Shown here in pieces: positions 1-64,000 of a stretch of DNA of 64,000 nucleotides (positions within the stretch are counted from its first letter, which is position 1; each line of letters begins with the position of its first letter). Under the pieces are notes generated by a model. The model had not been told where the DNA came from and searched no databases. It saw only the letters and a program-made list of their open reading frames with translations. Position numbers and translations under genes: made by a program. Source of the stretch: Isoetes taiwanensis. Taxonomy: Eukaryota; Streptophyta; Lycopodiopsida; Isoetales; Isoetaceae. The stretch spans positions 12,480,962 to 12,544,961 of the forward strand of contig JAJEKV010000008.1 of NCBI GenBank assembly GCA_021234155.1. Direction: 5' to 3'.

Positions 1-2800
1 CCCGCTATTACGTGGCTGCTATCCATTGCCTCGCTTCTTGGATTACGCTTGTCTTCCCTCCCCACGCCCCAAGCTCCTGGCCAGGAGCCTCGATTCTGGC
101 ATGCCAGTGGGGGACGCACCGGCAGGGATGAGAGGGTAGATAGATGGGGGTAGATGTAGGTAGGTTTTGACCATTTTCAATAAGCACGTCACAGGGCTGG
201 CCATTTAGAAGGTCATCATAAACTCTTTTTTCAAGAATGTTTGTGCTGTGGCAGATTTCATGAGGGTCACTGCAGTATCATCAAATTTTCAAATGGAATA
301 CTCTTTGATTTTTTTGGTAAAAAATGAAGTGGACTAGGCATGGACTTGGGTGAGGTGGCAAAAAATGGTGAAGATGTGGCACTTAAGGGTTGGTAAACCA
401 TCTTTTCCCCAGTAAAAAAAAATGAATTTTTTTGGTGAGGTGGCATGAAGTATGATGATAAGTGGATGACACGCGGTGATGTGAGAGTGGTGAAGTGGAA
501 CTATGACGATGAAGTGGGATGTTGTATCTTGCACTTTTTTGACATGGGATGCTACTAGGGGAGTTCAATTTCTTGCAAGAAGTTGAAATCTTGCTTTTTG
601 TCCTTCTTTGTAAGACCTAGTAGATATTTAGAACCCTAGGGTGTTTTTTGAAGGAATTCATGGGGCTCCCTAGTGCTTGACTTTGATGAGTAGGTGGATG
701 GAGCATGGAGTGTGTGTTTCATTTGACTAGGGAAAGAAATGTTACCAACACCATAGTATGTAATGAGAGGAGATGGAAATGTGGAAAAAAAAAGAAGGCT
801 GGGACATGTAATGGAGAGTGATGACTCAAGACATAGAATGGAAGAGAATGGCTAGGCAATTCTTCAAGAACCTTAAGAATATCAAACTCTCAATGCTCAA
901 ATGGTGAACAAGATATCATACCAAGTTGTGACCTTGCACCTTCAATGGGGCTTGAATTTTAGTAACTTGCCTCATGGACTTCCTCCCACTTAGCCAAAAT
1001 AATTCTCCTTTTATGTTTCTCAAGTGAATGCTGTCCTTCTTTGGTTCTTCAAGTCCTTTGTGTCTTTTAGCTTTTCAAAATGGTCTTCAAAGTTGCAACT
1101 TCAAATAATTCCTTTTGTGTGCTTATTGAACCATGTATTTGGAAATGCCAATTGCCTTCTATGTCGCCATGAGTGGCGCTAGAAGCTTCCCATTGATTGG
1201 TGCCAAAGCCTAAAGTTTTGGCACGCTTCAAATGGCTTGATTGCAAAGTAAGCCATGGCTTTCAACAAGCTCAGATAATTGAACCTTGCCGTTCCTCAAT
1301 GTAAACCTAAAGTCAATCTCCTCGGCACGCTATTTCAGGGCATTTTGGGCTGTAAAATGGCTTCATTCTCCTACCAATGTCTTCTAAACAGATCATCATT
1401 GCCATGGGTATCTTAAATTACTATCCATTGGTCTCATATGTGAATCGGGCTTTTTCATCCTTAGTAAGTACATTTCCATATCATTGACTTCCCTCCAAAG
1501 CAAGAACTTAAGTACTTAAGTTTTCGTACTTTCATCTTCCAAGTTTGTCCAATTATACACCCTATGGCAAGGTCATCATATGCACTAGCCATGAACGGAA
1601 AACACTCCTCCTTATCGCTTAGTTTGTTGATGTGGGAGGTAAAAGTAGCAAACAAACACCTAACCTAAGTGAAACTATGAAAGCCGATCCGACCTTCTCA
1701 TTACCTCCCTTTCCAAAGCATAAATTCGTGGTATCTTCACGCTTTTGATGCAAATATAAAATGAACTGACTGGCAGAGTTGGGGCACTCTATTCCTGCGC
1801 TTTATCATATCCCATAGTAATCAATCGATCATTCCATGATGGGGGAATAACTTCATACTCCCTCATCATCATCATTTGTTTCCTCAGATATGTGCCATAA
1901 GTAACCTTGTTAAACATATCACATTAATGAAATCAAATACTTTTAAAGCAAACTTCCATGTTTTTCTTTATAAGTCCTCAAATTATAAAAAGAAAAAGAC
2001 ATATCTATTCAACTCAAACTATTATCATAAAGGTAAAAGACAACAAAGGGATATTCCCTTGATGAAGTGTCTAAAAACCCACCAACTAGTAAACCTAGAT
2101 CAAACATCCGGCCTCTTTGGCTTCAATCTCAAATGCATTATCATCATCCCACATTTAACTTTTTTGAGTCTGCTAAAACGAGGTATCATCACTTTAACAT
2201 ACACTATATTTCCAAATTCCAATAAACCGGCCCAAGACTAGTGATTAAATATTTTACATTATAGTCCATATGGATCCTAGGCCAAGGAACAACCTGTGGT
2301 TTCTAGGAACATTTCATTTATTTGATTTGCCAGGCAACCTGTACTAATGAGTATTGTTCAAAACTATTGAGTTACTTGCCCATTCATACAAATGTGTAGT
2401 ATGCTACAATTTCTTATCTCCTTAAACTTAATACCGGCATATATTTCAGATGTTGATATAAACCTCAGAAATATATTTCTTTACATATTGAATTTTCCCT
2501 CACACCGTGATTCTGTCAATTTCAACTTTATACTGTTATCCAGAGTGCTATCTGGGAGAAATAGCCCTATGCTATTTAACATGTCATAAACTTGTTTTCA
2601 CTCGCTTTTGTTTCCTCGGATCTATTGATAAACATATATGAGCTTATTACATAGCCCCAAGTCCCGATGGATAAAAAAAAATACCCTCACCGCCTTTAAT
2701 TACACCTTTTGGTGGGATAACTAAGCCATCTACAGTTAAAGGGTAACTAGCTAAGCATGTCTTAAACAAACATGTCTATAAATTCTTGCTAATATGTCTT
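1..2800. other. no gene recognised
   Basis: Only short ORFs without family motifs are seen on either strand. The sequence is A/T-rich with short homopolymers and no obvious tandem structure. I see nothing I can name here. Confidence 0.5.
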
Positions 2801-2819
2801 GCTTCCCATAATCAAAGTT

Positions 2820-4230
2820 TTTAGGGAGATTGTGGGTGTTTGTTGGAAGGAAATCACGGGAAAAAAAAAAACTTGAGGGGGTAGTGGTGAAGGTTGCATG
2901 GTCTAAGTGTATAAAACCATAAATCTGCTGGAGGTTTCAGGAAAAATGATTTCTTTTTCTTGATAAGGTTAATCTCAAAAATTCATTTGGCTTCTAGGAG
3001 CAGAGGGTAAGGATGATTCTCTTTGGGTGCAAATCTTATTACTTTGAGCTCTGACCCTCACCTTATCCCTTTGGTAAGAATCACCTCAAACTGTTCTTCC
3101 ATGGAGATTTTTGTAACTTGACCTTATCATGTATGCTTCTCCATTCTTAAAGGGATTGTTAGATTCACGGCACAAACCCGATCAAAACTTTATTTCACAT
3201 CCAGTCCAGCTGGCAGTAATAAGGTTAGTACACCTTGATAGTGGATCCCTACGGTAGACAACTGACCACAACCACTTTGCTTTCACAGTCCCTTCATTGA
3301 CTCAAAGACGTTGGAAAAGTGCAGAATCTTAACTACCAGCATGGTATATTTCGAGGCCGATTCAATGGCGACATGGGAGGCTTTTATTAAAGCCAGTTTC
3401 TATTGGGGCGATGGGATAGAGTTCTTTGGCAAAAAGTTGCTGATTTTCTACAGCCTATTCCGCCACACCAAGAAGGTATTTTGGTATGGGTTTGTCATGA
3501 AGAAATTAAGGAGTGCAAACTTGTGAACTCTATGTAAAGGGTTGTTGCTTGATATTCGATGTTCTTCCTTAGTCTAATAATTGGTCTCTTCAACTTCCTC
3601 CTCTTCAATGGAAGTGAAGGTGTGGTCTTGGGCATGGGACAAGCTACTTCATCCTAAAGTGGAGTTCTTTGGCTAAATTCTTCATAGGAACTTGGGTTAA
3701 TGTGCTTGTCCATAAAGTTTAACCCTAGAATATCAAATCAGTGTCCGTATGCAAGCGTGGATCCGAGACCATTGAGCATTACTTTTTCATGTGTGAACAC
3801 CTTAGACAGGTATGGGACTGGTTGTTTCCCTTTTTCAGGTTTCACTAACAAGTCAACAACCGCTTTTGCAATTTACCCAGTACACGGAGGGAGTTACAAG
3901 GCGGGGCTTTTCATCTAGCGGCGGGATGGTTGCTTTGGACTATCTGGAAAAAAAGACGAAGTAATCTTCAAAGGTCTGGATGTGGTAGTTAATGTCGTGT
4001 TCTCAAGAAGCTCAAGGTTACATTGTAAAGTCGTATCATTGTTCTTCCTTGCCCTTGGATGTTATTGGTGCATTGAGGAGTTGTTGGATGTGCACTCTTA
4101 TGCTTAGGGATAGGTTGCTTCACTTTCGGTGGGTCTCGGTTAAAAACTGAGATTTTATTCTTTCTGCATTTATACTTGTATTTGACTCTTTGATTGAATA
4201 AAGTAAAACGTCCTTCAACAAAAAAAAACT
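2820..4230 (+). mobile_element. L1-type LINE, 3' end, decayed
   Basis: Fragments in shifting frames match the C-terminal part of plant L1 reverse transcriptases. Around 3625-3840 the sequence reads as a zf-RVT-like segment: LLHPKVEFFGW, then ILHRNLGLMCL, then NQCPY, then ETIEHYFFMCEHLRQVWDW. This is the usual Cys-rich block with a conserved E-x-x-x-H spacing before the last Cys. Upstream pieces near 2890-3060 resemble the link between RT and this domain. The unit ends in a short A-run at about 4220 after a TTGATTGAATAAAGT-like stretch, as expected of a polyadenylated LINE tail. No catalytic RT core is present, so the copy is 5'-truncated or too decayed. Several stops and frame changes show that it is dead. 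Assignment to L1 is from motif order only. Confidence 0.72.
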
Positions 4231-6272
4231 TAATTACACCATTCTTTGTAAATTTGAATATTTTTGCATTTAAGGGTTAAATTCCTCAACTATATAGCCA
4301 AAGTCATTTGAATCCTATGAACAAAGGAGTTTATAGAAAATTCATCTGCAAGACATGTCCATATTCCATAATCATGTTTTGCATAGTCATATATCAGCAA
4401 AATATACTGGAAGGAAAACCCCTTTAAAAAAAAAAAACAAAAAACTATGTCTATGCTCTATATCATTTGCTGCACATATTGTACTATCATAAATCAACAA
4501 AGTAGACATGAAAACAACCCATTTTTATTGTAACGTCTATGTTCCATACCATATCTTGCTCATTTAAAAATTATGAAAGCGAGAGGGATAGTGATACAAA
4601 ACCATTTGGGTGCAACCTATGCATAGCTTGAACCTCTATTTGATATATAATCACCCAAAATAGAGCCATTACTCCTCGAACCTTGACCCGTTCAACCAAA
4701 GAAACAAAAAGAGACAATAGAGTAAAATCCACTACTGTGGCCAAACATGTAGATATTAGCAATAAACTTGGTAATACAAGGCCAAAAGGTACATTGGGAT
4801 TTTCACTTTTCGCTGGTCACCCATTGTTCCTTTTGTCCCTTTTAGCCTACTATGATCATAAAAAAGAATCCTATGGTTTCAGTCGGGGTAATATTAACTA
4901 ATATTAAGCGGCTATGGATCTATATATGTTCTCCAAAGCGTCATCTAAGGATTAACAATAGCCTTCTGTGAGAAAAATCAGAGATGTCATACATATTTCT
5001 GCTCTTAGCCTATTTAGACCAGTTTTTATGTTTGTGTTATTGTATTTCTTTACTTCTCCAGTACTATAAAGAGCATTACTAGTATTACAACAGTGCATTC
5101 ATAATTTAGTTAAAACATAAATCATTACTCTGTTATATCCACTTGTACTACTTGCTTTACATTTTTACCATTTCAAGCTTTTCAAAAAGAACGAATCTTA
5201 AATGCAAGAACATTTTGTATGTCGTCCATGTCCTCATTATATTCTTGTGTCAACTTGACATTTTGGATTTATTATTTCTCCTCTTGATTCATGTTGTAGG
5301 AGTGTTTGTAACCCTTTTGGTAAGAACTCCTCTCATCCCTGCCATAGAAGCTCCTTTTTTGTCCATATCCACCTCTGTTATGCTTAGGATCCATGGCGGG
5401 AATGTATACACGCGGCAAACTCTCTTCTAAGTGCTTCCGCCTCAAGCCTTTCTTCTTCACTACCGGATGTTTCCCATCCGTCAGAGTCAAACCCCATATT
5501 TGGGTTTGTGAGCTGGAAAAAAATCTTTACCTGGAGCTACCTAAAGATTTTATTCCAAATTCTGCCTCTAGCCTTAACTTCTGGTGGTCGTACCATACTG
5601 CCCATACATGGCATAAAATCCATTTGAATTTCGGAACCTAAATACAACTTTATTTGTAACTTCCAAATTTACCAGTAGTCCATGGTTTAAGATTCACTGA
5701 CTAGGCTCTCCTACACTTTGATATATGAAATACCTTTGATGTTTAAGTTCCCTTAAGCTAGATTTAGCTACCACCTTCTATTTGCTTGAGTTACTTGAGG
5801 ATAAAAGGAAAAACCCTGACCATGTCTATACTGGCTTATAAGGTAATTTCCCTTAATGGGGTCACTATCAGATGTTATGCCACCTCCTAAGCTTCTAGGT
5901 TGCAGCATGATATCACTATCTTATAATTATTTTTTATAACAATTCTGCACCATTGGTCCAGCCCTGTTTCCTACAAATTGGAGGAGTAAAATTTACAGCA
6001 CTTATGTTTAGTACATAAACATTCTCTAATATTTAAATAAAAAAACCCTACCTCCTACCGTGGGAGTTGGTTTAACACAACTATTCACTTATGTGTCCGT
6101 GATTATGGGGATTGCTTACCCCCACTACCACAGTAGGGGTTAAAGCCAATCCCATTATTTGAAACATAAAAAAGCAATTAGATCAAACTTTACCTGTATC
6201 AGTTTGACTTTAAAAGTTGCTCCAGTACTTCCTTGTCATATGGCAGACCTGGGAACACGTTTTTTTGCACAT
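4231..6272. other. no clear gene; possible decayed coding stretch on minus strand
   Basis: Most of this stretch holds nothing recognisable. On the minus strand around 5640-5270 a Glu/Lys/Arg/Tyr-rich reading frame (including MGFDSDGWETSGSEEE) looks protein-like but changes frame and matches no family I recognise. It could be a retroelement gag remnant or an old exon. Confidence 0.3.
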
Positions 6273-6532
6273 GGGTAAAAGCATGAAAGGGTGTACGTAC
6301 ATTGTACTGAATTGATGTACAAATATGGATACTTTTCACGTACATTTTGGTTATTTTTTATTTGTATAAACATACACTTTTCGATTTTATGTACTTTGCT
6401 TATACATTTAAGCTAAATTTTGGATATGTTTTGGCTATGCATGTACTTTTTGGGTACTTTGGGTGATTTGTGTAATATAGCCACATGTACCAAAAGGGAT
6501 ACATTTATAGACACCCTTTCATGCTTTTACCC
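6273..6532. mobile_element. MITE with 22-bp terminal inverted repeats
   Basis: The 22 bases at 6273-6294 are the exact reverse complement of the 22 bases at 6511-6532; the inverted repeat begins GGGTAAAAGCATG. The 260-bp interior is A/T-rich, holds several GTAC tetramers and has no coding capacity, which fits a non-autonomous DNA transposon. No clean target-site duplication is obvious, so the superfamily is unassigned. The element abuts the 3' end of the reverse-transcriptase remnant and supplies its final codons. Confidence 0.75.
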
Positions 6533-7790
6533 ACATATTTCTGTACCTTATATTGGATACCATTACTGTCAAAGCCATTGTAAGTAAACTGTTGAAGAAT
6601 TGCCCTGATGTCTTTGGCTCTGCATCATTCGGACTGGAGTTTATGTACAGATATGGCAAGATCTGAGAAACTATAACGATTCTGGCCTGAAAGTATGGCC
6701 TACAACTAGTCGCATGTACATATTTGAAGACCTTGAAAGGAAGACATTCTCTCTTATCGAACTTAATAGTTTTGAAGATTCCATTTGCCCTGCTCATAAT
6801 TTCAAGACTGATATTCAGGAAATTACCTTTAACTCCAAAAGCAGCAGTCCTTTTCAAGGGCTATTATTGTTTCTTTCTTTATTCCCAGAAATTCCATGTC
6901 ATATATACATGAGCCTCCACTATATTCCGTGAATGTAGGGCCTAAGAAGTTTTTTATGTCCCTACAATTTAAGGCCAACAGGTCATCCATATACCTAAAA
7001 GTGGATTTGAACTTTTCGGCATCATTATACCTCCCTTGAGACGCTAGATCTTTTATAAACTTGGCCTCGAACCATGCAAGATAAAAATTGCACCAGCATG
7101 GGCTACATGCAAAGCCCATAGGGATACCGCAAGTCTGCACCCATGTTTTTGTTCCTTTCATAATGAAGCAGTTGGTGATTAGCCATATGTTAGCTTGGAT
7201 ACACACTTCCTTGTTCATTAGAGACCAACATTTGCCCTTAGGGTCAATTTTAGACCATTTGGTCACAAAATCGTCTTCTCCCACTTTCTTAATCCATAAC
7301 TTATTGTTATAATGCTTCTTCCTCATGTATTTCCAAGTGGCCTCTATAACTTTGGTAATGACCTGGCAGATTCTTGATTCCCCGACCAGGGGAATACTTT
7401 CGTAGCACTTAGTGATATCAGCAACAAAGATGTCCGTGATTTTTGCAGGTAGATTAAGCACAACATCATAAACAGACTGTATCATCCAGTTAGGGTTAAT
7501 CTTGCCTGGGAATAAATTACAGAACTTTTCACAAATGTCCCTAGCACATATTTCTATGATCATGTTAAGAACTGTGTTAGTTGATGCAATTTTTGGACTA
7601 TACAAAAATCTTATCAAGTGCTAAAACATATGGCTTCTTTAATGCATTGTACAACAGAGGATGAATATTCAAAATGGACATAAGAAAGGCATCTTCAAAA
7701 GCCATTGGTAGGCCGCACTCTTTTCTCATTACTTTTTTAACGTCCCATCTCTGTGTGCTCAGATACTTTGCTCCAATTGGGATTTTTACA
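6519..7790 (-). mobile_element. Penelope-like element reverse transcriptase, broken
   Basis: The reading frame 7617-6829 carries reverse-transcriptase motifs of the Penelope-like type: an Asp-containing motif (DIFVADITKCYESIP), GIPMGFACSPCWCNFYLAW, then FRYMDDLLALN with the catalytic DD, then DMEFLGI. The downstream frame 6857-6519 continues with NFLNISLEI, FDKRECLPFKVFKY and VSQILPYLYINS, matching the thumb region of this family (the usual YDKR...F and SQLIRY blocks). Upstream codons extend in another frame to about 7790, with a stop near 7617. At least two frame changes and the missing 5' part show that it is inactive. No GIY-YIG endonuclease block was found. The GIPMG plus YMDD-L-ALN combination separates it from L1 and LTR reverse transcriptases. 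Family placement is from motifs only. Confidence 0.72.
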
Positions 7791-8640
7791 TCTGTTTACA
7801 ATCATAATTTGTAGACTATAATTATTTGTTTGCATGATACAAACAATGCTAGTTGAACTTTCAATTCAACTCCACATAATAATGCTTAAAATGGATGCTC
7901 AAAATGGTTTGTTAAAACAAGTTTGCAGCCATTGATAAAATCTATATTAGCATTCCCCAACAAGTTGCATGGCCTGGGACGATAATTTGAAAGTTACAAG
8001 CATTTTAACACCAAGATGTGATTTTATACTTAGATAGATTGCTATGTGAAGAGAACATGTCCTATGTCTTCAAGCATCAAAATGGACATGCAATTGTTCT
8101 AATATGCAAGTCTTTGAAGTCACACCAAGCCAAACTTTACACATATCCCCTACTAGAAGTGTATCAGTAAAGAGAAATAACTGCAATAAACATGGCTAAC
8201 TTGCTAACAATGACATCTAAAATCCTTTAACTTCACTCTGCTAGGAGGAAACTACTCCGAGGCTCTATTTTCAATTGAAGTTATGGTTTTGAGAGAATGA
8301 TATTGTCAAATATTAATTCATACAAATTCCATACAAATCCCCAAATGGGCATCTCTTATATTGTGCGTCTTCTACACCATTCCAATCTCATATTGGGCAT
8401 CTTCCACACTATTCCGAACACACAATTTGAGCCAAGCCGTCGCGATAAATTTCTTGTATCATATAATATGTATATGTATACAAGAAAATTAATACGTTCT
8501 ACGGTGCATGTTTAAGTTTTAGCATGTTCCTACGGTGCATGCTTCAGGACATTACAGAAAATTAGAGCTTAAACTTTTTATTTTGATCCTGAGGTGCTTA
8601 CTCATGTTGTTACTTTACGCATGTGGTGCTTGCGCACCTG
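7791..8640. other. no gene recognised
   Basis: A/T-rich sequence with short ORFs lacking motifs. Nothing further is seen. Confidence 0.45.
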
Positions 8641-9790
8641 TGTCTACAATATTCTGGAAAATACTTTTGAAAAGTTTCTACTTTGAGTTTGAGATGCTTA
8701 GGATCTCTAGAACATTTTAGAATCCTCTATAATATTCAAAGACATTCTATTTGGACGGTTTGCAGGCTTTCAAAAAAACTTTCTAGTAGGATATTCTAAG
8801 ACTAGCTAGAATACTATAGAACTTTCTAGAACATCCTACATCACCTTGCTTTCTATTTATAGATTGAGGTGCTTACCCACAAGCATGTAAAACAGTTTAA
8901 AACATTCTATTTTGGCTCTTTGCACTTACTACAACATTCCAAAACATTTTATTTTTGCTCTCATGCACATCTAGAATATTAGAGAATTTCCTAAAACTAT
9001 CTAGACCATTATAGAACATTCCATTTTGACTTTCACAAATTAAAAAAAGAAAAAAAAAAAAACCTTTTATTTTTAGGTGCTTACCCACGACTATCTACAA
9101 TATTCTAGAAAAATCAAGAATAGTCTAGAATATTTTAGAACTTCCTAGAACTAAGATTCCCCTGGGTTTTGTTTAGATTCCTTTAGATTCCCTTGGACTC
9201 CCTTAGATTTTATGAGATTGCCCGTGGTTCCCTTACATTATATGAGATTCAAATAGATTCTATGAAGATTCCCCTAGATAGTCTAAGACTTTATCAAGAT
9301 TCCCTTAGATTCCCTTAGATTTTATGAAGATACCCTTCGATTCTCCTAGATTTTAAGAGATCCCCTTAGACTTATGAATGTTTTCTTATATTCCTTTACA
9401 TTTTAGGAGATTTTCTAAGATTCCTTTAGATTCTCCTAGATTCTTTTAAATTCTAGAACTTTCTAGAACATTCTAAGACTTTCAGAAACATTCTAAAACT
9501 TTCAAAACATCCTAGAACTTCCTAGAAGTATTTTCTTAGATTCCCTCACATTCCCCTAAATTCCCTTACATTCTAGAGCTTTCTAAAACTTTCTAGAACA
9601 ATTTGGAAATTTCTAGAACTTTCTACAACATTCTGGAATTTTTAAGAAGGCTTCCCTTAGACTCACTCAAGATTCTCTTATATTCTAAAACTTTTTTGAA
9701 CTTTATAGAATATTCTGGAACTTTCTAGAACATTTTAGAACTATGTAGAAGATTCTAGAACCTTCTAGAGCCTTCTGAAACATTCTTATT
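8640..9790. repeat. degenerate satellite built on TTCTAGAA and TTAGATTCCC units
   Basis: About 1.1 kb is made of short related units. One type is TTCTAGAAC(A/T) repeated roughly every 10 bases, densest around 9440-9780. The other is CCTTAGATTC, around 9150-9560. A detached piece recurs at about 10590-10625. TTCTAGAA is self-complementary, so the array is rich in short palindromes. Tandem copies place TTC and GAA in alternating five-base steps, the pattern recognised by heat-shock factors. No coding signal is present. Confidence 0.8.
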
Positions 9791-9989
9791 GCAATATCCT
9801 TATTGTTTTTTTTTTTGAATCATTGGATTCAAGCATAGTTCTACAAATATGCCAAATGAAGGGCTGTGGAATTTCCACATCAGACCCACGTATTAGTTTG
9901 CGCACCCCATATGGCTATTATTATACGTATATACATACATGGTATACTTCAATCTATACACATAAAAAATGCACGAACACCATTGCATT

Positions 9990-10345
9990 CACAAAAGAGA
10001 GATAAGACCACTGCAACAGCCGAAGAAGATCACAACAGCCGAAGAAGATCGTATCATAGCACAAAGAGCACTGCAACAGCCGAAGAAGATCGTGGTCCAT
10101 CGCCAGCAACAATTCCTGAAAACCGGAGTATGCATGAACAACAAAAAAAGGGGTGATGCACATCGAAAAGGGGTGATGCATGATGAAGAAGCAGCCGAAT
10201 CTCTGATGCTGTCGAATTTGAAGAAAGATGATGCATCGAAAAAGGGGTGATGATGAAGAAAGACGAACAGCCGAATCTTCGCCTAATCTCTGCCTTCTGT
10301 CTACAGCCGAATCTCTGCCTTCTGTGAGTGAGCCATCCTCACAGA
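9990..10345 (+). repeat. minisatellite-like repeats (GCCGAAGAAGATC and related)
   Basis: GCCGAAGAAGATC occurs three times between about 10015 and 10095. It is followed by repeats of AAAGGGGTGATG (10145-10265) and of CAGCCGAATCT(C/T) (10190-10320). These create overlapping ORFs of 60-100 codons on both strands. Repetition explains them better than protein coding does. Confidence 0.6.
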
Positions 10346-10696
10346 TCTCCTACAACCGAAACCGAAATAAAACCGAAATAGGGCCTCTGTGTACGATTTG
10401 TGTGTTGCCCTGCACCTCCATCGCCTAACTGCCTCTGTCCAAAAATGCATTGCGTCCAAGTCGCAGACCAAATATAGAAAAACATATGCATATAAGAAAT
10501 GTCTAATTTGGGACCATGGACACAATAAAACAGAAACCCCCTTTTCTTGCGAAACCATTGACAAAATCTTACTCTGAGATAATTTGGCAACCTTATAGAG
10601 CCTTCTAGAACTATCCAGAACATTATATTCTATTTTATCTTAATGCAGTTATTACCATTAAGTATATTTAAAACATAATTGTTTTAATGAATCAAT

Positions 10697-10762
10697 GCTT
10701 GGTCTAGTGGTTAGAATGGGGAGCTTGGGGGCAATGATTAGGGTTCAAATCCCCCAAACGAC
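10697..10762 (+). repeat. tRNA-like head of a SINE
   Basis: TGGTCTAGTGGTTAG resembles the pol III A box and GGTTCAAATCCC, about 30 bases on, resembles the B box, both as found inside tRNA genes. The cloverleaf is not closed and no acceptor pairing is visible, so this is a tRNA-derived repeat rather than a tRNA gene. It is followed by the GCCGTAGGATC repeats. Confidence 0.55.
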
Positions 10763-10789
10763 ATAAAAATTTTGGGCCGAGCATTCAAC

Positions 10790-11115
10790 ATGAGCCGTAG
10801 GATCTTGGACCCAATCAAGGGCCGAGATAGCGCCATGTGGTGAAAATCTAAAGCAACATGAGCTATAAGATCTTGGATCGACGATTAGGATCAAGAACAA
10901 CCTGGACCGTAGGATCGATTACATATAATTCCCAAAGCCATGCACCGTAGGATATGCCCCCAAGCAACGTGAGCCGTAGGATCTCGGACCAATGATCAGG
11001 ATCAAATCAACCTGAACCGTAGGATCATCTATATAGAATCTATATCGAAACTCCCAAGCCATTTGAGCCATAGGATACGTCCCAAAGCCACGTGGGCCGT
11101 AGGATCTCGAACGGA
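10790..11115 (+). repeat. interspersed GAGCCGTAGGATC(T) repeat
   Basis: The motif (A/G)CCGTAGGATC recurs about seven times, with spacers containing CATGTGG, AACGTGAG or CACGTGGG and GATCAGGATCAA. Spacing is irregular (about 25-60 bases), so this is a degraded tandem repeat. It starts just after the tRNA-like head and may be the body of the same element. Confidence 0.6.
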
Positions 11116-11589
11116 CGGTCGGATTGAGTGGGACAAACATAAGAACATATATATGTTAGATAGATAGATAGACATGCAATATATAGGTTTAGGACATAAG
11201 GAGAAATATTGATCGTGAACGTCATATCTAGTAGCTTTTAAGTGGGTGTAAAAAAAGTTCTTTAAGTTCTTTCTATGTTACTTTGTTGTTTATTGGTGTA
11301 GATGGATCTTGAGTGTCCACGTTCGGCAAAAAAAAAAATAAAAAATTCTAGTTCGGTTAAGTCTAAGTTCGTCTTAGCTCATCATCAAACTTTCTCACGG
11401 GTCATATAAGATTGCCATAGAAGGAAGCATTAGTTATATGCTTACAAGCAAAGAAATGATGAATGCAACACATTTTTTTTTTGTATAAATTATTAGTATA
11501 TCCTATAGAGTTAGGTGTGCCTCATTTGTTGACAGAGTTTTAAACTCGATGTGTTGTTTCATTACCTTTAACATTCCACCTTCATGTCA

Positions 11590-12235
11590 CATTCTCGTAC
11601 ATTTAAGTGGCATTAAGGAGCAGTAGAAGGAAACATGCTTCATGCCTACCGGCTTAGAGGTATGTCATTCAAAGGTGATATCTCAACAGATTTAAAGAAA
11701 AATTGTTTTTGTTCTAGTTCCATTGGCAAGTAACAAACTTCCAACCACTCGAGTTTCAAATAGTTGAATAAGTGGCATGTAGTGTAGAGAAACATGTGAA
11801 GCTTGTACGCTCTCAACTCTGGTCAAAATAAAGGTACAGGAAAATTCTAGATGAATAATGAAGGAAGGCAGATCCATGACAGGTTGACAATGTTAAAGAA
11901 GTTTATGGTCGGGGTTTTGATATGGTCGACATTTAAGTGGCAGTAAGGAGCAGTAGATGGAAACATGCTTTATGCCTACCCAACTTAGAGCATGTCATAT
12001 CAAAGGTTAAAGCAAAATTGTTTTTATTCCTGTTCCAATTAACAAACATCCAACCACATCGAGTTTCGTATAGTTGAATAAGTGGATTGCAGTGTAGAGA
12101 AACATGTGGAATTTGCACAGTTTGGAATCTGGTCAAAATGAAGGTACAAGAAAATTCTAGATGGATAATGGGGATAGGTCCATATGACAGGTTCACAATG
12201 TTAATGAAGTTTATGATCAGGGTTTTGATATGCAG
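11590..12235 (+). repeat. tandem duplication of about 310 bp
   Basis: The stretch from about 11598 to 11930 and the stretch from about 11931 to 12235 share the same order of blocks: TTTAAGTGGCA, AAGGAGCAGTAGA, AAACATGCTT, GAGTTTC...TAGTTGAATAAGTGG, GTGTAGAGAAACATGTG, AAGGTACA(G/A)GAAAATTCTAGATG, and GGGTTTTGATATG. Small indels separate them. No protein function is evident, so the matching minus-strand ORFs are treated as by-products. Confidence 0.75.
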
Positions 12236-12796
12236 TTAAATTTATATTGTAGCATGATTTTTCTAGCTCGATAATTAAGGTCCACAACAATAGGGTTATT
12301 TTTTTTGTTAAATAAGATTTTTTGTTTGTTTTTGGAGCAAATCAACAATAGGAGTTTGTTCTCTAGATAACAACAAATAATAAATCACGTGATTTTCGCC
12401 ACGTTAAGATAGGCAAGAAGATCTGGACCGTTGAGGGCAATTAAACAAGGCGGTGCCAACTATTTAGGTGCAGGAAGAGAGGGGCACGTTTACACGGCAG
12501 GAACAGTACTCCAGGAGAAGGAGCTTTTCTAAATAAAAGATGCAGTTCTTACGGCCTGGACGCAACAAAGAAAGGGCGATTGGGGTACTTTGGTCGCCCT
12601 TTCCTCTCCGGCCCTTTGTATAGGCAGACCTTTTTGGGGCTTCAAATATCGGAATCACAAGCTCAATCCTCAACCTCTCAACTCCGGCGCTTGAAGCTCG
12701 ATCTGGATATTCCATCATATACAAAAAACCGGTTTTTTTCCTCTTCTTAGCCCCTTTTTTCCTTGAATTTTAAGGATTTCTTTGGATTTCGCAACC

Positions 12797-13320
12797 ATGG
12801 CCCAGGAAAGTTGGAGATTGGGTATGGATGAGACTGGATGCCAGCCTCCGGAAGGACCCGTTCTATGTGCAAAGAACTGTGGCTTTTTTGGGAGTAAAAG
12901 CACCATGAATATGTGTTCTAAATGCTACCGAGATCATGTTTTGGAGCATGCAAGGGAAATTCCTGAACGGCCTGAATCGCAGAGGGCTTTAAAGCTTGGA
13001 GAACCTAGTGTCCCTTTCTTGCCGAAAGAAACCAGCGAAGCCACATCAATTTGTACGTCTGGAAGCAGCTCTGAGGATGCAAATGTTTCTGCATCTGTGG
13101 CAGGTTCTCAGGAGCACCAAAAAGCCTTCTAATCGTTGCTTTTCGTGCAGAAAGCGGGTTGGGCTTACTGGGTTCAAGTGTCGCTGTGGCAACGTTTTCT
13201 GCTCCATGCATCGCTACTCGGATAAGCATGATTGCTCTGTTGATTACAAGACTTTGGGCCGTGATGCAATAGCTAAAAGCTAACCCTGTCGTTGCTGCCA
13301 ATAAGATAGACAAAATTTAG
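12797..13320 (+). CDS. A20/AN1 zinc-finger stress-associated protein (two single-base shifts)
   Basis: The start ATG at 12797 sits in ACCATGG. The first frame gives the A20 finger [21 protein letters not shown] (Cys ligands all present) at about residues 22-43. A linker rich in Ser, Pro and Glu follows. The C-terminal AN1 finger reads [20 protein letters not shown], then [19 protein letters not shown], with the full Cys/His set. The AN1 part lies one frame on: the A-run at 13119-13123 has one base too many. A second extra base in the A-run at 13275-13278 hides the usual tail ([12 protein letters not shown], stop 13318-13320). Read through, the product would be about 173 residues, the usual size of the family. 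Such proteins act in abiotic-stress signalling and bind ubiquitin through A20. Perfect conservation outside two homopolymers argues for sequence error rather than a pseudogene. Confidence 0.92.
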
Positions 13321-16300
13321 CATGATACAGGGCTTTAGATTGCAAAATTTATCTTGTTTTGATGACGCAGTGAAGCACTTCATGGTGGACCACGAATTTT
13401 AGCCTGCGGGTTTGAAGTAGTTTTCTTAATTTCTTCAGAGGACACCGGGACGGCAAGAATTGGTACTGACAGTGTTTTGCTCTTAAGTTGTTGCGGACAA
13501 TTCTCTGCTAACCAGAAGATCATGTTGATAAGTCACTCTCTTGTGGAACTTGGTTCTTGTGAAGTAGATTTCTTTGTTTCATCAGAGGGGGATGGCAAGA
13601 ATTCGTACTGACACCCTTTTGGTCTTTATATAGTTGTGGACAAATTCTTGCTGAATAGGAAGATCATTTTGTTAATATACTGTACACTTTGGTTCTTGTA
13701 CTCTGTGCTTCTTTGATCTGTTTTGTGAACTTGTTTTGTAATAGTTAAATTGAAGTTATACTTAAACCAAATTGGATTATTCTGCATGCTTGACATAGAT
13801 TTGCATGTATTTCATCTGTTAGTATATTATGCATATTCAGCATCATTGTCATAGATTTGCATGCACTTCTTCCTTTCTGGCTTGCTGCTGGACTTATATG
13901 TGAGTCTGAAAATAGGCTAGAACATGTGTGCAGTTCTAGTGCAAGGAAATTTGATGTATTCTTCTGTAATTTGCTACTGGAGTTATAAAGGCTAATTTGG
14001 AGTTATAATTTGCCTTCTGAACAAAGCTCCTGGCTGAGTGCACAAGAATAATGCACTCAGCACCAGGCAACTTGATATGGATCATCATGTTCATATAAGG
14101 GATGCATATGCTTTTATGCAAAAGAACACTGTAACTATGCCATGCATTTTCAGCCACGCTATGCAGTTTTAGCATCTGGGAAATTAGGGTTTGGTCTGAA
14201 TCCGTGTTGTGTGCTTTGGATACCTTTGCCATTTTTTTTGTGCAGTATGATATTTTCTTGTACAGTTTTACGTTCTCAATCTGCAGCTAGAGATGTTCTA
14301 TTGGCTAGGTTTATGTGCAGCTTGATTTGCTTTGATTGCTGTTATCGTAATGTTAGTGAACTCATCTACTTAAAAATAGCTATTTCAGTTGACTGATTTT
14401 GTTTTGATTTGAGGCGAGTCTAATTAGGAGTGAATTGAGTGTCCTATAATTTTTTTATTTCTTGTGTCTTTATTGGCAACTTGTGTCTTTATTTCTTGTG
14501 TCCTTAAATAAATTACAGATCTTTATTTCATGGGTTTATTATGGGTTCGTTTTTAGCGTCTAATATGAACCATTGGTCTTCAGCATATCCCCAGCATGAT
14601 ACCAAATCAACGGCTCACATCTTTTTCCCCAAAAAAGGCTCTGCCACTTTCTAAGGTCGATTTCCAACATTACCATTCATTGAATTCGACCAAATAAAAA
14701 CCCAATGGTAGCCGCCAGAGTTCAAGCTAACTGCCGGGGATTCGCTGGCATGGGCTGGTATGGTCGGAAGATGGAGGAAAGCGGATAGAGCGGGGAAAGC
14801 TCCAAGATGGGTTGGTTCCAAGATGAGCGGATGCCGATGCACAAGCGTAAAGAAGCAAGCAGGCAAGCATGGCAATAATCGTGATGGTGATTTTGGTTCT
14901 GGCCTACCCTGCATTTAATCGTAATGCTCTACCCTGCATGCAAACAACCAAATTCAAAAACGCAAAACATTTGTAAGAGCATGTTACTATTTGATGGCCT
15001 GCCATCATCGACCATTTGTAAGAGCATTTGATGAAGAAATCTAGAAATCGATGGGATCCATCAACGGGGCCTTGGATCTTCTTGGGCACCTCCGATTTCA
15101 GGCATTTGCTGCCTCCGCTACAACCATGGCCGCCCTATTAAACAACCTACGCTGCTCCCCACACTCCCTGCCTCACCGCAAGAAGCTTTGCAATCCCTAT
15201 TCTAAACCAAGAAGCTTTCTTTGATGCCTACCAATGCCTTCCACAATGCCTACCAATGCTCGCATGCCTTTCGCATTTGCATCTCCCTATTCGACTCCAA
15301 GAACCGGCCATGCTCTCCACGCACAATCAACCCACGCTGCGCTAAACATAGATAGTGGGCGTGAAGACTTATCCACGTCCTAGAAATCCGAGCTCCTAAC
15401 AATAGCGAAAAAAAAAAAAAAAAAAAACATCCAAAATCACTAAATGCAATTAAGCTGCTCAAACATGCCAAAATATACCCTTTTTCATACAATACGACAT
15501 TAAAATCATAGTCCTAACCCTTTTTCATACAATCTAAACTGATTCCCAAATACCAAACTAAAATCGCAGAAGTTTATTGGCAACTTGTTATGTTTTCTTT
15601 CCTATATATATGATTACTAGAAAAAAAAAAAAAAATTTAGCCTTCTTTTTTTAGGCTTTTTTTTTTGCAAAACTGGGATTTCTCTTCCGGCCAAGCTAAA
15701 CGCTTTACTCTGCGCTATTGCACCAATAAAGCCCAACCCGGCACTGTAAAGAGAAGCTTGATACAACAGGCAACGCAGAGAAAAAATCCCAGGTACGTTG
15801 CTATAGATAATTGTTTGGATGGATTTTTTTGCTATAGATAATTGCCACGAAACCTGTGTTAAACGGCCCTGGATTGTTTATCGTCCCAAACTATGTTCAC
15901 TTGCGCTGATTATTAAGTTCGTCGTGAGTTTGGGGACTGGAAAAGAAACAATCTACAGTGTTCTTAAGTTTGATATGCCAACAGGCTACTTCGTGAATAG
16001 GGTTTAATCAAAAATCGTGACACAGATGGAGTTTGGGCTATTAGTAGGCATCCTCGAGCTACCCATGTCAAGAATCGAATTTGGCTCTGTCGACTGTTTC
16101 TTAGCTATGGCCTTCTTTAATTTCGCGCTACCACTGTGGTGTGGCTATGCCCAGAACAGGGAATTTAAGAAAAAAATATTATGAATATGAGGACTGTGAA
16201 AGAGTTCAACTATGGCTTTCGTTATGCTCGGAATAGGGGATTTAAGAAAAGAAAATTTTGAGTATATGAGGGTTGTGGAAGAGTCCAATATTTCAAAATT

Positions 16301-16827
16301 TATGTGCTAGAGAATCAATTTGAATCTAATTCCCTAGCACGTATTCATCTGGCTGTATATAACTCAGACACAATCCGCTCGCTTTAGTTAGCCTTGGCCT
16401 ATGAATTTTGAGTGTCCAGGTCCTAAAGATGTACTCTGCGAAAATTGGTGTTGATTCTAACCATTTCTTTGATTTTTCTACGTTTGAGAGGGCCCAATTA
16501 TTTGTATTTTGTGTTCTTAGATGCAAAAAAATTGGCAAGCGAGATCAAATTTGGACGTTGCCAACATTTAAAATTCGGACTTATCTGACATTTTGATCTT
16601 TCAAGGCATAAAATAGTCTTCTTAATCAAACTCCATACATCCTCTTGCCCTCGGGGCAGACCCCTGTTTCCAACAGCGTTATCATAGAGAAAAGCAGAAA
16701 GAAAGAAGGAAAATTATGAGGATTTGATTAGGGAAGCTATGGGAGCTTAAATTTGTGAGCCCCTACACAATGACACAAGAGTACTAAATCTGTCTGTCTT
16801 ATTCCTAGAACGACACAAGGGTCTTTT
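13321..16827. other. no gene recognised
   Basis: The first part (to about 13750) is probably the 3' UTR and downstream flank of the A20/AN1 gene. It contains two diverged copies of a roughly 170-bp segment around TTTCTTAATTTCTTCAGAGG (13420) and TTTCTTTGTTTCATCAGAGG (13570). The rest has short motif-less ORFs and an A-run near 15410-15428. Confidence 0.45.
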
Positions 16828-17042
16828 TCAAAGCATATAGCTTTGCATGGATGGAGGTATAGAGGTCATGGAAGCATATGAGGCAGTTCTGTGAGGGACC
16901 CTTACAGCCATATCTATGTTCTCTGGTAGACCCCTGTGCCTTCCCAGCAGCATCACCGGAACCATCAGCAGTTTAGATTCAACACCAAATTTTGCTAATA
17001 AACTCCATGGCACATCGGGCATGACTTGCCCGAATTATTCAG
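16828..17042 (-). pseudogene. HKT transporter last-exon fragment
   Basis: Read on the minus strand from 17042, the sequence gives LNNSGKSC, then (after a one-base shift in CCC) DVPWSLLAKFGVESKLLM, then VPVMLLGRHRGLPENIDMA. This aligns with the C-terminus of the HKT at 60.7 kb (LNSQGSSC, DVPFSLSGMLGVAGKL, VMILGKQRDLPDNTDAA). Homology begins right after an AG (17044-17043), as expected for a 3' splice site, so this looks like the last exon of an intron-containing HKT. No upstream HKT exons were seen in the next kilobase. It is probably a solitary relic, though far-off exons cannot be excluded. Confidence 0.7.
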
Positions 17043-17839
17043 CTTTCTCTCTTTGTTATCATCATATATAAATCTCCCATGCAATAGCTTAAGCAATGAA
17101 ATCTTACGATAGCCTCAAATATAGTTAAATATGGAGAAATTCAGCCCATCATTTCGAACCTTCCTGTGTTCACATAAACCGGATCAAGAACACCGGCCGC
17201 ATAAACGAGATATCTTTGAATCACGAGCAAGGAGCACATCCTGCGATGATGTAAGGAATGTAGGAAGTCACCTTTCCTTTTTGTACTTTTAGAAATGCAT
17301 TAGGATTACTCGATATAAGCTGGAATGTGCCAAAGTACCTACACTATAAAAGCCACCTTTACACGAACAGTTTTTCTGGCATATGGCATGGCATTCAGAA
17401 ATGTCTTTCACCTGCAATGATATAGTGTATGCTCTGGGTTTTTTCTTTGTGAAAAGGCTCTATATTCCCCTTGACTCTAGTGTTACGCCTAGATATATAG
17501 GATGGATACATTAACATACCGACAACAATGGCTACATATTACCAACTCGCTCCTTTTCTCTTGGGGTTACGTTTCAAGTTTTCCGATTATTGGAGGTTCA
17601 TTTTTGTTTAGTCTGCAGTAAAATGGATCCTCTAAATCAAACATAAAAGTGTTTAGTCTCCATGTGCCCTTAGAAGAACTAGAGGACTTGGCTGAAGATT
17701 CAAGGGCCTCCTCAAACATATAGGTGTTATACTTTAAGTATGCCCTTAGAATTAGAGGACTTGTTTCAAGATCTAGGGACCTTTGCAATATTCATGGCTT
17801 GGTGGCTGAAGTTCATTCACTTGCAAACAACTTGCATAA

Positions 17840-18420
17840 CTTTTAGAGACCTGTAATCTTCTGAAAAAGAGGTGAATTATGGGTATTGCGAATCAAATTG
17901 CCAATATTCGTAGAGAATGTGCAAGATCTCGGGAGAGCACAGCTTGGAAACAGGATTTGGGGCAGATTTGGGACAACAACAGTAGTTAGCGTGCTTGAAA
18001 AAGAGGTGAATAATTGGGTTTTGAATTGGATTGCATAGCCATGAAGAATGTGCAAGGTTTCCCTGAAAAGAAGGTGAATGGCTGGGTGTTGTGAATCAAA
18101 TTGTCATAATCATGAAGCATGTGCAAAATCCCAATACATGGCTATGAAAAAGAGGTGAATTTGTTGGGTATTATAAATCGGATTGCCTTGCCGTGAAGAA
18201 TGTGCAATATTCCAATACAAGGCTATGTGCAAGTTTTGGAAATAGGGCTATGAAGTACTAGAGGTAGGGCTATGAAGTATTGAATTGTTGTTAGATTGAT
18301 TCAAATATGGATCCCAATACACGGCTATGTGCAAGATTTGGAAATGGCTATGAAGTACTCGAGGTAGGGCTATGAAGTATTGGATTTATTGCTAGATTGA
18401 TTAAAATTTGGTCTTTTATT
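17840..18420. repeat. degenerate tandem repeats (GAAGAATGTGCAAG and GGGCTATGAAGTA units)
   Basis: AAAAAGAGGTGAAT...TGGGT...AAT(C/T)(A/G)(A/G)ATTG...GAA(G/T)(A/C)ATGTGCAA recurs about every 65-120 bases from 17870 to 18210. A second unit containing GGCTATGTGCAAG, GGAAAT and GGGCTATGAAGTATTG(A/G)ATT is duplicated between 18220 and 18410. No coding capacity is evident. Confidence 0.65.
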
Positions 18421-18532
18421 TCAAACTTTATTGTGTCTTCAAATAAGCAAATAAATCTAAGGAATAAATCTTACAAGAAATTTGCCACGAACATTTCTAT
18501 TGTCCAATACGTTGCAAAAGACATTTGGTATT

Positions 18533-18713
18533 CAGTCGAAAGGATCACAGTTATAAACTTGCAAAAGTTGGACTAACTATATCTAAGCTTGGACAGTCGA
18601 AAGGATCACAGTTCTAAACTTGCAAAAGTTGGACTATGTCTAAGCTTGGACAGTCGAAAGGATCACAGTTCTAAACCTGCAAAAGTTGGACTAACTATGT
18701 CTAAGCTTGGACA
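18533..18713 (+). repeat. tandem repeat, three units of about 60 bp
   Basis: The unit begins CAGTCGAAAGGATCACAGTT and continues with CTAAACTTGCAAAAGTTGGA and CTAAGCTTGGA. Starts are at 18533, 18594 and 18651. The copies are nearly identical, so the amplification is recent. Confidence 0.9.
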
Positions 18714-21700
18714 ATTCTAAACTCCAATATTTATCGAAATCAATGACTTTGTAGAATTTGAGCTCCACAATCTATGGTAGGAAGGAAAAACTAGCAAGAG
18801 GAATGGTAGGAACTTTCAATGGAGAATTTCTTGAAGCATTTGTACCTAAATCTTGATAATGCAAAGGGTGCTAAATGGTGTAAAAACTTACACCTCACTA
18901 TTCCCTTTATTTGATGCTTTTCGGACCCCTAATAACAAATTATGCCAAGGTTGTACATATGATCTCATGGCTTGAACATTTTTGGAATCGTGAAATATAT
19001 TTTGGCGGAGAAAACAGAAACCCTTTGTAATTCAACCCAGGTAGCTAACATTCGAGCATAATAAGCAGCGATCTTTGTCTCCCATAGCTTTAGACGCAAC
19101 TTATATTTTTATTTTTCAATTTTCTACTACAATCATACAATCAAATTCAGCTAAGCCATGTCTAGTTAATCCTAAATGATGGGCTTCAACAATAAATCTA
19201 GGAGACAATAACTTATTTACGGTAATATAACTCGAGCATATCAAGATAAAAAGATGATGTAGATTCGCAGACCCACCTTGATCTTGCTATAAAAGGGCAT
19301 CTTGATCTATAAAGCTGGAGCCAATATAACTTGAGCATGGCAAAGATAAAAGGATGATATAGATTTAGCGGGCCCCGGTCCCGCCGCTTAAAAGGGCATC
19401 TTCATCCATAAAATGTACCAAGCCGAGAGTTTTGTGGGCAAATATCTTCAAAATTAAACTTGTCGCCTTGGAAAATAATCATCAAGCAATAGCTCACTGC
19501 GGGTGTAATTCCATTGTAAAGAGAAACTAGAATGCCCCTCCATCACCGCTCAACCTTCTTGATCCCCAAAACAACCGCATCTTGGAGAGCACCTCTAGGG
19601 CCATTATTTTCAAACTTAATAAAGGTCTCATATCCAAGGGACGATCCGGCAAAGATTATAAGCTCGCGGATAATCTTGACCCATCCACGCAAATTAAATC
19701 AGCTAGAAACCGCAATCTCTTTGAGGTGCCTCACATGTAAATCTTTAGGTATTCACATGTAGTTCATCCGAGACGGCGGTTTGATCGCCCGAGCCGTTAG
19801 CCCCCGAACCGGCTGGAGCAATTTACACCTGAAAGTGTCTCCAACGGTTTGACGTCCGGCAAAAAACTTGCCGTGACATGTGAGGCGCCCCTTACCTGAT
19901 GGACCCGGGATAAAAGATATGCCCCATTTTATTTTAAACCATGCCAATCATCGCTAGAAACGGGCCTCCAATACATGTTTTATCTCCAAAGAAATTGAGC
20001 GGCTACTCATTGTAGCAACTTTCAAGAACTAGTTGAAGCTTTCGGGAGCAAAGTTGTCGCTACCATCGTTGCGACTTTCAAAGAGCAAAGCTCTATGCTC
20101 ATTGTTCTTGACTTTTCGGGAGCCGAGCTTTCAAATTAGGGGCATGCGAAAGCGTAATTAAAAGAGGGTTCCTTCAATCTATCGGGGAATAACTGGTCCT
20201 AGGGACATGTCGTTGTCTGATCAAATAAGGAAAAATGAAGGAAGGATTCAGGTATGAACTTTTTCTCCCAAAAAGAGTACTCAAACCCATACAGATCTCA
20301 AAATAGCTCGCTTCGCGGATCGGAGCTTTTTCTTGGCCATGGCTACATCTTATAAAACCATGCAAGGGATCTGAAAACAAAATGAAGGGATCATTGCGAC
20401 AATAAAATAGCAAGAAAGAAGCAATTGGAATTCATCCGGAAGATCGTGAAAAGAAGACGCCATTCGATTAATTATTTGAGCAAAGACAAAGGGATCCACC
20501 CACCATATTTGGTGTTCACATTGCAACAAAAGAAATAGAAATCATTTGCAAAGTGGGTTCGATTCATGGAGATAAGAACATTGAGTCTGCGTTTAATGAT
20601 CTCTAATTAGACAAACAACTCCAGTCTCTTTGCTTGTCACGAATTTCCCCACACCAAAAGCATGTGAAGCAGTCCGTGATCGCTACATGGCTCATGGCCT
20701 GATTGAAGGAAACAATGCAAGCAACCCCGGCTTCAAATTGGAGGTGAAAACCGAAGCCGCATTTTAAAGATTGACAAAAGAAAAAATTGAGAGAAAATCC
20801 ATGCCTCCCATAACTAACCCGGAATGCCGATCTGATTTGTGGAGCAAAGGGTTAGGGCACCTCAAGATAAGCCGAGTCACAAGAAAATCTCTTCTCGAGG
20901 AATTTTGTTTTGCCATAGTTGGCTATGGCTATGTCGGTGGCCTTCTCTAAAACAAACCGACAATACAAAATTGTTTTTAATTCGATGGACAAGTAGAGAT
21001 GAGTGCCTCGGACGTTGAAGAATATGCCAAAAAAATCATCCTAATAACAATTATATATGTTCAAAAAAGCTGTCCCCCTCCCCTCCCTTTTTTTGAGGGA
21101 TCGGAATATATTAATTGAAACTCACCAATTACATAGATATATCACACACTTACACAACATATTTGATTATGTAGAGATAACCACTCAGCTATGAAGTTGA
21201 ACTTTTTACGGAAGAGTGATAAGCGAGTCTTTTTGTTTCAAAGATGGGCTTGGGAAGCCCTAATTTCCTCCTCAAGTGCTACAAGATCTTAGATTCAAAG
21301 CAACTTTTTTCCTAATTTGCCATGATGATGGTACATGTCATTTTTTCTAAAAGCTCCTTTTCTGAGAGAGAAGTCTCAAATACTTCCTTCAATTTTTCCC
21401 ATATTGAATGTAGTTCCCAACAATGCATGAGATTCATGCCCGCACATTGGGCAGCTCCGTGAGACGTCAGGATTGAACTTGCTCACTAATACGTTGACCT
21501 TGGTTGTTGTGTGGAACATTTGCCATAGTAGTGTGGATACTTTTGGTGGCAAGTGGCCCTTGTAGACCCATTTTCATACTTGAGTGACTTGGTCATCTTC
21601 TAATGTTACCTCCCATTGGGAAGGAAGGCTCATCATTTCATTCATATGCAGAAACTTGTATGCCTTTGAGCCAACATGTCTTTTGTCAAGATTTTCATGG

Positions 21701-22679
21701 GAAAGGCAGAAAGCACCTACATCTATAAAATCAAAAGGTGGTATATGTACAGTAACATTTTCCAAACGCGTTTATCTTGCACTCAAGTTAAACTCGCTTT
21801 GAAAATGAATCCAAAGAGCGTTGTACGCCACAATCCATCTGCTTCGAGTTCTTTTATTCACCATCGAAAAAGGTGGCAGGCGACCTTTGTTGGTTTCCAC
21901 TTGCAGCCACCACACAGGCATAGTTACGGAGGTACAATTATTGATGTCCAAGTGCCGTAGAACTTTAACTATCTCCCAAGCTTTTAACAATCCTCTAAGA
22001 AATGGCATTACCTAACGAGGGTCTCGGTTTATAAAAAGGGCCCAAGGCGGATCTCGCATTATGAGAAGGCTTTTACAAGACGGTCTGACAATGAATTAGT
22101 GATTGTTTTAGAAGCTCAAGGCCTAGAGACTTTGAGTCCTATTTGAAACATTTTCCACATGAACTTGCAAAGCGAGATCTTACTATGCGACTTAAAGTCA
22201 CACATTCACGGGTTAAAACATGTTTGGGGGCATTTTTTTGCGCCCAATAAAGCACCCACTAAGCACTAGTGCTGAAAAATTTACTTATTTTTATCTTTTT
22301 TTTTTTTTTTTTCTCAGAACTCTATGAGGCTGAAAATTTGTATTCCACACGTAATATTGATGTGTGTTTCAAGGAAAAATATTAAAAATAAAAAGAAAAA
22401 TATTTTTCAAAAATACAAAGAAAATGTCTCAAGAAAGTACCCAACAAGCACCATGTGTATTTGACATAAAAAGTGTCCCCACCTCTATGCTTTAACCCTC
22501 ATACTCCTCCACTTGATTTAGATCTCAAGCATTTCTCCAAGCTACTTTGATATTTGCTCCTTCCCCATTTCACCCCGGACAAAATTTTGACTATTTTTAT
22601 AACTTTGCTAGCTTTGATTTAGGAGTCAACAACACCGATGTAGCATAAATATGAGTACTGCTTAGCACTGACTTAGCTA
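18714..22679. other. no gene recognised
   Basis: Short ORFs without motifs on both strands. A paired segment near 19200-19400 repeats ATAACT(C/T)GAGCAT...AAGATAAAA(A/G)GATGAT(G/A)TAGATT. A T-run lies at about 22290-22312. I could not identify a gene or intact transposon. Confidence 0.45.
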
Positions 22680-24340
22680 TGACTATCCTTCTTGCCATGG
22701 AGAGCTTACTGACCTTCCACCAGTCAAATGTTTCTCTAAACTAAGCAAGAACTCATCCCATATATTCGAGAATGAGGTGCACACTCCGATTGGAACACCC
22801 AACAACATCGAAGAAGGCCCAACCGGCATTATGGCCCAAGGAAAAGCGTTAACCTGAGCAGGAAGTGGCTCATGATCTAATGGCCATATGGCTGCACATT
22901 TGTTCCAATTGAGAAAACGACCTGATGCTATAGAGAAAGAGTTCAATAACTGTTTCGCATTGTAGAGATTATCTTCTGAGGCATCTAAAAAAAGAAAGTA
23001 TCATCAACATATTGGTTACATATTTGTTACGAGCCATCTGTCATCCGCAGCCTTGTTATAACCCTATCTTCCACTGCTGCGTAGCACTTGAAATAGTTCT
23101 TCTGCAACGATGTCCAAAAGGAAAGGCACCAGGGGGCATCCTTGTCTAATGCCCTTGCTTACATAAAAAATAAGAGAGGTCTCTCTAAAAACTAACACAG
23201 ATGCATGTGATGACTTCAACAATTTTGCAACAATGCTGATAAATTCTTATCCACAACCAAAAGCGAGCAACATCATTTCTAGAAAGGACCAACTTATACT
23301 GTTATATGCCTTTTTAAAGTCAAGCTTTAGATAAAGCGACTTTTGATGTGTCTTTTCTTGCCCAATGTATGTCTTCAAAAGAAACCGCTATATTGTTGAA
23401 AATACATCTGCCTGAAATAAATCCCGACTGAACTCTAGATATATGTTCCGTCAAGATAGGTTTTATTTTTTTCGCACATCCTTTTGCTATAATTTTTTAG
23501 AAGGTCGCCAACAAAGAAATAGGTCTCCAGTCCCTATAGATTTTGGGTTCCTTAACCTTTGGGATTAAGGTAATATATCCATGTTTAATTTGTTTGTCCA
23601 ACTTATCCGCTTGTAAAAGTCCCGATAATCTCTATACACAAGATTGTATCCATTCCCTCGAAGAATTCGCTAGAATGCCATCTATACCCCGGGCATTTAT
23701 TTTTTGGCCAAAGAGTAGAAGGCCTCACGATATCATCAATGGATAGCAGTTGTCCGAGTTGTTCCCTTTGCATTGCAGATACTTTAGATACAACCTTTGA
23801 AAGAATTAACTCCTCAAAACAAACTTGAAAGTTTATATTCTTCTTCTTAAAAAAAGCTTCAAAGTGTTTAAAAATAGCCTCCTTCACCTATTGTGGGTTC
23901 TGAATGATGGATCCATCCTCCACCTATAATGAGGACAATGTGGCTGATTGTTTCCTCTGCCTTGCAACCTTAAAAAAGAAACTTGTACATTTGTCACTTT
24001 CCTTGATCCACGTCAATCCTGTTTTGACCTTGACTTATTGAATTTTGACTAGTTCTAGTTTCTTAATTTCGTCTAGAGCTTTTTTTTTTCCTTTTCGCTC
24101 GAGCTAGCACCATTTCTTCTAAGTTTTGTCAATTCTCTGTATAGTGAATTCAGCACAACATTTTCTTCAGCCATCTTATTAGGATCCCAAGTTTTAGCAA
24201 ATTTCATAACTGTTTCTAGAGACGCAATCATTGCTTCCATTTTCCCTTTATTTCTACTAGCTGCAATCCAAATCTGCTTACACTGATCTTAAAGGAGAGC
24301 TTCGAAAACTGTCCTTAATTCAAATATTTGTCTCCTAGCG
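22680..24340 (-). mobile_element. L1-type LINE reverse transcriptase, 5'-truncated and broken
   Basis: Reading from high to low coordinates, fragments give the endonuclease-RT linker (WIKESDKCTSFFFKVARQRK near 23960-24020), KVVSKVSAM and the K-P-G block near 23690, YLKLDFKKAYNSISWSFLE (23280-23345), KGIRQGCPLVPFLLDIVAEE (about 23100-23160), QYVDDTFFFL with the catalytic DD (about 22995-23020), and SGRFLNWNKC with LLGVPIG (22780-22925). This is the order of RT motifs in plant L1 elements. Frame changes and stops separate the blocks, so the copy is dead. No endonuclease is seen upstream of 24340 and no poly-A tail was seen below 22680. Confidence 0.85.
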
Positions 24341-24361
24341 TGGGTCCGAGCTTACTCCCAG

Positions 24362-24387
24362 TTTTCTCGGATAGCGAGTCGAGAACA
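24362..24387. repeat. degenerate palindrome of the copy-1 family
   Basis: TTCTCG, a short divergent centre, then GCGAGTCGAGAAC. The right arm matches the family found at 25.1 and 28.1-28.8 kb; the left arm is damaged. It is the outermost copy on this side. Confidence 0.5.
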
Positions 24388-24869
24388 AGAACAATAGAAC
24401 TCAAACAAAGGAAATTCATTACAGATTGAAACCAAAGTTCTAGTTGAAAAAGAATTTTTATTAATAAATTGAATAGGTACAATGTATTTTACATCGGACG
24501 CAGAGACCATGGCGGTCTTGCTGTCACTACAGTTACATCGTCGTGGTACGGTGGTCCACCTTAGAGGATTAACTTGCAGGGCTTCTTCATGCCATCTGTA
24601 AGCCTTGGGGGCAACCTGAAGAGGTGCCTCTGGAGCCAACGGCTGACCTGTCCACCTGACTTCTCCACCCTCCTCCCGCAGCTCTTCATCGAATATGCTC
24701 CTTCCCCAACCTCCGTGGATGTTATGCAATGCTTGCAAGATGCTTTGAGCTTTATGGACTATCTCAAATTTCTTCCCCTCTTCTTTATCCCGAGTGTGTG
24801 CATAGCGTCTGCACTCACGAGCAACCTTATCCCAAAGGCCGGGTAAGAGTGTAGCGTGAGCGGGATCTG

Positions 24870-24985
24870 TGCCAGAACAGTATCTCTGCCGCCTTGAGCG
24901 GGATCTGTGCCGCCTGGAGCGGTCTCTCTGAGGCCTAAACGGGATCTGTGCTGGTGCGGGATCTGTGCCTGAACCACCTGGAGCA
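24870..24985. repeat. short repeats of GCGGGATCTGTGCC
   Basis: GAGCGGGATCTGTGCC-like units occur four times with variable spacers (GCCTGGAGCGG or CTGAACC). They generate the Arg/Gly-rich ORFs seen here. Not interpreted as coding. Confidence 0.5.
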
Positions 24986-25097
24986 AGGAGAGTCTATGAT
25001 TAACAATTACGGTGCCATTAGTCAAAACGAAGAAAAGAATGGTGAATTCAAAATACATTCATTTCATGTAACTACATCTAATCACGTGGCAAGTAGT

Positions 25098-25371
25098 GCC
25101 TTTCTCGACTCGCGAGTCGAGAAAGGCCCGAAAAAGTCAAAGTACAACCATTTTCATTAGAATATGGCTGCATCCAATCACACACGGAAGCATACAAATG
25201 GTCTCGTCAATGAGACAAGCAATGCCTTTCTCGACTCGCGAGTCGAGAAAGGCCCAGGAAAACCAATGTACAACCATTATAGAATATGACTGCATCCAGT
25301 CACACAAACAAACATACACATAGTTTCATCAATAGGACAAGCATGCCTTTCTCGACTCGCGAGTCGAGAAA
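25098..25371. repeat. tandem 125-bp repeats, each with a long perfect palindrome
   Basis: Three units of about 125 bp lie 100-380 bases past the stop codon of the multidomain gene, probably in its 3' UTR. Each contains the palindrome whose left arm is GCCTTTCTCGACTCG followed by its exact reverse complement: 30 bases at 25098-25127 and 25224-25253. The third copy keeps a perfect 24-base core at 25348-25371. The spacers share (A/T)GACTGCATCCAATCACAC-like and GACAAGCA(A)TG blocks but have drifted, while the palindromes are nearly invariant. Confidence 0.92.
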
Positions 25372-25474
25372 GCCAGCGAAAACTCAATGTACAAGTATAT
25401 TCATTACAAAATATAGTACATTTCTTCATGTTTCTTTACAAAATTTACACAACTCGACTATCTGAAAGCAGAGG

Positions 25475-28400
25475 TCACTCTTCTTGATCACCATAATATT
25501 TGTCGTCCATAGCTTTCATGATCGCGCTGGTCTCTGGATCGACCTGCTTGAGGTTCGGATAGTTCCTAATCACATCGGCCACAAGAATGGCAAACAGGGA
25601 TTCCGCCAATACAGGGACGAGATTCATAGACAACTACCTATCCGTTTCATACTCTTCTGGACGATAAGTCTTGTCAATGATTGTATTTTACGAGTTATGA
25701 TAGCACTTGTAGGCGGAGTCGTCTATGATCCGCGTGTTGTGTTTGTTAAAGTCCGGGAATTGTTCATAAACCCTGTCCAGCCTTTTCACCATAATAGGCT
25801 TCCCCTTTGTGATGGCTGGATCGAGGTCTCACACATGCTCGACCCTTTCGTTTCCCCAAACAAACTTGAACTTCAAAACTGGAAGGCCGAGAACACCGAG
25901 GACATTGACAATATTTTTCTTTGCCATACAAGACCATATGGCCACTTCGAATCCCCGTTCCAGGCACCAATCAATAATCTCCTTTGCTTTAGGCCGGGGA
26001 TACACGATTTTAGACCCCACTTTTGTCGGTATCTGCGAGGTGTTAAGCTCAGGGACGTCTTTATCATGGTATACTGCAACTAATACTCCATTGACGTCAA
26101 ATATTACAAGCTTGGTGGGGCCCGATGGATCCCAATTGAAGTTTGGCTCTGACCAGATTTCCTCTTGATCGGGATCCATATGCGGGATCATTATTTTTTC
26201 GGGTCCTTTCTTGCTGCCCGCACTGTCTTGCTCTTGACTGCCTTTCTTGGATCCAGTATCCTCGTGATGTGAACTGCCAGTAGATCCTTGTGATATTGAC
26301 AATGATCCCGATTCGCTGTAATCGATGTCCCCGGAATGATGAAAACGCCGATAGGAACGCGTTTTCGCCGCGAAGCCGGAAAAGAAAAAGTTAAAGACTC
26401 GGAGCGTTTCCCGACTTCCGAGAGCAAAGTGAACTCACCTCAATCTCAGGTTCTCGAGAATATGTTCGGCAACATCCTCGTCTAAACCTTGGACATTCTC
26501 GTCTCCGTCATCTTTTCTCTCCCCGGGTCGCCGTTTGTCTTCGTCATCATCATCCCATCGCTTCCATTTTTCTTCCTCCCTTTGAAATGCTCATGAAGCA
26601 GGTCCAGGTATGACCGAATGATTTCAACCATGTCCTTATTTCCAACCACGGATATTGGTTTCATTCCATACAGTATAGCCCCCTGAGAGAACAGGCCATT
26701 CATGTACCACTCGCATACAATATGATCTTCCTCGACCAAGCTGGTTATGAAGTACTTGATAACTCTTGGCCGGATAGGAATTCTATGTATTGGACCTGTC
26801 GCACCATCAGTGCTGACTTTGTCCATCAATGGCACATCCTCCATAAATGTGCCACCCTTCCAGGGTTCCATCTGCTCTTGAGAAATCATGAACTTGTCGA
26901 GATAGTGGTGTTCGCTCGACCACCACTTGTCCAGGTCTGCAGCCGATCTTGAAACCAAAACCAAAACTACATTGGCAAAACTTGGTGCCTTTAGCAGTCC
27001 AAGTCTACACTCATGTTCCAGTTCGTATATGGAATACAAGATCTTGTTGGTGAAGTTAATATCAGCTGCCCATTGTGACACAACAGTTGTCTGATTGCCC
27101 GGCATGCAAAAGATAAGGAAACTGAAAGTATCCAGCTCGGTCATGTCGAGATACGTCTTGTACCACTGCTCAATGTCAGCCTTTTCATAAAATAGGGTGG
27201 GGTCTTCGATCATATTCATGGCAAATAGTGCCACGGGCCCACCCAGGTGCCAGTTCCAGACCACCAAACCCCTTGTGTCCCAAGGTTACCAGGAATGGAG
27301 GGGAGCTATCATCGATCTTAAATGGGACCACCCCGAATCCAAGCTTCCTCTTCAGAATTGCCATAGCACGTTCAGGAAAGGGGAGGGTTTTGACGTTACG
27401 CTTTAGCTTGGTGTTGATGTAGGGTTGACATAGACGGTTCAACTCCTTCATGTCTTCCTCATCAAGCGCAGCCTTCTCCTTATAATAATCAAAATCATGG
27501 TCTGCATTGGAGGCAAGATTGCAGAACTCTGTGATGCCTTCTTCCAATGCACGCCGTCTCTTTAGGATTGTGGCATAATCCGTTGCGTCCTGCATTTTTG
27601 AACTTCTACTTTTCCTTAGCAGGATTGTTCCATCCAGGATTCTGCCCTGTAGATCAAGCGTTTCCTTGTCCGTTAGGCCATGTATCCTTTTCATGAATTG
27701 CTTGTCGAACAACTTTGGGTCCGGCCTACACGGCAATTCTCCATTGCTGTCCTTCAGCTTGCCTCTTGTCCATTGAGCCCATATATCAGTCCATTTTTTC
27801 CAGACCGCCTCAGTGCTAAGAATGAGGTCATATTGGTCTGATAGAGATTCCCTGCACTTTCTTGGTGTTCTCTTCTTCTTCTCGTCTTCATCCTCTCCCT
27901 CATCATCTTCCTGGCCTTCCAGAAGAACATACCTGCAGAGTTTCTCAAAGGTCTTCCACTTATCGGAGGGGGCCCTGTTTCCTTTAGGACGCTGAGGACA
28001 ACCCAATGCTTTTCACTGTTGCCTAGCGTGTATGATCTGGTCAGGATACGGGCTGCATTCATTAAATGTCACAATGTCAGAGCATGAAAGTATCTCCTAA
28101 CACCCGAAGGAAACAATAAGCAGGAGGGTGCAAGGGGTTTCTCGACTCGCGAGTCGAGAATACCCACAGGAGAGGAGAAAACATAGGAGAGTCAAGGCCA
28201 GAGCAAAAGCATCGCGCATTCCCAAATCTTTGCTTTCACGCCTCTTCGAACGATGCAACTTAGGATATAAACTAAGCGACATTGCCCGAAGAGGCGGGAA
28301 AGAAAGATTGGGAAGACTCGATGCTTTCACTCTTCAACCATTAATTTCTAATGTTTTCTCTATTACCCTGGAGTTTCTTGACTCGCGAGTCGGGAAAGTC

Positions 28401-30123
28401 AGAGGACCACAGGAAAGGGGAAGATTCAAGGGACTTTCTCGACTCGCGAGTCAAGAATACCCACAGGAGAGGAGAGAACATAGAAGGAGAGTGAATGCCA
28501 GAGGGAAAGCACCGCTTATTCCCAAATCCTTGCTTGCCCCGCCTCTTCGAACGATGCAACTTAGGAAATAAACTAAGCGACATTGCCCGAAGAGGCGAGG
28601 GAAGAAAGGATGGGAAGGCTCGATGCTTTCACTCGTCAACCCTTAATCTCTAATGTTCTGTCTTTTGCCCTAGGGTATCTCGACTCGCGAGTCGAGAAAG
28701 TAAGAGGAGCACAGGAAAGGCGAAGATTGAAGGGGCTTTCTCGACCCGCGAGTCGAGAAAGCCCCTTCAATCTTTACTTTTCTTTACTTCTCTGGGGTTT
28801 GCGAGTCGAGAAACCCCTGAATCAGAAACAGTAATTTACCTTATGTAGCTGGCACTTGCTGCTATTGTGTTCTGGCAGTGGCTAATGCTGGCGAGCTCCG
28901 TTGGTGGCGTGTCCGCTGAAAGAACTCTGCACTCTCGTTTGGAATATCTGTCCTTGATCCTTTGCGGCACTTCCTTTTCCGTCTGCAATACCTGCGCTGC
29001 CCTCACTGAATGTTGGCCGCCCACAACCCAAAACCTGACGTCTTTTCCCTTCAGGTCTTCCTCAGACTTCCAGCTGAACAACTCACCGGTCGATCTGCTG
29101 AATGGTATGACATCCGCAGGCATTGGATCTGCAACAAGATGTCGCACCATCAAGTTCAGAATCTCCAACATGTGTGCTGGATTAAATTCCCTGTGGTTGA
29201 ACAAGACAGCATCTCTTGTGCAAACCTTGAGGCGTCTGATGTCCAGCAGCAGCTTGTGTGATATCCCTAATGGATAATACTGAGCCAGCCACTCCATCTT
29301 CTGGGCCCCTCTCTGTGATTTCCTAATCTGCTCATCTGGATCCAAGAATTGGGAGTCGACCATATCTTCCTCTTCGTCAGCATCTGAATCCTCCCGTGTA
29401 CTCTCTGCTTCATCTGCAGTCTTGTCCGGAGTTTTTTCTTTATGAACTACAATATCCATGGAAACTGCCGAGTGCTTTAGAGTCTTTAGCACCCTGGACG
29501 TAACGATCCCAGTGTTGAACAGCTTCTCCCTCACCCTGGAAATCTCCATTCCAAGCTCCCTGGATGTCAGGGTTCCGGCCTCCTTCATCCCTTCCAGATC
29601 CTTCCACCCAAGGTTCTGACAATTTAAAGGCGCCGGCCTTTTGTCGGTCCCCTTCGACTTGCTCATTGAAGAGTGAGAGTAATTGGATACTGATAACTTC
29701 TTCGTGTGGTAGAACTTACTCTTCAGGCAGTCTTCCACATACAATGTAAGATGCTTCGAATCTGGGGCAGAGACGGAGAGCACAACATCGACCTTCTTGT
29801 ACTTGTCGCCGGAGCTCTTCTTATCCCTTTGCCACAGAAACAGATCTTTCTCCTTCCCACTTGTTGATACTTCGACATACCACCAAGAATCTGCTGGTGT
29901 ATCAAGTAGCTCTGTCTCCAATCCCTCGATAACGAAGAACGGAGTTCTGCCAGTGATCACTAGCGTCTCCGCAGTGAATGCCGCAAAGACGTAAAGATGG
30001 ATCGATAAAAGGTATCCCGACCGAACACAAAACCGAGAGCTCACCCGAGTCACGTCTTTCTTTTCTTGGTGCCGCTTTTGAACCAACTTCCGCTCCGGCC
30101 CGCTTCTTCAATGGAGTCGTCAT
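25475..30123 (-). CDS. ParB-like / methyltransferase-like / FCP1-like HAD fusion protein, copy 1
   Basis: Four exons. Exon 1 runs from ATG 30123 to 30045 (MTTPLKKRAGAEVG...); exon 2 ends at 28840 and its start is uncertain; exon 3 is 28052-26439; exon 4 is 26315-25475. Exon 2 ends in a ParB/sulfiredoxin-like domain (PMPADVIPFSR, then FWVVGGQHSVRAAQVLQ). Exon 3 is acidic and helical, then shows a degenerate beta-class DNA methyltransferase pattern: EDPTLFYEKADIEQW at the motif IV position, then ITSLVEEDHIVCEWYMNGLF at motif I, so the usual Gly-rich SAM loop is poorly kept. Exon 4 is an FCP1/NIF-type HAD domain: KLVIFDVNGVL (second Asp is Asn), AIWSCMAKKN, NTRIIDDSAYK. Lesions: TGA at 28013-28015 where copy 2 has Trp; one extra base near 27275; one missing A near 26585; stops at 25829-25831, 25688-25690 and 25634-25636. 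Nuclear action on DNA is inference; it may be a decaying selfish or domesticated gene. Confidence 0.72.
28053..28839 (-). repeat. intron 2 of copy 1: palindrome array in a 300-bp tandem duplication
   Basis: The intron has donor GTAAAT (28839) and acceptor TGCAG (28053). It holds palindromes with arm TTTCTCGACTCG or close variants at 28138, 28374, 28435, 28676 and 28738, plus one lacking its left arm at about 28794. Positions repeat at about 300 bp because a unit with two palindromes is tandemly duplicated; its spacer includes GCCTCTTCGAACGATGCAAC and AACTAAGCGACATTGCCCGA in both units. The palindrome at 28738 extends to 52 bases (28723-28774) with a single central mismatch pair. The copy at 28374 carries two changes that leave T-G pairs if transcribed. 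Confidence 0.9.
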
Positions 30124-30249
30124 ATTCAGATGCCCCGCATCCTCTTGCTCGCTCAAACTCCTTTGTAAATTGAGCCTCTTCCACTTTGGAGGTTTTAGGA
30201 CTACACGTAAAAAAGGTCGGGCGTGTTCTTAAATTTGAAATTAAGGACA

Positions 30250-30612
30250 TACAATCATTCAAGGGAAAAAAGCGGGGCTAAGGGTACAAAGACGCCAGCT
30301 TTTTAGCCCGCCCAAACACCAATTCGAAATTCATTCATTTCGGGGACTTAGTGAGCGCAGCGGAGATTTCCGGCGCTTTAGTTTTACTCGGCATTGGCGA
30401 CTTTGGGGTTATATTACATCGACCGGAGGCCCTTCGATTTGAGCGAGTTCACGGATGGCGCCACGACGCTGTAAGCTCCTAACAGCGCCTTACTCTCTGT
30501 CTATTTCTAACTGCGTGTCTTTTTGCAAATAGTTGATTTGATCGATGAGCACGGGGCTAAGGTAGCAAGCGGAGAGGAGCTGTAACACACGGGAACTCTT
30601 CACTGCAGCGCC
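30250..30612. other. intergenic stretch between divergent genes
   Basis: This lies between the start of the minus-strand multidomain gene and the plus-strand DUF7869-like gene, so it may hold both promoters. I see no clear TATA box. GGCGCC-type and GCTTTTTAGC-type short palindromes are present. Confidence 0.35.
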
Positions 30613-31146
30613 ATGGAAGAGGGATACACGAGAATCGCTTTGATACAAGTATTTGATGCGGATGCATTGTTGATGAGGCCAACAGAAGAAGCCAAGACTC
30701 TCGGTGAGGCTGCGAGATCTGTGATACAATGGCCCAAGGAATTCCTACGTGAAGAGGTGAGTTTCAGAAAGGCCTTTTTCATTCTCAAAGTGCAACACTT
30801 GCATTCAACTCAAGGATACACTTGCATCAACTGCAATAGAGAAAGAAAGAATGGCAATTAGGGAGCAATTTGCAGATCACCAAAGGGACCAAATATCATG
30901 TAGACAGCTGTATTGGCCTTGGAGAACATTTTCTCAGATGCAGCCTGACAGATTTTTGTGTCTAATTCATGATAAGATGGACCAATACAAGACTTTCTTG
31001 CCAAAGCTAGATCCTTTACCCAAGCGTTGTCAAAACGCTTTTCAGATGAAAGTAAGTCTGGCGGGTGTCTTAACACATGGTCATGGAACTGGAACCTATG
31101 GTCATTTTGTGCTTGATCTATGGAGGGATGATCCAAACTTCCATGT

Positions 31147-31606
31147 GAGCTACCGGCCCTTTGATGGGCTTTCGGCACTCTTCCACTGAGTCATTCTTCA
31201 TGTGTGCCCATTACACATGCTCCAGCATTCCAACATTCCCCCTTAATGGGCACACCAATCCATTCCAGCCTTCACCACAATCCACATGCTTCCCTCCTCG
31301 GGCAACTCCACCACTGCGGGAGTTGGGCTTTCCACTGGCCAAGCTTTGCTCATTCTAACCCCTACACCACTGGGGATTATCCCGGTGCAGTTAAGCACCC
31401 TCTACTTGGGACCATGGCTCTGATACCATGTTGAGAAATGAGATTTCTATGATTGGGTAGACAGGCTAGGGATCGAACCCAGGACCTCTTGCTTGCAAGC
31501 CAAGTACTTTACCACTGAGCTACCGGCCCTTTGATGGGCTTTCGGTACTCTTCCACTGAGTCATTCTTCATGTGTGCCCATTACACATGCTCCAGCATTC
31601 CAACAT
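31147..31606 (-). mobile_element. SINE-like insertion with partial tandem copy
   Basis: A 90-bp block (31147-31236) recurs almost exactly at 31517-31606, 370 bp on, at the junctions with the interrupted DUF7869-like gene. Between them, on the minus strand, lies a tRNA-like head and a non-coding body ending near GCTCTGATACCATGTTGAGA, a stretch reminiscent of plant SINE tails. The arrangement fits a SINE-like unit with a partial second copy. Confidence 0.65.
31457..31529 (-). repeat. tRNA-Ala(TGC)-like sequence, SINE head
   Basis: GGGCCGGTAGCTCAGTGG, an anticodon arm CTTGG-CTTGCAA-GCAAG (anticodon TGC) and a T arm CTGGG-TTCGATC-CCTAG are present. The acceptor pairing is imperfect and the D and anticodon stems each have a mismatch, so this is a tRNA-derived repeat rather than a functional tRNA gene. 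Confidence 0.65.
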
Positions 31607-33627
31607 CATCAACCGCTTTGTTACCAAAGGCAGATAAAAAAGCTCACATCCAAGGTGTCCAGTGAATCAAGGAGGACTGGGATGATTTCCCCTTACTTGA
31701 GAAACAACTACCAGAGGAGCTATGTGTTCAATTGGACAACTGTTGGAAAGAAAACAAGAATAGATGGATGTTTGGGGCAATGTCATACTTGACAGCAGTG
31801 GGAGTATTCAAAGTTGTGAAAGTGGGATTCATGATAGTTGGGCATATGCATGATGATATAGATGCATTCTTTGGAACTTTCTCCACCAAGGTCAAGGGAG
31901 AAAACGTGACTAGTCTCCCTGAACTAATGGATGTGTTTGAGAGTTGCATTGACCCCAACCCAATGGCTTTCTTGATGGATGAGGTTGCAGATTGGAAATC
32001 ATTTGTCGAGGGATACTTGCTATATGGTAAGGATCAGTTGGACAGACACACAAAGCCACTTCAATTCAAGGTTTGGTTTAGGGATGGAATACCAATCATG
32101 CAATATAAGTGGAGACCAGAGTTGTGGCAACGTGGTGCTGCTGTGAAGTTCTCATTCCTAAAGGGCAGCCAAAACCACTACCTCCCTTCAAGACTGTTAA
32201 AGACTCTAGCCAACTAGTGAAGGGCATCAAGGATTATATAACACACTGGGATGATGTTCGAAATAGAAAGCACACCTCCACTCTTAAGAAAAATCACATG
32301 GACTCCCTACCAGATGGGAGGGTTCTCAAGAAGCAAGCACGTCTAAGAATGTTCACTTGGGTCCTAACAAAGGTTCCAAGTGGTTTGTGGGAAGTAAGGC
32401 CTCAAAGCCGAAGTGGTTTGATCTTCCTGAGTGGGATCCCTTTGAGGACATCAAGGAAGGATACTTTGTGCTAGTAAGGCCTGATGATGAGGATTGTCCA
32501 ATATGGTTAGGGGTGGCACTCTCTGATGTAACCACCACTATGGCTGATGGAGAGGAGTTGCGTCCTGGATTCCAAATTCAATATTGGGAGCCCATTGGAA
32601 GACACAAGAAGGGCAACTTGAAGGAGCAATACACCGACTGCCGGGAGAAGAAGTGGAGGGCAAATCATGCTGATCCTCAAAGGAGGGAATTGGTGGAGTG
32701 TGTGGTATGGTCATATCCAAGTTCTCACATTGCAAAGGACAACACACACAAGATCCCAAAAAGGGAGATGGACAAAGCCATGAGCAACCTCCATGCTATA
32801 TCATTGTATGAGGGTAGATAATATTGAGAAGCTTGAAAACTTTCTCAACTAGTGGTTTGTAAAATTTATGAGGAAAACAAGTTACCCAATTCTTTGTGTG
32901 TGATGTGTAATTCTATTCAAGCAATCAATTCAGAATTTTTTTTTCTATAGTATGAGTCCCATTTTCAGTCCGAGTCCCAAAATTTGAGATTTGACCCACT
33001 TTAATTAAATGCGACTTTTAACCATCATTCAAGTACCATTATTCACTGACAGATAGGCAGCTGAGTAGATACAGGGAATTGTACTACTCACACAAGATGT
33101 TGGCAGATCTCTATAGTACACTACTGCTTCTGATGAGTAAGCAAGATATTCACCAGCTGCTGATGGAAAATGGATCTGAATTCAATAGCTACAAGTTTGG
33201 GACAAACTCCGGTTTCTATTGGGTGTCTACAATGCCATATTTGATCAAATTATGCAATCCCCATCACCTTAGCCATCATCCTTTACCACTCTTCATTAGC
33301 CTTATCTAAATCGTGCTTCCATTTCATATTTGCTACTGCTCAGTAATTAATCCTCCTCTTGTCCAACATTTTGCTCAAGCACTTGGAAAGAATTTTGTCC
33401 TTGCAGGTTTTTTGAGATCGACTGTTCATGATTGATGCTGCTTTCAGGTTCACATATTAGCTCCTTCAATAGGGGCATGGCAGAGTTAATTACCTTTCCT
33501 TATGCAATATCTTGTTACTTCTAGCAGAGCTCTTTTTGGTTCATTTGAACAACTCTATACTGCTACTTAATTATGTAATTGTTGCTGTTATGATGTAGCT
33601 AATGAGAACACTACTCTCATTAGTAAC

Positions 33628-33690
33628 ATTTATGTATGACTTTTATTAATTAATGGAAAAAACACTCTTACCTTAAAAAAAAAAAATTGG
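33628..33690 (+). repeat. poly-A tail of a retroposon
   Basis: GACTTTTATTAATTAATGG, then AAAAAACACTCTTACCTT, then an A-run. A closely related string with a longer A-run occurs at 54803-54868, so both are 3' ends of the same retroposon family, body unidentified. Confidence 0.65.
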
Positions 33691-33904
33691 GATGATGTCT
33701 TGATTTTGGGATACATTTTTAATTGCAAGTTTTTAGTAACTTGATTAAATTCACTAACGTTAACTTAAAATCACACATCTTAACTTAAATTCACACACCT
33801 TAACTTCAAATTACAAAATCATATATCAACTGCTCATGTAGTACACAACTTTTCATAACTGTGACTGATACATATTAATGAAGAAAGCATATTTACATAG
33901 TTTT

Positions 33905-36290
33905 TTATTTTTCCTCCAGCATCCCCAATGATATGATAGCCTTATTCCTTACATCCTGAGGTATTGTAACTCTCACATTTCTACCTGGAATAGTTTTTGG
34001 AGTCCACGAGTACAATACGGTTTCAATGTCTAGCCAAAGATCAGGATCAAAAGGATTTCTCCTCCACCTCTTTGTCCAACAATCTGAATATCTTTCTTTA
34101 TCGGTGACATTACTCAATTGATGCACTGGACACCACCATTCTACACGCACCTTATTGAAGTTAACATTACCTTCTTCTTTGCAAATATCTGAGATGGTGT
34201 ATCCCAACCACACTGGATAGGTATCTAGATCTACTGGTTTTACTACTACAAATTGGTGGCACTCCACGTCAATAGAAGCTTCATAACAATCCATGCCTAG
34301 ATATTTTGGCCTATCCTTCTTAGGGCCAACATAGTGTTTGTCAGATTGAGGAGGAGCATATGCCTTAACAATGCTACTAATAGTACCATCATCTTCGTCA
34401 GCACCTGCTAATGTTTTCCACATACTTTTAGGGAACCACCCTTCTTTCAGCTCTTCTGAGGATGTGTCTACCTCATCCAACAAGTTAATCACCTTCTTCC
34501 AGTAATCTATCAATGCACGATTAGTCTCATCCGAATTAGTTTGCCAATGCTTGATGTAGTCATTGATGCCATCCTTAGTCAATCCCAATTGTTTCACTTC
34601 TTCATTCGATTTTAGAGCCTTTGGTTGATCTGAAGGTATCATAAGCTTGCCATTCGCATCCCTATGCCAAATTTCTGTCCCACCTCTCCACTTCTCCTCT
34701 GAAGGTCTCATTTTCCATTCCATGATTAGAATACCTTCTCTCACCCAAAAAGTGAATTGAAGAGGTCTAGAATGACCTTCCATGTCGAGAGCATAACATC
34801 CACAAAACTCTTCCAATCAGGCACTTCTTATATGAGAGATCTTATAGGAGATGGAGTAGTACATCCATGAAATATTCTCAGTAGCCTAGGAAAGTTGGTC
34901 ACTATCTGTTGTCTTAAGACATAACTATATTTTCCAAACAATGCATCCACATCCTCATGAGTATGTCCGGGCATTAGGAACCCCAAATTGACTCTTTCAA
35001 AAGTACCTACAATTAGGTCCATGCCTCCTGAACCTTGCCTTGCTAAACTTTTCAATATTGTTAGGGTTTTCATCCAACAATGCACTATGTAGTGCCTGGC
35101 TAGCTATAGGATCTTGGAGGTGACCATTATAACCATTCTCATAGTTTCTTAAACACCTCATGATACTCCCAATGTAAAAATCTGGGCCATCACTCCACAA
35201 CTCCAAACTAAAATGCCCATAGTAGGTTTGAGACTGCCGTGCAAGATTGCCCCAGTCATTGAAATCTGCAAAGGGTATGATCTTTCACATGACTTAGGTA
35301 TGTACTTGAATTGTGGAAGACAAGTCTTTTGTTGGTCATATGGTCCTTCATATATTCCCTTATCTTAGCCCTTAGACTTGGTTGCACAGTCTTATCTAGT
35401 GTCTCCTTCAGCTTAGCGCATAAATTGCACTTTGCAAAGTTATTTGAAGTTGCTATGGTCACATGCTTGAAATGCTTATTCCATAGCCTACTAAAACGGG
35501 CTAGGATATAGACGCCACTCCAAGTTCCCGAAGCAATGCATTTATTTCCTCTAATATGCTCTTCTGGGTACAATGGGATGGCAATCTCTTTTCAACAACT
35601 CCTCTACCCTGTACATCCTTCTTACTCTTATGTGGCATGCTTTTTGCATTGAAATCCACATATCTTTCAAATATTTCCTTTGCAGCTATAGTTCTTGAGG
35701 TAGACCTTACCAGGCCAGTGTTCCCGTGCAATGCAATTCTACTGCCAGTTTCATGTCTCTTTAGTTGTGCTAAGAAGCGGTTGTAATTCCATGTATAGCC
35801 ATCCATGCTTTTGAACATATCCACTTTCCGTTCAATGGAAATCTTTTCTTCTTTGATCTTTCATCCCGAATTGCATAGCCAAATATGGTGTACATGAAAT
35901 TCCTCCTGCTATCACACTTATTTTCCTAATATGTACCTCTTTCTCCCACCATCTCGTCTATTGTGAACATTCTAATACATGAGGCCCAACAACATTCACT
36001 TCCCCAAACCTTCATCAAGGCTTCAGGAGAACAATCATAATCTGACTTGCATCTTTTGATGGGATAATGTTTGAAAGTTGGAAGTGGCCTCTTGCTACAC
36101 TATGTGAATATTATTGACAATAGTTCTGCATCTATAGGTAACATGTAGTTCCCCTCCAGTTGAATACTGTCCCTAGGCCATGCCACAATAGTTGCAACCT
36201 CTAGTTGCTTCACACAAGCAAGGCATTCTTGTTTGCCTGACCCCTTTTCCTTCCAATTGTCATATAATTTTGAGATTGCCACACCTAACC
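33905..36290 (-). pseudogene. DUF7869-like transposon-type protein, copy B
   Basis: Read from high to low: VKQLEVATIVAWPRDSIQLE (WP-motif block, about 36160-36200), SKAWMAIHGI, TSRTIAAKEIFERYVDFN, KHVTIATSNNFAKCNLCAK (about 35420-35470), HFSLELWSDGPDFYIGS, then LGFLMPGHTHEDVDALFGKY (about 34920-34990). A 303-codon C-terminal frame (34816-33905) is similar to the C-terminus of copy A over its length: SRPLQFTFWVREG, PVWLGYTISDI, ERYSDCWTKRWRRNPFDP. Compared with copy A, the stretch holding MDQYKT and the preceding YWPWRTF block is not found, suggesting an internal deletion near 35240. Frame changes and stops (for example near 34815) show decay. The two copies are tail to tail, about 1.1 kb apart. 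Confidence 0.75.
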
Positions 36291-36941
36291 TGTCCTCTCC
36301 TAATCTTTCATCATTGACTGCATTGATAGGATCTGCTAGAACAATAATCCCTTCTCCTACTACCTCTCTATTGCATTCATGCAGGATCTTGACCTTTTTG
36401 TTTTTTCAATCGACCCGAGTATAAAGTACAATTTCCTTTCCTTTGGCATCATCCTTTTCATTTGGGGTCTTTTCCTTTCAATTGCCATCATCAACATCAT
36501 TTAGAGTCTTTTCCTTTCCTTGGGCATCATCTTCATCATTTGGGGATTTTTCCTTGCCTTGGTCATCATCATTGGGGGCATTTTTTTAGCATGTTACATG
36601 CCATTGACCTTTAATACATACAAACATAGAATAAGTTAGTATATCCAAAAAACATCTCCCCAACATGTCCTTAAATGAAAGCATACTTTTTTTAATCAAT
36701 AAAGAATAGCATACTTTATAAAAAATTGTGAGAGGGAGTTCTTTGATAACTTCTATAATAACTTCTTCGATACTATCTATCTATATGTATGCATCTTTGT
36801 TTATGATGACATTTTATTTCTATTACATCTAAGGCACCATAAGGCTATGCATGTCATCAATTCCTCATATATCTTATTTTATGTCATATAAAATCTGGTA
36901 AGTAATGCTCTCTGCCCTTAAGTAGATCTATGTATCATATG

Positions 36942-36967
36942 CTTTTTTTTTTTTTTTTTTTTTTTTT
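36942..36967 (+). repeat. T homopolymer, about 26 bases
   Basis: Pure T-run just before the first palindrome of the copy-2 family. It may be the reversed poly-A of a retroposon or a simple slippage repeat. Confidence 0.8.
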
Positions 36968-36989
36968 ATACTATGATATGCTAGTATGG

Positions 36990-37725
36990 ACGAAATCGCG
37001 CTTGGTGCATTTTAATTTTGCCCTTTTCATTTCCTGCAAATTTATTCAAAATGTGCCAGGCGCATATAGAGTAGAACTCTTAAAAAAACACCCTTTAGAA
37101 AACGCGTCTGGCGCATTTTGAACATAAAACTTTTCAGATTATTTTCTGGCGAGAGGAATATTATTTTCTAATTAGTTAATTTCTCTCGTTCTAGTGCATT
37201 TCACATGGCTTATTCTCATTCAAGTACACTTCCTTTGGACGACAATCAACGCTGGACCATGTACAAGTTACTTCTTAATTGTGCTGTTCAAAACCTACAA
37301 AAAGAGATGGATAAGCCATTCGACAATCTTTATGTAAGGCCATGGGAATGCTACCATCGCATCACGGGGTTTATCCGACTCTTCAGGCTCTTAGTGTATC
37401 TCATGCCAACAAATAAATATGAGGATATGATTAGGAAGGCCAGAGATCGACGGGATACTCTGATATGGGGACTCAACATTCCCAATGAATGGGATGACGG
37501 TGTCATATCAAAGTGGTACAGTGGCCACGTGACTCGTTATCTTGCTGATCAAGTGGGCCTTTGTGACATTTTGTAGAGATATGTACAGCCTTATTGTGTT
37601 AGATATGTACAGCCTCCTATGTTAGTTTGGAAAAAACTTGCGCCTGGCGCATTTTGACACACAAAAAAAAAATCTACATTTTATTTTGTGAATATTAATA
37701 TAATCTCGCGCCTGGCGCAATTTTG
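36990..37725. repeat. copy-2-family palindromes around the 123-codon ORF
   Basis: Five more or less degenerate copies of the palindrome with arm AAATCGCGCC lie here: about 36993, 37048 and 37099 upstream of the ORF, and 37633 and 37701 downstream. All keep the central GCC(T/A)GG or a one-base variant. The same family fills introns of copy 2, linking this stretch to that gene. Confidence 0.75.
37205..37576 (+). CDS. hypothetical 123-residue protein
   Basis: One uninterrupted frame starting at ATG 37205 (MAYSHSSTLPLDDNQRWTMY) and ending at 37576. The product is mixed alpha-helical in appearance, with several Trp, Arg and Tyr residues (YVRPWECYHRITGFIRLF; IWGLNIPNEWDDGVISKWY). It has no signal peptide or membrane segment and no family I recognise. 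It is unusual here in being intact. Palindromes of the copy-2 family flank it on both sides, so it may be a passenger or an accessory gene of the same unit as copy 2 at 38.7 kb. There is no TATA box I would insist on. Confidence 0.45.
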   Translation: MAYSHSSTLPLDDNQRWTMYKLLLNCAVQNLQKEMDKPFDNLYVRPWECYHRITGFIRLFRLLVYLMPTNKYEDMIRKARDRRDTLIWGLNIPNEWDDGVISKWYSGHVTRYLADQVGLCDIL

Positions 37726-38026
37726 TACTGCAGACTTTTATCTCACAAGACTTTTATTATGTTTTCTTTTATATGCAATGTCAGAAACGTTGAAATCCTT
37801 TGATGCCCTCTAGTCAGTCTGACCAACCTCAAGAAACTACACATTTTAATTAACGTGTGGTTTTCTGGGGTTGATAATACTGGCTAAAGAGCATAAAAGA
37901 ATGTTCAATATTCATACCATGACGCACATGTTATGATATATTTAGATTATGTTTCAGTAGTCAACAGAATTATACACACACCTTTTTCAGACGTTCTTTT
38001 GGCCATGCTACAATTGTGCCCACGCT

Positions 38027-38281
38027 TTAGCCAACTGTATCGCCACCGGGATGTCTTCGCGGAAGAGCCTCATCCTCATAATTGCAATTTATAATCGAAA
38101 TCTTACAGAAACTATTTCCAAGAGGAACACCATGGCACATAGAACTTGGATTCAGATCTTCGACTTTACATAATCCTACTCGGCGCTTCAAGTTTGCTGT
38201 TAAAAGATAACATTCTCCGACACTGATAAACAACCAGAATGATAGAATTGGCATGAAAAAAAACAAAACGAAGCTGTGCAT
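38027..38281 (-). other. hypothetical ORF, 84 codons
   Basis: The frame from about 38220 to 38027 reads VGECYLLTANLKRRVGLCKV and continues to PRRHPGGDTVG. It is divergent from copy 2 and lies between it and the 123-codon ORF. The composition looks like coding sequence, but no family is recognised and the N-terminus is doubtful. Confidence 0.25.
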
Positions 38282-38593
38282 ATTCAGAATGGAATGACAC
38301 TCACCGTAGTTCAGCCGACATGATCGATTGAAGACTTGGAAGATGGTCGATTGAAGACGCTCAAGATGCTATTAGAAGCGGGTCGGTGATCTTGGAAGAT
38401 TAGGTGGAAGTAGCTTGCCACATATGCATTTTTGAAAATAAGAATTAATTATTTTCTTGAAATTGCAATAAAAAGAAAAGCACATTAAAAAAATGTAAAT
38501 GAGCGGGATGGGCGGTTACTTAAGGTGGTATAATTTTAAAATGACGGGAATTTGAAATGACGGTTCTAATCTGACGGCTTAGATTATCAACCC

Positions 38594-38605
38594 ATATATA
38601 TAAAT
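38594..38605 (+). promoter_or_regulatory. TATA box of copy 2
   Basis: CATATATATAAAT about 50-60 bases upstream of the ATG at 38655, which starts a short Gly/Ser-rich exon. The spacing fits a TATA box with a short 5' leader. Confidence 0.5.
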
Positions 38606-39059
38606 TTGAACCAAAACTCCAGTCTCATAACATATCTTCCGAACTTGCAGTTCTATGGCATCTGGAGGATCTGGCAGCCGCGGCTGAGGCGCAGGTAGAG
38701 GTGGGCGACATGCCAAAGCAACCCAGGATCTTGTTGAACAAGCTGAAAGTACTAATCCAGCTAGCCGTTCAGGTAATCATCAAAATTTTCTTATATATTT
38801 TGTTTCTGCGTCCCTCTTTTTGTTAGGTTTATCGGATGTTTTTCTTTAATACTAGAGTTATTATCCGCTAAGAAGCACATGTCCTCTAATACTTCAGTTC
38901 ATATATCCCAAGATGTATGCAAATATATGCTATGACGAGATATCTTTATTTTTTGATATTTCTTCATGTTGTGTTTTCGTTCATTTCTGTATCCACTATT
39001 TTTAGTCTTCTATAGTTAGTTGTGCTTTCAAATGAAGATTAAAATCTCTAAGGTCGGTT

Positions 39060-39230
39060 TTAAAGCGCGCCAAACGTGTATTTGTTGCATATATTCCAAG
39101 AATTATATTAATTTCTTATCTCTGTATCCTATACTGACAAACCCCTTTTGTTTCGGACAAAATGCCCCTGGCGCAATTTAGACTAAGATTATAATCTCTC
39201 AAAGTTTCAAAGCGCGCCAAGCGCGTTTTT
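39060..39230. repeat. copy-2-family palindromes in intron 1
   Basis: Degenerate copies lie at about 39062, 39159 and 39205 (AAAGCGCGCCAA-GCGCGTTTTTG and variants). They are less regular than those in intron 2. Confidence 0.6.
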
Positions 39231-40423
39231 GTTGCATACGTTGCAAGTTAGCATATATTTTCACATTTCAACATTAACGTTATGCTATCATTCTGCAGGA
39301 ACACAAAGGACAATCAAAAGGAAAATCAAACTCAGTCAAACATCTTTAGCCCAGAAAAAGCAAAGGACAGATGAAGACGTTACCGTTACAGACCTACAGC
39401 ATGTGTGTTGACGTTAGAATATACATCTGGAATAATAAAGGCTCAGGTAGAACCTCCATGTCCAGAAGAAGATCTTATAGAGGGGTCAGAATGATATGTC
39501 GAGATCTTTAAGACTAATGGGAAGACAGATCTTATTTTCATGTCTAGGGTAAAAGAGACTGATTAAATGAAGAAGCAGGGAATTGTTATCACATGCGAAG
39601 AATAGGACGATTCATATTGTTCAGTGTTCGTTGAAGTGGGGCAAAAAAAATAAGAAGAGCCTAAAAAAGATTAATCGGTGCAGTTCTAGTTATTTTAAAG
39701 AGACTGTCCTAAGATCAGACGACACTGTCGACACCTTGTTCAAATTTGGTTGGACAGTTGGTGAGCCATTGACACCTAAAAGAATATGCGAAGGGCTTTC
39801 AACTGTACGACGTGCCATCAGCACGAGGCCCTCAGGCAGTGTCTATATGCAGGTATTGAAGGATAAGGAAGATGCAAGTTCTAGAGGCAGGGACACTACA
39901 GAAGTTGCAGCAGGCCTTATAAGTGATGATGACAAGGCCAGGCAGTTGGAGGCGATGAGCAAGCTCAAAAAATATGCTGACAAGTATCCACTGGGCCTTA
40001 GCTTCACCCATCCCGTCCACGTCGATAGGTTTTTCAGGTCGACTAAAGCTATTTATGTCAGCAGAAGTTACGACAAGCAGCACTCCTTGGAGTTAGTCAA
40101 CAGCATGATCGAAAATCTAGGGCAGATACCAATGCCGGCAAATGTAATGCCTTACGATACGAAGAGAGGAAGGTACTCATGTGGAACAAGCTGGAGGACT
40201 TCATCGACAACCAAGACGTACATTTCATGATAATAGATGGCCAGCACTCAATTGAGGCTCAGAAGGTTCTGATGTGGAAGGCACAGAATACTGGAAATCA
40301 GTTGTTCTATAGGCTGTATTCGGTCAGCAACTGCAGGCTCTTGAGCGGCTCAACAACTCCTACCGAGCTAGCCGAAATCAGTGCACTTCTTAACGACATG
40401 GGAAAAACGTTTCTGTACAAAAG

Positions 40424-40814
40424 GTAAATCTTTCTTCCCTCTCTTTTCGTTTTCGTATTTGCAAATCGTGCCAGGCATGATTTGCCTATTCAGAAACTCG
40501 ATACGTTTAACTGAGTATTCTGGTTAGTCAAATCGTGCCTGGCACGATTTTCTTCTATTTTGAAATCGCGCCAGACGCGATTTGCATATTCAAAAACGAG
40601 AATGCTTCAACCAGTGAAAGCTGCCTCCTTTCAAAATACGCAAATCGCGCCTGGCGCGATTTCCCTTCTATTCTGAAATCGCGCCAGACGTGATTTGCAT
40701 TTTCAGAAACGGGACTGTGTGTTAACCAGTGAAAGCGGTCTCTTTTTAGAATACGCAAATCGCATCTGGCGCAATTTGTTGTTAATTTGGAACTAACAGA
40801 TTTATTTTTCGCAG
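40424..40814 (+). repeat. intron 2 of copy 2: tandem palindrome array
   Basis: The intron starts GTAAAT and ends TTCGCAG, at the same site and phase as intron 2 of copy 1. It holds six palindromes (arm AAATCGCGCC, one central base, reverse complement) at 40463, 40530, 40563, 40642, 40676 and 40757. They form pairs within units of about 100-113 bp that share TTCA(A/G)AAAC, AACCAGTGAAAGC and AATACGCAAATCGC. The copy at 40642 is perfect. The copy at 40530 is also perfect but with arm AAATCGTGCC, meaning matched changes on both sides. Confidence 0.92.
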
Positions 40815-42736
40815 CCCCTATATACAGCAATTGCGGCATGCTCATAACCAATGGATAGAGTATGGGAAATCAATGCCAACCAGACAGGGTCAGTCTAAAA
40901 GCGTTGAATTCAAATTGCTAGAAAGGACACTTTGTCAGACTATAATACAAGATAAGAGTAAGAGCACCAGGGCGAAGAGAAAAAAAGGAGATGAAATGGA
41001 GATCCTTCCGAAGCCCCTACTATACCCAAGGATGCCTGCAAAATAATTTTTGCTTATGACCAGGTCTGAGAAAAATGGAACGAATTCTGGGATGCCTACG
41101 TGGAGAAGAAGTTGTCTGATTCACAAGGCAAATTTCCTCCTGTTGACACATCAATATTCGATCTCCATGTCACAGAGATGAGGAAGTCCCAGGGATTAGA
41201 CGATGAAGAACTGATTTCGGTTCTGGACAGGTGCATCAGAAAAGAAGTCCTTTACAAGAAAAGTTCTGCAGCGAAGGACAAGGTATCATTTGAAGACGCC
41301 TGCGACCAACTGAAAAATATTCGAGTGCTCAGGATGGCAGTTGGAGCGGAGTTACAAAAGGCTTACAGGTGAGTGGTCTAGGACTAATGCAAAAATACGA
41401 CGTCTCCAATGATGATCTGAAGAAGTATGTTTTTTGGTCGAAAGACTTTGTCAAACAGCAGAAGTTGAAAAACGTTGCAAACCTGCGTGGGATTCACACG
41501 AAAGTGGCATCCGACTTGAAAATAAAAGTCGCATTGGTGAAGTAGACTCCGAAGAAGAATCCACATTCTTTTACCAAGTGTCCACTGGTTTTAATACAAT
41601 TCCAGATGTGGGTAAAGGACCGCATGATATCACACTCTTCATGCTTGATAACCGAGGCATCAGATGGTCGCTTCATGACTGTAATACATTCTATGATACA
41701 TGCGGTGGTTTTACGACAGAAATGCATTATACAATTGTCACAATTTACCCTCCGACATGTCCTATGCATATGCTCTATCTGCTGCAAAGGATTTAGAATG
41801 CGTTAAAGTGATACGGCAAGCAATCCTTATAGATGAAAATAGGGACAGTGAGTTTAGCACAGAAAGTAAAATCTCTCATGTGCTAATCATTATGATAGCC
41901 ATGATGGATGATAAGGAATATGAAAGGCTTAAGGAGAAACCAGAAGGCAAAAAACTTACATGGCAGTGCTATCAGCTAGATGAACCCCTCCTGCAAAACG
42001 TCTTCTATCTTGAGCAAACTATTGAAGATAAGGGGAAGGGTGTCGTAGATGTGGAACAGCGAGAACTTGAAGAGGAAGATGAGAAAGTAAACCAGCTCCT
42101 AACGTCAATTAAGGGGATGCTAAACAAGAACGCGTTCTCTATGGGCTTTTCTCATTATCTCGTTGAAGCATTTTGCGCATTGGGGGCAACTTGCTGGGAG
42201 CTTTATGTCGGAGGTTACATCGATAGGGAAGCTTTGAAGTTAGCAAGGAAATGCCAAAGCGTCGTCCTCGATGATCGATCCAAGCATTTCTTAGAGCTCC
42301 TTTTTTAGAAAGTGCTAGAGGAAGCACCTAGGGGTCCAATCGGCAGTGCAAAAAGCAAAGCTTCTAGCTCTAAGGCTGAAATACCTGCAGATTTGGCTAA
42401 AGAACGGGAGGCTATGAGACGGCACCTGGCTAGCATCAATATGGATATCACCAAAGAGCAGATAGTGGTTCCGGATCCTGTCGAAACGTTCGACATGCCT
42501 GTGAACATCGAAGATAAAGAATAGGATGAAAATAATAAGGATGAAGATAATGACAGGGATCGAGAGTCGAAATCTGAAAGCTCTAACCAGGTTAGCGTAA
42601 AGAGTAATGAACTATCAACCATAGTTCAAACTATACAGATCTTAACTGATGTGGTTGATGCTTCTAGCAGACCGGAGACAACACAGAATAAAGAAGCAAT
42701 GGAAGAATACACCACGAGGATTGATGAAGAAGAAAG

Positions 42737-42938
42737 GTATTGTGGCCAAGCTCGTTGTCTTATGATATTCATGCATTTTACTAATGACGCGCATATGGAA
42801 ATCGCACCTGGCGCGATTTAGAGTTTCCTTTGGTTTCATATTTTTAGAATTTGTTGACATGCTTCTTTGTATAAATCGCGCCTGGCGCATTTTCTTATTC
42901 CATTTCTTTCATCTCATACGTATCTGTTTGCGTTACAG
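42737..42938 (+). repeat. intron 3 of copy 2 with two palindromes
   Basis: A 202-bp intron between GTATTG and TTACAG. Palindromes of the AAATCGCGCC family are at 42799-42819 (one mismatch) and 42873-42893. The matching 123-bp intron of copy 1 (26438-26316) lacks this family but has the inverted pair GAAAACGC / GCGTTTTC near 26340-26365. Confidence 0.8.
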
Positions 42939-43808
42939 ACATAGTTCAGCTTCCCCAAAAATACTGGTCTTTGATTTGAATGGTGTGCTATGCAGAACGT
43001 TACCTAAAGCAACATTTGATAAGTCATGATATGCACAGAAACCATTTGAAATGCATACCAAATATGTTTACCTGCGCCCTTATCTGAAAGAGATGTTGGA
43101 CCAGGCCTTTAGTCTGTTTCGTTGTGCAATTTGGTCATCTATGGAACATGGAAATATACATGAAGTTTTGAGAGTAGTGCCTGAGCTAAATAGAGATTGG
43201 GCGTCCATCTAGGATCAAAGCAAATGTGCTTCATTTACAAACCCTAAGGATCTGACAGGTAAAAAAATATTTGTGAAATGCTTGCGCACCATGATGGATG
43301 CTCTAGGTGTTGAGGAAAAGGAAGGCATGATCATGGTTGATGATGACGCCCTCAAGTGTTGCTTCAATCAGTCACAGTCATTAAATCCACGATCCTATCA
43401 TCCTAATATGTTTAGCACAGATGACTTTCTACTTCGTTTTATCAGTGCCTTGCAAGAAATAGCTTCCGAAAAATCGGTCAAAGAGATACAAACACTATAT
43501 CCACAACTTGATTGGATGGGGGAAATTGACAGGGACCTTGAGAAAATTGTTCTAGAAAGGGAACTATTTTGATATATGTATACCGAAAATATACTTTGCA
43601 TAAATATTTTGAATATGAAATATATTTTACACAAAAGCTTTTGAATATATATTGTGTTATTGTAAAATAACTTTGCAATGTTCTATGGTGTTGATCTTCT
43701 CTGATTATTAGAGACGAAATACAACTGTCTGTAGCAGCATTATTGGTTCTGTATATGTATTGTATTATTCTATTATGTATATGATTTACTATACGTCCAA
43801 TAATTTGT

Positions 43809-44060
43809 ATGTATATACCGTCAATAATTTTGATGGGTATAAATAGATGTGCATCATTGTACCTCCAGCGAGGCATAGAACTTGAAGACTGGCTGACTGT
43901 CGTTGCTATGAATCACGTCTGCTTCTATCCTGATCCCTTCGATGTTGCGATCCATCTGCTATGGAATCTAGATCATGGTTTGTTCATGATCAAAAAGGAT
44001 CTCGGGGAGTTTTTCCCGTTGATGATGAATCGAATAGTTTTTGGCATTTATGTTGTTTGA
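43809..44060 (+). other. hypothetical ORF, 83 codons
   Basis: The frame includes LQRGIELEDWLTVVAMNHVC and FYPDPFDVAIHLLWNLDHGL. It follows copy 2 directly. The composition is protein-like, but no family is recognised. It could be an exon of another gene or a remnant. Confidence 0.25.
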
Positions 44061-44370
44061 TCATGCTATATTTATGCCAACAAAATCGCGTCGGCAAACT
44101 TAATCCCGAACTCACTTAAATCTAAGTTTTGTAGCCACTTGCTTGCCGTTATTTATTGAAAAAAGGCTTCTTATTTTACTCTATAAATTTCGTAGTTGTC
44201 CATGATGGTATAAAATAATATGCAATTTTCTACTTTATGGGTGATTTGCATCGTATTTTTGAATGTCGTTCAATTTCAACACAAAATGCATATTCCCAGG
44301 CTGAAAATGAACTCAGTGCAAAAGTATGGTTAATTCAATACAAAGGTAAATAATACTTACTAGTTATGGT

Positions 44371-44387
44371 GCCCGGCGTTGCCGGGC
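44371..44387. other. short perfect hairpin
   Basis: GCCCGGC-GTT-GCCGGGC: a 7-bp GC stem with a 3-base loop in A/T-rich surroundings. No flanking T-run pattern or gene end gives it a role. Confidence 0.4.
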
Positions 44388-44389
44388 TT

Positions 44390-45530
44390 TAGTAGTGGTT
44401 TGTAGAGGTGGTTGAGGATTGATGGTATTGGCAACTATTTTTATGAATTTAAATGGTAGACATGCAAGTGATGTAAATGAGGTTACATTATCATGATGAT
44501 GAGGTCGATTGTGTTTGAATTTGCATAAAGGTCCTCTAAAAGAATCTATATGGCAAGCTTGTCCACTAAATTTTGTGCAATCGTAGATCATTATGCATGA
44601 TGGGCGGCTAAAAAATTTGATTGATAATTATTTTCCTTCTCATCTATCAATATTGTTGAGTTGGGATGTGTTAAATCTTATCTACGAACGCTGGCATGTA
44701 CCTATTTAAAATTGCAAACAAAATGAGCACCCAAAGCATTTATTGCTCATGTGCTTGTCTCAACTTAATGTTCAATCTTATCTACAAAGGACATGTATAT
44801 GTATTCAAAATTGCACAAAAGGGGAGCATCCATAGGGAATTCGAAGTCTCATCTACTAAAAGGAATATACACATAGCTAGCTATACGTGCACAGACAATG
44901 ATAGTTTTTGTTCTTTAACTACATAACCTCACCTTGATAGCATGAATATATTCTTAAATATGCATGTGTGGCACTTTAAAGCAAAACTATACGACAAACA
45001 TATGGACAGGAGGTCAAATCACCTTGTAGCTCTTGCCTGTGCAATATTATAGTTTTACTCATTGTAACTTATGTTAACACATGATGGTATTTCAGATGGC
45101 CAGGCTAAGAAATAAACATGTCGTGAGTTCAGTTGCGAGTTCAAATTGTGATAATTCTACAGTGTATTATTTTATTACTGCAGGATATCTGTGAATATAT
45201 ACATTTGCCACCCACCATTATGCATTCACATCTCATTCACATTAATAACAGGACTCTCTTGAGCATGCAAAATAAAATCAATCATTGAATAACATAGAAA
45301 ACATAATAAAATCAAGTTAGCCGTCAATATAAGATTTGTTGCAGTTGAAATACAAAGGTTTGCCCGTGATAATCTTCATTAACCTCCCCACTTTTCAGGA
45401 TTCCATATCCAATCACAATACTCCTGGTACGTGGTACCTTATGCACATATCCAAAATCACAGTCTGCACATGATAAATGCATTCAACAATATACAATGGC
45501 TTAAACTAAATCTAAGATAATGCCCTAATG
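44390..45530. other. no gene recognised
   Basis: Short ORFs only. Nothing identifiable on either strand. Confidence 0.4.
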
Positions 45531-45534
45531 CAGC

Positions 45535-48488
45535 CTATGATGCAGATTTAAAGCATTTAATCCACATAATAATAAACAATAGAAGAAACTTGAAGTTCAC
45601 CTCAGCTCCAAAATCGTTATGGCCCAAAATGTCAGCCCCATTATGCTCCAATGTTGTCTGCAAAATCCGAAAATGACTTGCTCCTGCTCCAAAAACGAAG
45701 ATATATTTAGTTCTATACATGACTGCAAGAAATTAGCCTGTTGTAAAACACCATTTCAAATGAATGACTATGCTGAAGATCATAATTAGTTGAAAATAGT
45801 AAATACAGAAAAGAGGAAGGTGCACAAATTCACCTTGGAGCAATTGTTCTGATTCTACACTTCCTTCACCTGTTCTTTTACTCCATATAATTTTCAAAGT
45901 CTACAACCATCATATCTTCTTCAGAAATTATGACAAACAAAATTATGGCCATATTGTATGAGCATAGTTCACTTTAACACATTGAAATAGGGATAGACAT
46001 CCAATCCAACATACGCATTGCCTAGCTATAGAGGCTATTGGTTACCATCTTGCCAACATAGCCAAAAGGAAAGAAAGGAAAAAAAAAGCATAAGGTGTAT
46101 AAGAGGAGATGACTCACAACACAGTCGTTCAAGTGGTGGTGATAATTGTGCAGGAGCTCCCCAAGGCCCAAGTATGCTTGAACTGGAATTTGCCACATGG
46201 GAGGCTCTAAAAGTGCCAAATAACTGAAGCCTTTGAAATGCCTGGAAAGGATGCAAGGAGATTATAAAACCAAAAGACTTCGAGAAGGAAACAATACCTG
46301 GCTGGGAATATTCGTTGTTGTTGCCACAATACTTTTTATGCTCAAGTTCCTGTGTATAATGCAAACCGCTTGGCCAAGGACATTTGGGCAACGAAATTGC
46401 TACATCCAATTGCCCTAGAAAAACTCAGAATGTCAGTAAAGCATTTTCCACCTGAATTTTGACTGAACTTTGGAAAAGCACATTTACTATGAGCTATAGA
46501 CCTCTTCTCAAACCCTACATTGGAATCTTGCAGCCAAATTGCTTCAAAGTAAGTTTTTAGCATAACTCTGATCTAAATGGCAAAGTCTGATCTAAATGGC
46601 AAAGTTATTAGAGAGAAACAAAGGAAGAAACTTATGTTTGAAGTCCATAATAGATGTCCAGCTATATTTGCGCATGCTATATCATTGTATTATATCTTAA
46701 CAACAACAGCATGATCAGATTGTCATTAGAAGTACCATACAGTCATACTGTTCTATTATATTGCCTGTTTTAAGAGGTGCAGGAGAATTACTACCAGCTA
46801 GTTTAAATAGGTTTGATAGACAAAGGAAAGAATTGATGTTTGGCATTTGTAACCAAGGGAGCCTACTCTAGTCCTACAACTTAGTTCCGGAATTGTAACT
46901 ATTGTTCAGGAACTTCAAGTGAAATGTGAACAAAAATATTTCTAGAGCGAATCTCAAGAGCAAATACATACCTGCAAGTGGACTATTGGATCTCTAGAAG
47001 CCCACGGTTTGGAGCTGGCCATTCTTCCCATAGCTCCATTAATGCTCTTGGCCCATCTGGATGGTGCCCCAGAGGTTGAAGCAAGAAGCAATAGATTGTA
47101 GAGTAATATGGGTCCTCCTGCGTTTTTGGTTATAAAAAGTAATGTAGAACAACTCATTCATATGATAGCATAAAGGAATTGAAGCATATAACTTGATATA
47201 AAAATAAACAAAGAGAGGAAATGGAGATGGAAGACATGTTTTTTGTGGTCTAACCCTGCTATACAGATCTCCACGGTTGGAAATTGTCATAAGGATGCAA
47301 TCTAAATATGCTATCTTCATATGATGGAAGACATCCAAACATGTAAATGGTTATAATAAAGTTGTAATTAGGATATCTATTTCTAGAGCTAAATAATAGA
47401 ACTGGAATTACCTATTCCGATGCATCCTTATTAGGAGATGTAGAAGTTGCTAAGACTTTGTACATGACTTCGAGCTGCATAATAGCAAAGTAAGCACATG
47501 ACTTATTTGAGTTGCAACTGGCCCACAACAACATAAACAAACTTTCCTGCTATTTTGCTCATCAAAATGTCTTTGAAAACTAAAGATACACAAATATAAC
47601 GATGCCTTATAGATCAATCAAGAGTAATGTCTATAGAGGTAAACGATAATTTTAGAGAAGCCAAGTAATTATTTACATAGAGAAAACAAATGCAAAGTAC
47701 TCCAAAGCAGGAAGATGGAGACTCCTGCTGCATTTTTCAATCCTGAGAATGACAGAGAGATGGAGAAACCTCAAAATACCTTAGTGATTATGCTTGAAAG
47801 GCCTGCAAAGTTATAAATTGTACCTCCTACTTGTCATCATGCAGTAATGTCTGCAGAGGCAAATAGTTTAGAGAGCCAAGTACTTATCTGCATAAAGAGA
47901 AAAAAAATGCAAACTACTCCAACTAAGGGAGAAGATGCAGCTTTTGCTGCATTTTTGCAATTCTAAGAATGAGAAAGAGAGATGAAGGAATCTCAAATAC
48001 CTCAGATATTCTGAAATTGCTTTTATTAGATGAGGCCCCACTTCTATAGTGGCTTCCAACTGCGTAAGAGTAGAAACATGGCAATTAGAAACATTGAAAA
48101 GGCTGGCTTTGCAAATCCACAAAGCTCTATACAACAGAGCAAAAATCCCTCTTTCAATATGGAAAGCCTGCAATGATGATAGATGAATCAAGCATGATGA
48201 ATACGAAATACTTCAATTTTGATAGTTTATCACAGCACAGGAACACTAACTCATCCCTAATTCGAAATAAACTTACTCAGATCCTTCTGATGCAGATACC
48301 TGAAGTCTAAAATAAGAATTCCAAGGCATACAATGATGGATGAATGGATGAATCATGAAGGCAATCAACTGTTCTTGCCCAGTCTTTATCTCGCCTTTGG
48401 GCAGTTGAAGATCGCATCTCCGAATCACCAAACGAATGGCTGGGCAAGCCATTACCTTGAATATCGGCAGCGGTCGTGGCATATGCAT
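45535..48488 (-). CDS. candidate multi-exon gene, product not recognised
   Basis: Several minus-strand stretches look like spliced exons. One near 48480-48290 reads KRRDKDWART-type or MACPAIRLVIRRCDLQLPKG, depending on frame. 48168-48004 reads AFHIERGIFALLYRALWICK and ends LEATIEVGPHLIKAISEYLR before GTATTT, after TTGCAG. 47462-47400 reads LEVMYKVLATSTSPNKDASE. Near 47330-47255 it reads CLPSYEDSIFRLHPYDNFQP. 47125-46975 contains GGPILLYNLLLLASTSGAPS and ends before GTATG. 46412-46300 reads GQLDVAISLPKCPWPSGLHY. 46226-46110 starts after TTTCCAG and reads FSYLALLEPPMWQIPVQAYL. Splice-like borders at several of these support a real, probably conserved plant gene. I do not recognise the family, the exon list is incomplete and frames are not all settled. 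Confidence 0.45.
47640..48035 (-). repeat. tandem duplication of about 200 bp within the candidate gene
   Basis: AATGCAAA(G/C)TACTCCAA...GGAGAAGATG-type, GCTGCATTTTT(G)CAAT, GAATGA(C/G)A(G)AGAGA and CTCAAATACCT blocks occur in the same order at about 47690-47785 and 47910-48003. They cover intron and exon-edge sequence of the candidate gene. Confidence 0.6.
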
Positions 48489-48879
48489 GCCGGATTATAA
48501 GAGACGAAATGAGAAAGGGGCAAAATTGAAACCCAAATCATGGCCGAGGAAATCTTTCTGATTTTTGGCAAATCGGAATTATTTTCCGGCCACCAAAACC
48601 ATCGAAACCTTAGGAAATGAAACTAAAAAAAAATTCTAAAAAATTTTCGGAACCCCGGAAAAACTAAATTTAAACAATAGGATATGGCGCGATTTTGGAA
48701 TAGACATAATCCCAATTTAATTGAATGATGGTTGATTGTTTTTAACGGTTTAAAAGTATTAACTTTAGATGAGCTTAGTATCTGCGGATTATGATCCGAA
48801 ATGGAATTTTCTAAGAGATTATGATGATATAATAACATGTTCGTTTTTTGCAGAACTTGCGAGCTTACATAACACCGTC

Positions 48880-49865
48880 GTGCCATGCATATACCCTGCC
48901 ATCTCCAATCCAACCGTTACACCATGTAAAACCTGGATATCCTTGTAGTTCAATGAGTCCTAATTCATTTAAGCATACTCAACCATTGCTCCCTTTCGAA
49001 TCCATGTACAACATCAACCCCACTCCCATATCTATCACTGCTGCTTTCCACCGTATTAAAATCTCCAACCAGAATCTGGTATATCTCGATCGAAGTTTTT
49101 CAATTTGTTCTTCACACTGGCCTATAAGGATGATCTCTGCCTGGCTTGATTATGTGCATAAATATTTATCACTCCCTATTTTTTACCATGAGCATGTTAG
49201 GTTACTATTGCGCACCTCCCAAAATGATCTGTATAAGTCGATAAAATTTTCAACTGTTTTCTCCATGCAATAAAGGTTCCCACACTAGAACGGCCACTAG
49301 ATAATATGATGCCTACATATTATTTTCCTAATATATTAAGCAGAACCCTTGCTTCTTCTTTTTACATTTATGCTCTTGTAAACAAGCAATATGTGGACAC
49401 ATTTTTTTCAGTGCTAGAGAAAGCTTACTGCCTTTGGCCTCAAAGGATTTTATCCCCTGATATTCTAGCTCAGGATTTTATGCTCCATTGGAAATACCTT
49501 GGACTATTTGGATGATGCTGCCTCATGACGTTGTTCTTCCAAACTTGATGTAACTCTCCTTTTTCTTCCTATTCCATCAATAAGATGCTTTATATTTTCA
49601 TCCATTGGCAATTCTGCCCATCTGATATTATGCACTGGTAACTCCCCATTATCAACTTGAAATTCCATTGCCTATATTCAGCAAATGCTCCCTTATTGTG
49701 ATTCTCTATTGTTGCTTGAACATTGGAACAGTTATGGCCAGTGATATTTTTTGTTATACCCATCGGGTTAAGCAACCTCTTTCCCATTTGATTTTTGAGT
49801 CTGCCACCACTTCTGTGCTGCTGCACTATAGCCCGTCCCTCTTGATTCAAGGTGATCCATCCCAT
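48880..49865 (-). mobile_element. L1-type LINE: endonuclease domain, 3'-truncated
   Basis: Minus-strand reading gives KILS(stop)NIRG(stop)NPLRPKAVSFL at 49480-49430, the start of a LINE apurinic endonuclease (normally SWNIRG-L-NP). Then VINIYAHNQARQRSSL follows near 49160-49200, then QILVGDFNTVESSSDRYGSG near 49020-49085 with the catalytic GDFN, then GYPGFTW-type residues near 48900-48930. An upstream frame (49865-49590) rich in Gln, Asn and Lys may be the end of ORF1 or the spacer. The reverse transcriptase is absent, so the copy is cut at its 3' side, unusual for simple 5' truncation. The first stop replaces an invariant Trp (TGG to TAG). Confidence 0.8.
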
Positions 49866-49905
49866 TTTTGGGTTGCCCCTAGGGGGGCAATCCCTTGTTT
49901 ATGTG

Positions 49906-49960
49906 GGTTTTTGGCATATTCATGGTATATGCTAGCATATACCTAGAATATGCCAAAACC
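49906..49960. repeat. long imperfect palindrome with perfect 20-bp centre
   Basis: The 55-base stretch pairs with itself apart from one unpaired base and a few mismatches. The centre GGTATATGCTAGCATATACC (49924-49943) is perfect. A second GC palindrome (TTGCCCC...GGGGCAA, 49873-49890) lies just beside it. Both sit upstream of the LINE endonuclease fragment. Confidence 0.75.
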
Positions 49961-49969
49961 GCTAAAACC

Positions 49970-52540
49970 TTGGCCGTAAGTTTGTAAATGCTAGGTCATC
50001 CCCTGTTGCCCGCGTTGCCGCGTGCATACCGCTAACTTAGGAAGTTTGGATGCATGGAGGCCATCTTGGAATGATGCAACTCCTACGATCCGGCATTTGC
50101 CTCGTTTCCCAACAGACCGAGTCAGGGTTTTTTCTTGCTTCATTTTCTGCTAACTATTTTCCAGGAGGTTTGATCGGCGCCAGTTAGCTATGGTTTCCAT
50201 GGCTAGCTTGTTTTGTCTCCCCTCTGAAGGCTATGGTGGCATTTCTTTGGATAAGTAAGAATTCAAGCATCACTATTTTAGTGTTTAACCTAAGAAGGAT
50301 CATTGCAATGCGGACCTCTAAAGATCTGCTTGAGCCGCCGAGTCAGCTTCGGATCTATTTGCAACATGCCCAAATAGATACACAGCAGCAATCCTGGATA
50401 ATTTGGGACGAGAGAACAAGAATTTTTAAAGATTTTCGACCTTAATTTATGATGAGAGGAAGAATGGTATTCAATCAAGTCACAGGTTGAAATGCGAGCT
50501 TTTAAGATATTACGTTCCTGTTCTTCAAGATAAATTTTGGTAGTTTGAGGACCTTCCGGTGATTATGGCAGCATCTTTTGGATGAAGATTATGGCAGCAT
50601 CTTTTGGATAAACACGGTACACTTTTCTTGCTCGCTCGAGCGTTTTTCTTATATTCCTTGCATTTGTGACACTTTTAAGGCCCTTATAGAAGGGATCTCT
50701 TTGTCAACCGAACTTGGATATTTGAGGCCTCCATTTTTCTTCTATGTTTGGTTATCAACCTTATTTACTTTGTCATTCACAGCCATGATTGGCAAACCGC
50801 ATCCGGATCTTATGGATCATTTTGGCATGATTTGTTTTGGTACGTTTACGGAATATTATGTCTCGTAGTTTCTAGTTGAAACCGATGCTTGAAAAGATGT
50901 TGCGGTTGTCTTGCAAAATGCATGGAGGTCGTTGCAGATCTCATTTCTAACTTTGTAGCGAGATGGTTCGGATGGGTGCGAAACATTCAAGATATAAGAA
51001 AAAAGTAGTTTGTTGTAGTGCAAAAGCACGGAGGACTTTGCGGTGCAGCTCTTATTTAATGAGTGCTAGTGTGCCTTACAAATGCGGGAATAAGGCAACA
51101 AGGATAGCGTGGGCTGCATGAAGCTTGACAAGAGGAAGAGGCGGGTTGTCTCTAGCTTGTGTATCATATACCAATTTGTGAATAGTGCTTGTGTTATTGT
51201 GCTTCTTTGGCGGTGTGATAGTGTAGTTAAGTAAGTTTCATTTCTGTCAATTCAAGAGTCATGTATGGATCGAAACATAGACATAGCATCTTGGATATTT
51301 GTAGTTCACTTAATGATCGAGGGATTGGAAAAATTGAGATATGGAGTTATTATGCCACTAAGCGGCTTAAGATGAGGACCATGGGGATTGTGGAAAAATG
51401 ATAATTTGTCTTTGAGCGTGGGCAAAGGGATGTGGAGAATTAGGGATAGCCTTTTTATAATAAGCAATGAGCATTGCGGGTTTTGTTGGGGAGAAAGCCA
51501 AACTATGTTTGGGGAAAGCCAAATTACGGCATCTTGGGAGAGATAAAGCAACAAATTATGGCGGTGAATGGACAACATTGTTATGTGTTGGTAGCCCATT
51601 TAAAGATGTCTAGAGGTTAAGAGGCATGCTTATGCAAGTAAAAGGTGATTAAGCAATTTGGTGAAAAAAAGATGTGTTAGGAAGGAATTTACAAGATATA
51701 CCAACGTAATGCTATGTGGGATGTTTGTTATGGTTGAGAGGTGGGATTGATGCCGTTCTGGGATAATGAAATATAAAGAAGGGGAAGTGAAAAAAGTGTT
51801 TTCATCAATGTCGGCCACGGAAATCTTATGCTTTATAGGATGTCAACGTACCATATAGACCTAACTATTCCTAAGGATTTTGTATTTAAGTGTCTAGCTG
51901 CATTATGTTTGTAAGCTCAATTTTGTCCAATCATAACATATGAATATTTGTTTCTTTTTTTGTACCTTGGCGGATGCATGGAGTTAATGAGAATACCAAG
52001 CATCCCACTTCTTCATCACCGCTCTGCTACAGGTTTTCCAATCCCTATTAAATTCATGCATTCAAGAAGCGCAACATATAATTTGCTATTGCTCTGAGAC
52101 TTTTGAACTCTTGTGTGCAACTCTGGAATTGCCTGATATGCTTAAGGACACAATTAAAGATTCACCAAATATGAGGGCATGTTGCATACCCCAAGAGAAG
52201 GTTGCGGGTTTCATCTTATTTGCTTAGTCGATCTTATCGGGGTTATGTTGTCCCTCAAGCCCGGGCATCATAAAGGGTGTTTGTCAAAATATTCAACTGG
52301 AAAATAATAATACTAGTGGCTAATGGTTGTCTTCCAATGTCGGAAGCACCTTGAGCCCGATAAAAACATGTAGGGCTATCAAGGACAAAAATTGAGAGTT
52401 CTTGCCGGAAAAATAATTGTACATGCTTCAAATATGAGGATCTTGAAAAAGCAACATGTAAGTTTTCTTTAGGTACTACTCTCTTATCCTAAGCGCATTA
52501 TGTCTTTAGGACCTAGCTCACTATATGAACATGGTTTTAT
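49970..52540. other. no clear gene
   Basis: Short ORFs on both strands. A 19-base repeat GGATGAAGATTATGGCAGCATCTTTTGG-type is duplicated near 50560-50605. The 3' part may include the unreadable 5' end of the kinase pseudogene. Confidence 0.4.
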
Positions 52541-52554
52541 GTTGCGGAAAATCT

Positions 52555-53909
52555 TGTTGGGGCTGGAGGATGCGATAAAGTGTACATGGGTATATTAAAT
52601 GATGGGAAGGTAGTGGCTGTTAAATGCTTGAATGAAGGTCTTTGGAGCGAGCGAAGAGCTCGACCAGTAGAAATTCTCGGTACTTTAAGCCACCCTAATA
52701 TTGTGAATTTACTTGGTTCTTGTGTGGATGAAAGAAGCCGATTCTAGTGTCTGACTTGTCCTCTAATGGGAACACGGAAGAGAATCTTTATGGTAAGAAT
52801 TCTTGAAAAGCATTCATTGCATGCTCCACATTGCAACATCGTTTTTACTTCATATTTTGCAGGGAAAGATCTCAAGTCGGTGTTGCCTTGGGAAGCAAGA
52901 TTTAGAATTGCGGTGGATCTTTGCCAAAGATTTCGCTATTTGCATGACTCTTGTCCACGACCAATTATTCATAGAGTTGTGAAATCGACAAATATTCTTT
53001 TTCATTGAGATTTTCAGGCTCGGGTTGGTAAATATAATCGAGAAATGCTAAAGATGAACACCAGCGATGATGCTAGTGCATTCGGATATGTCGACTTTAG
53101 ACTTGCAAAGTGGGCTCCATCAAATTCATCCCATATTACATGCCCATATGTTGTTGGAACTCTAGGGTATAAACACTAATAACCTTTATCTACAAAATGA
53201 CATCTCACACATACTAATTCATTTGTTTACAATCTCAAATACAGGTACCTGAATATTTCATGTTTAGGAAAATAAATGAGAAAAACGTCATTATACTCAT
53301 TTGGTGTAGTGTTTGCTGCGACTTATAACTAGAAGACAACCAATCGATGTGTCTAAGCACGAAGGACAAAGAGAATTTAGTGGCATGGGTAGGGAAGATT
53401 TGCAAATATGTTTCAGTGACCCTTCCTAATGTTGGAGTTTGAGTAGACCATTGCTTGAGGCGAGAAAATATGGGGGAGCTTATTGATCCTCAACTAAAGA
53501 GCCAATACAATGGCGTTGAAATGAAAAAACATAGCTTGATTTCGCGTTTGTTGCTTGTTTGCGCCCGATCATCTCAGTTTCGTTCTAGAATAAGCAGGGT
53601 AGGCTTACTAAATGAAACAAATTATGCATTATCAAACAACCTTTTATAAAATTCCATCTAAATTGTGAAAATTCACCAAAACATTGTTTTTAGGTGAAAT
53701 TGTTGGTTGGAGAAGAACAAAATGGCTTGCAATGGCCTGCAACAAAATTTGGTGAATCGTTCAACGGGTCATATCTCGATGAAATTGGGGAATCCGACAT
53801 CAGGAGACATTTGGCATTAGCCATGGTAGGAGTTGATGATGATTTAGCTTCAATTAGTGCGCAGGCCAACATATCGAGCACGGGAAGAATACCTTGGAGG
53901 AAGGTTTAG
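52555..53909 (+). pseudogene. receptor-like / cytoplasmic kinase pseudogene
   Basis: Kinase blocks appear in order across frames. The nucleotide-loop end and subdomain II read DKVYMGILNDGKVVAVKCLN (52570-52630, Lys kept). EILGTLSHPNIVNLLGSCVD follows, then VLPWEARFRIAVDLC, YLHDSCPRPIIHRVVKSTNI (about 52940-53000), VDFRLAKW, VVGTLGY, an intron (about 53168-53245), then YFMFRKINEKN, SLYSFGVVF, ELIDPQLKSQYNGVEM. The catalytic HRD Asp is Val (HRVVKSTN) and DFG is DFR, so it could not phosphorylate even if translated. A TGA follows NILFH. A tail at 53694-53909 (RRHLALAMVGVDDDLAS) resembles plant receptor-like kinase C-termini. Subfamily unresolved. Confidence 0.8.
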
Positions 53910-54800
53910 CTTTGGCTTGGCTTCTTTGAGGGGGTATGTGGGGTATGGGATAAAGCCTTGAAAAGGTTGGGGCCCATTATATAACGATTTTCATGAAGGA
54001 TCCGCCCTCTTGGTGTGTTGCTTAGCACTAAGAGATTATTGTGTAACATTTGGCATCACAACCAAGGTTCAATTAGTGGCAGCCACCACCATGTAACTAA
54101 CTAACTATAACTTTCCCACCATGTTGTGGATCATGTATGTTACTACAATTTCAACTTGCACCATCTGCTATATGCCATTTGTGATCCTAATAATTTGGTT
54201 CCAATTCAAACATGTATGGAATATATCCAAATACCCAGATGAAGATACCTAGTTCCACACTATATAGAAATGCTCCATGTCGAATGTTTATTTCCTTATC
54301 TAATACATCCACGTGATGTGACTCGTTTAATGGTGCTATAGATGAAGACCTATAGCTTAAAATATTGTGAGTACTGGGAAGTGATGACATTGCGAGGTTT
54401 GGAGTTAGGCTATGCATCAATGTTTCATTCCTCTACAAAACCTGCTCCTCAGATGTTTGAAGCTCTTCGTGACAAAAAATTGATCAGAGGTCTTCAAGCA
54501 GTTCTCTCATTTCTATGCTAACAAAACATGTATTTCCATTCTCTGCTCTATTACACTTGTCCTTATGCTTCTGCAATACTTCTTCCATGCCGAGCACCAA
54601 ATATTTCTTCAGGCCAATTCCAATAAAGTCATGGTATCAAGTATTCTATTGTCTAGTTAGTAGCAATTTGAATTGATTGTCAAAACATGACTTTGGACTA
54701 TGATTTAAGCCACATCACCCTCCGGCCATGGAGGGCAACCCGCCGTGCGCAACACCTTGTTTCCTTCACTTTTGATTCGAGAAGCATGTTGCCATTGTAC
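53910..54800. other. no gene recognised
   Basis: Flank of the kinase pseudogene; short ORFs only. Confidence 0.4.
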
Positions 54801-54802
54801 TT

Positions 54803-54868
54803 GACTTTTTATAATTAATGAAAAAAACCTACTCTTACTTTCAAAAAAAAAAAAAAAAAAAAAAAAAA
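54803..54868 (+). repeat. retroposon tail with long A-run
   Basis: GACTTTTTATAATTAATG, AAAAAAACCTACTCTTACTTTC and an A-run of about 27. It is the same tail type as at 33628-33690. It sits immediately before the 54.87-kb direct repeat. Confidence 0.65.
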
Positions 54869-54870
54869 CA

Positions 54871-55111
54871 ATAATAATTATACCACGACCATTCCCTCGT
54901 ACGGGATGCAACATTTTCCATTACCCAATCCATTTAATAGCTTAAGCATTTAATTAGACTAACTGCTTTATGATATCACATTCCAGAAGCTCCTATAAGC
55001 TTTTAATAGCCCTGTCACAATAGCATTCATGCAACATCGTAACTGCTTGTACCCAAAGTCATGGGCCCAATATGGTATGGTCACATCTTATAATACTAAC
55101 AAAAGCACTTA
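54871..55111 (+). repeat. direct repeat, left copy
   Basis: About 240 bp, close in sequence and orientation to 57106-57350. Shared blocks include ATGCAACATTTTCCATTACC, ATTAGACTAA, CACATTCCAGAAGCTCC, ATAGCATTCATGCAACAT and CAAAAGCACTTA. It may be an LTR pair of a small retroelement or a dispersed repeat. Confidence 0.75.
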
Positions 55112-57105
55112 AAGAACCTTAAAGATCTGGTTGGAGATGGTCCTTTTTACTAATTTTGGTTTAGTTCTTAGCAATTGCTAGTTTATCTTTGGATAAATTC
55201 TTGGAGCAGCAAGTATCTGCTAATTGCTGGTCTCTCCAGAAAGCTTACAGTAGTTGATAGGTAAGTATTTACTTGGATGTCTTTTTGGATATTTGTTTTG
55301 TTAGTTGTCATCTTATAAATATGTTGTCTTCTAGATTATTGCACTGCTAGCAAATGAACATAATCATCTAGAGCTAGAATTAAAAATGCAGCTGATAATA
55401 ACCAACTTTTTTCCTGTGCTCACATTTAATAGGAAGGATTTTGGGCAGCATCTTTGGCCCTCATTTTTGGGCCTAGTCGACATATGTAATTATTTGATGA
55501 GGTCATTCTTTGCATTAAGGTTGTAGCCAAACCTGAATACAAGAGGGTGTATTTTGATATGCTTTACCTATATCTGATTATGTTATATCTGATTATGTTA
55601 TATAAGATGACAAGAAGAGTGTTGAGATTGAAGCAAAGGCAACTGCACATGCAACAGGAACAATTTTTGTCCCCATAAGCTGGCACTTGGATTCTTTAGC
55701 TGCTTGTACATTACAACACATGCCAAGCTGAGATTTGAGAGAATTGATGGCTGCATATTGTAAATTTTGTGTGTTAATAATGGTTTTTCATGGCTGAAAT
55801 TCTCTTCATACTGAAATACTGGGAACCATCTTATTTGCATGATCAATATATAGTTATGAATTCAACCATGTCTTAAAATCCTGCATACTTTGACATATCG
55901 ATTGGAAGGGCATCTTTGTTATGTTCTGTTTTTAGCTTGGAGGTAAATGTAAGGTAGGGGGTAAGTTAGATGAATAATCTACTCAACGTAAAATTATAGT
56001 CAAGGGTAGGGTAAATTAGGATTAGACTCGGTGTAAAAGTAAGGAATAGGGTATTTTGCTTCGACAACACAAGACTGTATACATAGGGGTTTCTATAGAG
56101 GGCAAGCTGTATACAGAGGGGTTTCTCTAGGCCCAAGGAATGCACATGCCATGTCTCCCTTATATAGTGGTGAATCCCCCGGGTCCAAAGGACATATTAG
56201 CCACAATACATATGCAACACAATGTAGCAATTTGGTCCAGAATCTTCTAGATCAACCATGCTCTCCAGCTACACCGTCTCCATTAACCTGGCCACTGCTT
56301 GCTAATTGATTGCACATGCACTCAATGGGCTTAGTCCTCATGACTAAGTGGGGATCCCTGGCTGCCAGTGCATGCATGGAGCATCCTGAAAATCTTGGAT
56401 AACAAGAACATAAGCACAAGCAAAGACATCAGATCCTACGTGATTAAAATTCCAGACAATCACAACGTAATCCAATGAAATATAGCACAGTAGCATCAAA
56501 AGCAAAGAACATAGCATAAATACCAAAACATCATGAGGCACAACTTCGGGACAATGGGAAGCTCAGTTAGCCTACGTGCAGGCCCTGATAGGATGAAAAT
56601 GCCCAACAAGTGGGATTCCAAGCCCCGTAGTGGGAGTGGTGGGTGGAACCTCTTATGCACATACCCTCTCAGCGCACGGCTAGCACTGGAGGATCTCTTA
56701 CCATGGAGTCACAGAGTTGGCGTAGCATCCTTGCTAGGAGAACTACGTCTGGTATCACAGAACACAAGAACATAATATACAAATATAGATGACATGAACA
56801 TGCCGGAGCAACCCAGGCGATGGAATCTAGAAGCCCGACCCCAGAGGATTCAAGAAAAAACAAAATGCCAAGACAACAGGTGCAATACAAAGAGAATGAT
56901 TTGTGATATTCATCACAAGTTTAGCATAGCTCATACCCTTGCCGAGATTGCCCTTACCACCTAACCATGCCAAAGTAGCTATCTCGATGATGAAGACCAT
57001 GATGACGATCGAAACATGCTGAGGAAGTCTCAAGCATTGTTTCAAACTGCTATAGGTCCAAATCCTCTGCACTTCATTAGCACATAGAGACATTAGCACT
57101 CTTAA
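55112..57105. other. interval between direct repeats; no gene recognised
   Basis: No reverse transcriptase, integrase or gag motifs were seen in about 2 kb. If the flanking repeats are LTRs, the element is non-autonomous. A small duplication (CTGTATACA(T/G)AGGGGTTTCT) lies near 56070-56125. Confidence 0.4.
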
Positions 57106-57350
57106 AATGATTATACCATGACCATTCCCCCATACGGATGCAACATTTTCCATTACCCAATCCATTTAATGGCTTAGGCATTTAATTAGACTAATTGTTC
57201 TATGACATCACATTCCAGAAGCTCCCATAAGCTTTTGATAGCCTTTCTAGCACAATAGCATTCATGCAACATTGTAACTGCTTGTACCCATAAGTCAAGG
57301 GCCCGATATGGTCACATCTTGCAATACTATTTTAATACAAAAGCACTTAG
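57106..57350 (+). repeat. direct repeat, right copy
   Basis: Partner of 54871-55111, same orientation, with small indels and substitutions. Confidence 0.75.
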
Positions 57351-59340
57351 GTAAGGTTTTTAATATGGAATATTAAAAACCACTTTCCTTGGCTATGAGA
57401 TTTATTAGTGCATCTAATATGAAAACTCAAAGATTTCGCACTTCCGGCTTAAAAGTCTATAAGGTCTCACGACAGCAACTGCATTTAGCGCTTGTTATCT
57501 GATCCTGAATCAAGGCTCCATCTTCAACAAAAAAAAACCAATATCATGGATTACACATTTTCTTTTTATTAATCCAACTTCTTCTATCTTTATGTAAGGT
57601 TAAACGACAATTTGTTTACAAAACATACAGAAAAAGGGACGACAAACTAATGGAAATGCAGGGTTGGGGCGGGGATGGAGTTTTTTCTTTGATTGACATG
57701 ATTGTCTTGTGGAGTTTGTGCGTTTTGTGGAAGGGCAGGGGATGAAGAACAATAAATGCCAACCAAAACATTAAGAATGGTAAAGATAAAATCTGCACGC
57801 CATCTACAAAAAAGAAAGCAAATTCGACACGTGAACGGATCAAAGAAGATAACATATGAAAAAGCTTAATGATTTGCATCCACAAAAGACTGTTTTGGAT
57901 GAATTCTATTATTCTAGGTAAATACAACATTAAAACAAAATTGCAAAGACTAAATTCTTATGCAGGGAGGGTACTTAATTACCAAGACCCATCAGAGGTT
58001 CCAAATTCTTGGTGGCTTCGGCCGACTATAATAGCAGTTGCTCGTAGTTTATCTGCCTTCATCGAAAAACCTTCTTCCTCATACAGGGCAGCCTGCTCCA
58101 ATAGCCAGCACAGATGTCGAAGAGGGGGTAAAGCTAATCCGCAAGCACTCCACCGCCCTCCAAAAACTGTTTGTCAAATCTTCAGAAGCTGAAACAGGCT
58201 GGTGCTGGGGCTGAGCAGTTCAGGCCATGGCCATGTTCGACGGAGTTCGTGCTGCTATTTTGAAATGGGGACGGGCATATTGTTTCCAAGCCCGAAGTGC
58301 AATTACACGTGGCTAAACATAGGACACACGTGGTGTACACGTGTATAGGATGGAATTGCATGAAATGATGCACCTCGAATTAGGCAACCCTACTAATAAG
58401 ACAACAATAACCAACAAATAGATCTCCTTTGTAGCTTTTTGGAGCTGCCCACAATGAATCGGCAGTTCTAGTGCCCAAATCGACACTCTCAAGCCAATTT
58501 CGATCAGTTTCAAGCCTAAATCTACTCTTTCCAAGTAGATTAGAACTAACCCAATAAATCTAATCAATTTCGGCCAGCTTCTTGGATTCTGTAATTTCAT
58601 CCCTTGATTCATCTTATATAGTTATTAGCTTCTCCGATTTCGTTGGTTTGTTTAGTCTTAGTTGATGCAGTCCAGGCTTGATGCAATCTTCCAAGCTCTT
58701 GCCTCTTCAATGCTCTGCTCCTTCTCTGCTTTCATGCTCTACAAAAGCTTTTCCTCCGTGGCAATGGGGCCACAACGCCTCAAGGTATGTTGGAAGGAAA
58801 AACGAGCCCAGTGGCTCGCCAGATTGAATGTGCAGAAGCACAGGTGCAAACAGAAGCAGACTGCCATAGCTTGAGGCGATACCTAAATGCTTGCTTCCTC
58901 AGCAAGCTCTGGGATGCCAACACTCTTGAACACGTCAAGACAACACATTATCTACGTACCATCTACCTATGAAAAGGCGTGGGCTCGTTGCCTACCCACC
59001 GTCTTCGAATTGAGATAAGCAGATGAATCGGGAAGCCATGCTAGGACATGCTTTGTTGTTGGTGTTGCCAAATGGGAGTAGTTGAGGATGAATGCCATAC
59101 CCTCCAAAGCTGCCCAACGTATATGATCAAATTTGTGCATTCGGATGTTGGGATCATATCTGAAGGAGGTCATGGATGTGCATGATCAGCTTTGTCCTCG
59201 GGCGCTTGCCTGACTTGTATATATTTCATGATATGTATATTTGTACTATTTGACAGCACTCTTATTGCTGCCACAGCTTTTCCCTCGAAAACCCTTGGAT
59301 GGGGGTTTTTAACTTTCGAGGCGATGTCGTCTGCTGCGAC
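57351..59340. other. no gene recognised
   Basis: Short ORFs. The minus strand near 58190-57990 has two protein-like frames (for example LEQAALYEEEGFSMKADKLR), but no family fits. Confidence 0.35.
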
Positions 59341-59350
59341 GAAAAATCCA

Positions 59351-59456
59351 TTCTATTCTATTCTATTCTATAAAATCCATTCTATTCTATTCTATTCTAT
59401 TCTATTCTATTCTATTCTATTCTATTCTATTCTATTCTATTCTATTCTATTCTATA
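59351..59456 (+). repeat. (TTCTA)n microsatellite
   Basis: About 20 copies of TTCTA, with one short AAAATCCA interruption near 59371-59379. Confidence 0.97.
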
Positions 59457-59721
59457 AATCAAAAGAGGCAAAACCCTTGTTTATATGCTCTTCACGCTGC
59501 ATGCATGTCAAGCATGTGTACACACATACATAAGTACGCATACTAGATTTCATACTAGGCCGAGTCAACTTGGCCCAGGGTTATGCGGTAGAGGGCGGAT
59601 ATTTCACATATAAGGCCAAGGCCTTATGTGCCAAATATCTGACTGAGGATGTACGACCAAGGCCACGCATTTTTGGTTATTAGCTAAGGTAAAGATCGGT
59701 AACCACCTTATCGGGCTTATA

Positions 59722-59800
59722 TGGGTGGGATAGTAATGATAACTAGTTATCAGTACCTATGGGTGGGATAGTAATGATAACTAGTTACCAGTACCTTATC
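59722..59800 (+). repeat. tandem duplication of about 38 bp
   Basis: TATGGGTGGGATAGTAATGA, TAACTAGTTA and (T/C)CAGTACC twice in a row, followed by further AGTAC(C)TTATCAGTACTCTACCAGTACT steps. Confidence 0.85.
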
Positions 59801-59894
59801 AGTACTCTACCAGTACTGTAACTAGTTTTCAGCTTGCGCCAATATAGTGATAACCAAAAAATAAGGACTCTACAAGAGTCCAAGAGTCTGATAA

Positions 59895-60119
59895 GGAAAG
59901 TAAGTCCATAAATTATGTTACATGCAATAGTATTGTAATAAGCCATATGCCTTTCCAACTCGTTTTGGAAGTAAGTCCATAAATTATGTTACATGCAATA
60001 GTATTGTAATAAGCCATATGCCGTTCCAACCCGTTTTGGAAGTAAGTCCATAAATTATGTTACATGCAATAGTATGCAATAGTATTGTAATAAGCCATAT
60101 GCCTTACCAACTCGTTTTG
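59895..60119 (+). repeat. tandem repeat, three units of 71-80 bp
   Basis: The unit starts GGAAGTAAGTCCATAAATTA, continues TGTTACATGCAATAGTATTG and ends CCAACTCGTTTT. Starts are at about 59895, 59967 and 60038. The third unit has an internal duplication of ATGCAATAGT. Nearly identical copies imply recent expansion. Confidence 0.92.
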
Positions 60120-60706
60120 TCACCCAAGAAAATGATTCTAAACACTCATATGCTTCATGTTCACATTGTCTTACATTATTAGTCCCAAATTTAGCAAATA
60201 CGTAGTGGATTGGCACCTTATCGGATTGTTACCCTGAAGGTGGTGATAGTCTTAGTTGTTGTTTCAAAGATTTTGAATTTGTAGTTAGGTGCTAGGTGGT
60301 GCATTAAAGAGTCTTGCTAAATGTAGCTTACATCGAATTTGCCTTAGATAACACTGTCGCTGTACTTATTTTTTAGTTAGACTCTTCTTCTTCTTCGAGA
60401 CTTCTTTTTTACTTAAGCCTTATGCTGATTATAAAGTGGATAGGGGCAAAAAGAGACAAAATGGCATCAATCATTCCAGTATACATCAATCAAAATAATG
60501 TACAAATTTCAAGAATACGGGTTAATGCTCACGTAATGATTTAATGCTCATTGTAAGCAAACATCCCAAGGTTTCCTAGGATAATAAGCTAAACTGCACA
60601 TGTTTCTTCAAAATTTGGTAATTCAACTCATCTTCTTTGTCTATAAGCCGTTTACAATGTCCTAGACTTTGCGTCATCCTTCACAAAACTTTGACTCAAC
60701 TCTTCA
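60120..60706. other. no gene recognised
   Basis: Probable 3' flank of the HKT gene; no poly-A stretch that would mark a recent retrocopy. Confidence 0.4.
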
Positions 60707-62358
60707 TTAGAATATCCAAGCTTGTTTTTGATCCAGTTTCTTGCAAAAGCTAGCATAAGATTCCTCAACAATTTTGTTAGGCATCATCACTGCTGCATCT
60801 GTATTGTCTGGTAAATCTCTTTGTTTGCCAAGAATCATCACCACAATAATAACAAGCTTTCCTGCAACCCCAAGCATCCCAGAGAGGCTAAAAGGCACAT
60901 CTCGACATGAAGAACCTTGACTATTCAAGCTGCAACTATATCCAATTGATAAGCCCACATTGGCATATGCACTGATAACTTCAAATACTAAGTTGAATAT
61001 AGAAATTGAGTGGATCATGTTCAATTCGGTTTCCTTCAATAATGGATAGCAAGAGAACAGCTACAAAGACCACAACAGAATCACGAGCCAAAAGCTTTCT
61101 ACATTGCTGTGAGTAAACAATTTGTTCTTCAGGGGTTACCTTAGTGTTTTGCCTAGACAAATAGACTGGATAAGCTGAAATGTGCATCATGCCAACATAT
61201 AGCAGCAGCAGGGCTGGTGCAAGTTTTGAATGACCACTGCATTTGCACCTGCATGGCGTGTGTTTATGGACTGAAAGTATGCTACTACAATCTTCTGAAT
61301 TGGATTTAGAGTATCAACTACCACAGATTTCCATTCTAAACTCATGAATGAGATCATTTCTATGGCATTGAGAACCATGACCACTGTAAAAGCCACACGG
61401 TCTGTTTTCTAGGGAAAAGATGTGTGAAGCATTTTCTAGAATGCTGTAATAAATATTCGTACGCCAACTTGTCCTTTTCTCCTGAATACCTGTGGAGCAA
61501 GACTATTATCCCCTAAGGCATGTTGGGTACATAGTATTTCCAAGCAAGATTAATCCTCCTAGCCAGATGAGCAGGCAAATTGATTTTGTAAATGGGATAA
61601 AACTTTCATCTATCAGATTGAATCCGGCACCCGCAAATAGAGACCGTAGTAAATAGTCCAAATAAGAAAGGATTTGCTTTGTGATCCTCAAGAACTCTAA
61701 GATCATGAGGTGAAGAGGCAAAGCAAAGCTCAACTACAAACAAACCAGCTGCATGTAGCATGACGAGGTAAAGAAGAACAACTAGTTCCAAAAGAAACAA
61801 AGCTCTGTATTCCAAGAATAGGGTTTCTAGACCTGTATCAAGAATGTCATGAGAATTATCACTTGTTATTACAACTACCTCCAATTGTTGCAACTCATTC
61901 TCACTATCTGAGCTGCTGTTTCTAATCATGGCAAAAACGCGCTCATTTTTCACATCAATGCCAAATTTTTTGGCCTGGCAGTACAATTGATGGCGCCTAA
62001 TGGTTAGAAGAAAGAAAGATGTGAAAACTCTGCTGCCCATTGTGATGCATACCATCAACAAAATTGATCCTAATATATGAAAATTATGTGTGGATATGGT
62101 GAGAAGACCGGTTCCAGTTGTGGAAGATACAATCGTGAAAAGGCAATCAAGAAAACTCACTGGTTGAGAAGAATTCCAAAGAATCGCCCAGAAAATAAAT
62201 GTTCCGACCATATCCAAAAGCAAGAAATAGCTAAGATGAAAGAAGCAGAATGTTAAACGAAAATGCCGCTGCAAAAAGCGTTCCATCGGATGCCGGACGT
62301 CGTGTGTGACCATGATTAGGGTTAGAAAATGGAGTCCCGCTCTAAATCTTGAAACCAT
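60707..62358 (-). CDS. HKT/Trk-type cation transporter, intronless, with frame breaks
   Basis: Membrane transporter of the HKT family (Na+/K+ uptake at the plasma membrane in characterised members). Minus-strand blocks in order: pore loop A FTIVSSTTGTGLLTIST (about 62145-62095; Gly at the filter position, the K+-permeable type), FTTVS then FAGAGFN (loop B, about 61655-61605), ILLGNTMYPTCLRG, AYEYLLQHSRKCFTHLFP, FQSINTRHAGANAV (loop C, about 61270-61230), YVGMMHISAYPVYLS, DPLNF, FEVISAYANVGLSIGYSC (loop D, about 60985-60930), and the C-terminal VIIVVMILGKQRDLPDN. About 550 codons, normal for HKT. At least five single-step frame breaks: near 61630, 61500, 61405 (A-run), 61215 (C-run) and 61000. 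No intron interrupts it, including where the relic at 17.0 kb shows a likely 3' splice site. Retrocopy, natural intron loss, pseudogene or assembly error remain possible. Confidence 0.8.
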
Positions 62359-62724
62359 CTTCTAGGCATCGCAAAAAGGTGGTTGCCCTTTTCAAAAGGA
62401 TCAACGGCCGTCGTGGAGATGGACGGTCGGATGCGAATATTATATTTATCTATATTAACTATGCGTCGGATGTATCTATCGACGTGAATATCTATCTATC
62501 TAGCTATAAATATGGAATTTGTAATTTTTTTTTGAAATTATCATACTTTTTTTTAACGCTTTGGCTATTTTTCTGGCTGCATATGTGAGATCTTAACACT
62601 CGCCACCATCTTGCTCTAAAATCTCTTCTTCTTCTTCTTTTAAATCTTTGGAAGGAGTAATTCTAGGCAGCTTAAAATTTTCTGAAATTTTCAGCTGACC
62701 TCATGAGCGGCAAAACTGCGAGTG

Positions 62725-62905
62725 GCGCCGCTAGGTCTGTTGAAAATTTCGAACGAAATTTTATGGTGCCTGTTGAAAATTTCGAACGAAATTTTATGGT
62801 GCCTAAAATTTTGTTAAAGGTGATTGGAGCGGCTGCTAGATGCATTGAAAATTTCGAACGAAATTTTATGGTGCGTAAAATTTTCCAACGAAATTTTAGC
62901 CACCT
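62725..62905. repeat. repeated palindrome, arm AAAATTTCG
   Basis: AAAATTTCG-AA-CGAAATTTT occurs three times (about 62742, 62778, 62848), the first two in adjoining 36-base units ending TATGGTGCC, plus a partial copy near 62877. The arms are complementary with a two-base centre. It gives a repetitive ORF (NFERNFMV units) that I do not regard as a gene. It lies about 370 bases upstream of the HKT start. Confidence 0.85.
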
Positions 62906-63299
62906 TCAGAATTTGAGATGATCTTCATCTTTGTAGCAATTTTTGGCTTTTACTTCTGCGTTCTAAAGTCCGTCACTAATTTTTCCTTTAGATTCAAGCC
63001 TTGTCTATTCAGCCAGATGCACAAAAACTAGTCTAGCTATGGCTATGCCCAGTTCTGCGTATGCCCTTATGTTTGGTTCTTCTGGAGTCTCCTTATGCTC
63101 GATGTGATGGTTGGATTGGGACTCGACAGAGCACCCATAAAGCATCTAGTAATCCTTCGAAAGGTTTTCGCATTGAAATGGCATTGAAATTTCCAACATT
63201 GAACGGGTCAGACAGATCCAAATTTCTAGGTCCCTTCTCAGAGCATAGCAGGATTGTCTTCAATGCCAACATAAGCTAGTTTCTGACCCATTCCAACCA

Positions 63300-64000
63300 T
63301 GAGACCAATATGTTTTGGAAGAGTACAATGCAAACTTGCAGCAGTATATGGTAAAAAAAACCTTCGAATCATAAATAAGCAAGCAAGGAAGTGGGGTTGC
63401 TGTCCCGGCATGTTGGCAAAAAACTTTGTTCTCATTATGTTTGAAAGTAGTGATGCAGTGGACTCTTTGGTATCAAGAGGGATTGATCCACTTGGTGAGG
63501 AATATATATAATATACCAGTATTACTCTCCTGGCTTTACACCAGATACAGTTCGTGCATTAAAGATGCCTTGTTGGTTCTCGTTACCTAATCTTCCTCGT
63601 GATCTAAAGGCTCATCAATTTCTAGTTGCAATTGCAACGGGACTTGGGGTTCATATCTCATACTCCATCATGAATGGACCAAGGATTTGTGTTTCTATGC
63701 TTGTGGACTCGCCTTTACCAGATTGTGTAGTTGTGAAGAGCGGGCCTTGGTATAAGAAGTTGGATCTTAAGCTTCTGAATGGTCCAGAATTAGCCCGTTT
63801 GTTTTCTGATAAGGAGGCTTTTGCTAGCTTTCGTCGAGGTACTCGTGCATCTCAGGCATCTGTTCAACATTCTTCTCAGGTTCAAGCTCCTATTGTTATT
63901 TCTTCATCTATTCATGTGCCTTGCATTCCTCGTCTATGGAAGATGCTCTACACACAGTTCCAATGGTGTCGTCCTTAGCACCGTCAGCTGCAGCTATAGT
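63300..64000 (+). mobile_element. LINE ORF1, DUF4283-like domain, continues past the window
   Basis: Across two frames: ARKWGCCPGMLAKNFVLIMF, ESSDAVDSLVSRG, then YYSPGFTPDTVRALKMPCWF, SLPNLPRDLKAHQFLVAIAT, GLGVHISYS and RICVSMLVDSPLPDCVVV. This order (basic helix, FVLIMF strand, W-F-LP-LP block, then G-x-H) is that of the nucleic-acid-binding DUF4283 region at the start of plant L1 ORF1. Frame change near 63510. Endonuclease and RT would lie beyond 64000. Confidence 0.75.

Follow-up and report, generated by a model that had tools for sequence, protein, structure and literature searches.

Results

Probable accessory genes of two-gene transposons

The two diverged genes found in the window (the entire analyzed stretch of 64,000 nt from contig JAJEKV010000008.1 of Isoetes taiwanensis) are very probably accessory genes of DNA transposons, each having a gene for a DUF7869 protein as its partner. 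The analysis establishes an element with defined ends and target duplications, the order of its genes, the number of ends and a signature of purifying selection.

As originally predicted, the copies are located at 25.5–30.1 kb (minus strand) and 38.7–43.6 kb (plus strand) and have a common exon structure, with the first intron at an identical place and in an identical phase. The copies are collinear, with 197 identities in 760 aligned positions (~26%) in the joined alignment, and blastp comparison of their frames yields E = 1.3e-11 for the part with GGQHS/DGQHS, and 1.7e-10, 1.4e-8, and 4.6e-4. The predicted motif upstream of this core reads PMPADVIPF before GGQHS in copy 1, and PMPANVMPY before DGQHS in copy 2. 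DGQHS is the usual core, present in 24 of 29 relatives, GGQHS of copy 1 being a variant; GG in the core is also seen in L264, one other of the 29.

Several features are absent from the original prediction: in-frame stops and frame changes disrupt both copies, the core of copy 1 is a variant form, each copy adjoins a divergent DUF7869 gene (Table 1), and both belong to families with many copies in the genome. The same divergent pair of the DUF7869 and accessory genes is present in both window units and in the genomic copies F280, F283 (family 1), and G1 (family 2). Unit 1 keeps the left terminal repeat (32995–33017), has lost the right end, and lacks, compared to F280, F282, and F283, about 3–4 kb of the inter-gene spacer at 30780–30783. 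In unit 2 the outermost ends are lost or changed on both sides; an open 784-aa relative of its DUF7869 gene is found in G1. The search for terminal repeats within the window alone retrieved nothing above controls, as unit 1 has no right end and unit 2 has no outermost bases.

Table 1. Transposon units, genes, and palindromes in the window
Feature	Positions	Strand	Comments
Unit 1, remnant of family-1 element	24291..33017	-	resembles F280, F282, F283
Three family-1 palindromes, 3' of copy 1	25096..25375	.	
Copy 1, NIF/FCP1-like domain, DVNG motif	25541..26115	-	stops 25829-25831, 25688-25690; PF03031 37.5 bits, stops as X
Copy 1, exon B-C, helical and methylase-like parts	26440..28052	-	TGA in frame 28013-28015; frame change near 27235, placed by comparison with relatives
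Five family-1 palindromes, intron 1 of copy 1	28139..28774	.	
Copy 1, exon A	28839..30107	-	open frame, 423 aa (initial ~30 residues probably non-coding); contains PMPADVIPF and GGQHS
DUF7869 gene, unit 1	30761..32818	+	interrupted at about 31152-31604 (gap compared to relatives); PF25273 E = 1.2e-35 for 31666-32214
Terminal inverted repeat AAGTCGCATTTAATTAAAGTGGG	32995..33017	-	0 mismatches; same end in F280, F283; sole window match at <=3 mismatches
Unit 2, remnant of family-2 element	33684..44353	+	resembles G1 from 33684, G2 up to 44353
DUF7869 gene, unit 2, broken	33908..36405	-	PF25273 E = 6.1e-12 for 34831-35103
Family-2 palindromes, AAATCGCGCCWGGCGCGATTT type	37093..42893	.	scattered, unit 2 spacer and introns
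Copy 2, exon A with DGQHS	39277..40424	+	start approximate; frame change near 40160
Copy 2, exon B-C region	40815..42521	+	stops 41067-41069, 42306-42308; frame changes
Copy 2, NIF/FCP1-like domain, DLNG motif	42940..43572	+	stops 43027-43029, 43210-43212; PF03031 60.3 bits, stops as X

Element families in the genome

A complete element is mostly about 12.1–12.8 kb long and is bounded by terminal inverted repeats; in F280, a complete copy of family 1, the two repeats are identical at 28 out of 31 positions. Exact ends number 2,990 (1472 + 1518) for family 1 and 1,494 (749 + 745) for family 2 in the 1.66-Gb genome, with zero matches for the reversed-pattern controls in both cases; the terminal repeats of the two families match at 17 of 23 positions. 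For each family, ten pairs of ends, chosen because both ends were listed, were tested, and all ten show target duplications of 4 bp, as does F280. In one family-1 pair the duplication matches over 5. For family 2, the spacing was derived from 15 listed pairs 12.1–14.0 kb apart, ten of which were used for the duplications, with six more neighboring pairs at 18–28 kb left out. Transposons of the Sola1 superfamily make a 4-bp target duplication, and the duplications of both Isoetes families have this length.

Genes of the elements are repeated as well. The genome search with exon A yielded at least 103 matches, among them that of the window itself and, for four loci, a second piece, from 99 scored of 5,217 first-look candidates, and the search with the unit-2 piece, at least 150 (150 of 2,919 candidates scored, own included). 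Eight family-1 copies were considered at 10 kb, and flanks for four of them, F280 alone holding both ends; family 2 was represented by two copies, G1 and G2. Open frames exist for exon A (382 aa) and exon C (373 aa).

The genes had been described as two paired plant genes with introns, and host genes with a new domain fusion would indeed be expected to be spliced, to have a conserved domain order and to evolve under purifying selection, as seen here. This description is contradicted by the terminal inverted repeats, 4-bp target duplications, thousands of ends, and scored matches exceeding one hundred for each unit, as well as by both window copies being broken; we consider it extremely improbable and reject it on account of the ends of the elements and their high copy number.

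The accessory gene bears a signature of purifying selection: the median pairwise dN/dS is 0.20 for 435 pairs of the 30 best-scoring copies in one family, reaching 0.67 in the closest pairs. It also retains the same neighboring partner gene in both families, which are ~26% identical, and such accessory genes recur in algal transposons, according to the Ectocarpus study (PMC12477816). These observations argue against the gene being captured cargo that plays no role in the movement or survival of the transposon. On the other hand, the short elements L244 and L245, whose ends are separated by 4.0 and 4.6 kb, have no more than 168–193 terminal bases in common with F280 in the examined parts, hence the accessory gene is not needed in cis, and the same source describes the function of most accessory genes of giant Ectocarpus transposons as unknown (PMC12477816). 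Altogether, a passenger gene seems quite unlikely, and we retain the reading of the gene as a working component of the two-gene element.

Domain structure of the accessory protein

The predicted order of domains, that is, ParB-like, helical, methylase-like, and NIF, holds in two families ~26% identical, so that at the sequence level the fusion is genuine. The assignments differ in strength: the NIF domain is firm, the ParB-like assignment is plausible via the DGQHS core, and the methylase-like one is weak.

The NIF/FCP1-type domain at the end of both copies passes the Pfam PF03031 cut-off of 21.8 bits (Table 1); it scores 60.6 bits in G1 and covers the entire domain in the open copy (E = 1.9e-16). 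The catalytic motif of NIF/FCP1-type HAD phosphatases is DxDx, whereas both families have D-[VL]-N-G (copy 1 reads DVNG, and copy 2, like G1, reads DLNG), with the second catalytic Asp replaced by Asn, and hence the phosphatase activity of this part is doubtful.

Comparison of the N-terminal region by hhalign with 71 DGQHR proteins, a set gathered by the motif itself (80 frames minus seven spurious or short ones and two duplicates), yields P = 4.3e-6 for the pair of copies 1 and 2, P = 3e-7 over 19 columns for the 31-row family profile, and P = 9.8e-6 for G1 and G2. Masking the seven core residues leaves no detectable similarity: P becomes 0.29 for the pair, 0.49 for copy 1, 0.42 for the family, 0.065 for copy 2 (where the N-terminal part stays in register), and 0.11 for G1 and G2 (out of register). 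The region is thus plausibly ParB-like by its DGQHS core. The YbdM family, used as another ParB reference, produced no match. AlphaFold models of the ParB-like part (pLDDT 40.3, three-row alignment) and the methylase-like part (pLDDT 38.6, two-row alignment) are too poor for reading the fold.

The predicted beta-class methylase pattern has weak profile support in family 1, where comparison with PF01555 yields P = 0.00096 over 179 columns and a score of 30.7, with 100 shuffles reaching at most 21.8, and none in copy 2 alone (P = 0.21) or the open family-2 exon C (P = 0.37). The Pfam search of the accessory protein gave no PF01555 match, and, by visual inspection, the DPPY/NPPY and DPF.G.G motifs are absent from seven rows from the same genome, one of them too short for DPF.G.G, from both window copies, and from G1.

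Other searches gave no candidates: no tblastn hit below E = 1 in phages or plasmids, nothing below E = 0.1 among sequences of solved structures, nothing convincing in PHROGs and NCBIfam, and no relative of exon A or the DUF7869 part in viral contigs, the latter search being sensitive to close relatives only.

Family-specific palindromes

Each family has a different palindrome, located in introns and in the spacer that separates the two genes; within the window, each palindrome is confined to one unit. The perfect palindrome of family 1 has 3,678 exact copies in the genome. Out of 50 listed places, 37 lie on the inner side of an exact end at a distance of at most 13 kb (2.3% expected per place), none is only outward of an exact end, and 13 are in no recognized element; ends listed on contigs C1–C78 were used for this placement. 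Mere genome-wide repeats were rejected as an explanation, given this concentration within elements, which suggests that the palindromes are candidate binding sites.

The palindromes could also be self-spreading repeats that just accumulate in introns and spacers of the elements, as they form tandem arrays in copy 1 (unit length about 300 bp) and the 13 places mentioned above lie outside recognized elements; still, given their strong confinement to elements and the difference between families, we find this rather unlikely. If they are binding sites, the accessory protein of the same element may quite possibly be what binds them, although we would not call this probable. It is somewhat doubtful, yet conceivable, that the sites instead serve the DUF7869 protein or a host factor: the family-1 palindrome is also present in the short elements L244 and L245, and Pfam finds no helix-turn-helix in the accessory protein.

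Discussion

In the most likely mechanism, the DUF7869 protein, probably the transposase, would cut and join the element ends; a literature search for DUF7869 found no paper. The ParB-like part of the accessory protein would bind DNA of its own element, perhaps at the palindromes, and the protein might aid transposition or keep the element from being silenced. Its methylase-like and phosphatase-like parts would be binding or recruiting modules rather than enzymes, as their catalytic residues are changed. In a broader and, in our estimate, unlikely version, giant DNA transposons of land plants encode a parS-like system, in which a protein of the ParB fold, its methylase and CTD-phosphatase-like domains both inactive, would bind family-specific arrays of palindromes in the element, providing protection from silencing or a link to transcription.

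If the transposon reading is correct, ParB-methylase accessory proteins of transposons span algae to vascular plants, and in the described case the methylase motifs have been lost and a phosphatase-like domain gained, while the gene is still kept by selection. The testable question then is what use such a protein is to the element when it is unable to methylate DNA. Two families, with two diverged proteins and two different palindromes, make a natural cross-binding test. Moreover, anatomy is now supplied for two quillwort repeat families with thousands of exact ends.

The closest known system is Sola1-1_Ec32, a giant DNA transposon of the brown alga Ectocarpus, in which a protein of 1104 aa, ParB-like with an N4/N6 methylase, is encoded opposite the transposase and has been proposed to bind the element that encodes it and to modify that DNA; the same paper cites cases of ParB-methylase proteins from green and red algae (PMC12477816). 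The ParB-like and methyltransferase combination opposite a transposase is already published for Sola1, while the NIF or phosphatase domain is not mentioned in the account of the Ectocarpus Sola1 elements as far as available (PMC12477816). Compared to the described features of Sola1-1_Ec32, the Isoetes elements similarly encode a ParB-like/methylase-like accessory protein opposite the partner gene, but differ in the absence of catalytic motifs from the methylase-like part, detected in one family only, in the additional NIF/FCP1-like domain, in the partner, which carries DUF7869, in size (12–13 kb vs. 21.5 kb), and in the land-plant host (PMC12477816).

Phage proteins with the ParB-CTPase fold fused to the N6_N4 methyltransferase PF01555 share the joining of a ParB-like part to a methylase of this class, but are prokaryotic or viral and, as described, have no NIF domain; "plant," "transpos-," and "phosphatase" have zero occurrences in the main text (PMC12704722). 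KolobokP composite-like transposons with the His-Me finger endonuclease are likewise described as DNA transposons with a second, unusual domain, but belong to a different superfamily and carry a different second protein (PMC9587614). Against this background, what is apparently new is the land-plant form, featuring the NIF domain, a methylase region devoid of motifs, palindrome arrays, and the DUF7869 partner.

The Two Units and Their Decay

The window DNA is land-plant and nuclear. Two collinear, diverged accessory genes, copy 1 (minus strand, 25.5–30.1 kb) and copy 2 (plus strand, 38.7–43.6 kb), are present there as the original prediction stated: their frames align by blastp with E-values as low as 1.3e-11, 197 of 760 positions of the joined alignment are identical, and intron 1 has the same position and phase in both. 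A divergent DUF7869 gene accompanies each copy, and hence the window contains two inverted two-gene units; these partner genes form a diverged pair as well (E-values as low as 3.8e-18). Both accessory copies are disrupted by stops and frame changes, several of the latter occurring in copy 2 besides its five stops, and the open family-2 relative G1 has Trp at three of these five stop sites.

Features of the two units and of the rest of the window
Feature	Position	Strand	Remark
In-frame TGA, copy 1	28013–28015		Trp at equivalent site of copy 2
Stops, copy 1	25829–25831, 25688–25690
Frame change, copy 1	near 27235		not present in relatives
Tandem repeats (~300 bp) in intron 1, copy 1	28138–28759		palindromes present, as is a 58-bp segment bearing inverted ends
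Stops, copy 2	41067–41069, 42306–42308, 42522–42524, 43027–43029, 43210–43212
DUF7869 gene beside copy 1, divergent	30761–32818	plus	PF25273, E = 1.2e-35 for middle part
Stretch in this gene	31146–31606		bounded by 91-bp direct repeats, 98.9% identical
tRNA-Ala(tgc) prediction within this stretch	31456–31529	minus
DUF7869 gene beside copy 2, divergent	33908–36405	minus	PF25273, E = 6.1e-12
Reverse transcriptase fragment	6835–7620	minus	PF00078, E = 2.5e-7
Exon resembling Trk/HKT cation transporter	61612–62361	minus	TrkH, E = 0.0022, below cut-off
Candidate A20/AN1 zinc-finger type protein	12767–13280	plus	by eye

Two Transposon Families

Relatives were sought in the species' own assembly (1,658,258,908 bases, 1,110 contigs). 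Exon A of copy 1, which carries the ParB-like motif, has at least 103 matches including itself, 62–100% identical (99 of 5,217 first-look candidates scored), and the DGQHS piece of unit 2 at least 150 (150 of 2,919 scored).

Eight family-1 copies were compared at 10 kb each, with flanks added for four. Similarity to unit 1 starts at window 30778–30783 in all eight; at this point F283 and F280 have a palindrome-containing spacer between the accessory and DUF7869 genes (3.1 and 4.1 kb, respectively), so the spacer has most likely been lost from unit 1. The repeat-bounded stretch in the DUF7869 gene of unit 1 is missing from F280 and F283, and thus looks like an insertion. F280, a joined stretch, is a complete element of 12.77 kb from AAGTCGCATTTAATTAAAGTGGGTC to GACCCACTTTAATTAAATACGACTT, with 28 of 31 terminal positions matching and an AAAA target duplication. 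The end pattern AAGTCGYATTTAATTAAAGTGGG matches the genome exactly at 1,472 sites in forward and 1,518 in reverse orientation, and its reversed control at none. Ten pairs were chosen from the listed ends because both ends were present, and all have four identical bases on both sides (five in one pair). Among 21 neighbouring end pairs on contigs C1–C78, ten are 2.6–4.6 kb apart, nine 10.7–12.5 kb, and the remaining two 14.6 and 24.8 kb; the 2.6–4.6 kb pairs form a class of short, apparently non-autonomous elements.

Family 2 was analyzed in sequence in G1 and G2. In G1 the frames of exon A (382 aa), exon C (373 aa), NIF (232 aa) and DUF7869 (784 aa; E = 1.4e-36) are all open. The terminal repeat, derived from the G1 left end versus the G2 right end, agrees with that of family 1 at 17 of 23 positions; exact matches to the pattern AACCATCATTCAAKTAAATTGGGATTATG number 749 and 745, with none to its reversed control, and 4-bp duplications flank 10 of 10 chosen pairs. 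Of 15 pairs picked from the listing, 13 span 12.1–12.8 kb and two 13.8–14.0 kb, six further neighbouring pairs, 18–28 kb apart, being outside this set. Contig C923 matches the unit-2 piece at 100% identity at 1380299 (next best match, 90%) and family-1 exon A at 80% at 1390604, ~10 kb away; C923:1380299–1391686 is perhaps a duplicate of this window region.

Both units are therefore transposons, given the terminal repeats and target duplications of their relatives. The feature is real and interesting, but with this many copies elsewhere, bounded by such ends, it had been misread as a pair of plant genes.

In exon A the median pairwise dN/dS is 0.20 (interquartile 0.16–0.26) at median dS 0.357, for 435 non-independent pairs of 30 copies, namely the window copy and the 29 loci that scored best; values for the eight closest pairs lie between 0.16 and 0.67. 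The simplest reading of these sequences would be that the accessory gene stayed functional while the elements spread, and decayed after insertion. Residues 19–30 of the frame, which hold 21 of 40 stops (37 rows, eight being second fetches of one same copy each), are probably non-coding.

Palindromes and Possible Mechanism

The family-1 palindrome TTCTCGACTCGCGAGTCGAGAA has 3,678 exact copies in the genome. Thirty-seven of 50 listed places (23 of 30 clusters) have an exact family-1 end at most 13 kb away and lie on its inner side, with 2.3% expected per place, and none lies solely on the outer side. All copies of its 16-base core in F280, F282 and F283 (5/5, 7/7 and 6/6) fall within the element, the left limit of F282 and the right limit of F283 being the end of similarity or of the stretch. 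Among four palindrome loci of ~3 kb, L244–L247, three have an exact end; all share 168–298 terminal bases with F280, and no further match to it exceeds 120 bases. The ends on either side of L244 and L245 are 4.0 and 4.6 kb from each other, respectively, and so these two look non-autonomous; in the parts read, they have just the terminal bases and the palindrome in common with F280. Family 2 has a different palindrome, present in unit 2, G1 and G2, and the family-1 core is absent there.

The DUF7869 protein probably mobilises the element, while the accessory protein would probably recognise element DNA, possibly the palindromes, and serve as a scaffold. Palindrome binding by the accessory protein is a guess, to which we give slightly less than an even chance; binding by the DUF7869 protein instead fits the same data.

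Domain Composition of the Accessory Protein

The predicted FCP1/NIF-type domain is firmly assigned by profile: NIF scores 60.6 bits in G1, and, with stops as X, 37.5 (copy 1) and 60.3 bits (copy 2), versus a cut-off of 21.8. The catalytic motif of NIF phosphatases is DxDx; here it is DVNG or DLNG, so that the second Asp is replaced by Asn.

Of the other two domains, the ParB-like one is plausible. This region of both window copies matches 71 viral DGQHR proteins, collected by the motif VIDGQHR (hhalign P = 4.3e-6; score 39.6 versus no more than 21.9 in 100 shuffles), as do copy 1 (P = 2.2e-4) and copy 2 (P = 3e-6) singly, G1 with G2 (P = 9.8e-6), and a 31-row profile (P = 3e-7, across 19 columns only). 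Masking the seven core residues abolishes the signal (P = 0.29 for the window copies together, 0.49 for copy 1 and 0.065 for copy 2, 0.42 for the 31-row profile, 0.11 for G1 with G2), hence the support comes from the core and little beyond, and the reference set was selected by that core.

The degenerate methyltransferase pattern is weakly supported in family 1 against 44 YhdJ-type sequences: P = 0.00093 for copy 1 alone (176 columns; score 29.6 versus no more than 21.9 in 150 shuffles) and 0.00096 for a nine-row profile (30.7; 100 shuffles at most 21.8). The two window copies together give 0.0024 (28.0; 200 shuffles at most 24.7). Control scores are 12.4 for the reversed query, 11.4–17.8 for AccC, PanF, DusB and AcrE, and 55.2 for PrmA, another methyltransferase. 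Against the assignment, copy 2 alone (P = 0.21) and G1 exon C (P = 0.37) give no signal with the same references, and the DPPY and DPF.G.G motifs are in no row examined. Structure prediction of the ParB-like and methylase-like parts gave no usable model.

Comparison With Known Systems

For the NIF addition, and for a land-plant case, no earlier report was found in searches of open-licence papers, covered mostly as listings, which is weak evidence of absence. According to excerpts of the respective sources, the 21.5-kb Ectocarpus element Sola1-1_Ec32 encodes, opposite its transposase, a 1104-aa protein with ParB-like and DNA methyltransferase parts (PMC12477816), and phage proteins fuse a ParB-CTPase fold to PF01555 (PMC12704722). 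The elements described here thus belong to a known kind, and their accessory protein is a novel variant on an already known type of transposon accessory protein.

Follow-up and report, generated by a model that had tools for sequence, protein, structure and literature searches.

Subfamily-specific palindrome arrays in a large family of DNA transposons of Isoetes taiwanensis, candidate recognition sites for an element-encoded protein

The stretch of Isoetes taiwanensis DNA analysed here (the window; 64,000 nt of contig JAJEKV010000008.1) contains two copies of a gene with a ParB-like exon, each copy followed by an intron filled with palindromes, and the palindromes of the two introns differ in sequence. 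What are such arrays for, and do they change together with the protein encoded beside them? The first-pass annotation had placed this intron (intron 2) at the same site and phase in both copies, and this was confirmed (AG|GTAAAT; 28053-28839 on the minus strand, 40424-40814 on the plus strand). The two-site tandem units it described were also recovered, the ~300-bp unit of copy 1 measuring 302 bp (2.1 copies; site spacings 61, 241, 61 and 236) and that of copy 2 averaging two sites per ~112 bp (spacings 67, 33, 79, 34 and 81) in place of the ~110 bp given. The window has 12 exact palindromes whose arms reach 8 or more, versus 0–6 per shuffle in 20 mononucleotide shuffles, and the two families account for 7 of the 12. 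Half-sites with at most one mismatch number 17 for family 1 and 19 for family 2 in the window, with none in the opposite element and none outside both elements.

Each gene copy belongs to a DNA transposon, and the two transposons (24303-33017 and 33020-48733), members of a large family, lie end to end. Neither the transposon nature of the copies nor the sites beyond intron 2 had been noted in the first-pass annotation. Element 1 (24303-33017, minus strand) has lost its NIF-side terminus at 24303, a point past which homology continues in other loci up to a common terminus, while the opposite terminus is intact, its terminal inverted repeat on the DUF7869 side (32995-33017, minus) differing from the family-1 terminus at one position. 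The DUF7869 domain, belonging to a presumed transposase, lies at 31666-32214 on the plus strand (PF25273; E = 1.2e-35, 123 bits, cut-off 26). The ParB/sulfiredoxin (Srx)-like exon (28840-29969, minus) carries the motif GGQHS, which is DGQHS in most relatives, and is followed by intron 2 with its 24-bp family-1 sites (TTTCTCGACTCG/CGAGTCGAGAAA). The NIF/FCP1-like phosphatase exon (25832-26434, minus) matches PF03031 below the cut-off (E = 0.0026), and the equivalent exon of another locus, L003, matches above it (E = 9.8e-18). Three more perfect family-1 palindromes, not assigned to a strand, lie 3' of this exon (25098-25372).

Element 2 (33020-48733, plus strand) represents a second subfamily. 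Its left terminus is recognisable in the first 13 bases only, its right terminal repeat (48711-48733, plus) has one mismatch to the L003 terminus, and no matching target duplication was found; homology to two relatives ends at 44353. A DUF7869-like gene stretch (33908-35082, minus) was detected by tblastn with the element-1 DUF7869 (38% over ~100 aa, E = 1e-22), and a Pfam search of the ORF at 33908-34816 alone gave no match. Upstream of the ParB-like gene is a small ORF of 123 aa (37205-37573, plus), without a Pfam match and with a relative at locus C1044. The ParB/Srx-like exon stretch (DGQHS; 40179-40423, plus), its frame broken just upstream, leads into intron 2 with its 21-bp family-2 sites (AAATCGCGCC N GGCGCGATTT). 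Degenerate family-2 sites, unstranded, occur 5' of the ParB-like gene (36993-37723) and in the first intron upstream of the ParB-like exon (39062-39229); two further unstranded sites (42799-42893) lie just upstream of a NIF-like stretch (42946-43179, plus; tblastn with the element-1 NIF exon, 37%, E = 1e-8), and a half-site at 48686 adjoins the right terminal repeat. A locus with the same ParB-like exon (C923) could not be shown to be a second transposition; from its 96.9% match to the window over all 8 kb compared, it is judged to be allelic or a haplotig.

Genome-wide, the exact termini (ends AAGTCG) were found 1475 + 1520 times versus 0 for the reversed control. Six loci stop at one same base and have unrelated flanks, and among pairs with exact termini (element-1-type ends only) a target duplication is present in 11 of 11, being 4 bp in ten and 5 bp in one. 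The elements of this DNA transposon family measure about 12 kb, carry terminal inverted repeats and duplicate 4 bp at the target, and a gene-less 4-kb copy retains the ends and the array. A transposon of this kind is expected to encode a DDE-type transposase, and the candidate, DUF7869, lies inside both full-length elements examined; no DUF7869 matches were seen beside five other ParB-like loci (3–12 kb upstream), and DUF7869 is therefore placed in the element on the evidence of the window and the two full-length elements. CACTA/EnSpm elements have CACTA-like ends and a 3-bp duplication, and the Mutator-type VANDAL elements duplicate 9 bp; with AAGTCG ends and 4-bp duplications, the Isoetes family matches neither. 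It likewise differs from KDZ transposons, the duplications being 7–8 bp in the KDZ cases given in the accessible text of PMC12730594.

The palindromes follow this family. TTTCTCGACTCG has 5820 + 5856 matches in the genome versus 146 + 131 for the reversed pattern, the 24-bp family-1 palindrome occurs 2686 times and the 21-bp palindrome AAATCGCGCCNGGCGCGATTT 623 times, each with 0 in the reversed control. The earlier statement that restricts each family to its own locus is therefore correct inside the window and wrong for the genome. The palindromes are scattered, but mainly within one transposon family and not without relation to the gene. Many palindrome clusters lie 0.7–1.2 kb from a terminus; in 8 of 32 there is no terminus nearby among those listed, which counts against the reading favoured below.

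Judged from their sequences, the element genes are those of a DUF7869 protein, probably a transposase, and, in divergent orientation, of a ParB/Srx-like protein whose C-terminal part is a NIF-type phosphatase. PDB sequence searches returned two matches only for DUF7869 (E = 0.73 and 1.4), five for the ParB-like exon (E = 0.18–0.25, nothing useful) and one weak match for the NIF exon (UBLCP1, E = 0.043). In a set of 27 ParB-like members, the PHROG ParB-like model matches 13 (best E = 0.0028) and Pfam DndB matches 8 (best 3.1e-4, below the cut-off), and the Pfam ParB model is not among the matches listed. The AlphaFold model of the whole ParB-like exon had a pLDDT of 36.8, and a 137-aa domain was modelled in its place (pLDDT 69.8). 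With this model, Foldseek gave no match with E ≤ 0.001, and a second structure comparison placed sulfiredoxins in the first seven rows (Z 3.4–4.2; next row 2.7). The ParB/Srx assignment of the predicted domain is accordingly weak, and no DNA-binding domain was recognised by Pfam, PHROG, Foldseek or the structure comparison. On viral contigs, 31 stretches fit a peptide pattern, and none of them proved to be a relative by tblastn.

Searches with three queries gave 2875, 2897 and 3216 candidate ParB-like genes in the genome, of which 150 per query were scored. The first-pass annotation had proposed that further homologues should carry palindromes in intron 2, and 42 of 45 loci do (148 palindromes versus 4.05 in shuffles, and one in the 45 exon stretches). 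It had also predicted that palindrome divergence would track that of the ParB-like domain, and the four motif classes require three changes on the ParB-like tree, the minimum, a value reached in none of 200 shuffles. Family-1 sites are absent from the other clades, and the sites of the other clades are absent from the family-1 clade. Descent alone predicts the same pattern, which counts against the reading favoured below; change beyond shared descent and the ParB-like protein as binder are putative. The third and most divergent clade was expected to show CACGCC palindromes in 14 further loci, and this failed in ten under a strict palindrome test, six loci passing and four of them having the clade core CACGCC. 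Few pass because the motif of this clade is asymmetric; at a looser threshold, set after the strict result, it occurs in 19 of 19 loci (143 sites versus 0.36), with spacings of exactly 32 bp in 61 of 124.

Could the arrays be neutral repeats, that is, chance palindromes amplified in tandem and inherited with the element, with no binding? Tandem units are present, flanks within one array are similar (means 13.8–20.0 of 40), and descent would give a motif class that tracks the tree. The motif, however, recurs in other introns, spacers, element ends and gene-less 4-kb copies and is rare in coding DNA (half-sites in coding stretches, five counts: 0/17, 0/19, 0/23, 2/15 and 1/8). The site of 19–24 bp is found at several places per element, its flanks at different places match near the random level, and in most sites (34 of 44 and 29 of 35) the palindromy extends no more than 1 bp beyond the core. 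Local amplification, which had been offered as the alternative, is insufficient as the sole cause, because sites at separate places of an element have the motif in common and next to nothing of their flanks; spread by copying of larger segments was rejected on the same near-random flanks. We regard neutrality as very improbable. Identity is higher in cores than in spacers in all five groups, a difference not relied on here because about half of it or more is accounted for by selecting reference sites close to the consensus.

A role as RNA, with long hairpins in intron 2 that affect splicing or yield small RNAs, would suit the very strong folding of the introns (z = -15.0 and -22.6 versus shuffles in the window; -5.0 to -38.0 across 21 loci, where exon stretches give +1.5 to -2.1). 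Introns of families 1 and 2 still fold with their cores scrambled (down to z = -14.5), and site orientation in third-clade introns often flips midway. Yet the arms of a site do not compensate, complementary double changes numbering 4, 5, 2 and 16 versus 2.4, 3.4, 6.5 and 56.1 expected, and maintenance of single palindromes as hairpins was rejected on this count. Against an RNA role stand also the asymmetric third-clade motif, whose folding is mostly lost with scrambled cores (z = 0.1 to -4.0), and the sites in spacers, ends and gene-less copies; we consider it improbable. Subterminal repeats of some DNA transposons serve the assembly of the transposition complex, and the presumed transposase, the DUF7869 protein, might bind the sites to this end, leaving another task to the ParB-like protein. 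Non-autonomous copies keep the sites, and some sites are near termini, as at 48686 and in the clusters 0.7–1.2 kb away, but the majority of sites in L003 and in the two elements of the window are far inside, with intron 2 of the ParB-like gene the most densely occupied, and binding by DUF7869 appears unlikely, if less so than an RNA role.

We lean towards reading the palindromes as recognition sites for a DNA-binding protein encoded by the element, marking its own subfamily in a VANC-like manner. The binder would most likely be the ParB-like protein, which would sit as a dimer on the regularly spaced arrays and, through sites placed densely in intron, spacer and end sequences, mark autonomous and non-autonomous copies alike. 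Such marking would most likely prevent silencing or promote movement, as VANC does for VANDAL, and as subfamilies split, protein and motif would change together, possibly by reciprocal and not merely inherited change. A bolder version, to which we give little credence, is that the ParB/Srx-like protein is a ParB-type clamp that loads at the regularly spaced palindromes in the non-coding DNA of the element and spreads, and that the FCP1/NIF-type phosphatase fused to it targets either RNA polymerase II or chromatin and so protects the subfamily against silencing; four or more subfamily-specific protein-site pairs would then have evolved in one genome.

The first-pass annotation had compared the locus to ParB/parS or modification systems. 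ParB/parS partition combines a ParB-type domain with clustered palindromic sites, and ParB is a CTP-dependent clamp that spreads from a palindromic site. Clustered palindromic sites and a possible ParB/Srx-type domain are retained from that comparison, but the Isoetes system belongs to a plant transposon present in the nucleus in thousands of copies, lacks a Pfam ParB match and has a phosphatase fusion, and a transposon motif-array system replaces it as the frame. VANDAL/VANC is, to our knowledge, the one system for which joint divergence has been reported between a transposon-encoded protein and motif arrays in the non-coding parts of the transposon. In Arabidopsis, VANC21 of VANDAL21 confers sequence-specific anti-silencing, with binding and demethylation demonstrated (PMC5735166, PMC10398659), and its targets are dense, in tandem repeats, in introns and in intergenic and terminal non-coding regions (PMC5735166). 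As far as the accessible parts of these papers go, both systems have a second protein besides the transposase gene, short motifs dense in the non-coding DNA of their own family, arrays that are often tandem repeats and turn over, and motifs that differ between related subfamilies; family-specific arrays in non-coding parts and motif differences between subfamilies were both found in Isoetes. Unlike the VANC motifs, which are 9 bp and in a single orientation within arrays (the word palindrome is absent from the accessible text of PMC5735166), the Isoetes sites have a palindromic core and measure 19–24 bp. The Isoetes elements pair DUF7869 with a second protein that joins a ParB/Srx-like part to a NIF phosphatase, the target duplication is 4 bp, and binding is putative. 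Fungal DNA transposons encoding TET/JBP resemble the Isoetes elements in carrying an accessory gene, presumed to aid escape from silencing, but differ in the accessory enzyme and, in KDZ cases, in their 7–8-bp duplications, and motif arrays are not mentioned in the accessible text (PMC12730594). Searches of open-access literature, judged by title and abstract opening, listed no apparent description of a system like that of Isoetes; most subscription journals lie outside this scope, and it may have been published there. If the favoured reading is true, Isoetes would offer an apparently independent, lycophyte counterpart to VANDAL/VANC with another type of protein and a function for a ParB/Srx-like domain carried by a eukaryotic transposon, and its sharply separated motif classes would make specificity testable by a simple protein-by-site matrix.

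The palindrome arrays that the first-pass annotation described in intron 2 of both copies, the intron following the ParB-like exon, are real. Within the window, half-sites with no more than one mismatch all lie inside their own element, 17/17 for family 1 (the 24-mer of element 1, 24303-33017, minus strand) and 19/19 for family 2 (the 21-mer of element 2, 33020-48733, plus strand). With coding limits set by us from ORFs and matches, half-sites within coding stretches numbered 0/17 and 0/19 in these two elements, then 0/23, 2/15 and 1/8. The further claim, that each family occurs only at its own locus, holds inside the window but fails genome-wide: across 1,658,258,908 bases in 1110 contigs there are 2686 perfect 24-mer and 623 perfect 21-mer palindromes, and none of the reversed patterns.

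A search of the genome with the ParB-like exon of either copy gave 2875 and 2897 candidates, the best 150 of each being scored. From the two match lists we chose 20 loci of the copy 2 type, 52-90% identical to the query, and 20 of the copy 1 type, 71-96% identical; these were read along with three longer loci and the two copies of the window. A motif-blind search (arms of 10 bp, at least nine paired) found palindromes in intron 2 of 42/45 loci, 148 in total against 4.05 in dinucleotide shuffles, as had been anticipated for homologues; it found none in L015, L038 and L041, and one in the exon stretches of the same 45 loci. Listed family-1 sites mostly have an even centre and those on the copy 2 side an odd one. 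By clade, the arms fall into four classes, TCTCGACTCG, AAATCGCGCC, AAAACGCGCC or ATTTCTTCAT, and AANNCACGCC; we merged AAAACGCGCC and ATTTCTTCAT into one class because L013 carries both.

In the tree of the ParB-like region, 42 rows carry a label and the three palindrome-less loci do not; C60 was flagged for its long branch. The four classes require three changes on this tree, the minimum, while shuffled labels average 19.5 and reached three in 0/200 trials. Support is 88 for one of the clades and 78 for another, and the remaining two are starred. The predicted tracking of protein divergence by palindrome divergence is thus present, but motif class would be expected to follow the tree from descent alone. 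At up to three mismatches, the family-1 clade has 83 of its own sites and zero of other classes, and the other three clades contain zero family-1 sites; the clades on the copy 2 side overlap, and the third clade, for example, has 15 matches to family 2. Changes in one arm of a site are not compensated in the other: complementary double changes number 4, 5, 2 and 16, against 2.4, 3.4, 6.5 and 56.1 expected.

The third clade, the most divergent, has an asymmetric motif, ATTCACGCC-N-GGCGTGCTT, with a palindromic core of 13 bp. Of 14 further loci, six passed a strict palindrome test, four of them with the CACGCC core; allowing up to five mismatches, a threshold chosen afterwards, the motif is present in 19/19 loci (143 sites against 0.36 in shuffles). 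The exact motif occurs 250+262 times genome-wide and is absent from the control. Its spacing is exactly 32 bp in 61/124 cases, and other clades show spacings of 60-61, 34 and 78, and about 41. All seven listed asymmetric sites in intron 2 of L022 keep one orientation; in L093, L097 and other third-clade introns, the sites run in one orientation and flip midway, forming one large inverted array.

The two window copies belong to a transposon family. Its terminus, AAGTCGNATTTAATTAAAGTGGG, occurs 1475+1520 times in the genome and never in the control, and six loci share the same end base with unrelated flanks. Among 100 listed termini there are 27 neighbouring facing pairs less than 16 kb apart, 16 at 2.6-5.8 kb and 11 at 10.7-14.6 kb. 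In a set of 11 pairs that were read, short and long ones included, the target duplication is 4 bp in ten and 5 bp in one. When 32 palindrome clusters, holding 48 of the 50 sites listed, were compared with termini, for 24/32 an inward-facing terminus stood no more than 14 kb away, and 10/32 lay inside a facing pair, where terminus density predicts an estimated 1/32 or so; 8/32 had no listed terminus nearby. We also read 4 kb around the first ten clusters of each listing. Around nine of the ten 21-mer clusters, homology to element 2 or its relatives is long, covering 2743-4021 bases; around the tenth it covers 173. Homology of the 24-mer clusters to element 1 exceeds 2.7 kb in two, is 1.0 kb in one and 0-588 bases in seven, a recognisable terminus being present in seven of the ten. 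Another, gene-poor repeat is common to L054, L055, L056 and L060.

Two full-length elements that were read have the order terminus, DUF7869 gene, spacer, ParB-like exon, further exons, NIF exon and terminus. When 3-12 kb upstream of five further ParB-like loci was read, tblastn gave no DUF7869 match, which counts against a uniform structure, and no left terminus was found in the upstream stretches on contigs C1044 and C1028, the latter with retrotransposon-like frames by eye. A number of reading frames are disrupted, so many copies have decayed. Element 1 of the window has its end at 33017, and element 2 runs from 33020 to 48733; the left terminus of element 2 has only 13 matching bases and no matching target duplication was found. 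Its homology to two relatives ends at 44353, and 44354-48670, before the right terminus, is probably an insert. At 31147-31606, inside element 1's DUF7869 gene, some 280 bp are bracketed by a pair of nearly identical direct repeats, each about 90 bp long, resembling a small insertion by eye. Locus L001 (C923:1376500-1384500) is 96.9% identical to the window across all 8 kb, as an allelic copy or assembly haplotig. A PF25273 (DUF7869) search gave 9907 first-look candidates, the best 150 all scoring above the cut-off; as the candidates are roughly threefold those for the ParB-like exon, DUF7869 is probably not confined to this element family.

The site itself is the unit that spreads over an element. 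Sites more than 1 kb apart in one element have flanks matching at 12.0, 11.7, 13.1, 12.4 and 12.2 of 40 positions, close to random places (12.1, 12.0, 11.6, 11.6 and 11.6) and slightly higher in three cases, whereas flanks within one array average 13.8-20.0 and reach 39, so arrays grow by tandem duplication but it is the site that is dispersed across the element. Palindromy extends 0 or 1 bp past the core in 34/44 and 29/35 perfect sites, though some single flank positions are above shuffles (in family 1, for instance, positions 2 and 7, and in family 2 positions 3 and 6). Identity in five groups is higher in the core (0.855-0.942) than in the spacer (0.675-0.838), half or more of which is explained by site picking. 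One copy of 4 kb, in which the element proteins have no match, has array DNA in common with autonomous elements, and its two ends share 65-82 bp and 104-195 bp with them. As RNA, the introns fold very strongly, in families 1 and 2 often even with scrambled cores.

The ParB-like exon has conserved positions that include DGQHS (GGQHS in element 1 of the window) and CR-L. A PHROG ParB-like match in 13/27 members (best E 0.0028), a DndB match in 8/27 (best E 3.1e-4, under the cut-off) and a structural second look, in which sulfiredoxins fill the first seven rows (Z 3.4-4.2; next row 2.7), weakly suggest a ParB/Srx-type domain; Foldseek gave zero matches at E 0.001 or better. From its sequence, the last exon is an NIF-type phosphatase (E 9.8e-18 in L003, a relative of element 2). 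No DNA-binding domain was recognised in the element protein.

Elsewhere in the window, at 9094-9786, Tandem Repeats Finder detects tandem arrays whose 10-bp unit is rich in TTCTAGAA. The unit is itself palindromic and reminiscent of the spacing in heat-shock elements. A 263-aa ORF with a YMDD motif (6829-7620) is reverse-transcriptase-like by eye, and an ORF at 61609-62361 has a weak TrkH match (E 0.0023, under the cut-off), perhaps a fragment of an HKT-type transporter.

The suggestion that the palindromes are binding sites is strengthened, although recast: the arrays belong to a family of transposons and differ in motif from clade to clade, and the sites are still putative. The ParB-NIF protein may recognise its own subfamily via these sites, and such recognition could serve anti-silencing or transposition. 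For the Arabidopsis VANDAL21 transposon (PMC5735166), VANC21 is described as binding a short motif that occurs densely in introns, between genes and in terminal non-coding regions; the motifs lie in tandem repeats with turnover, and VANC6 has different motifs. The anatomy of the Isoetes arrays agrees with this account. We propose that the Isoetes system works like VANC, of which it is not a member because the target duplication, motif form and recognised protein domains differ.
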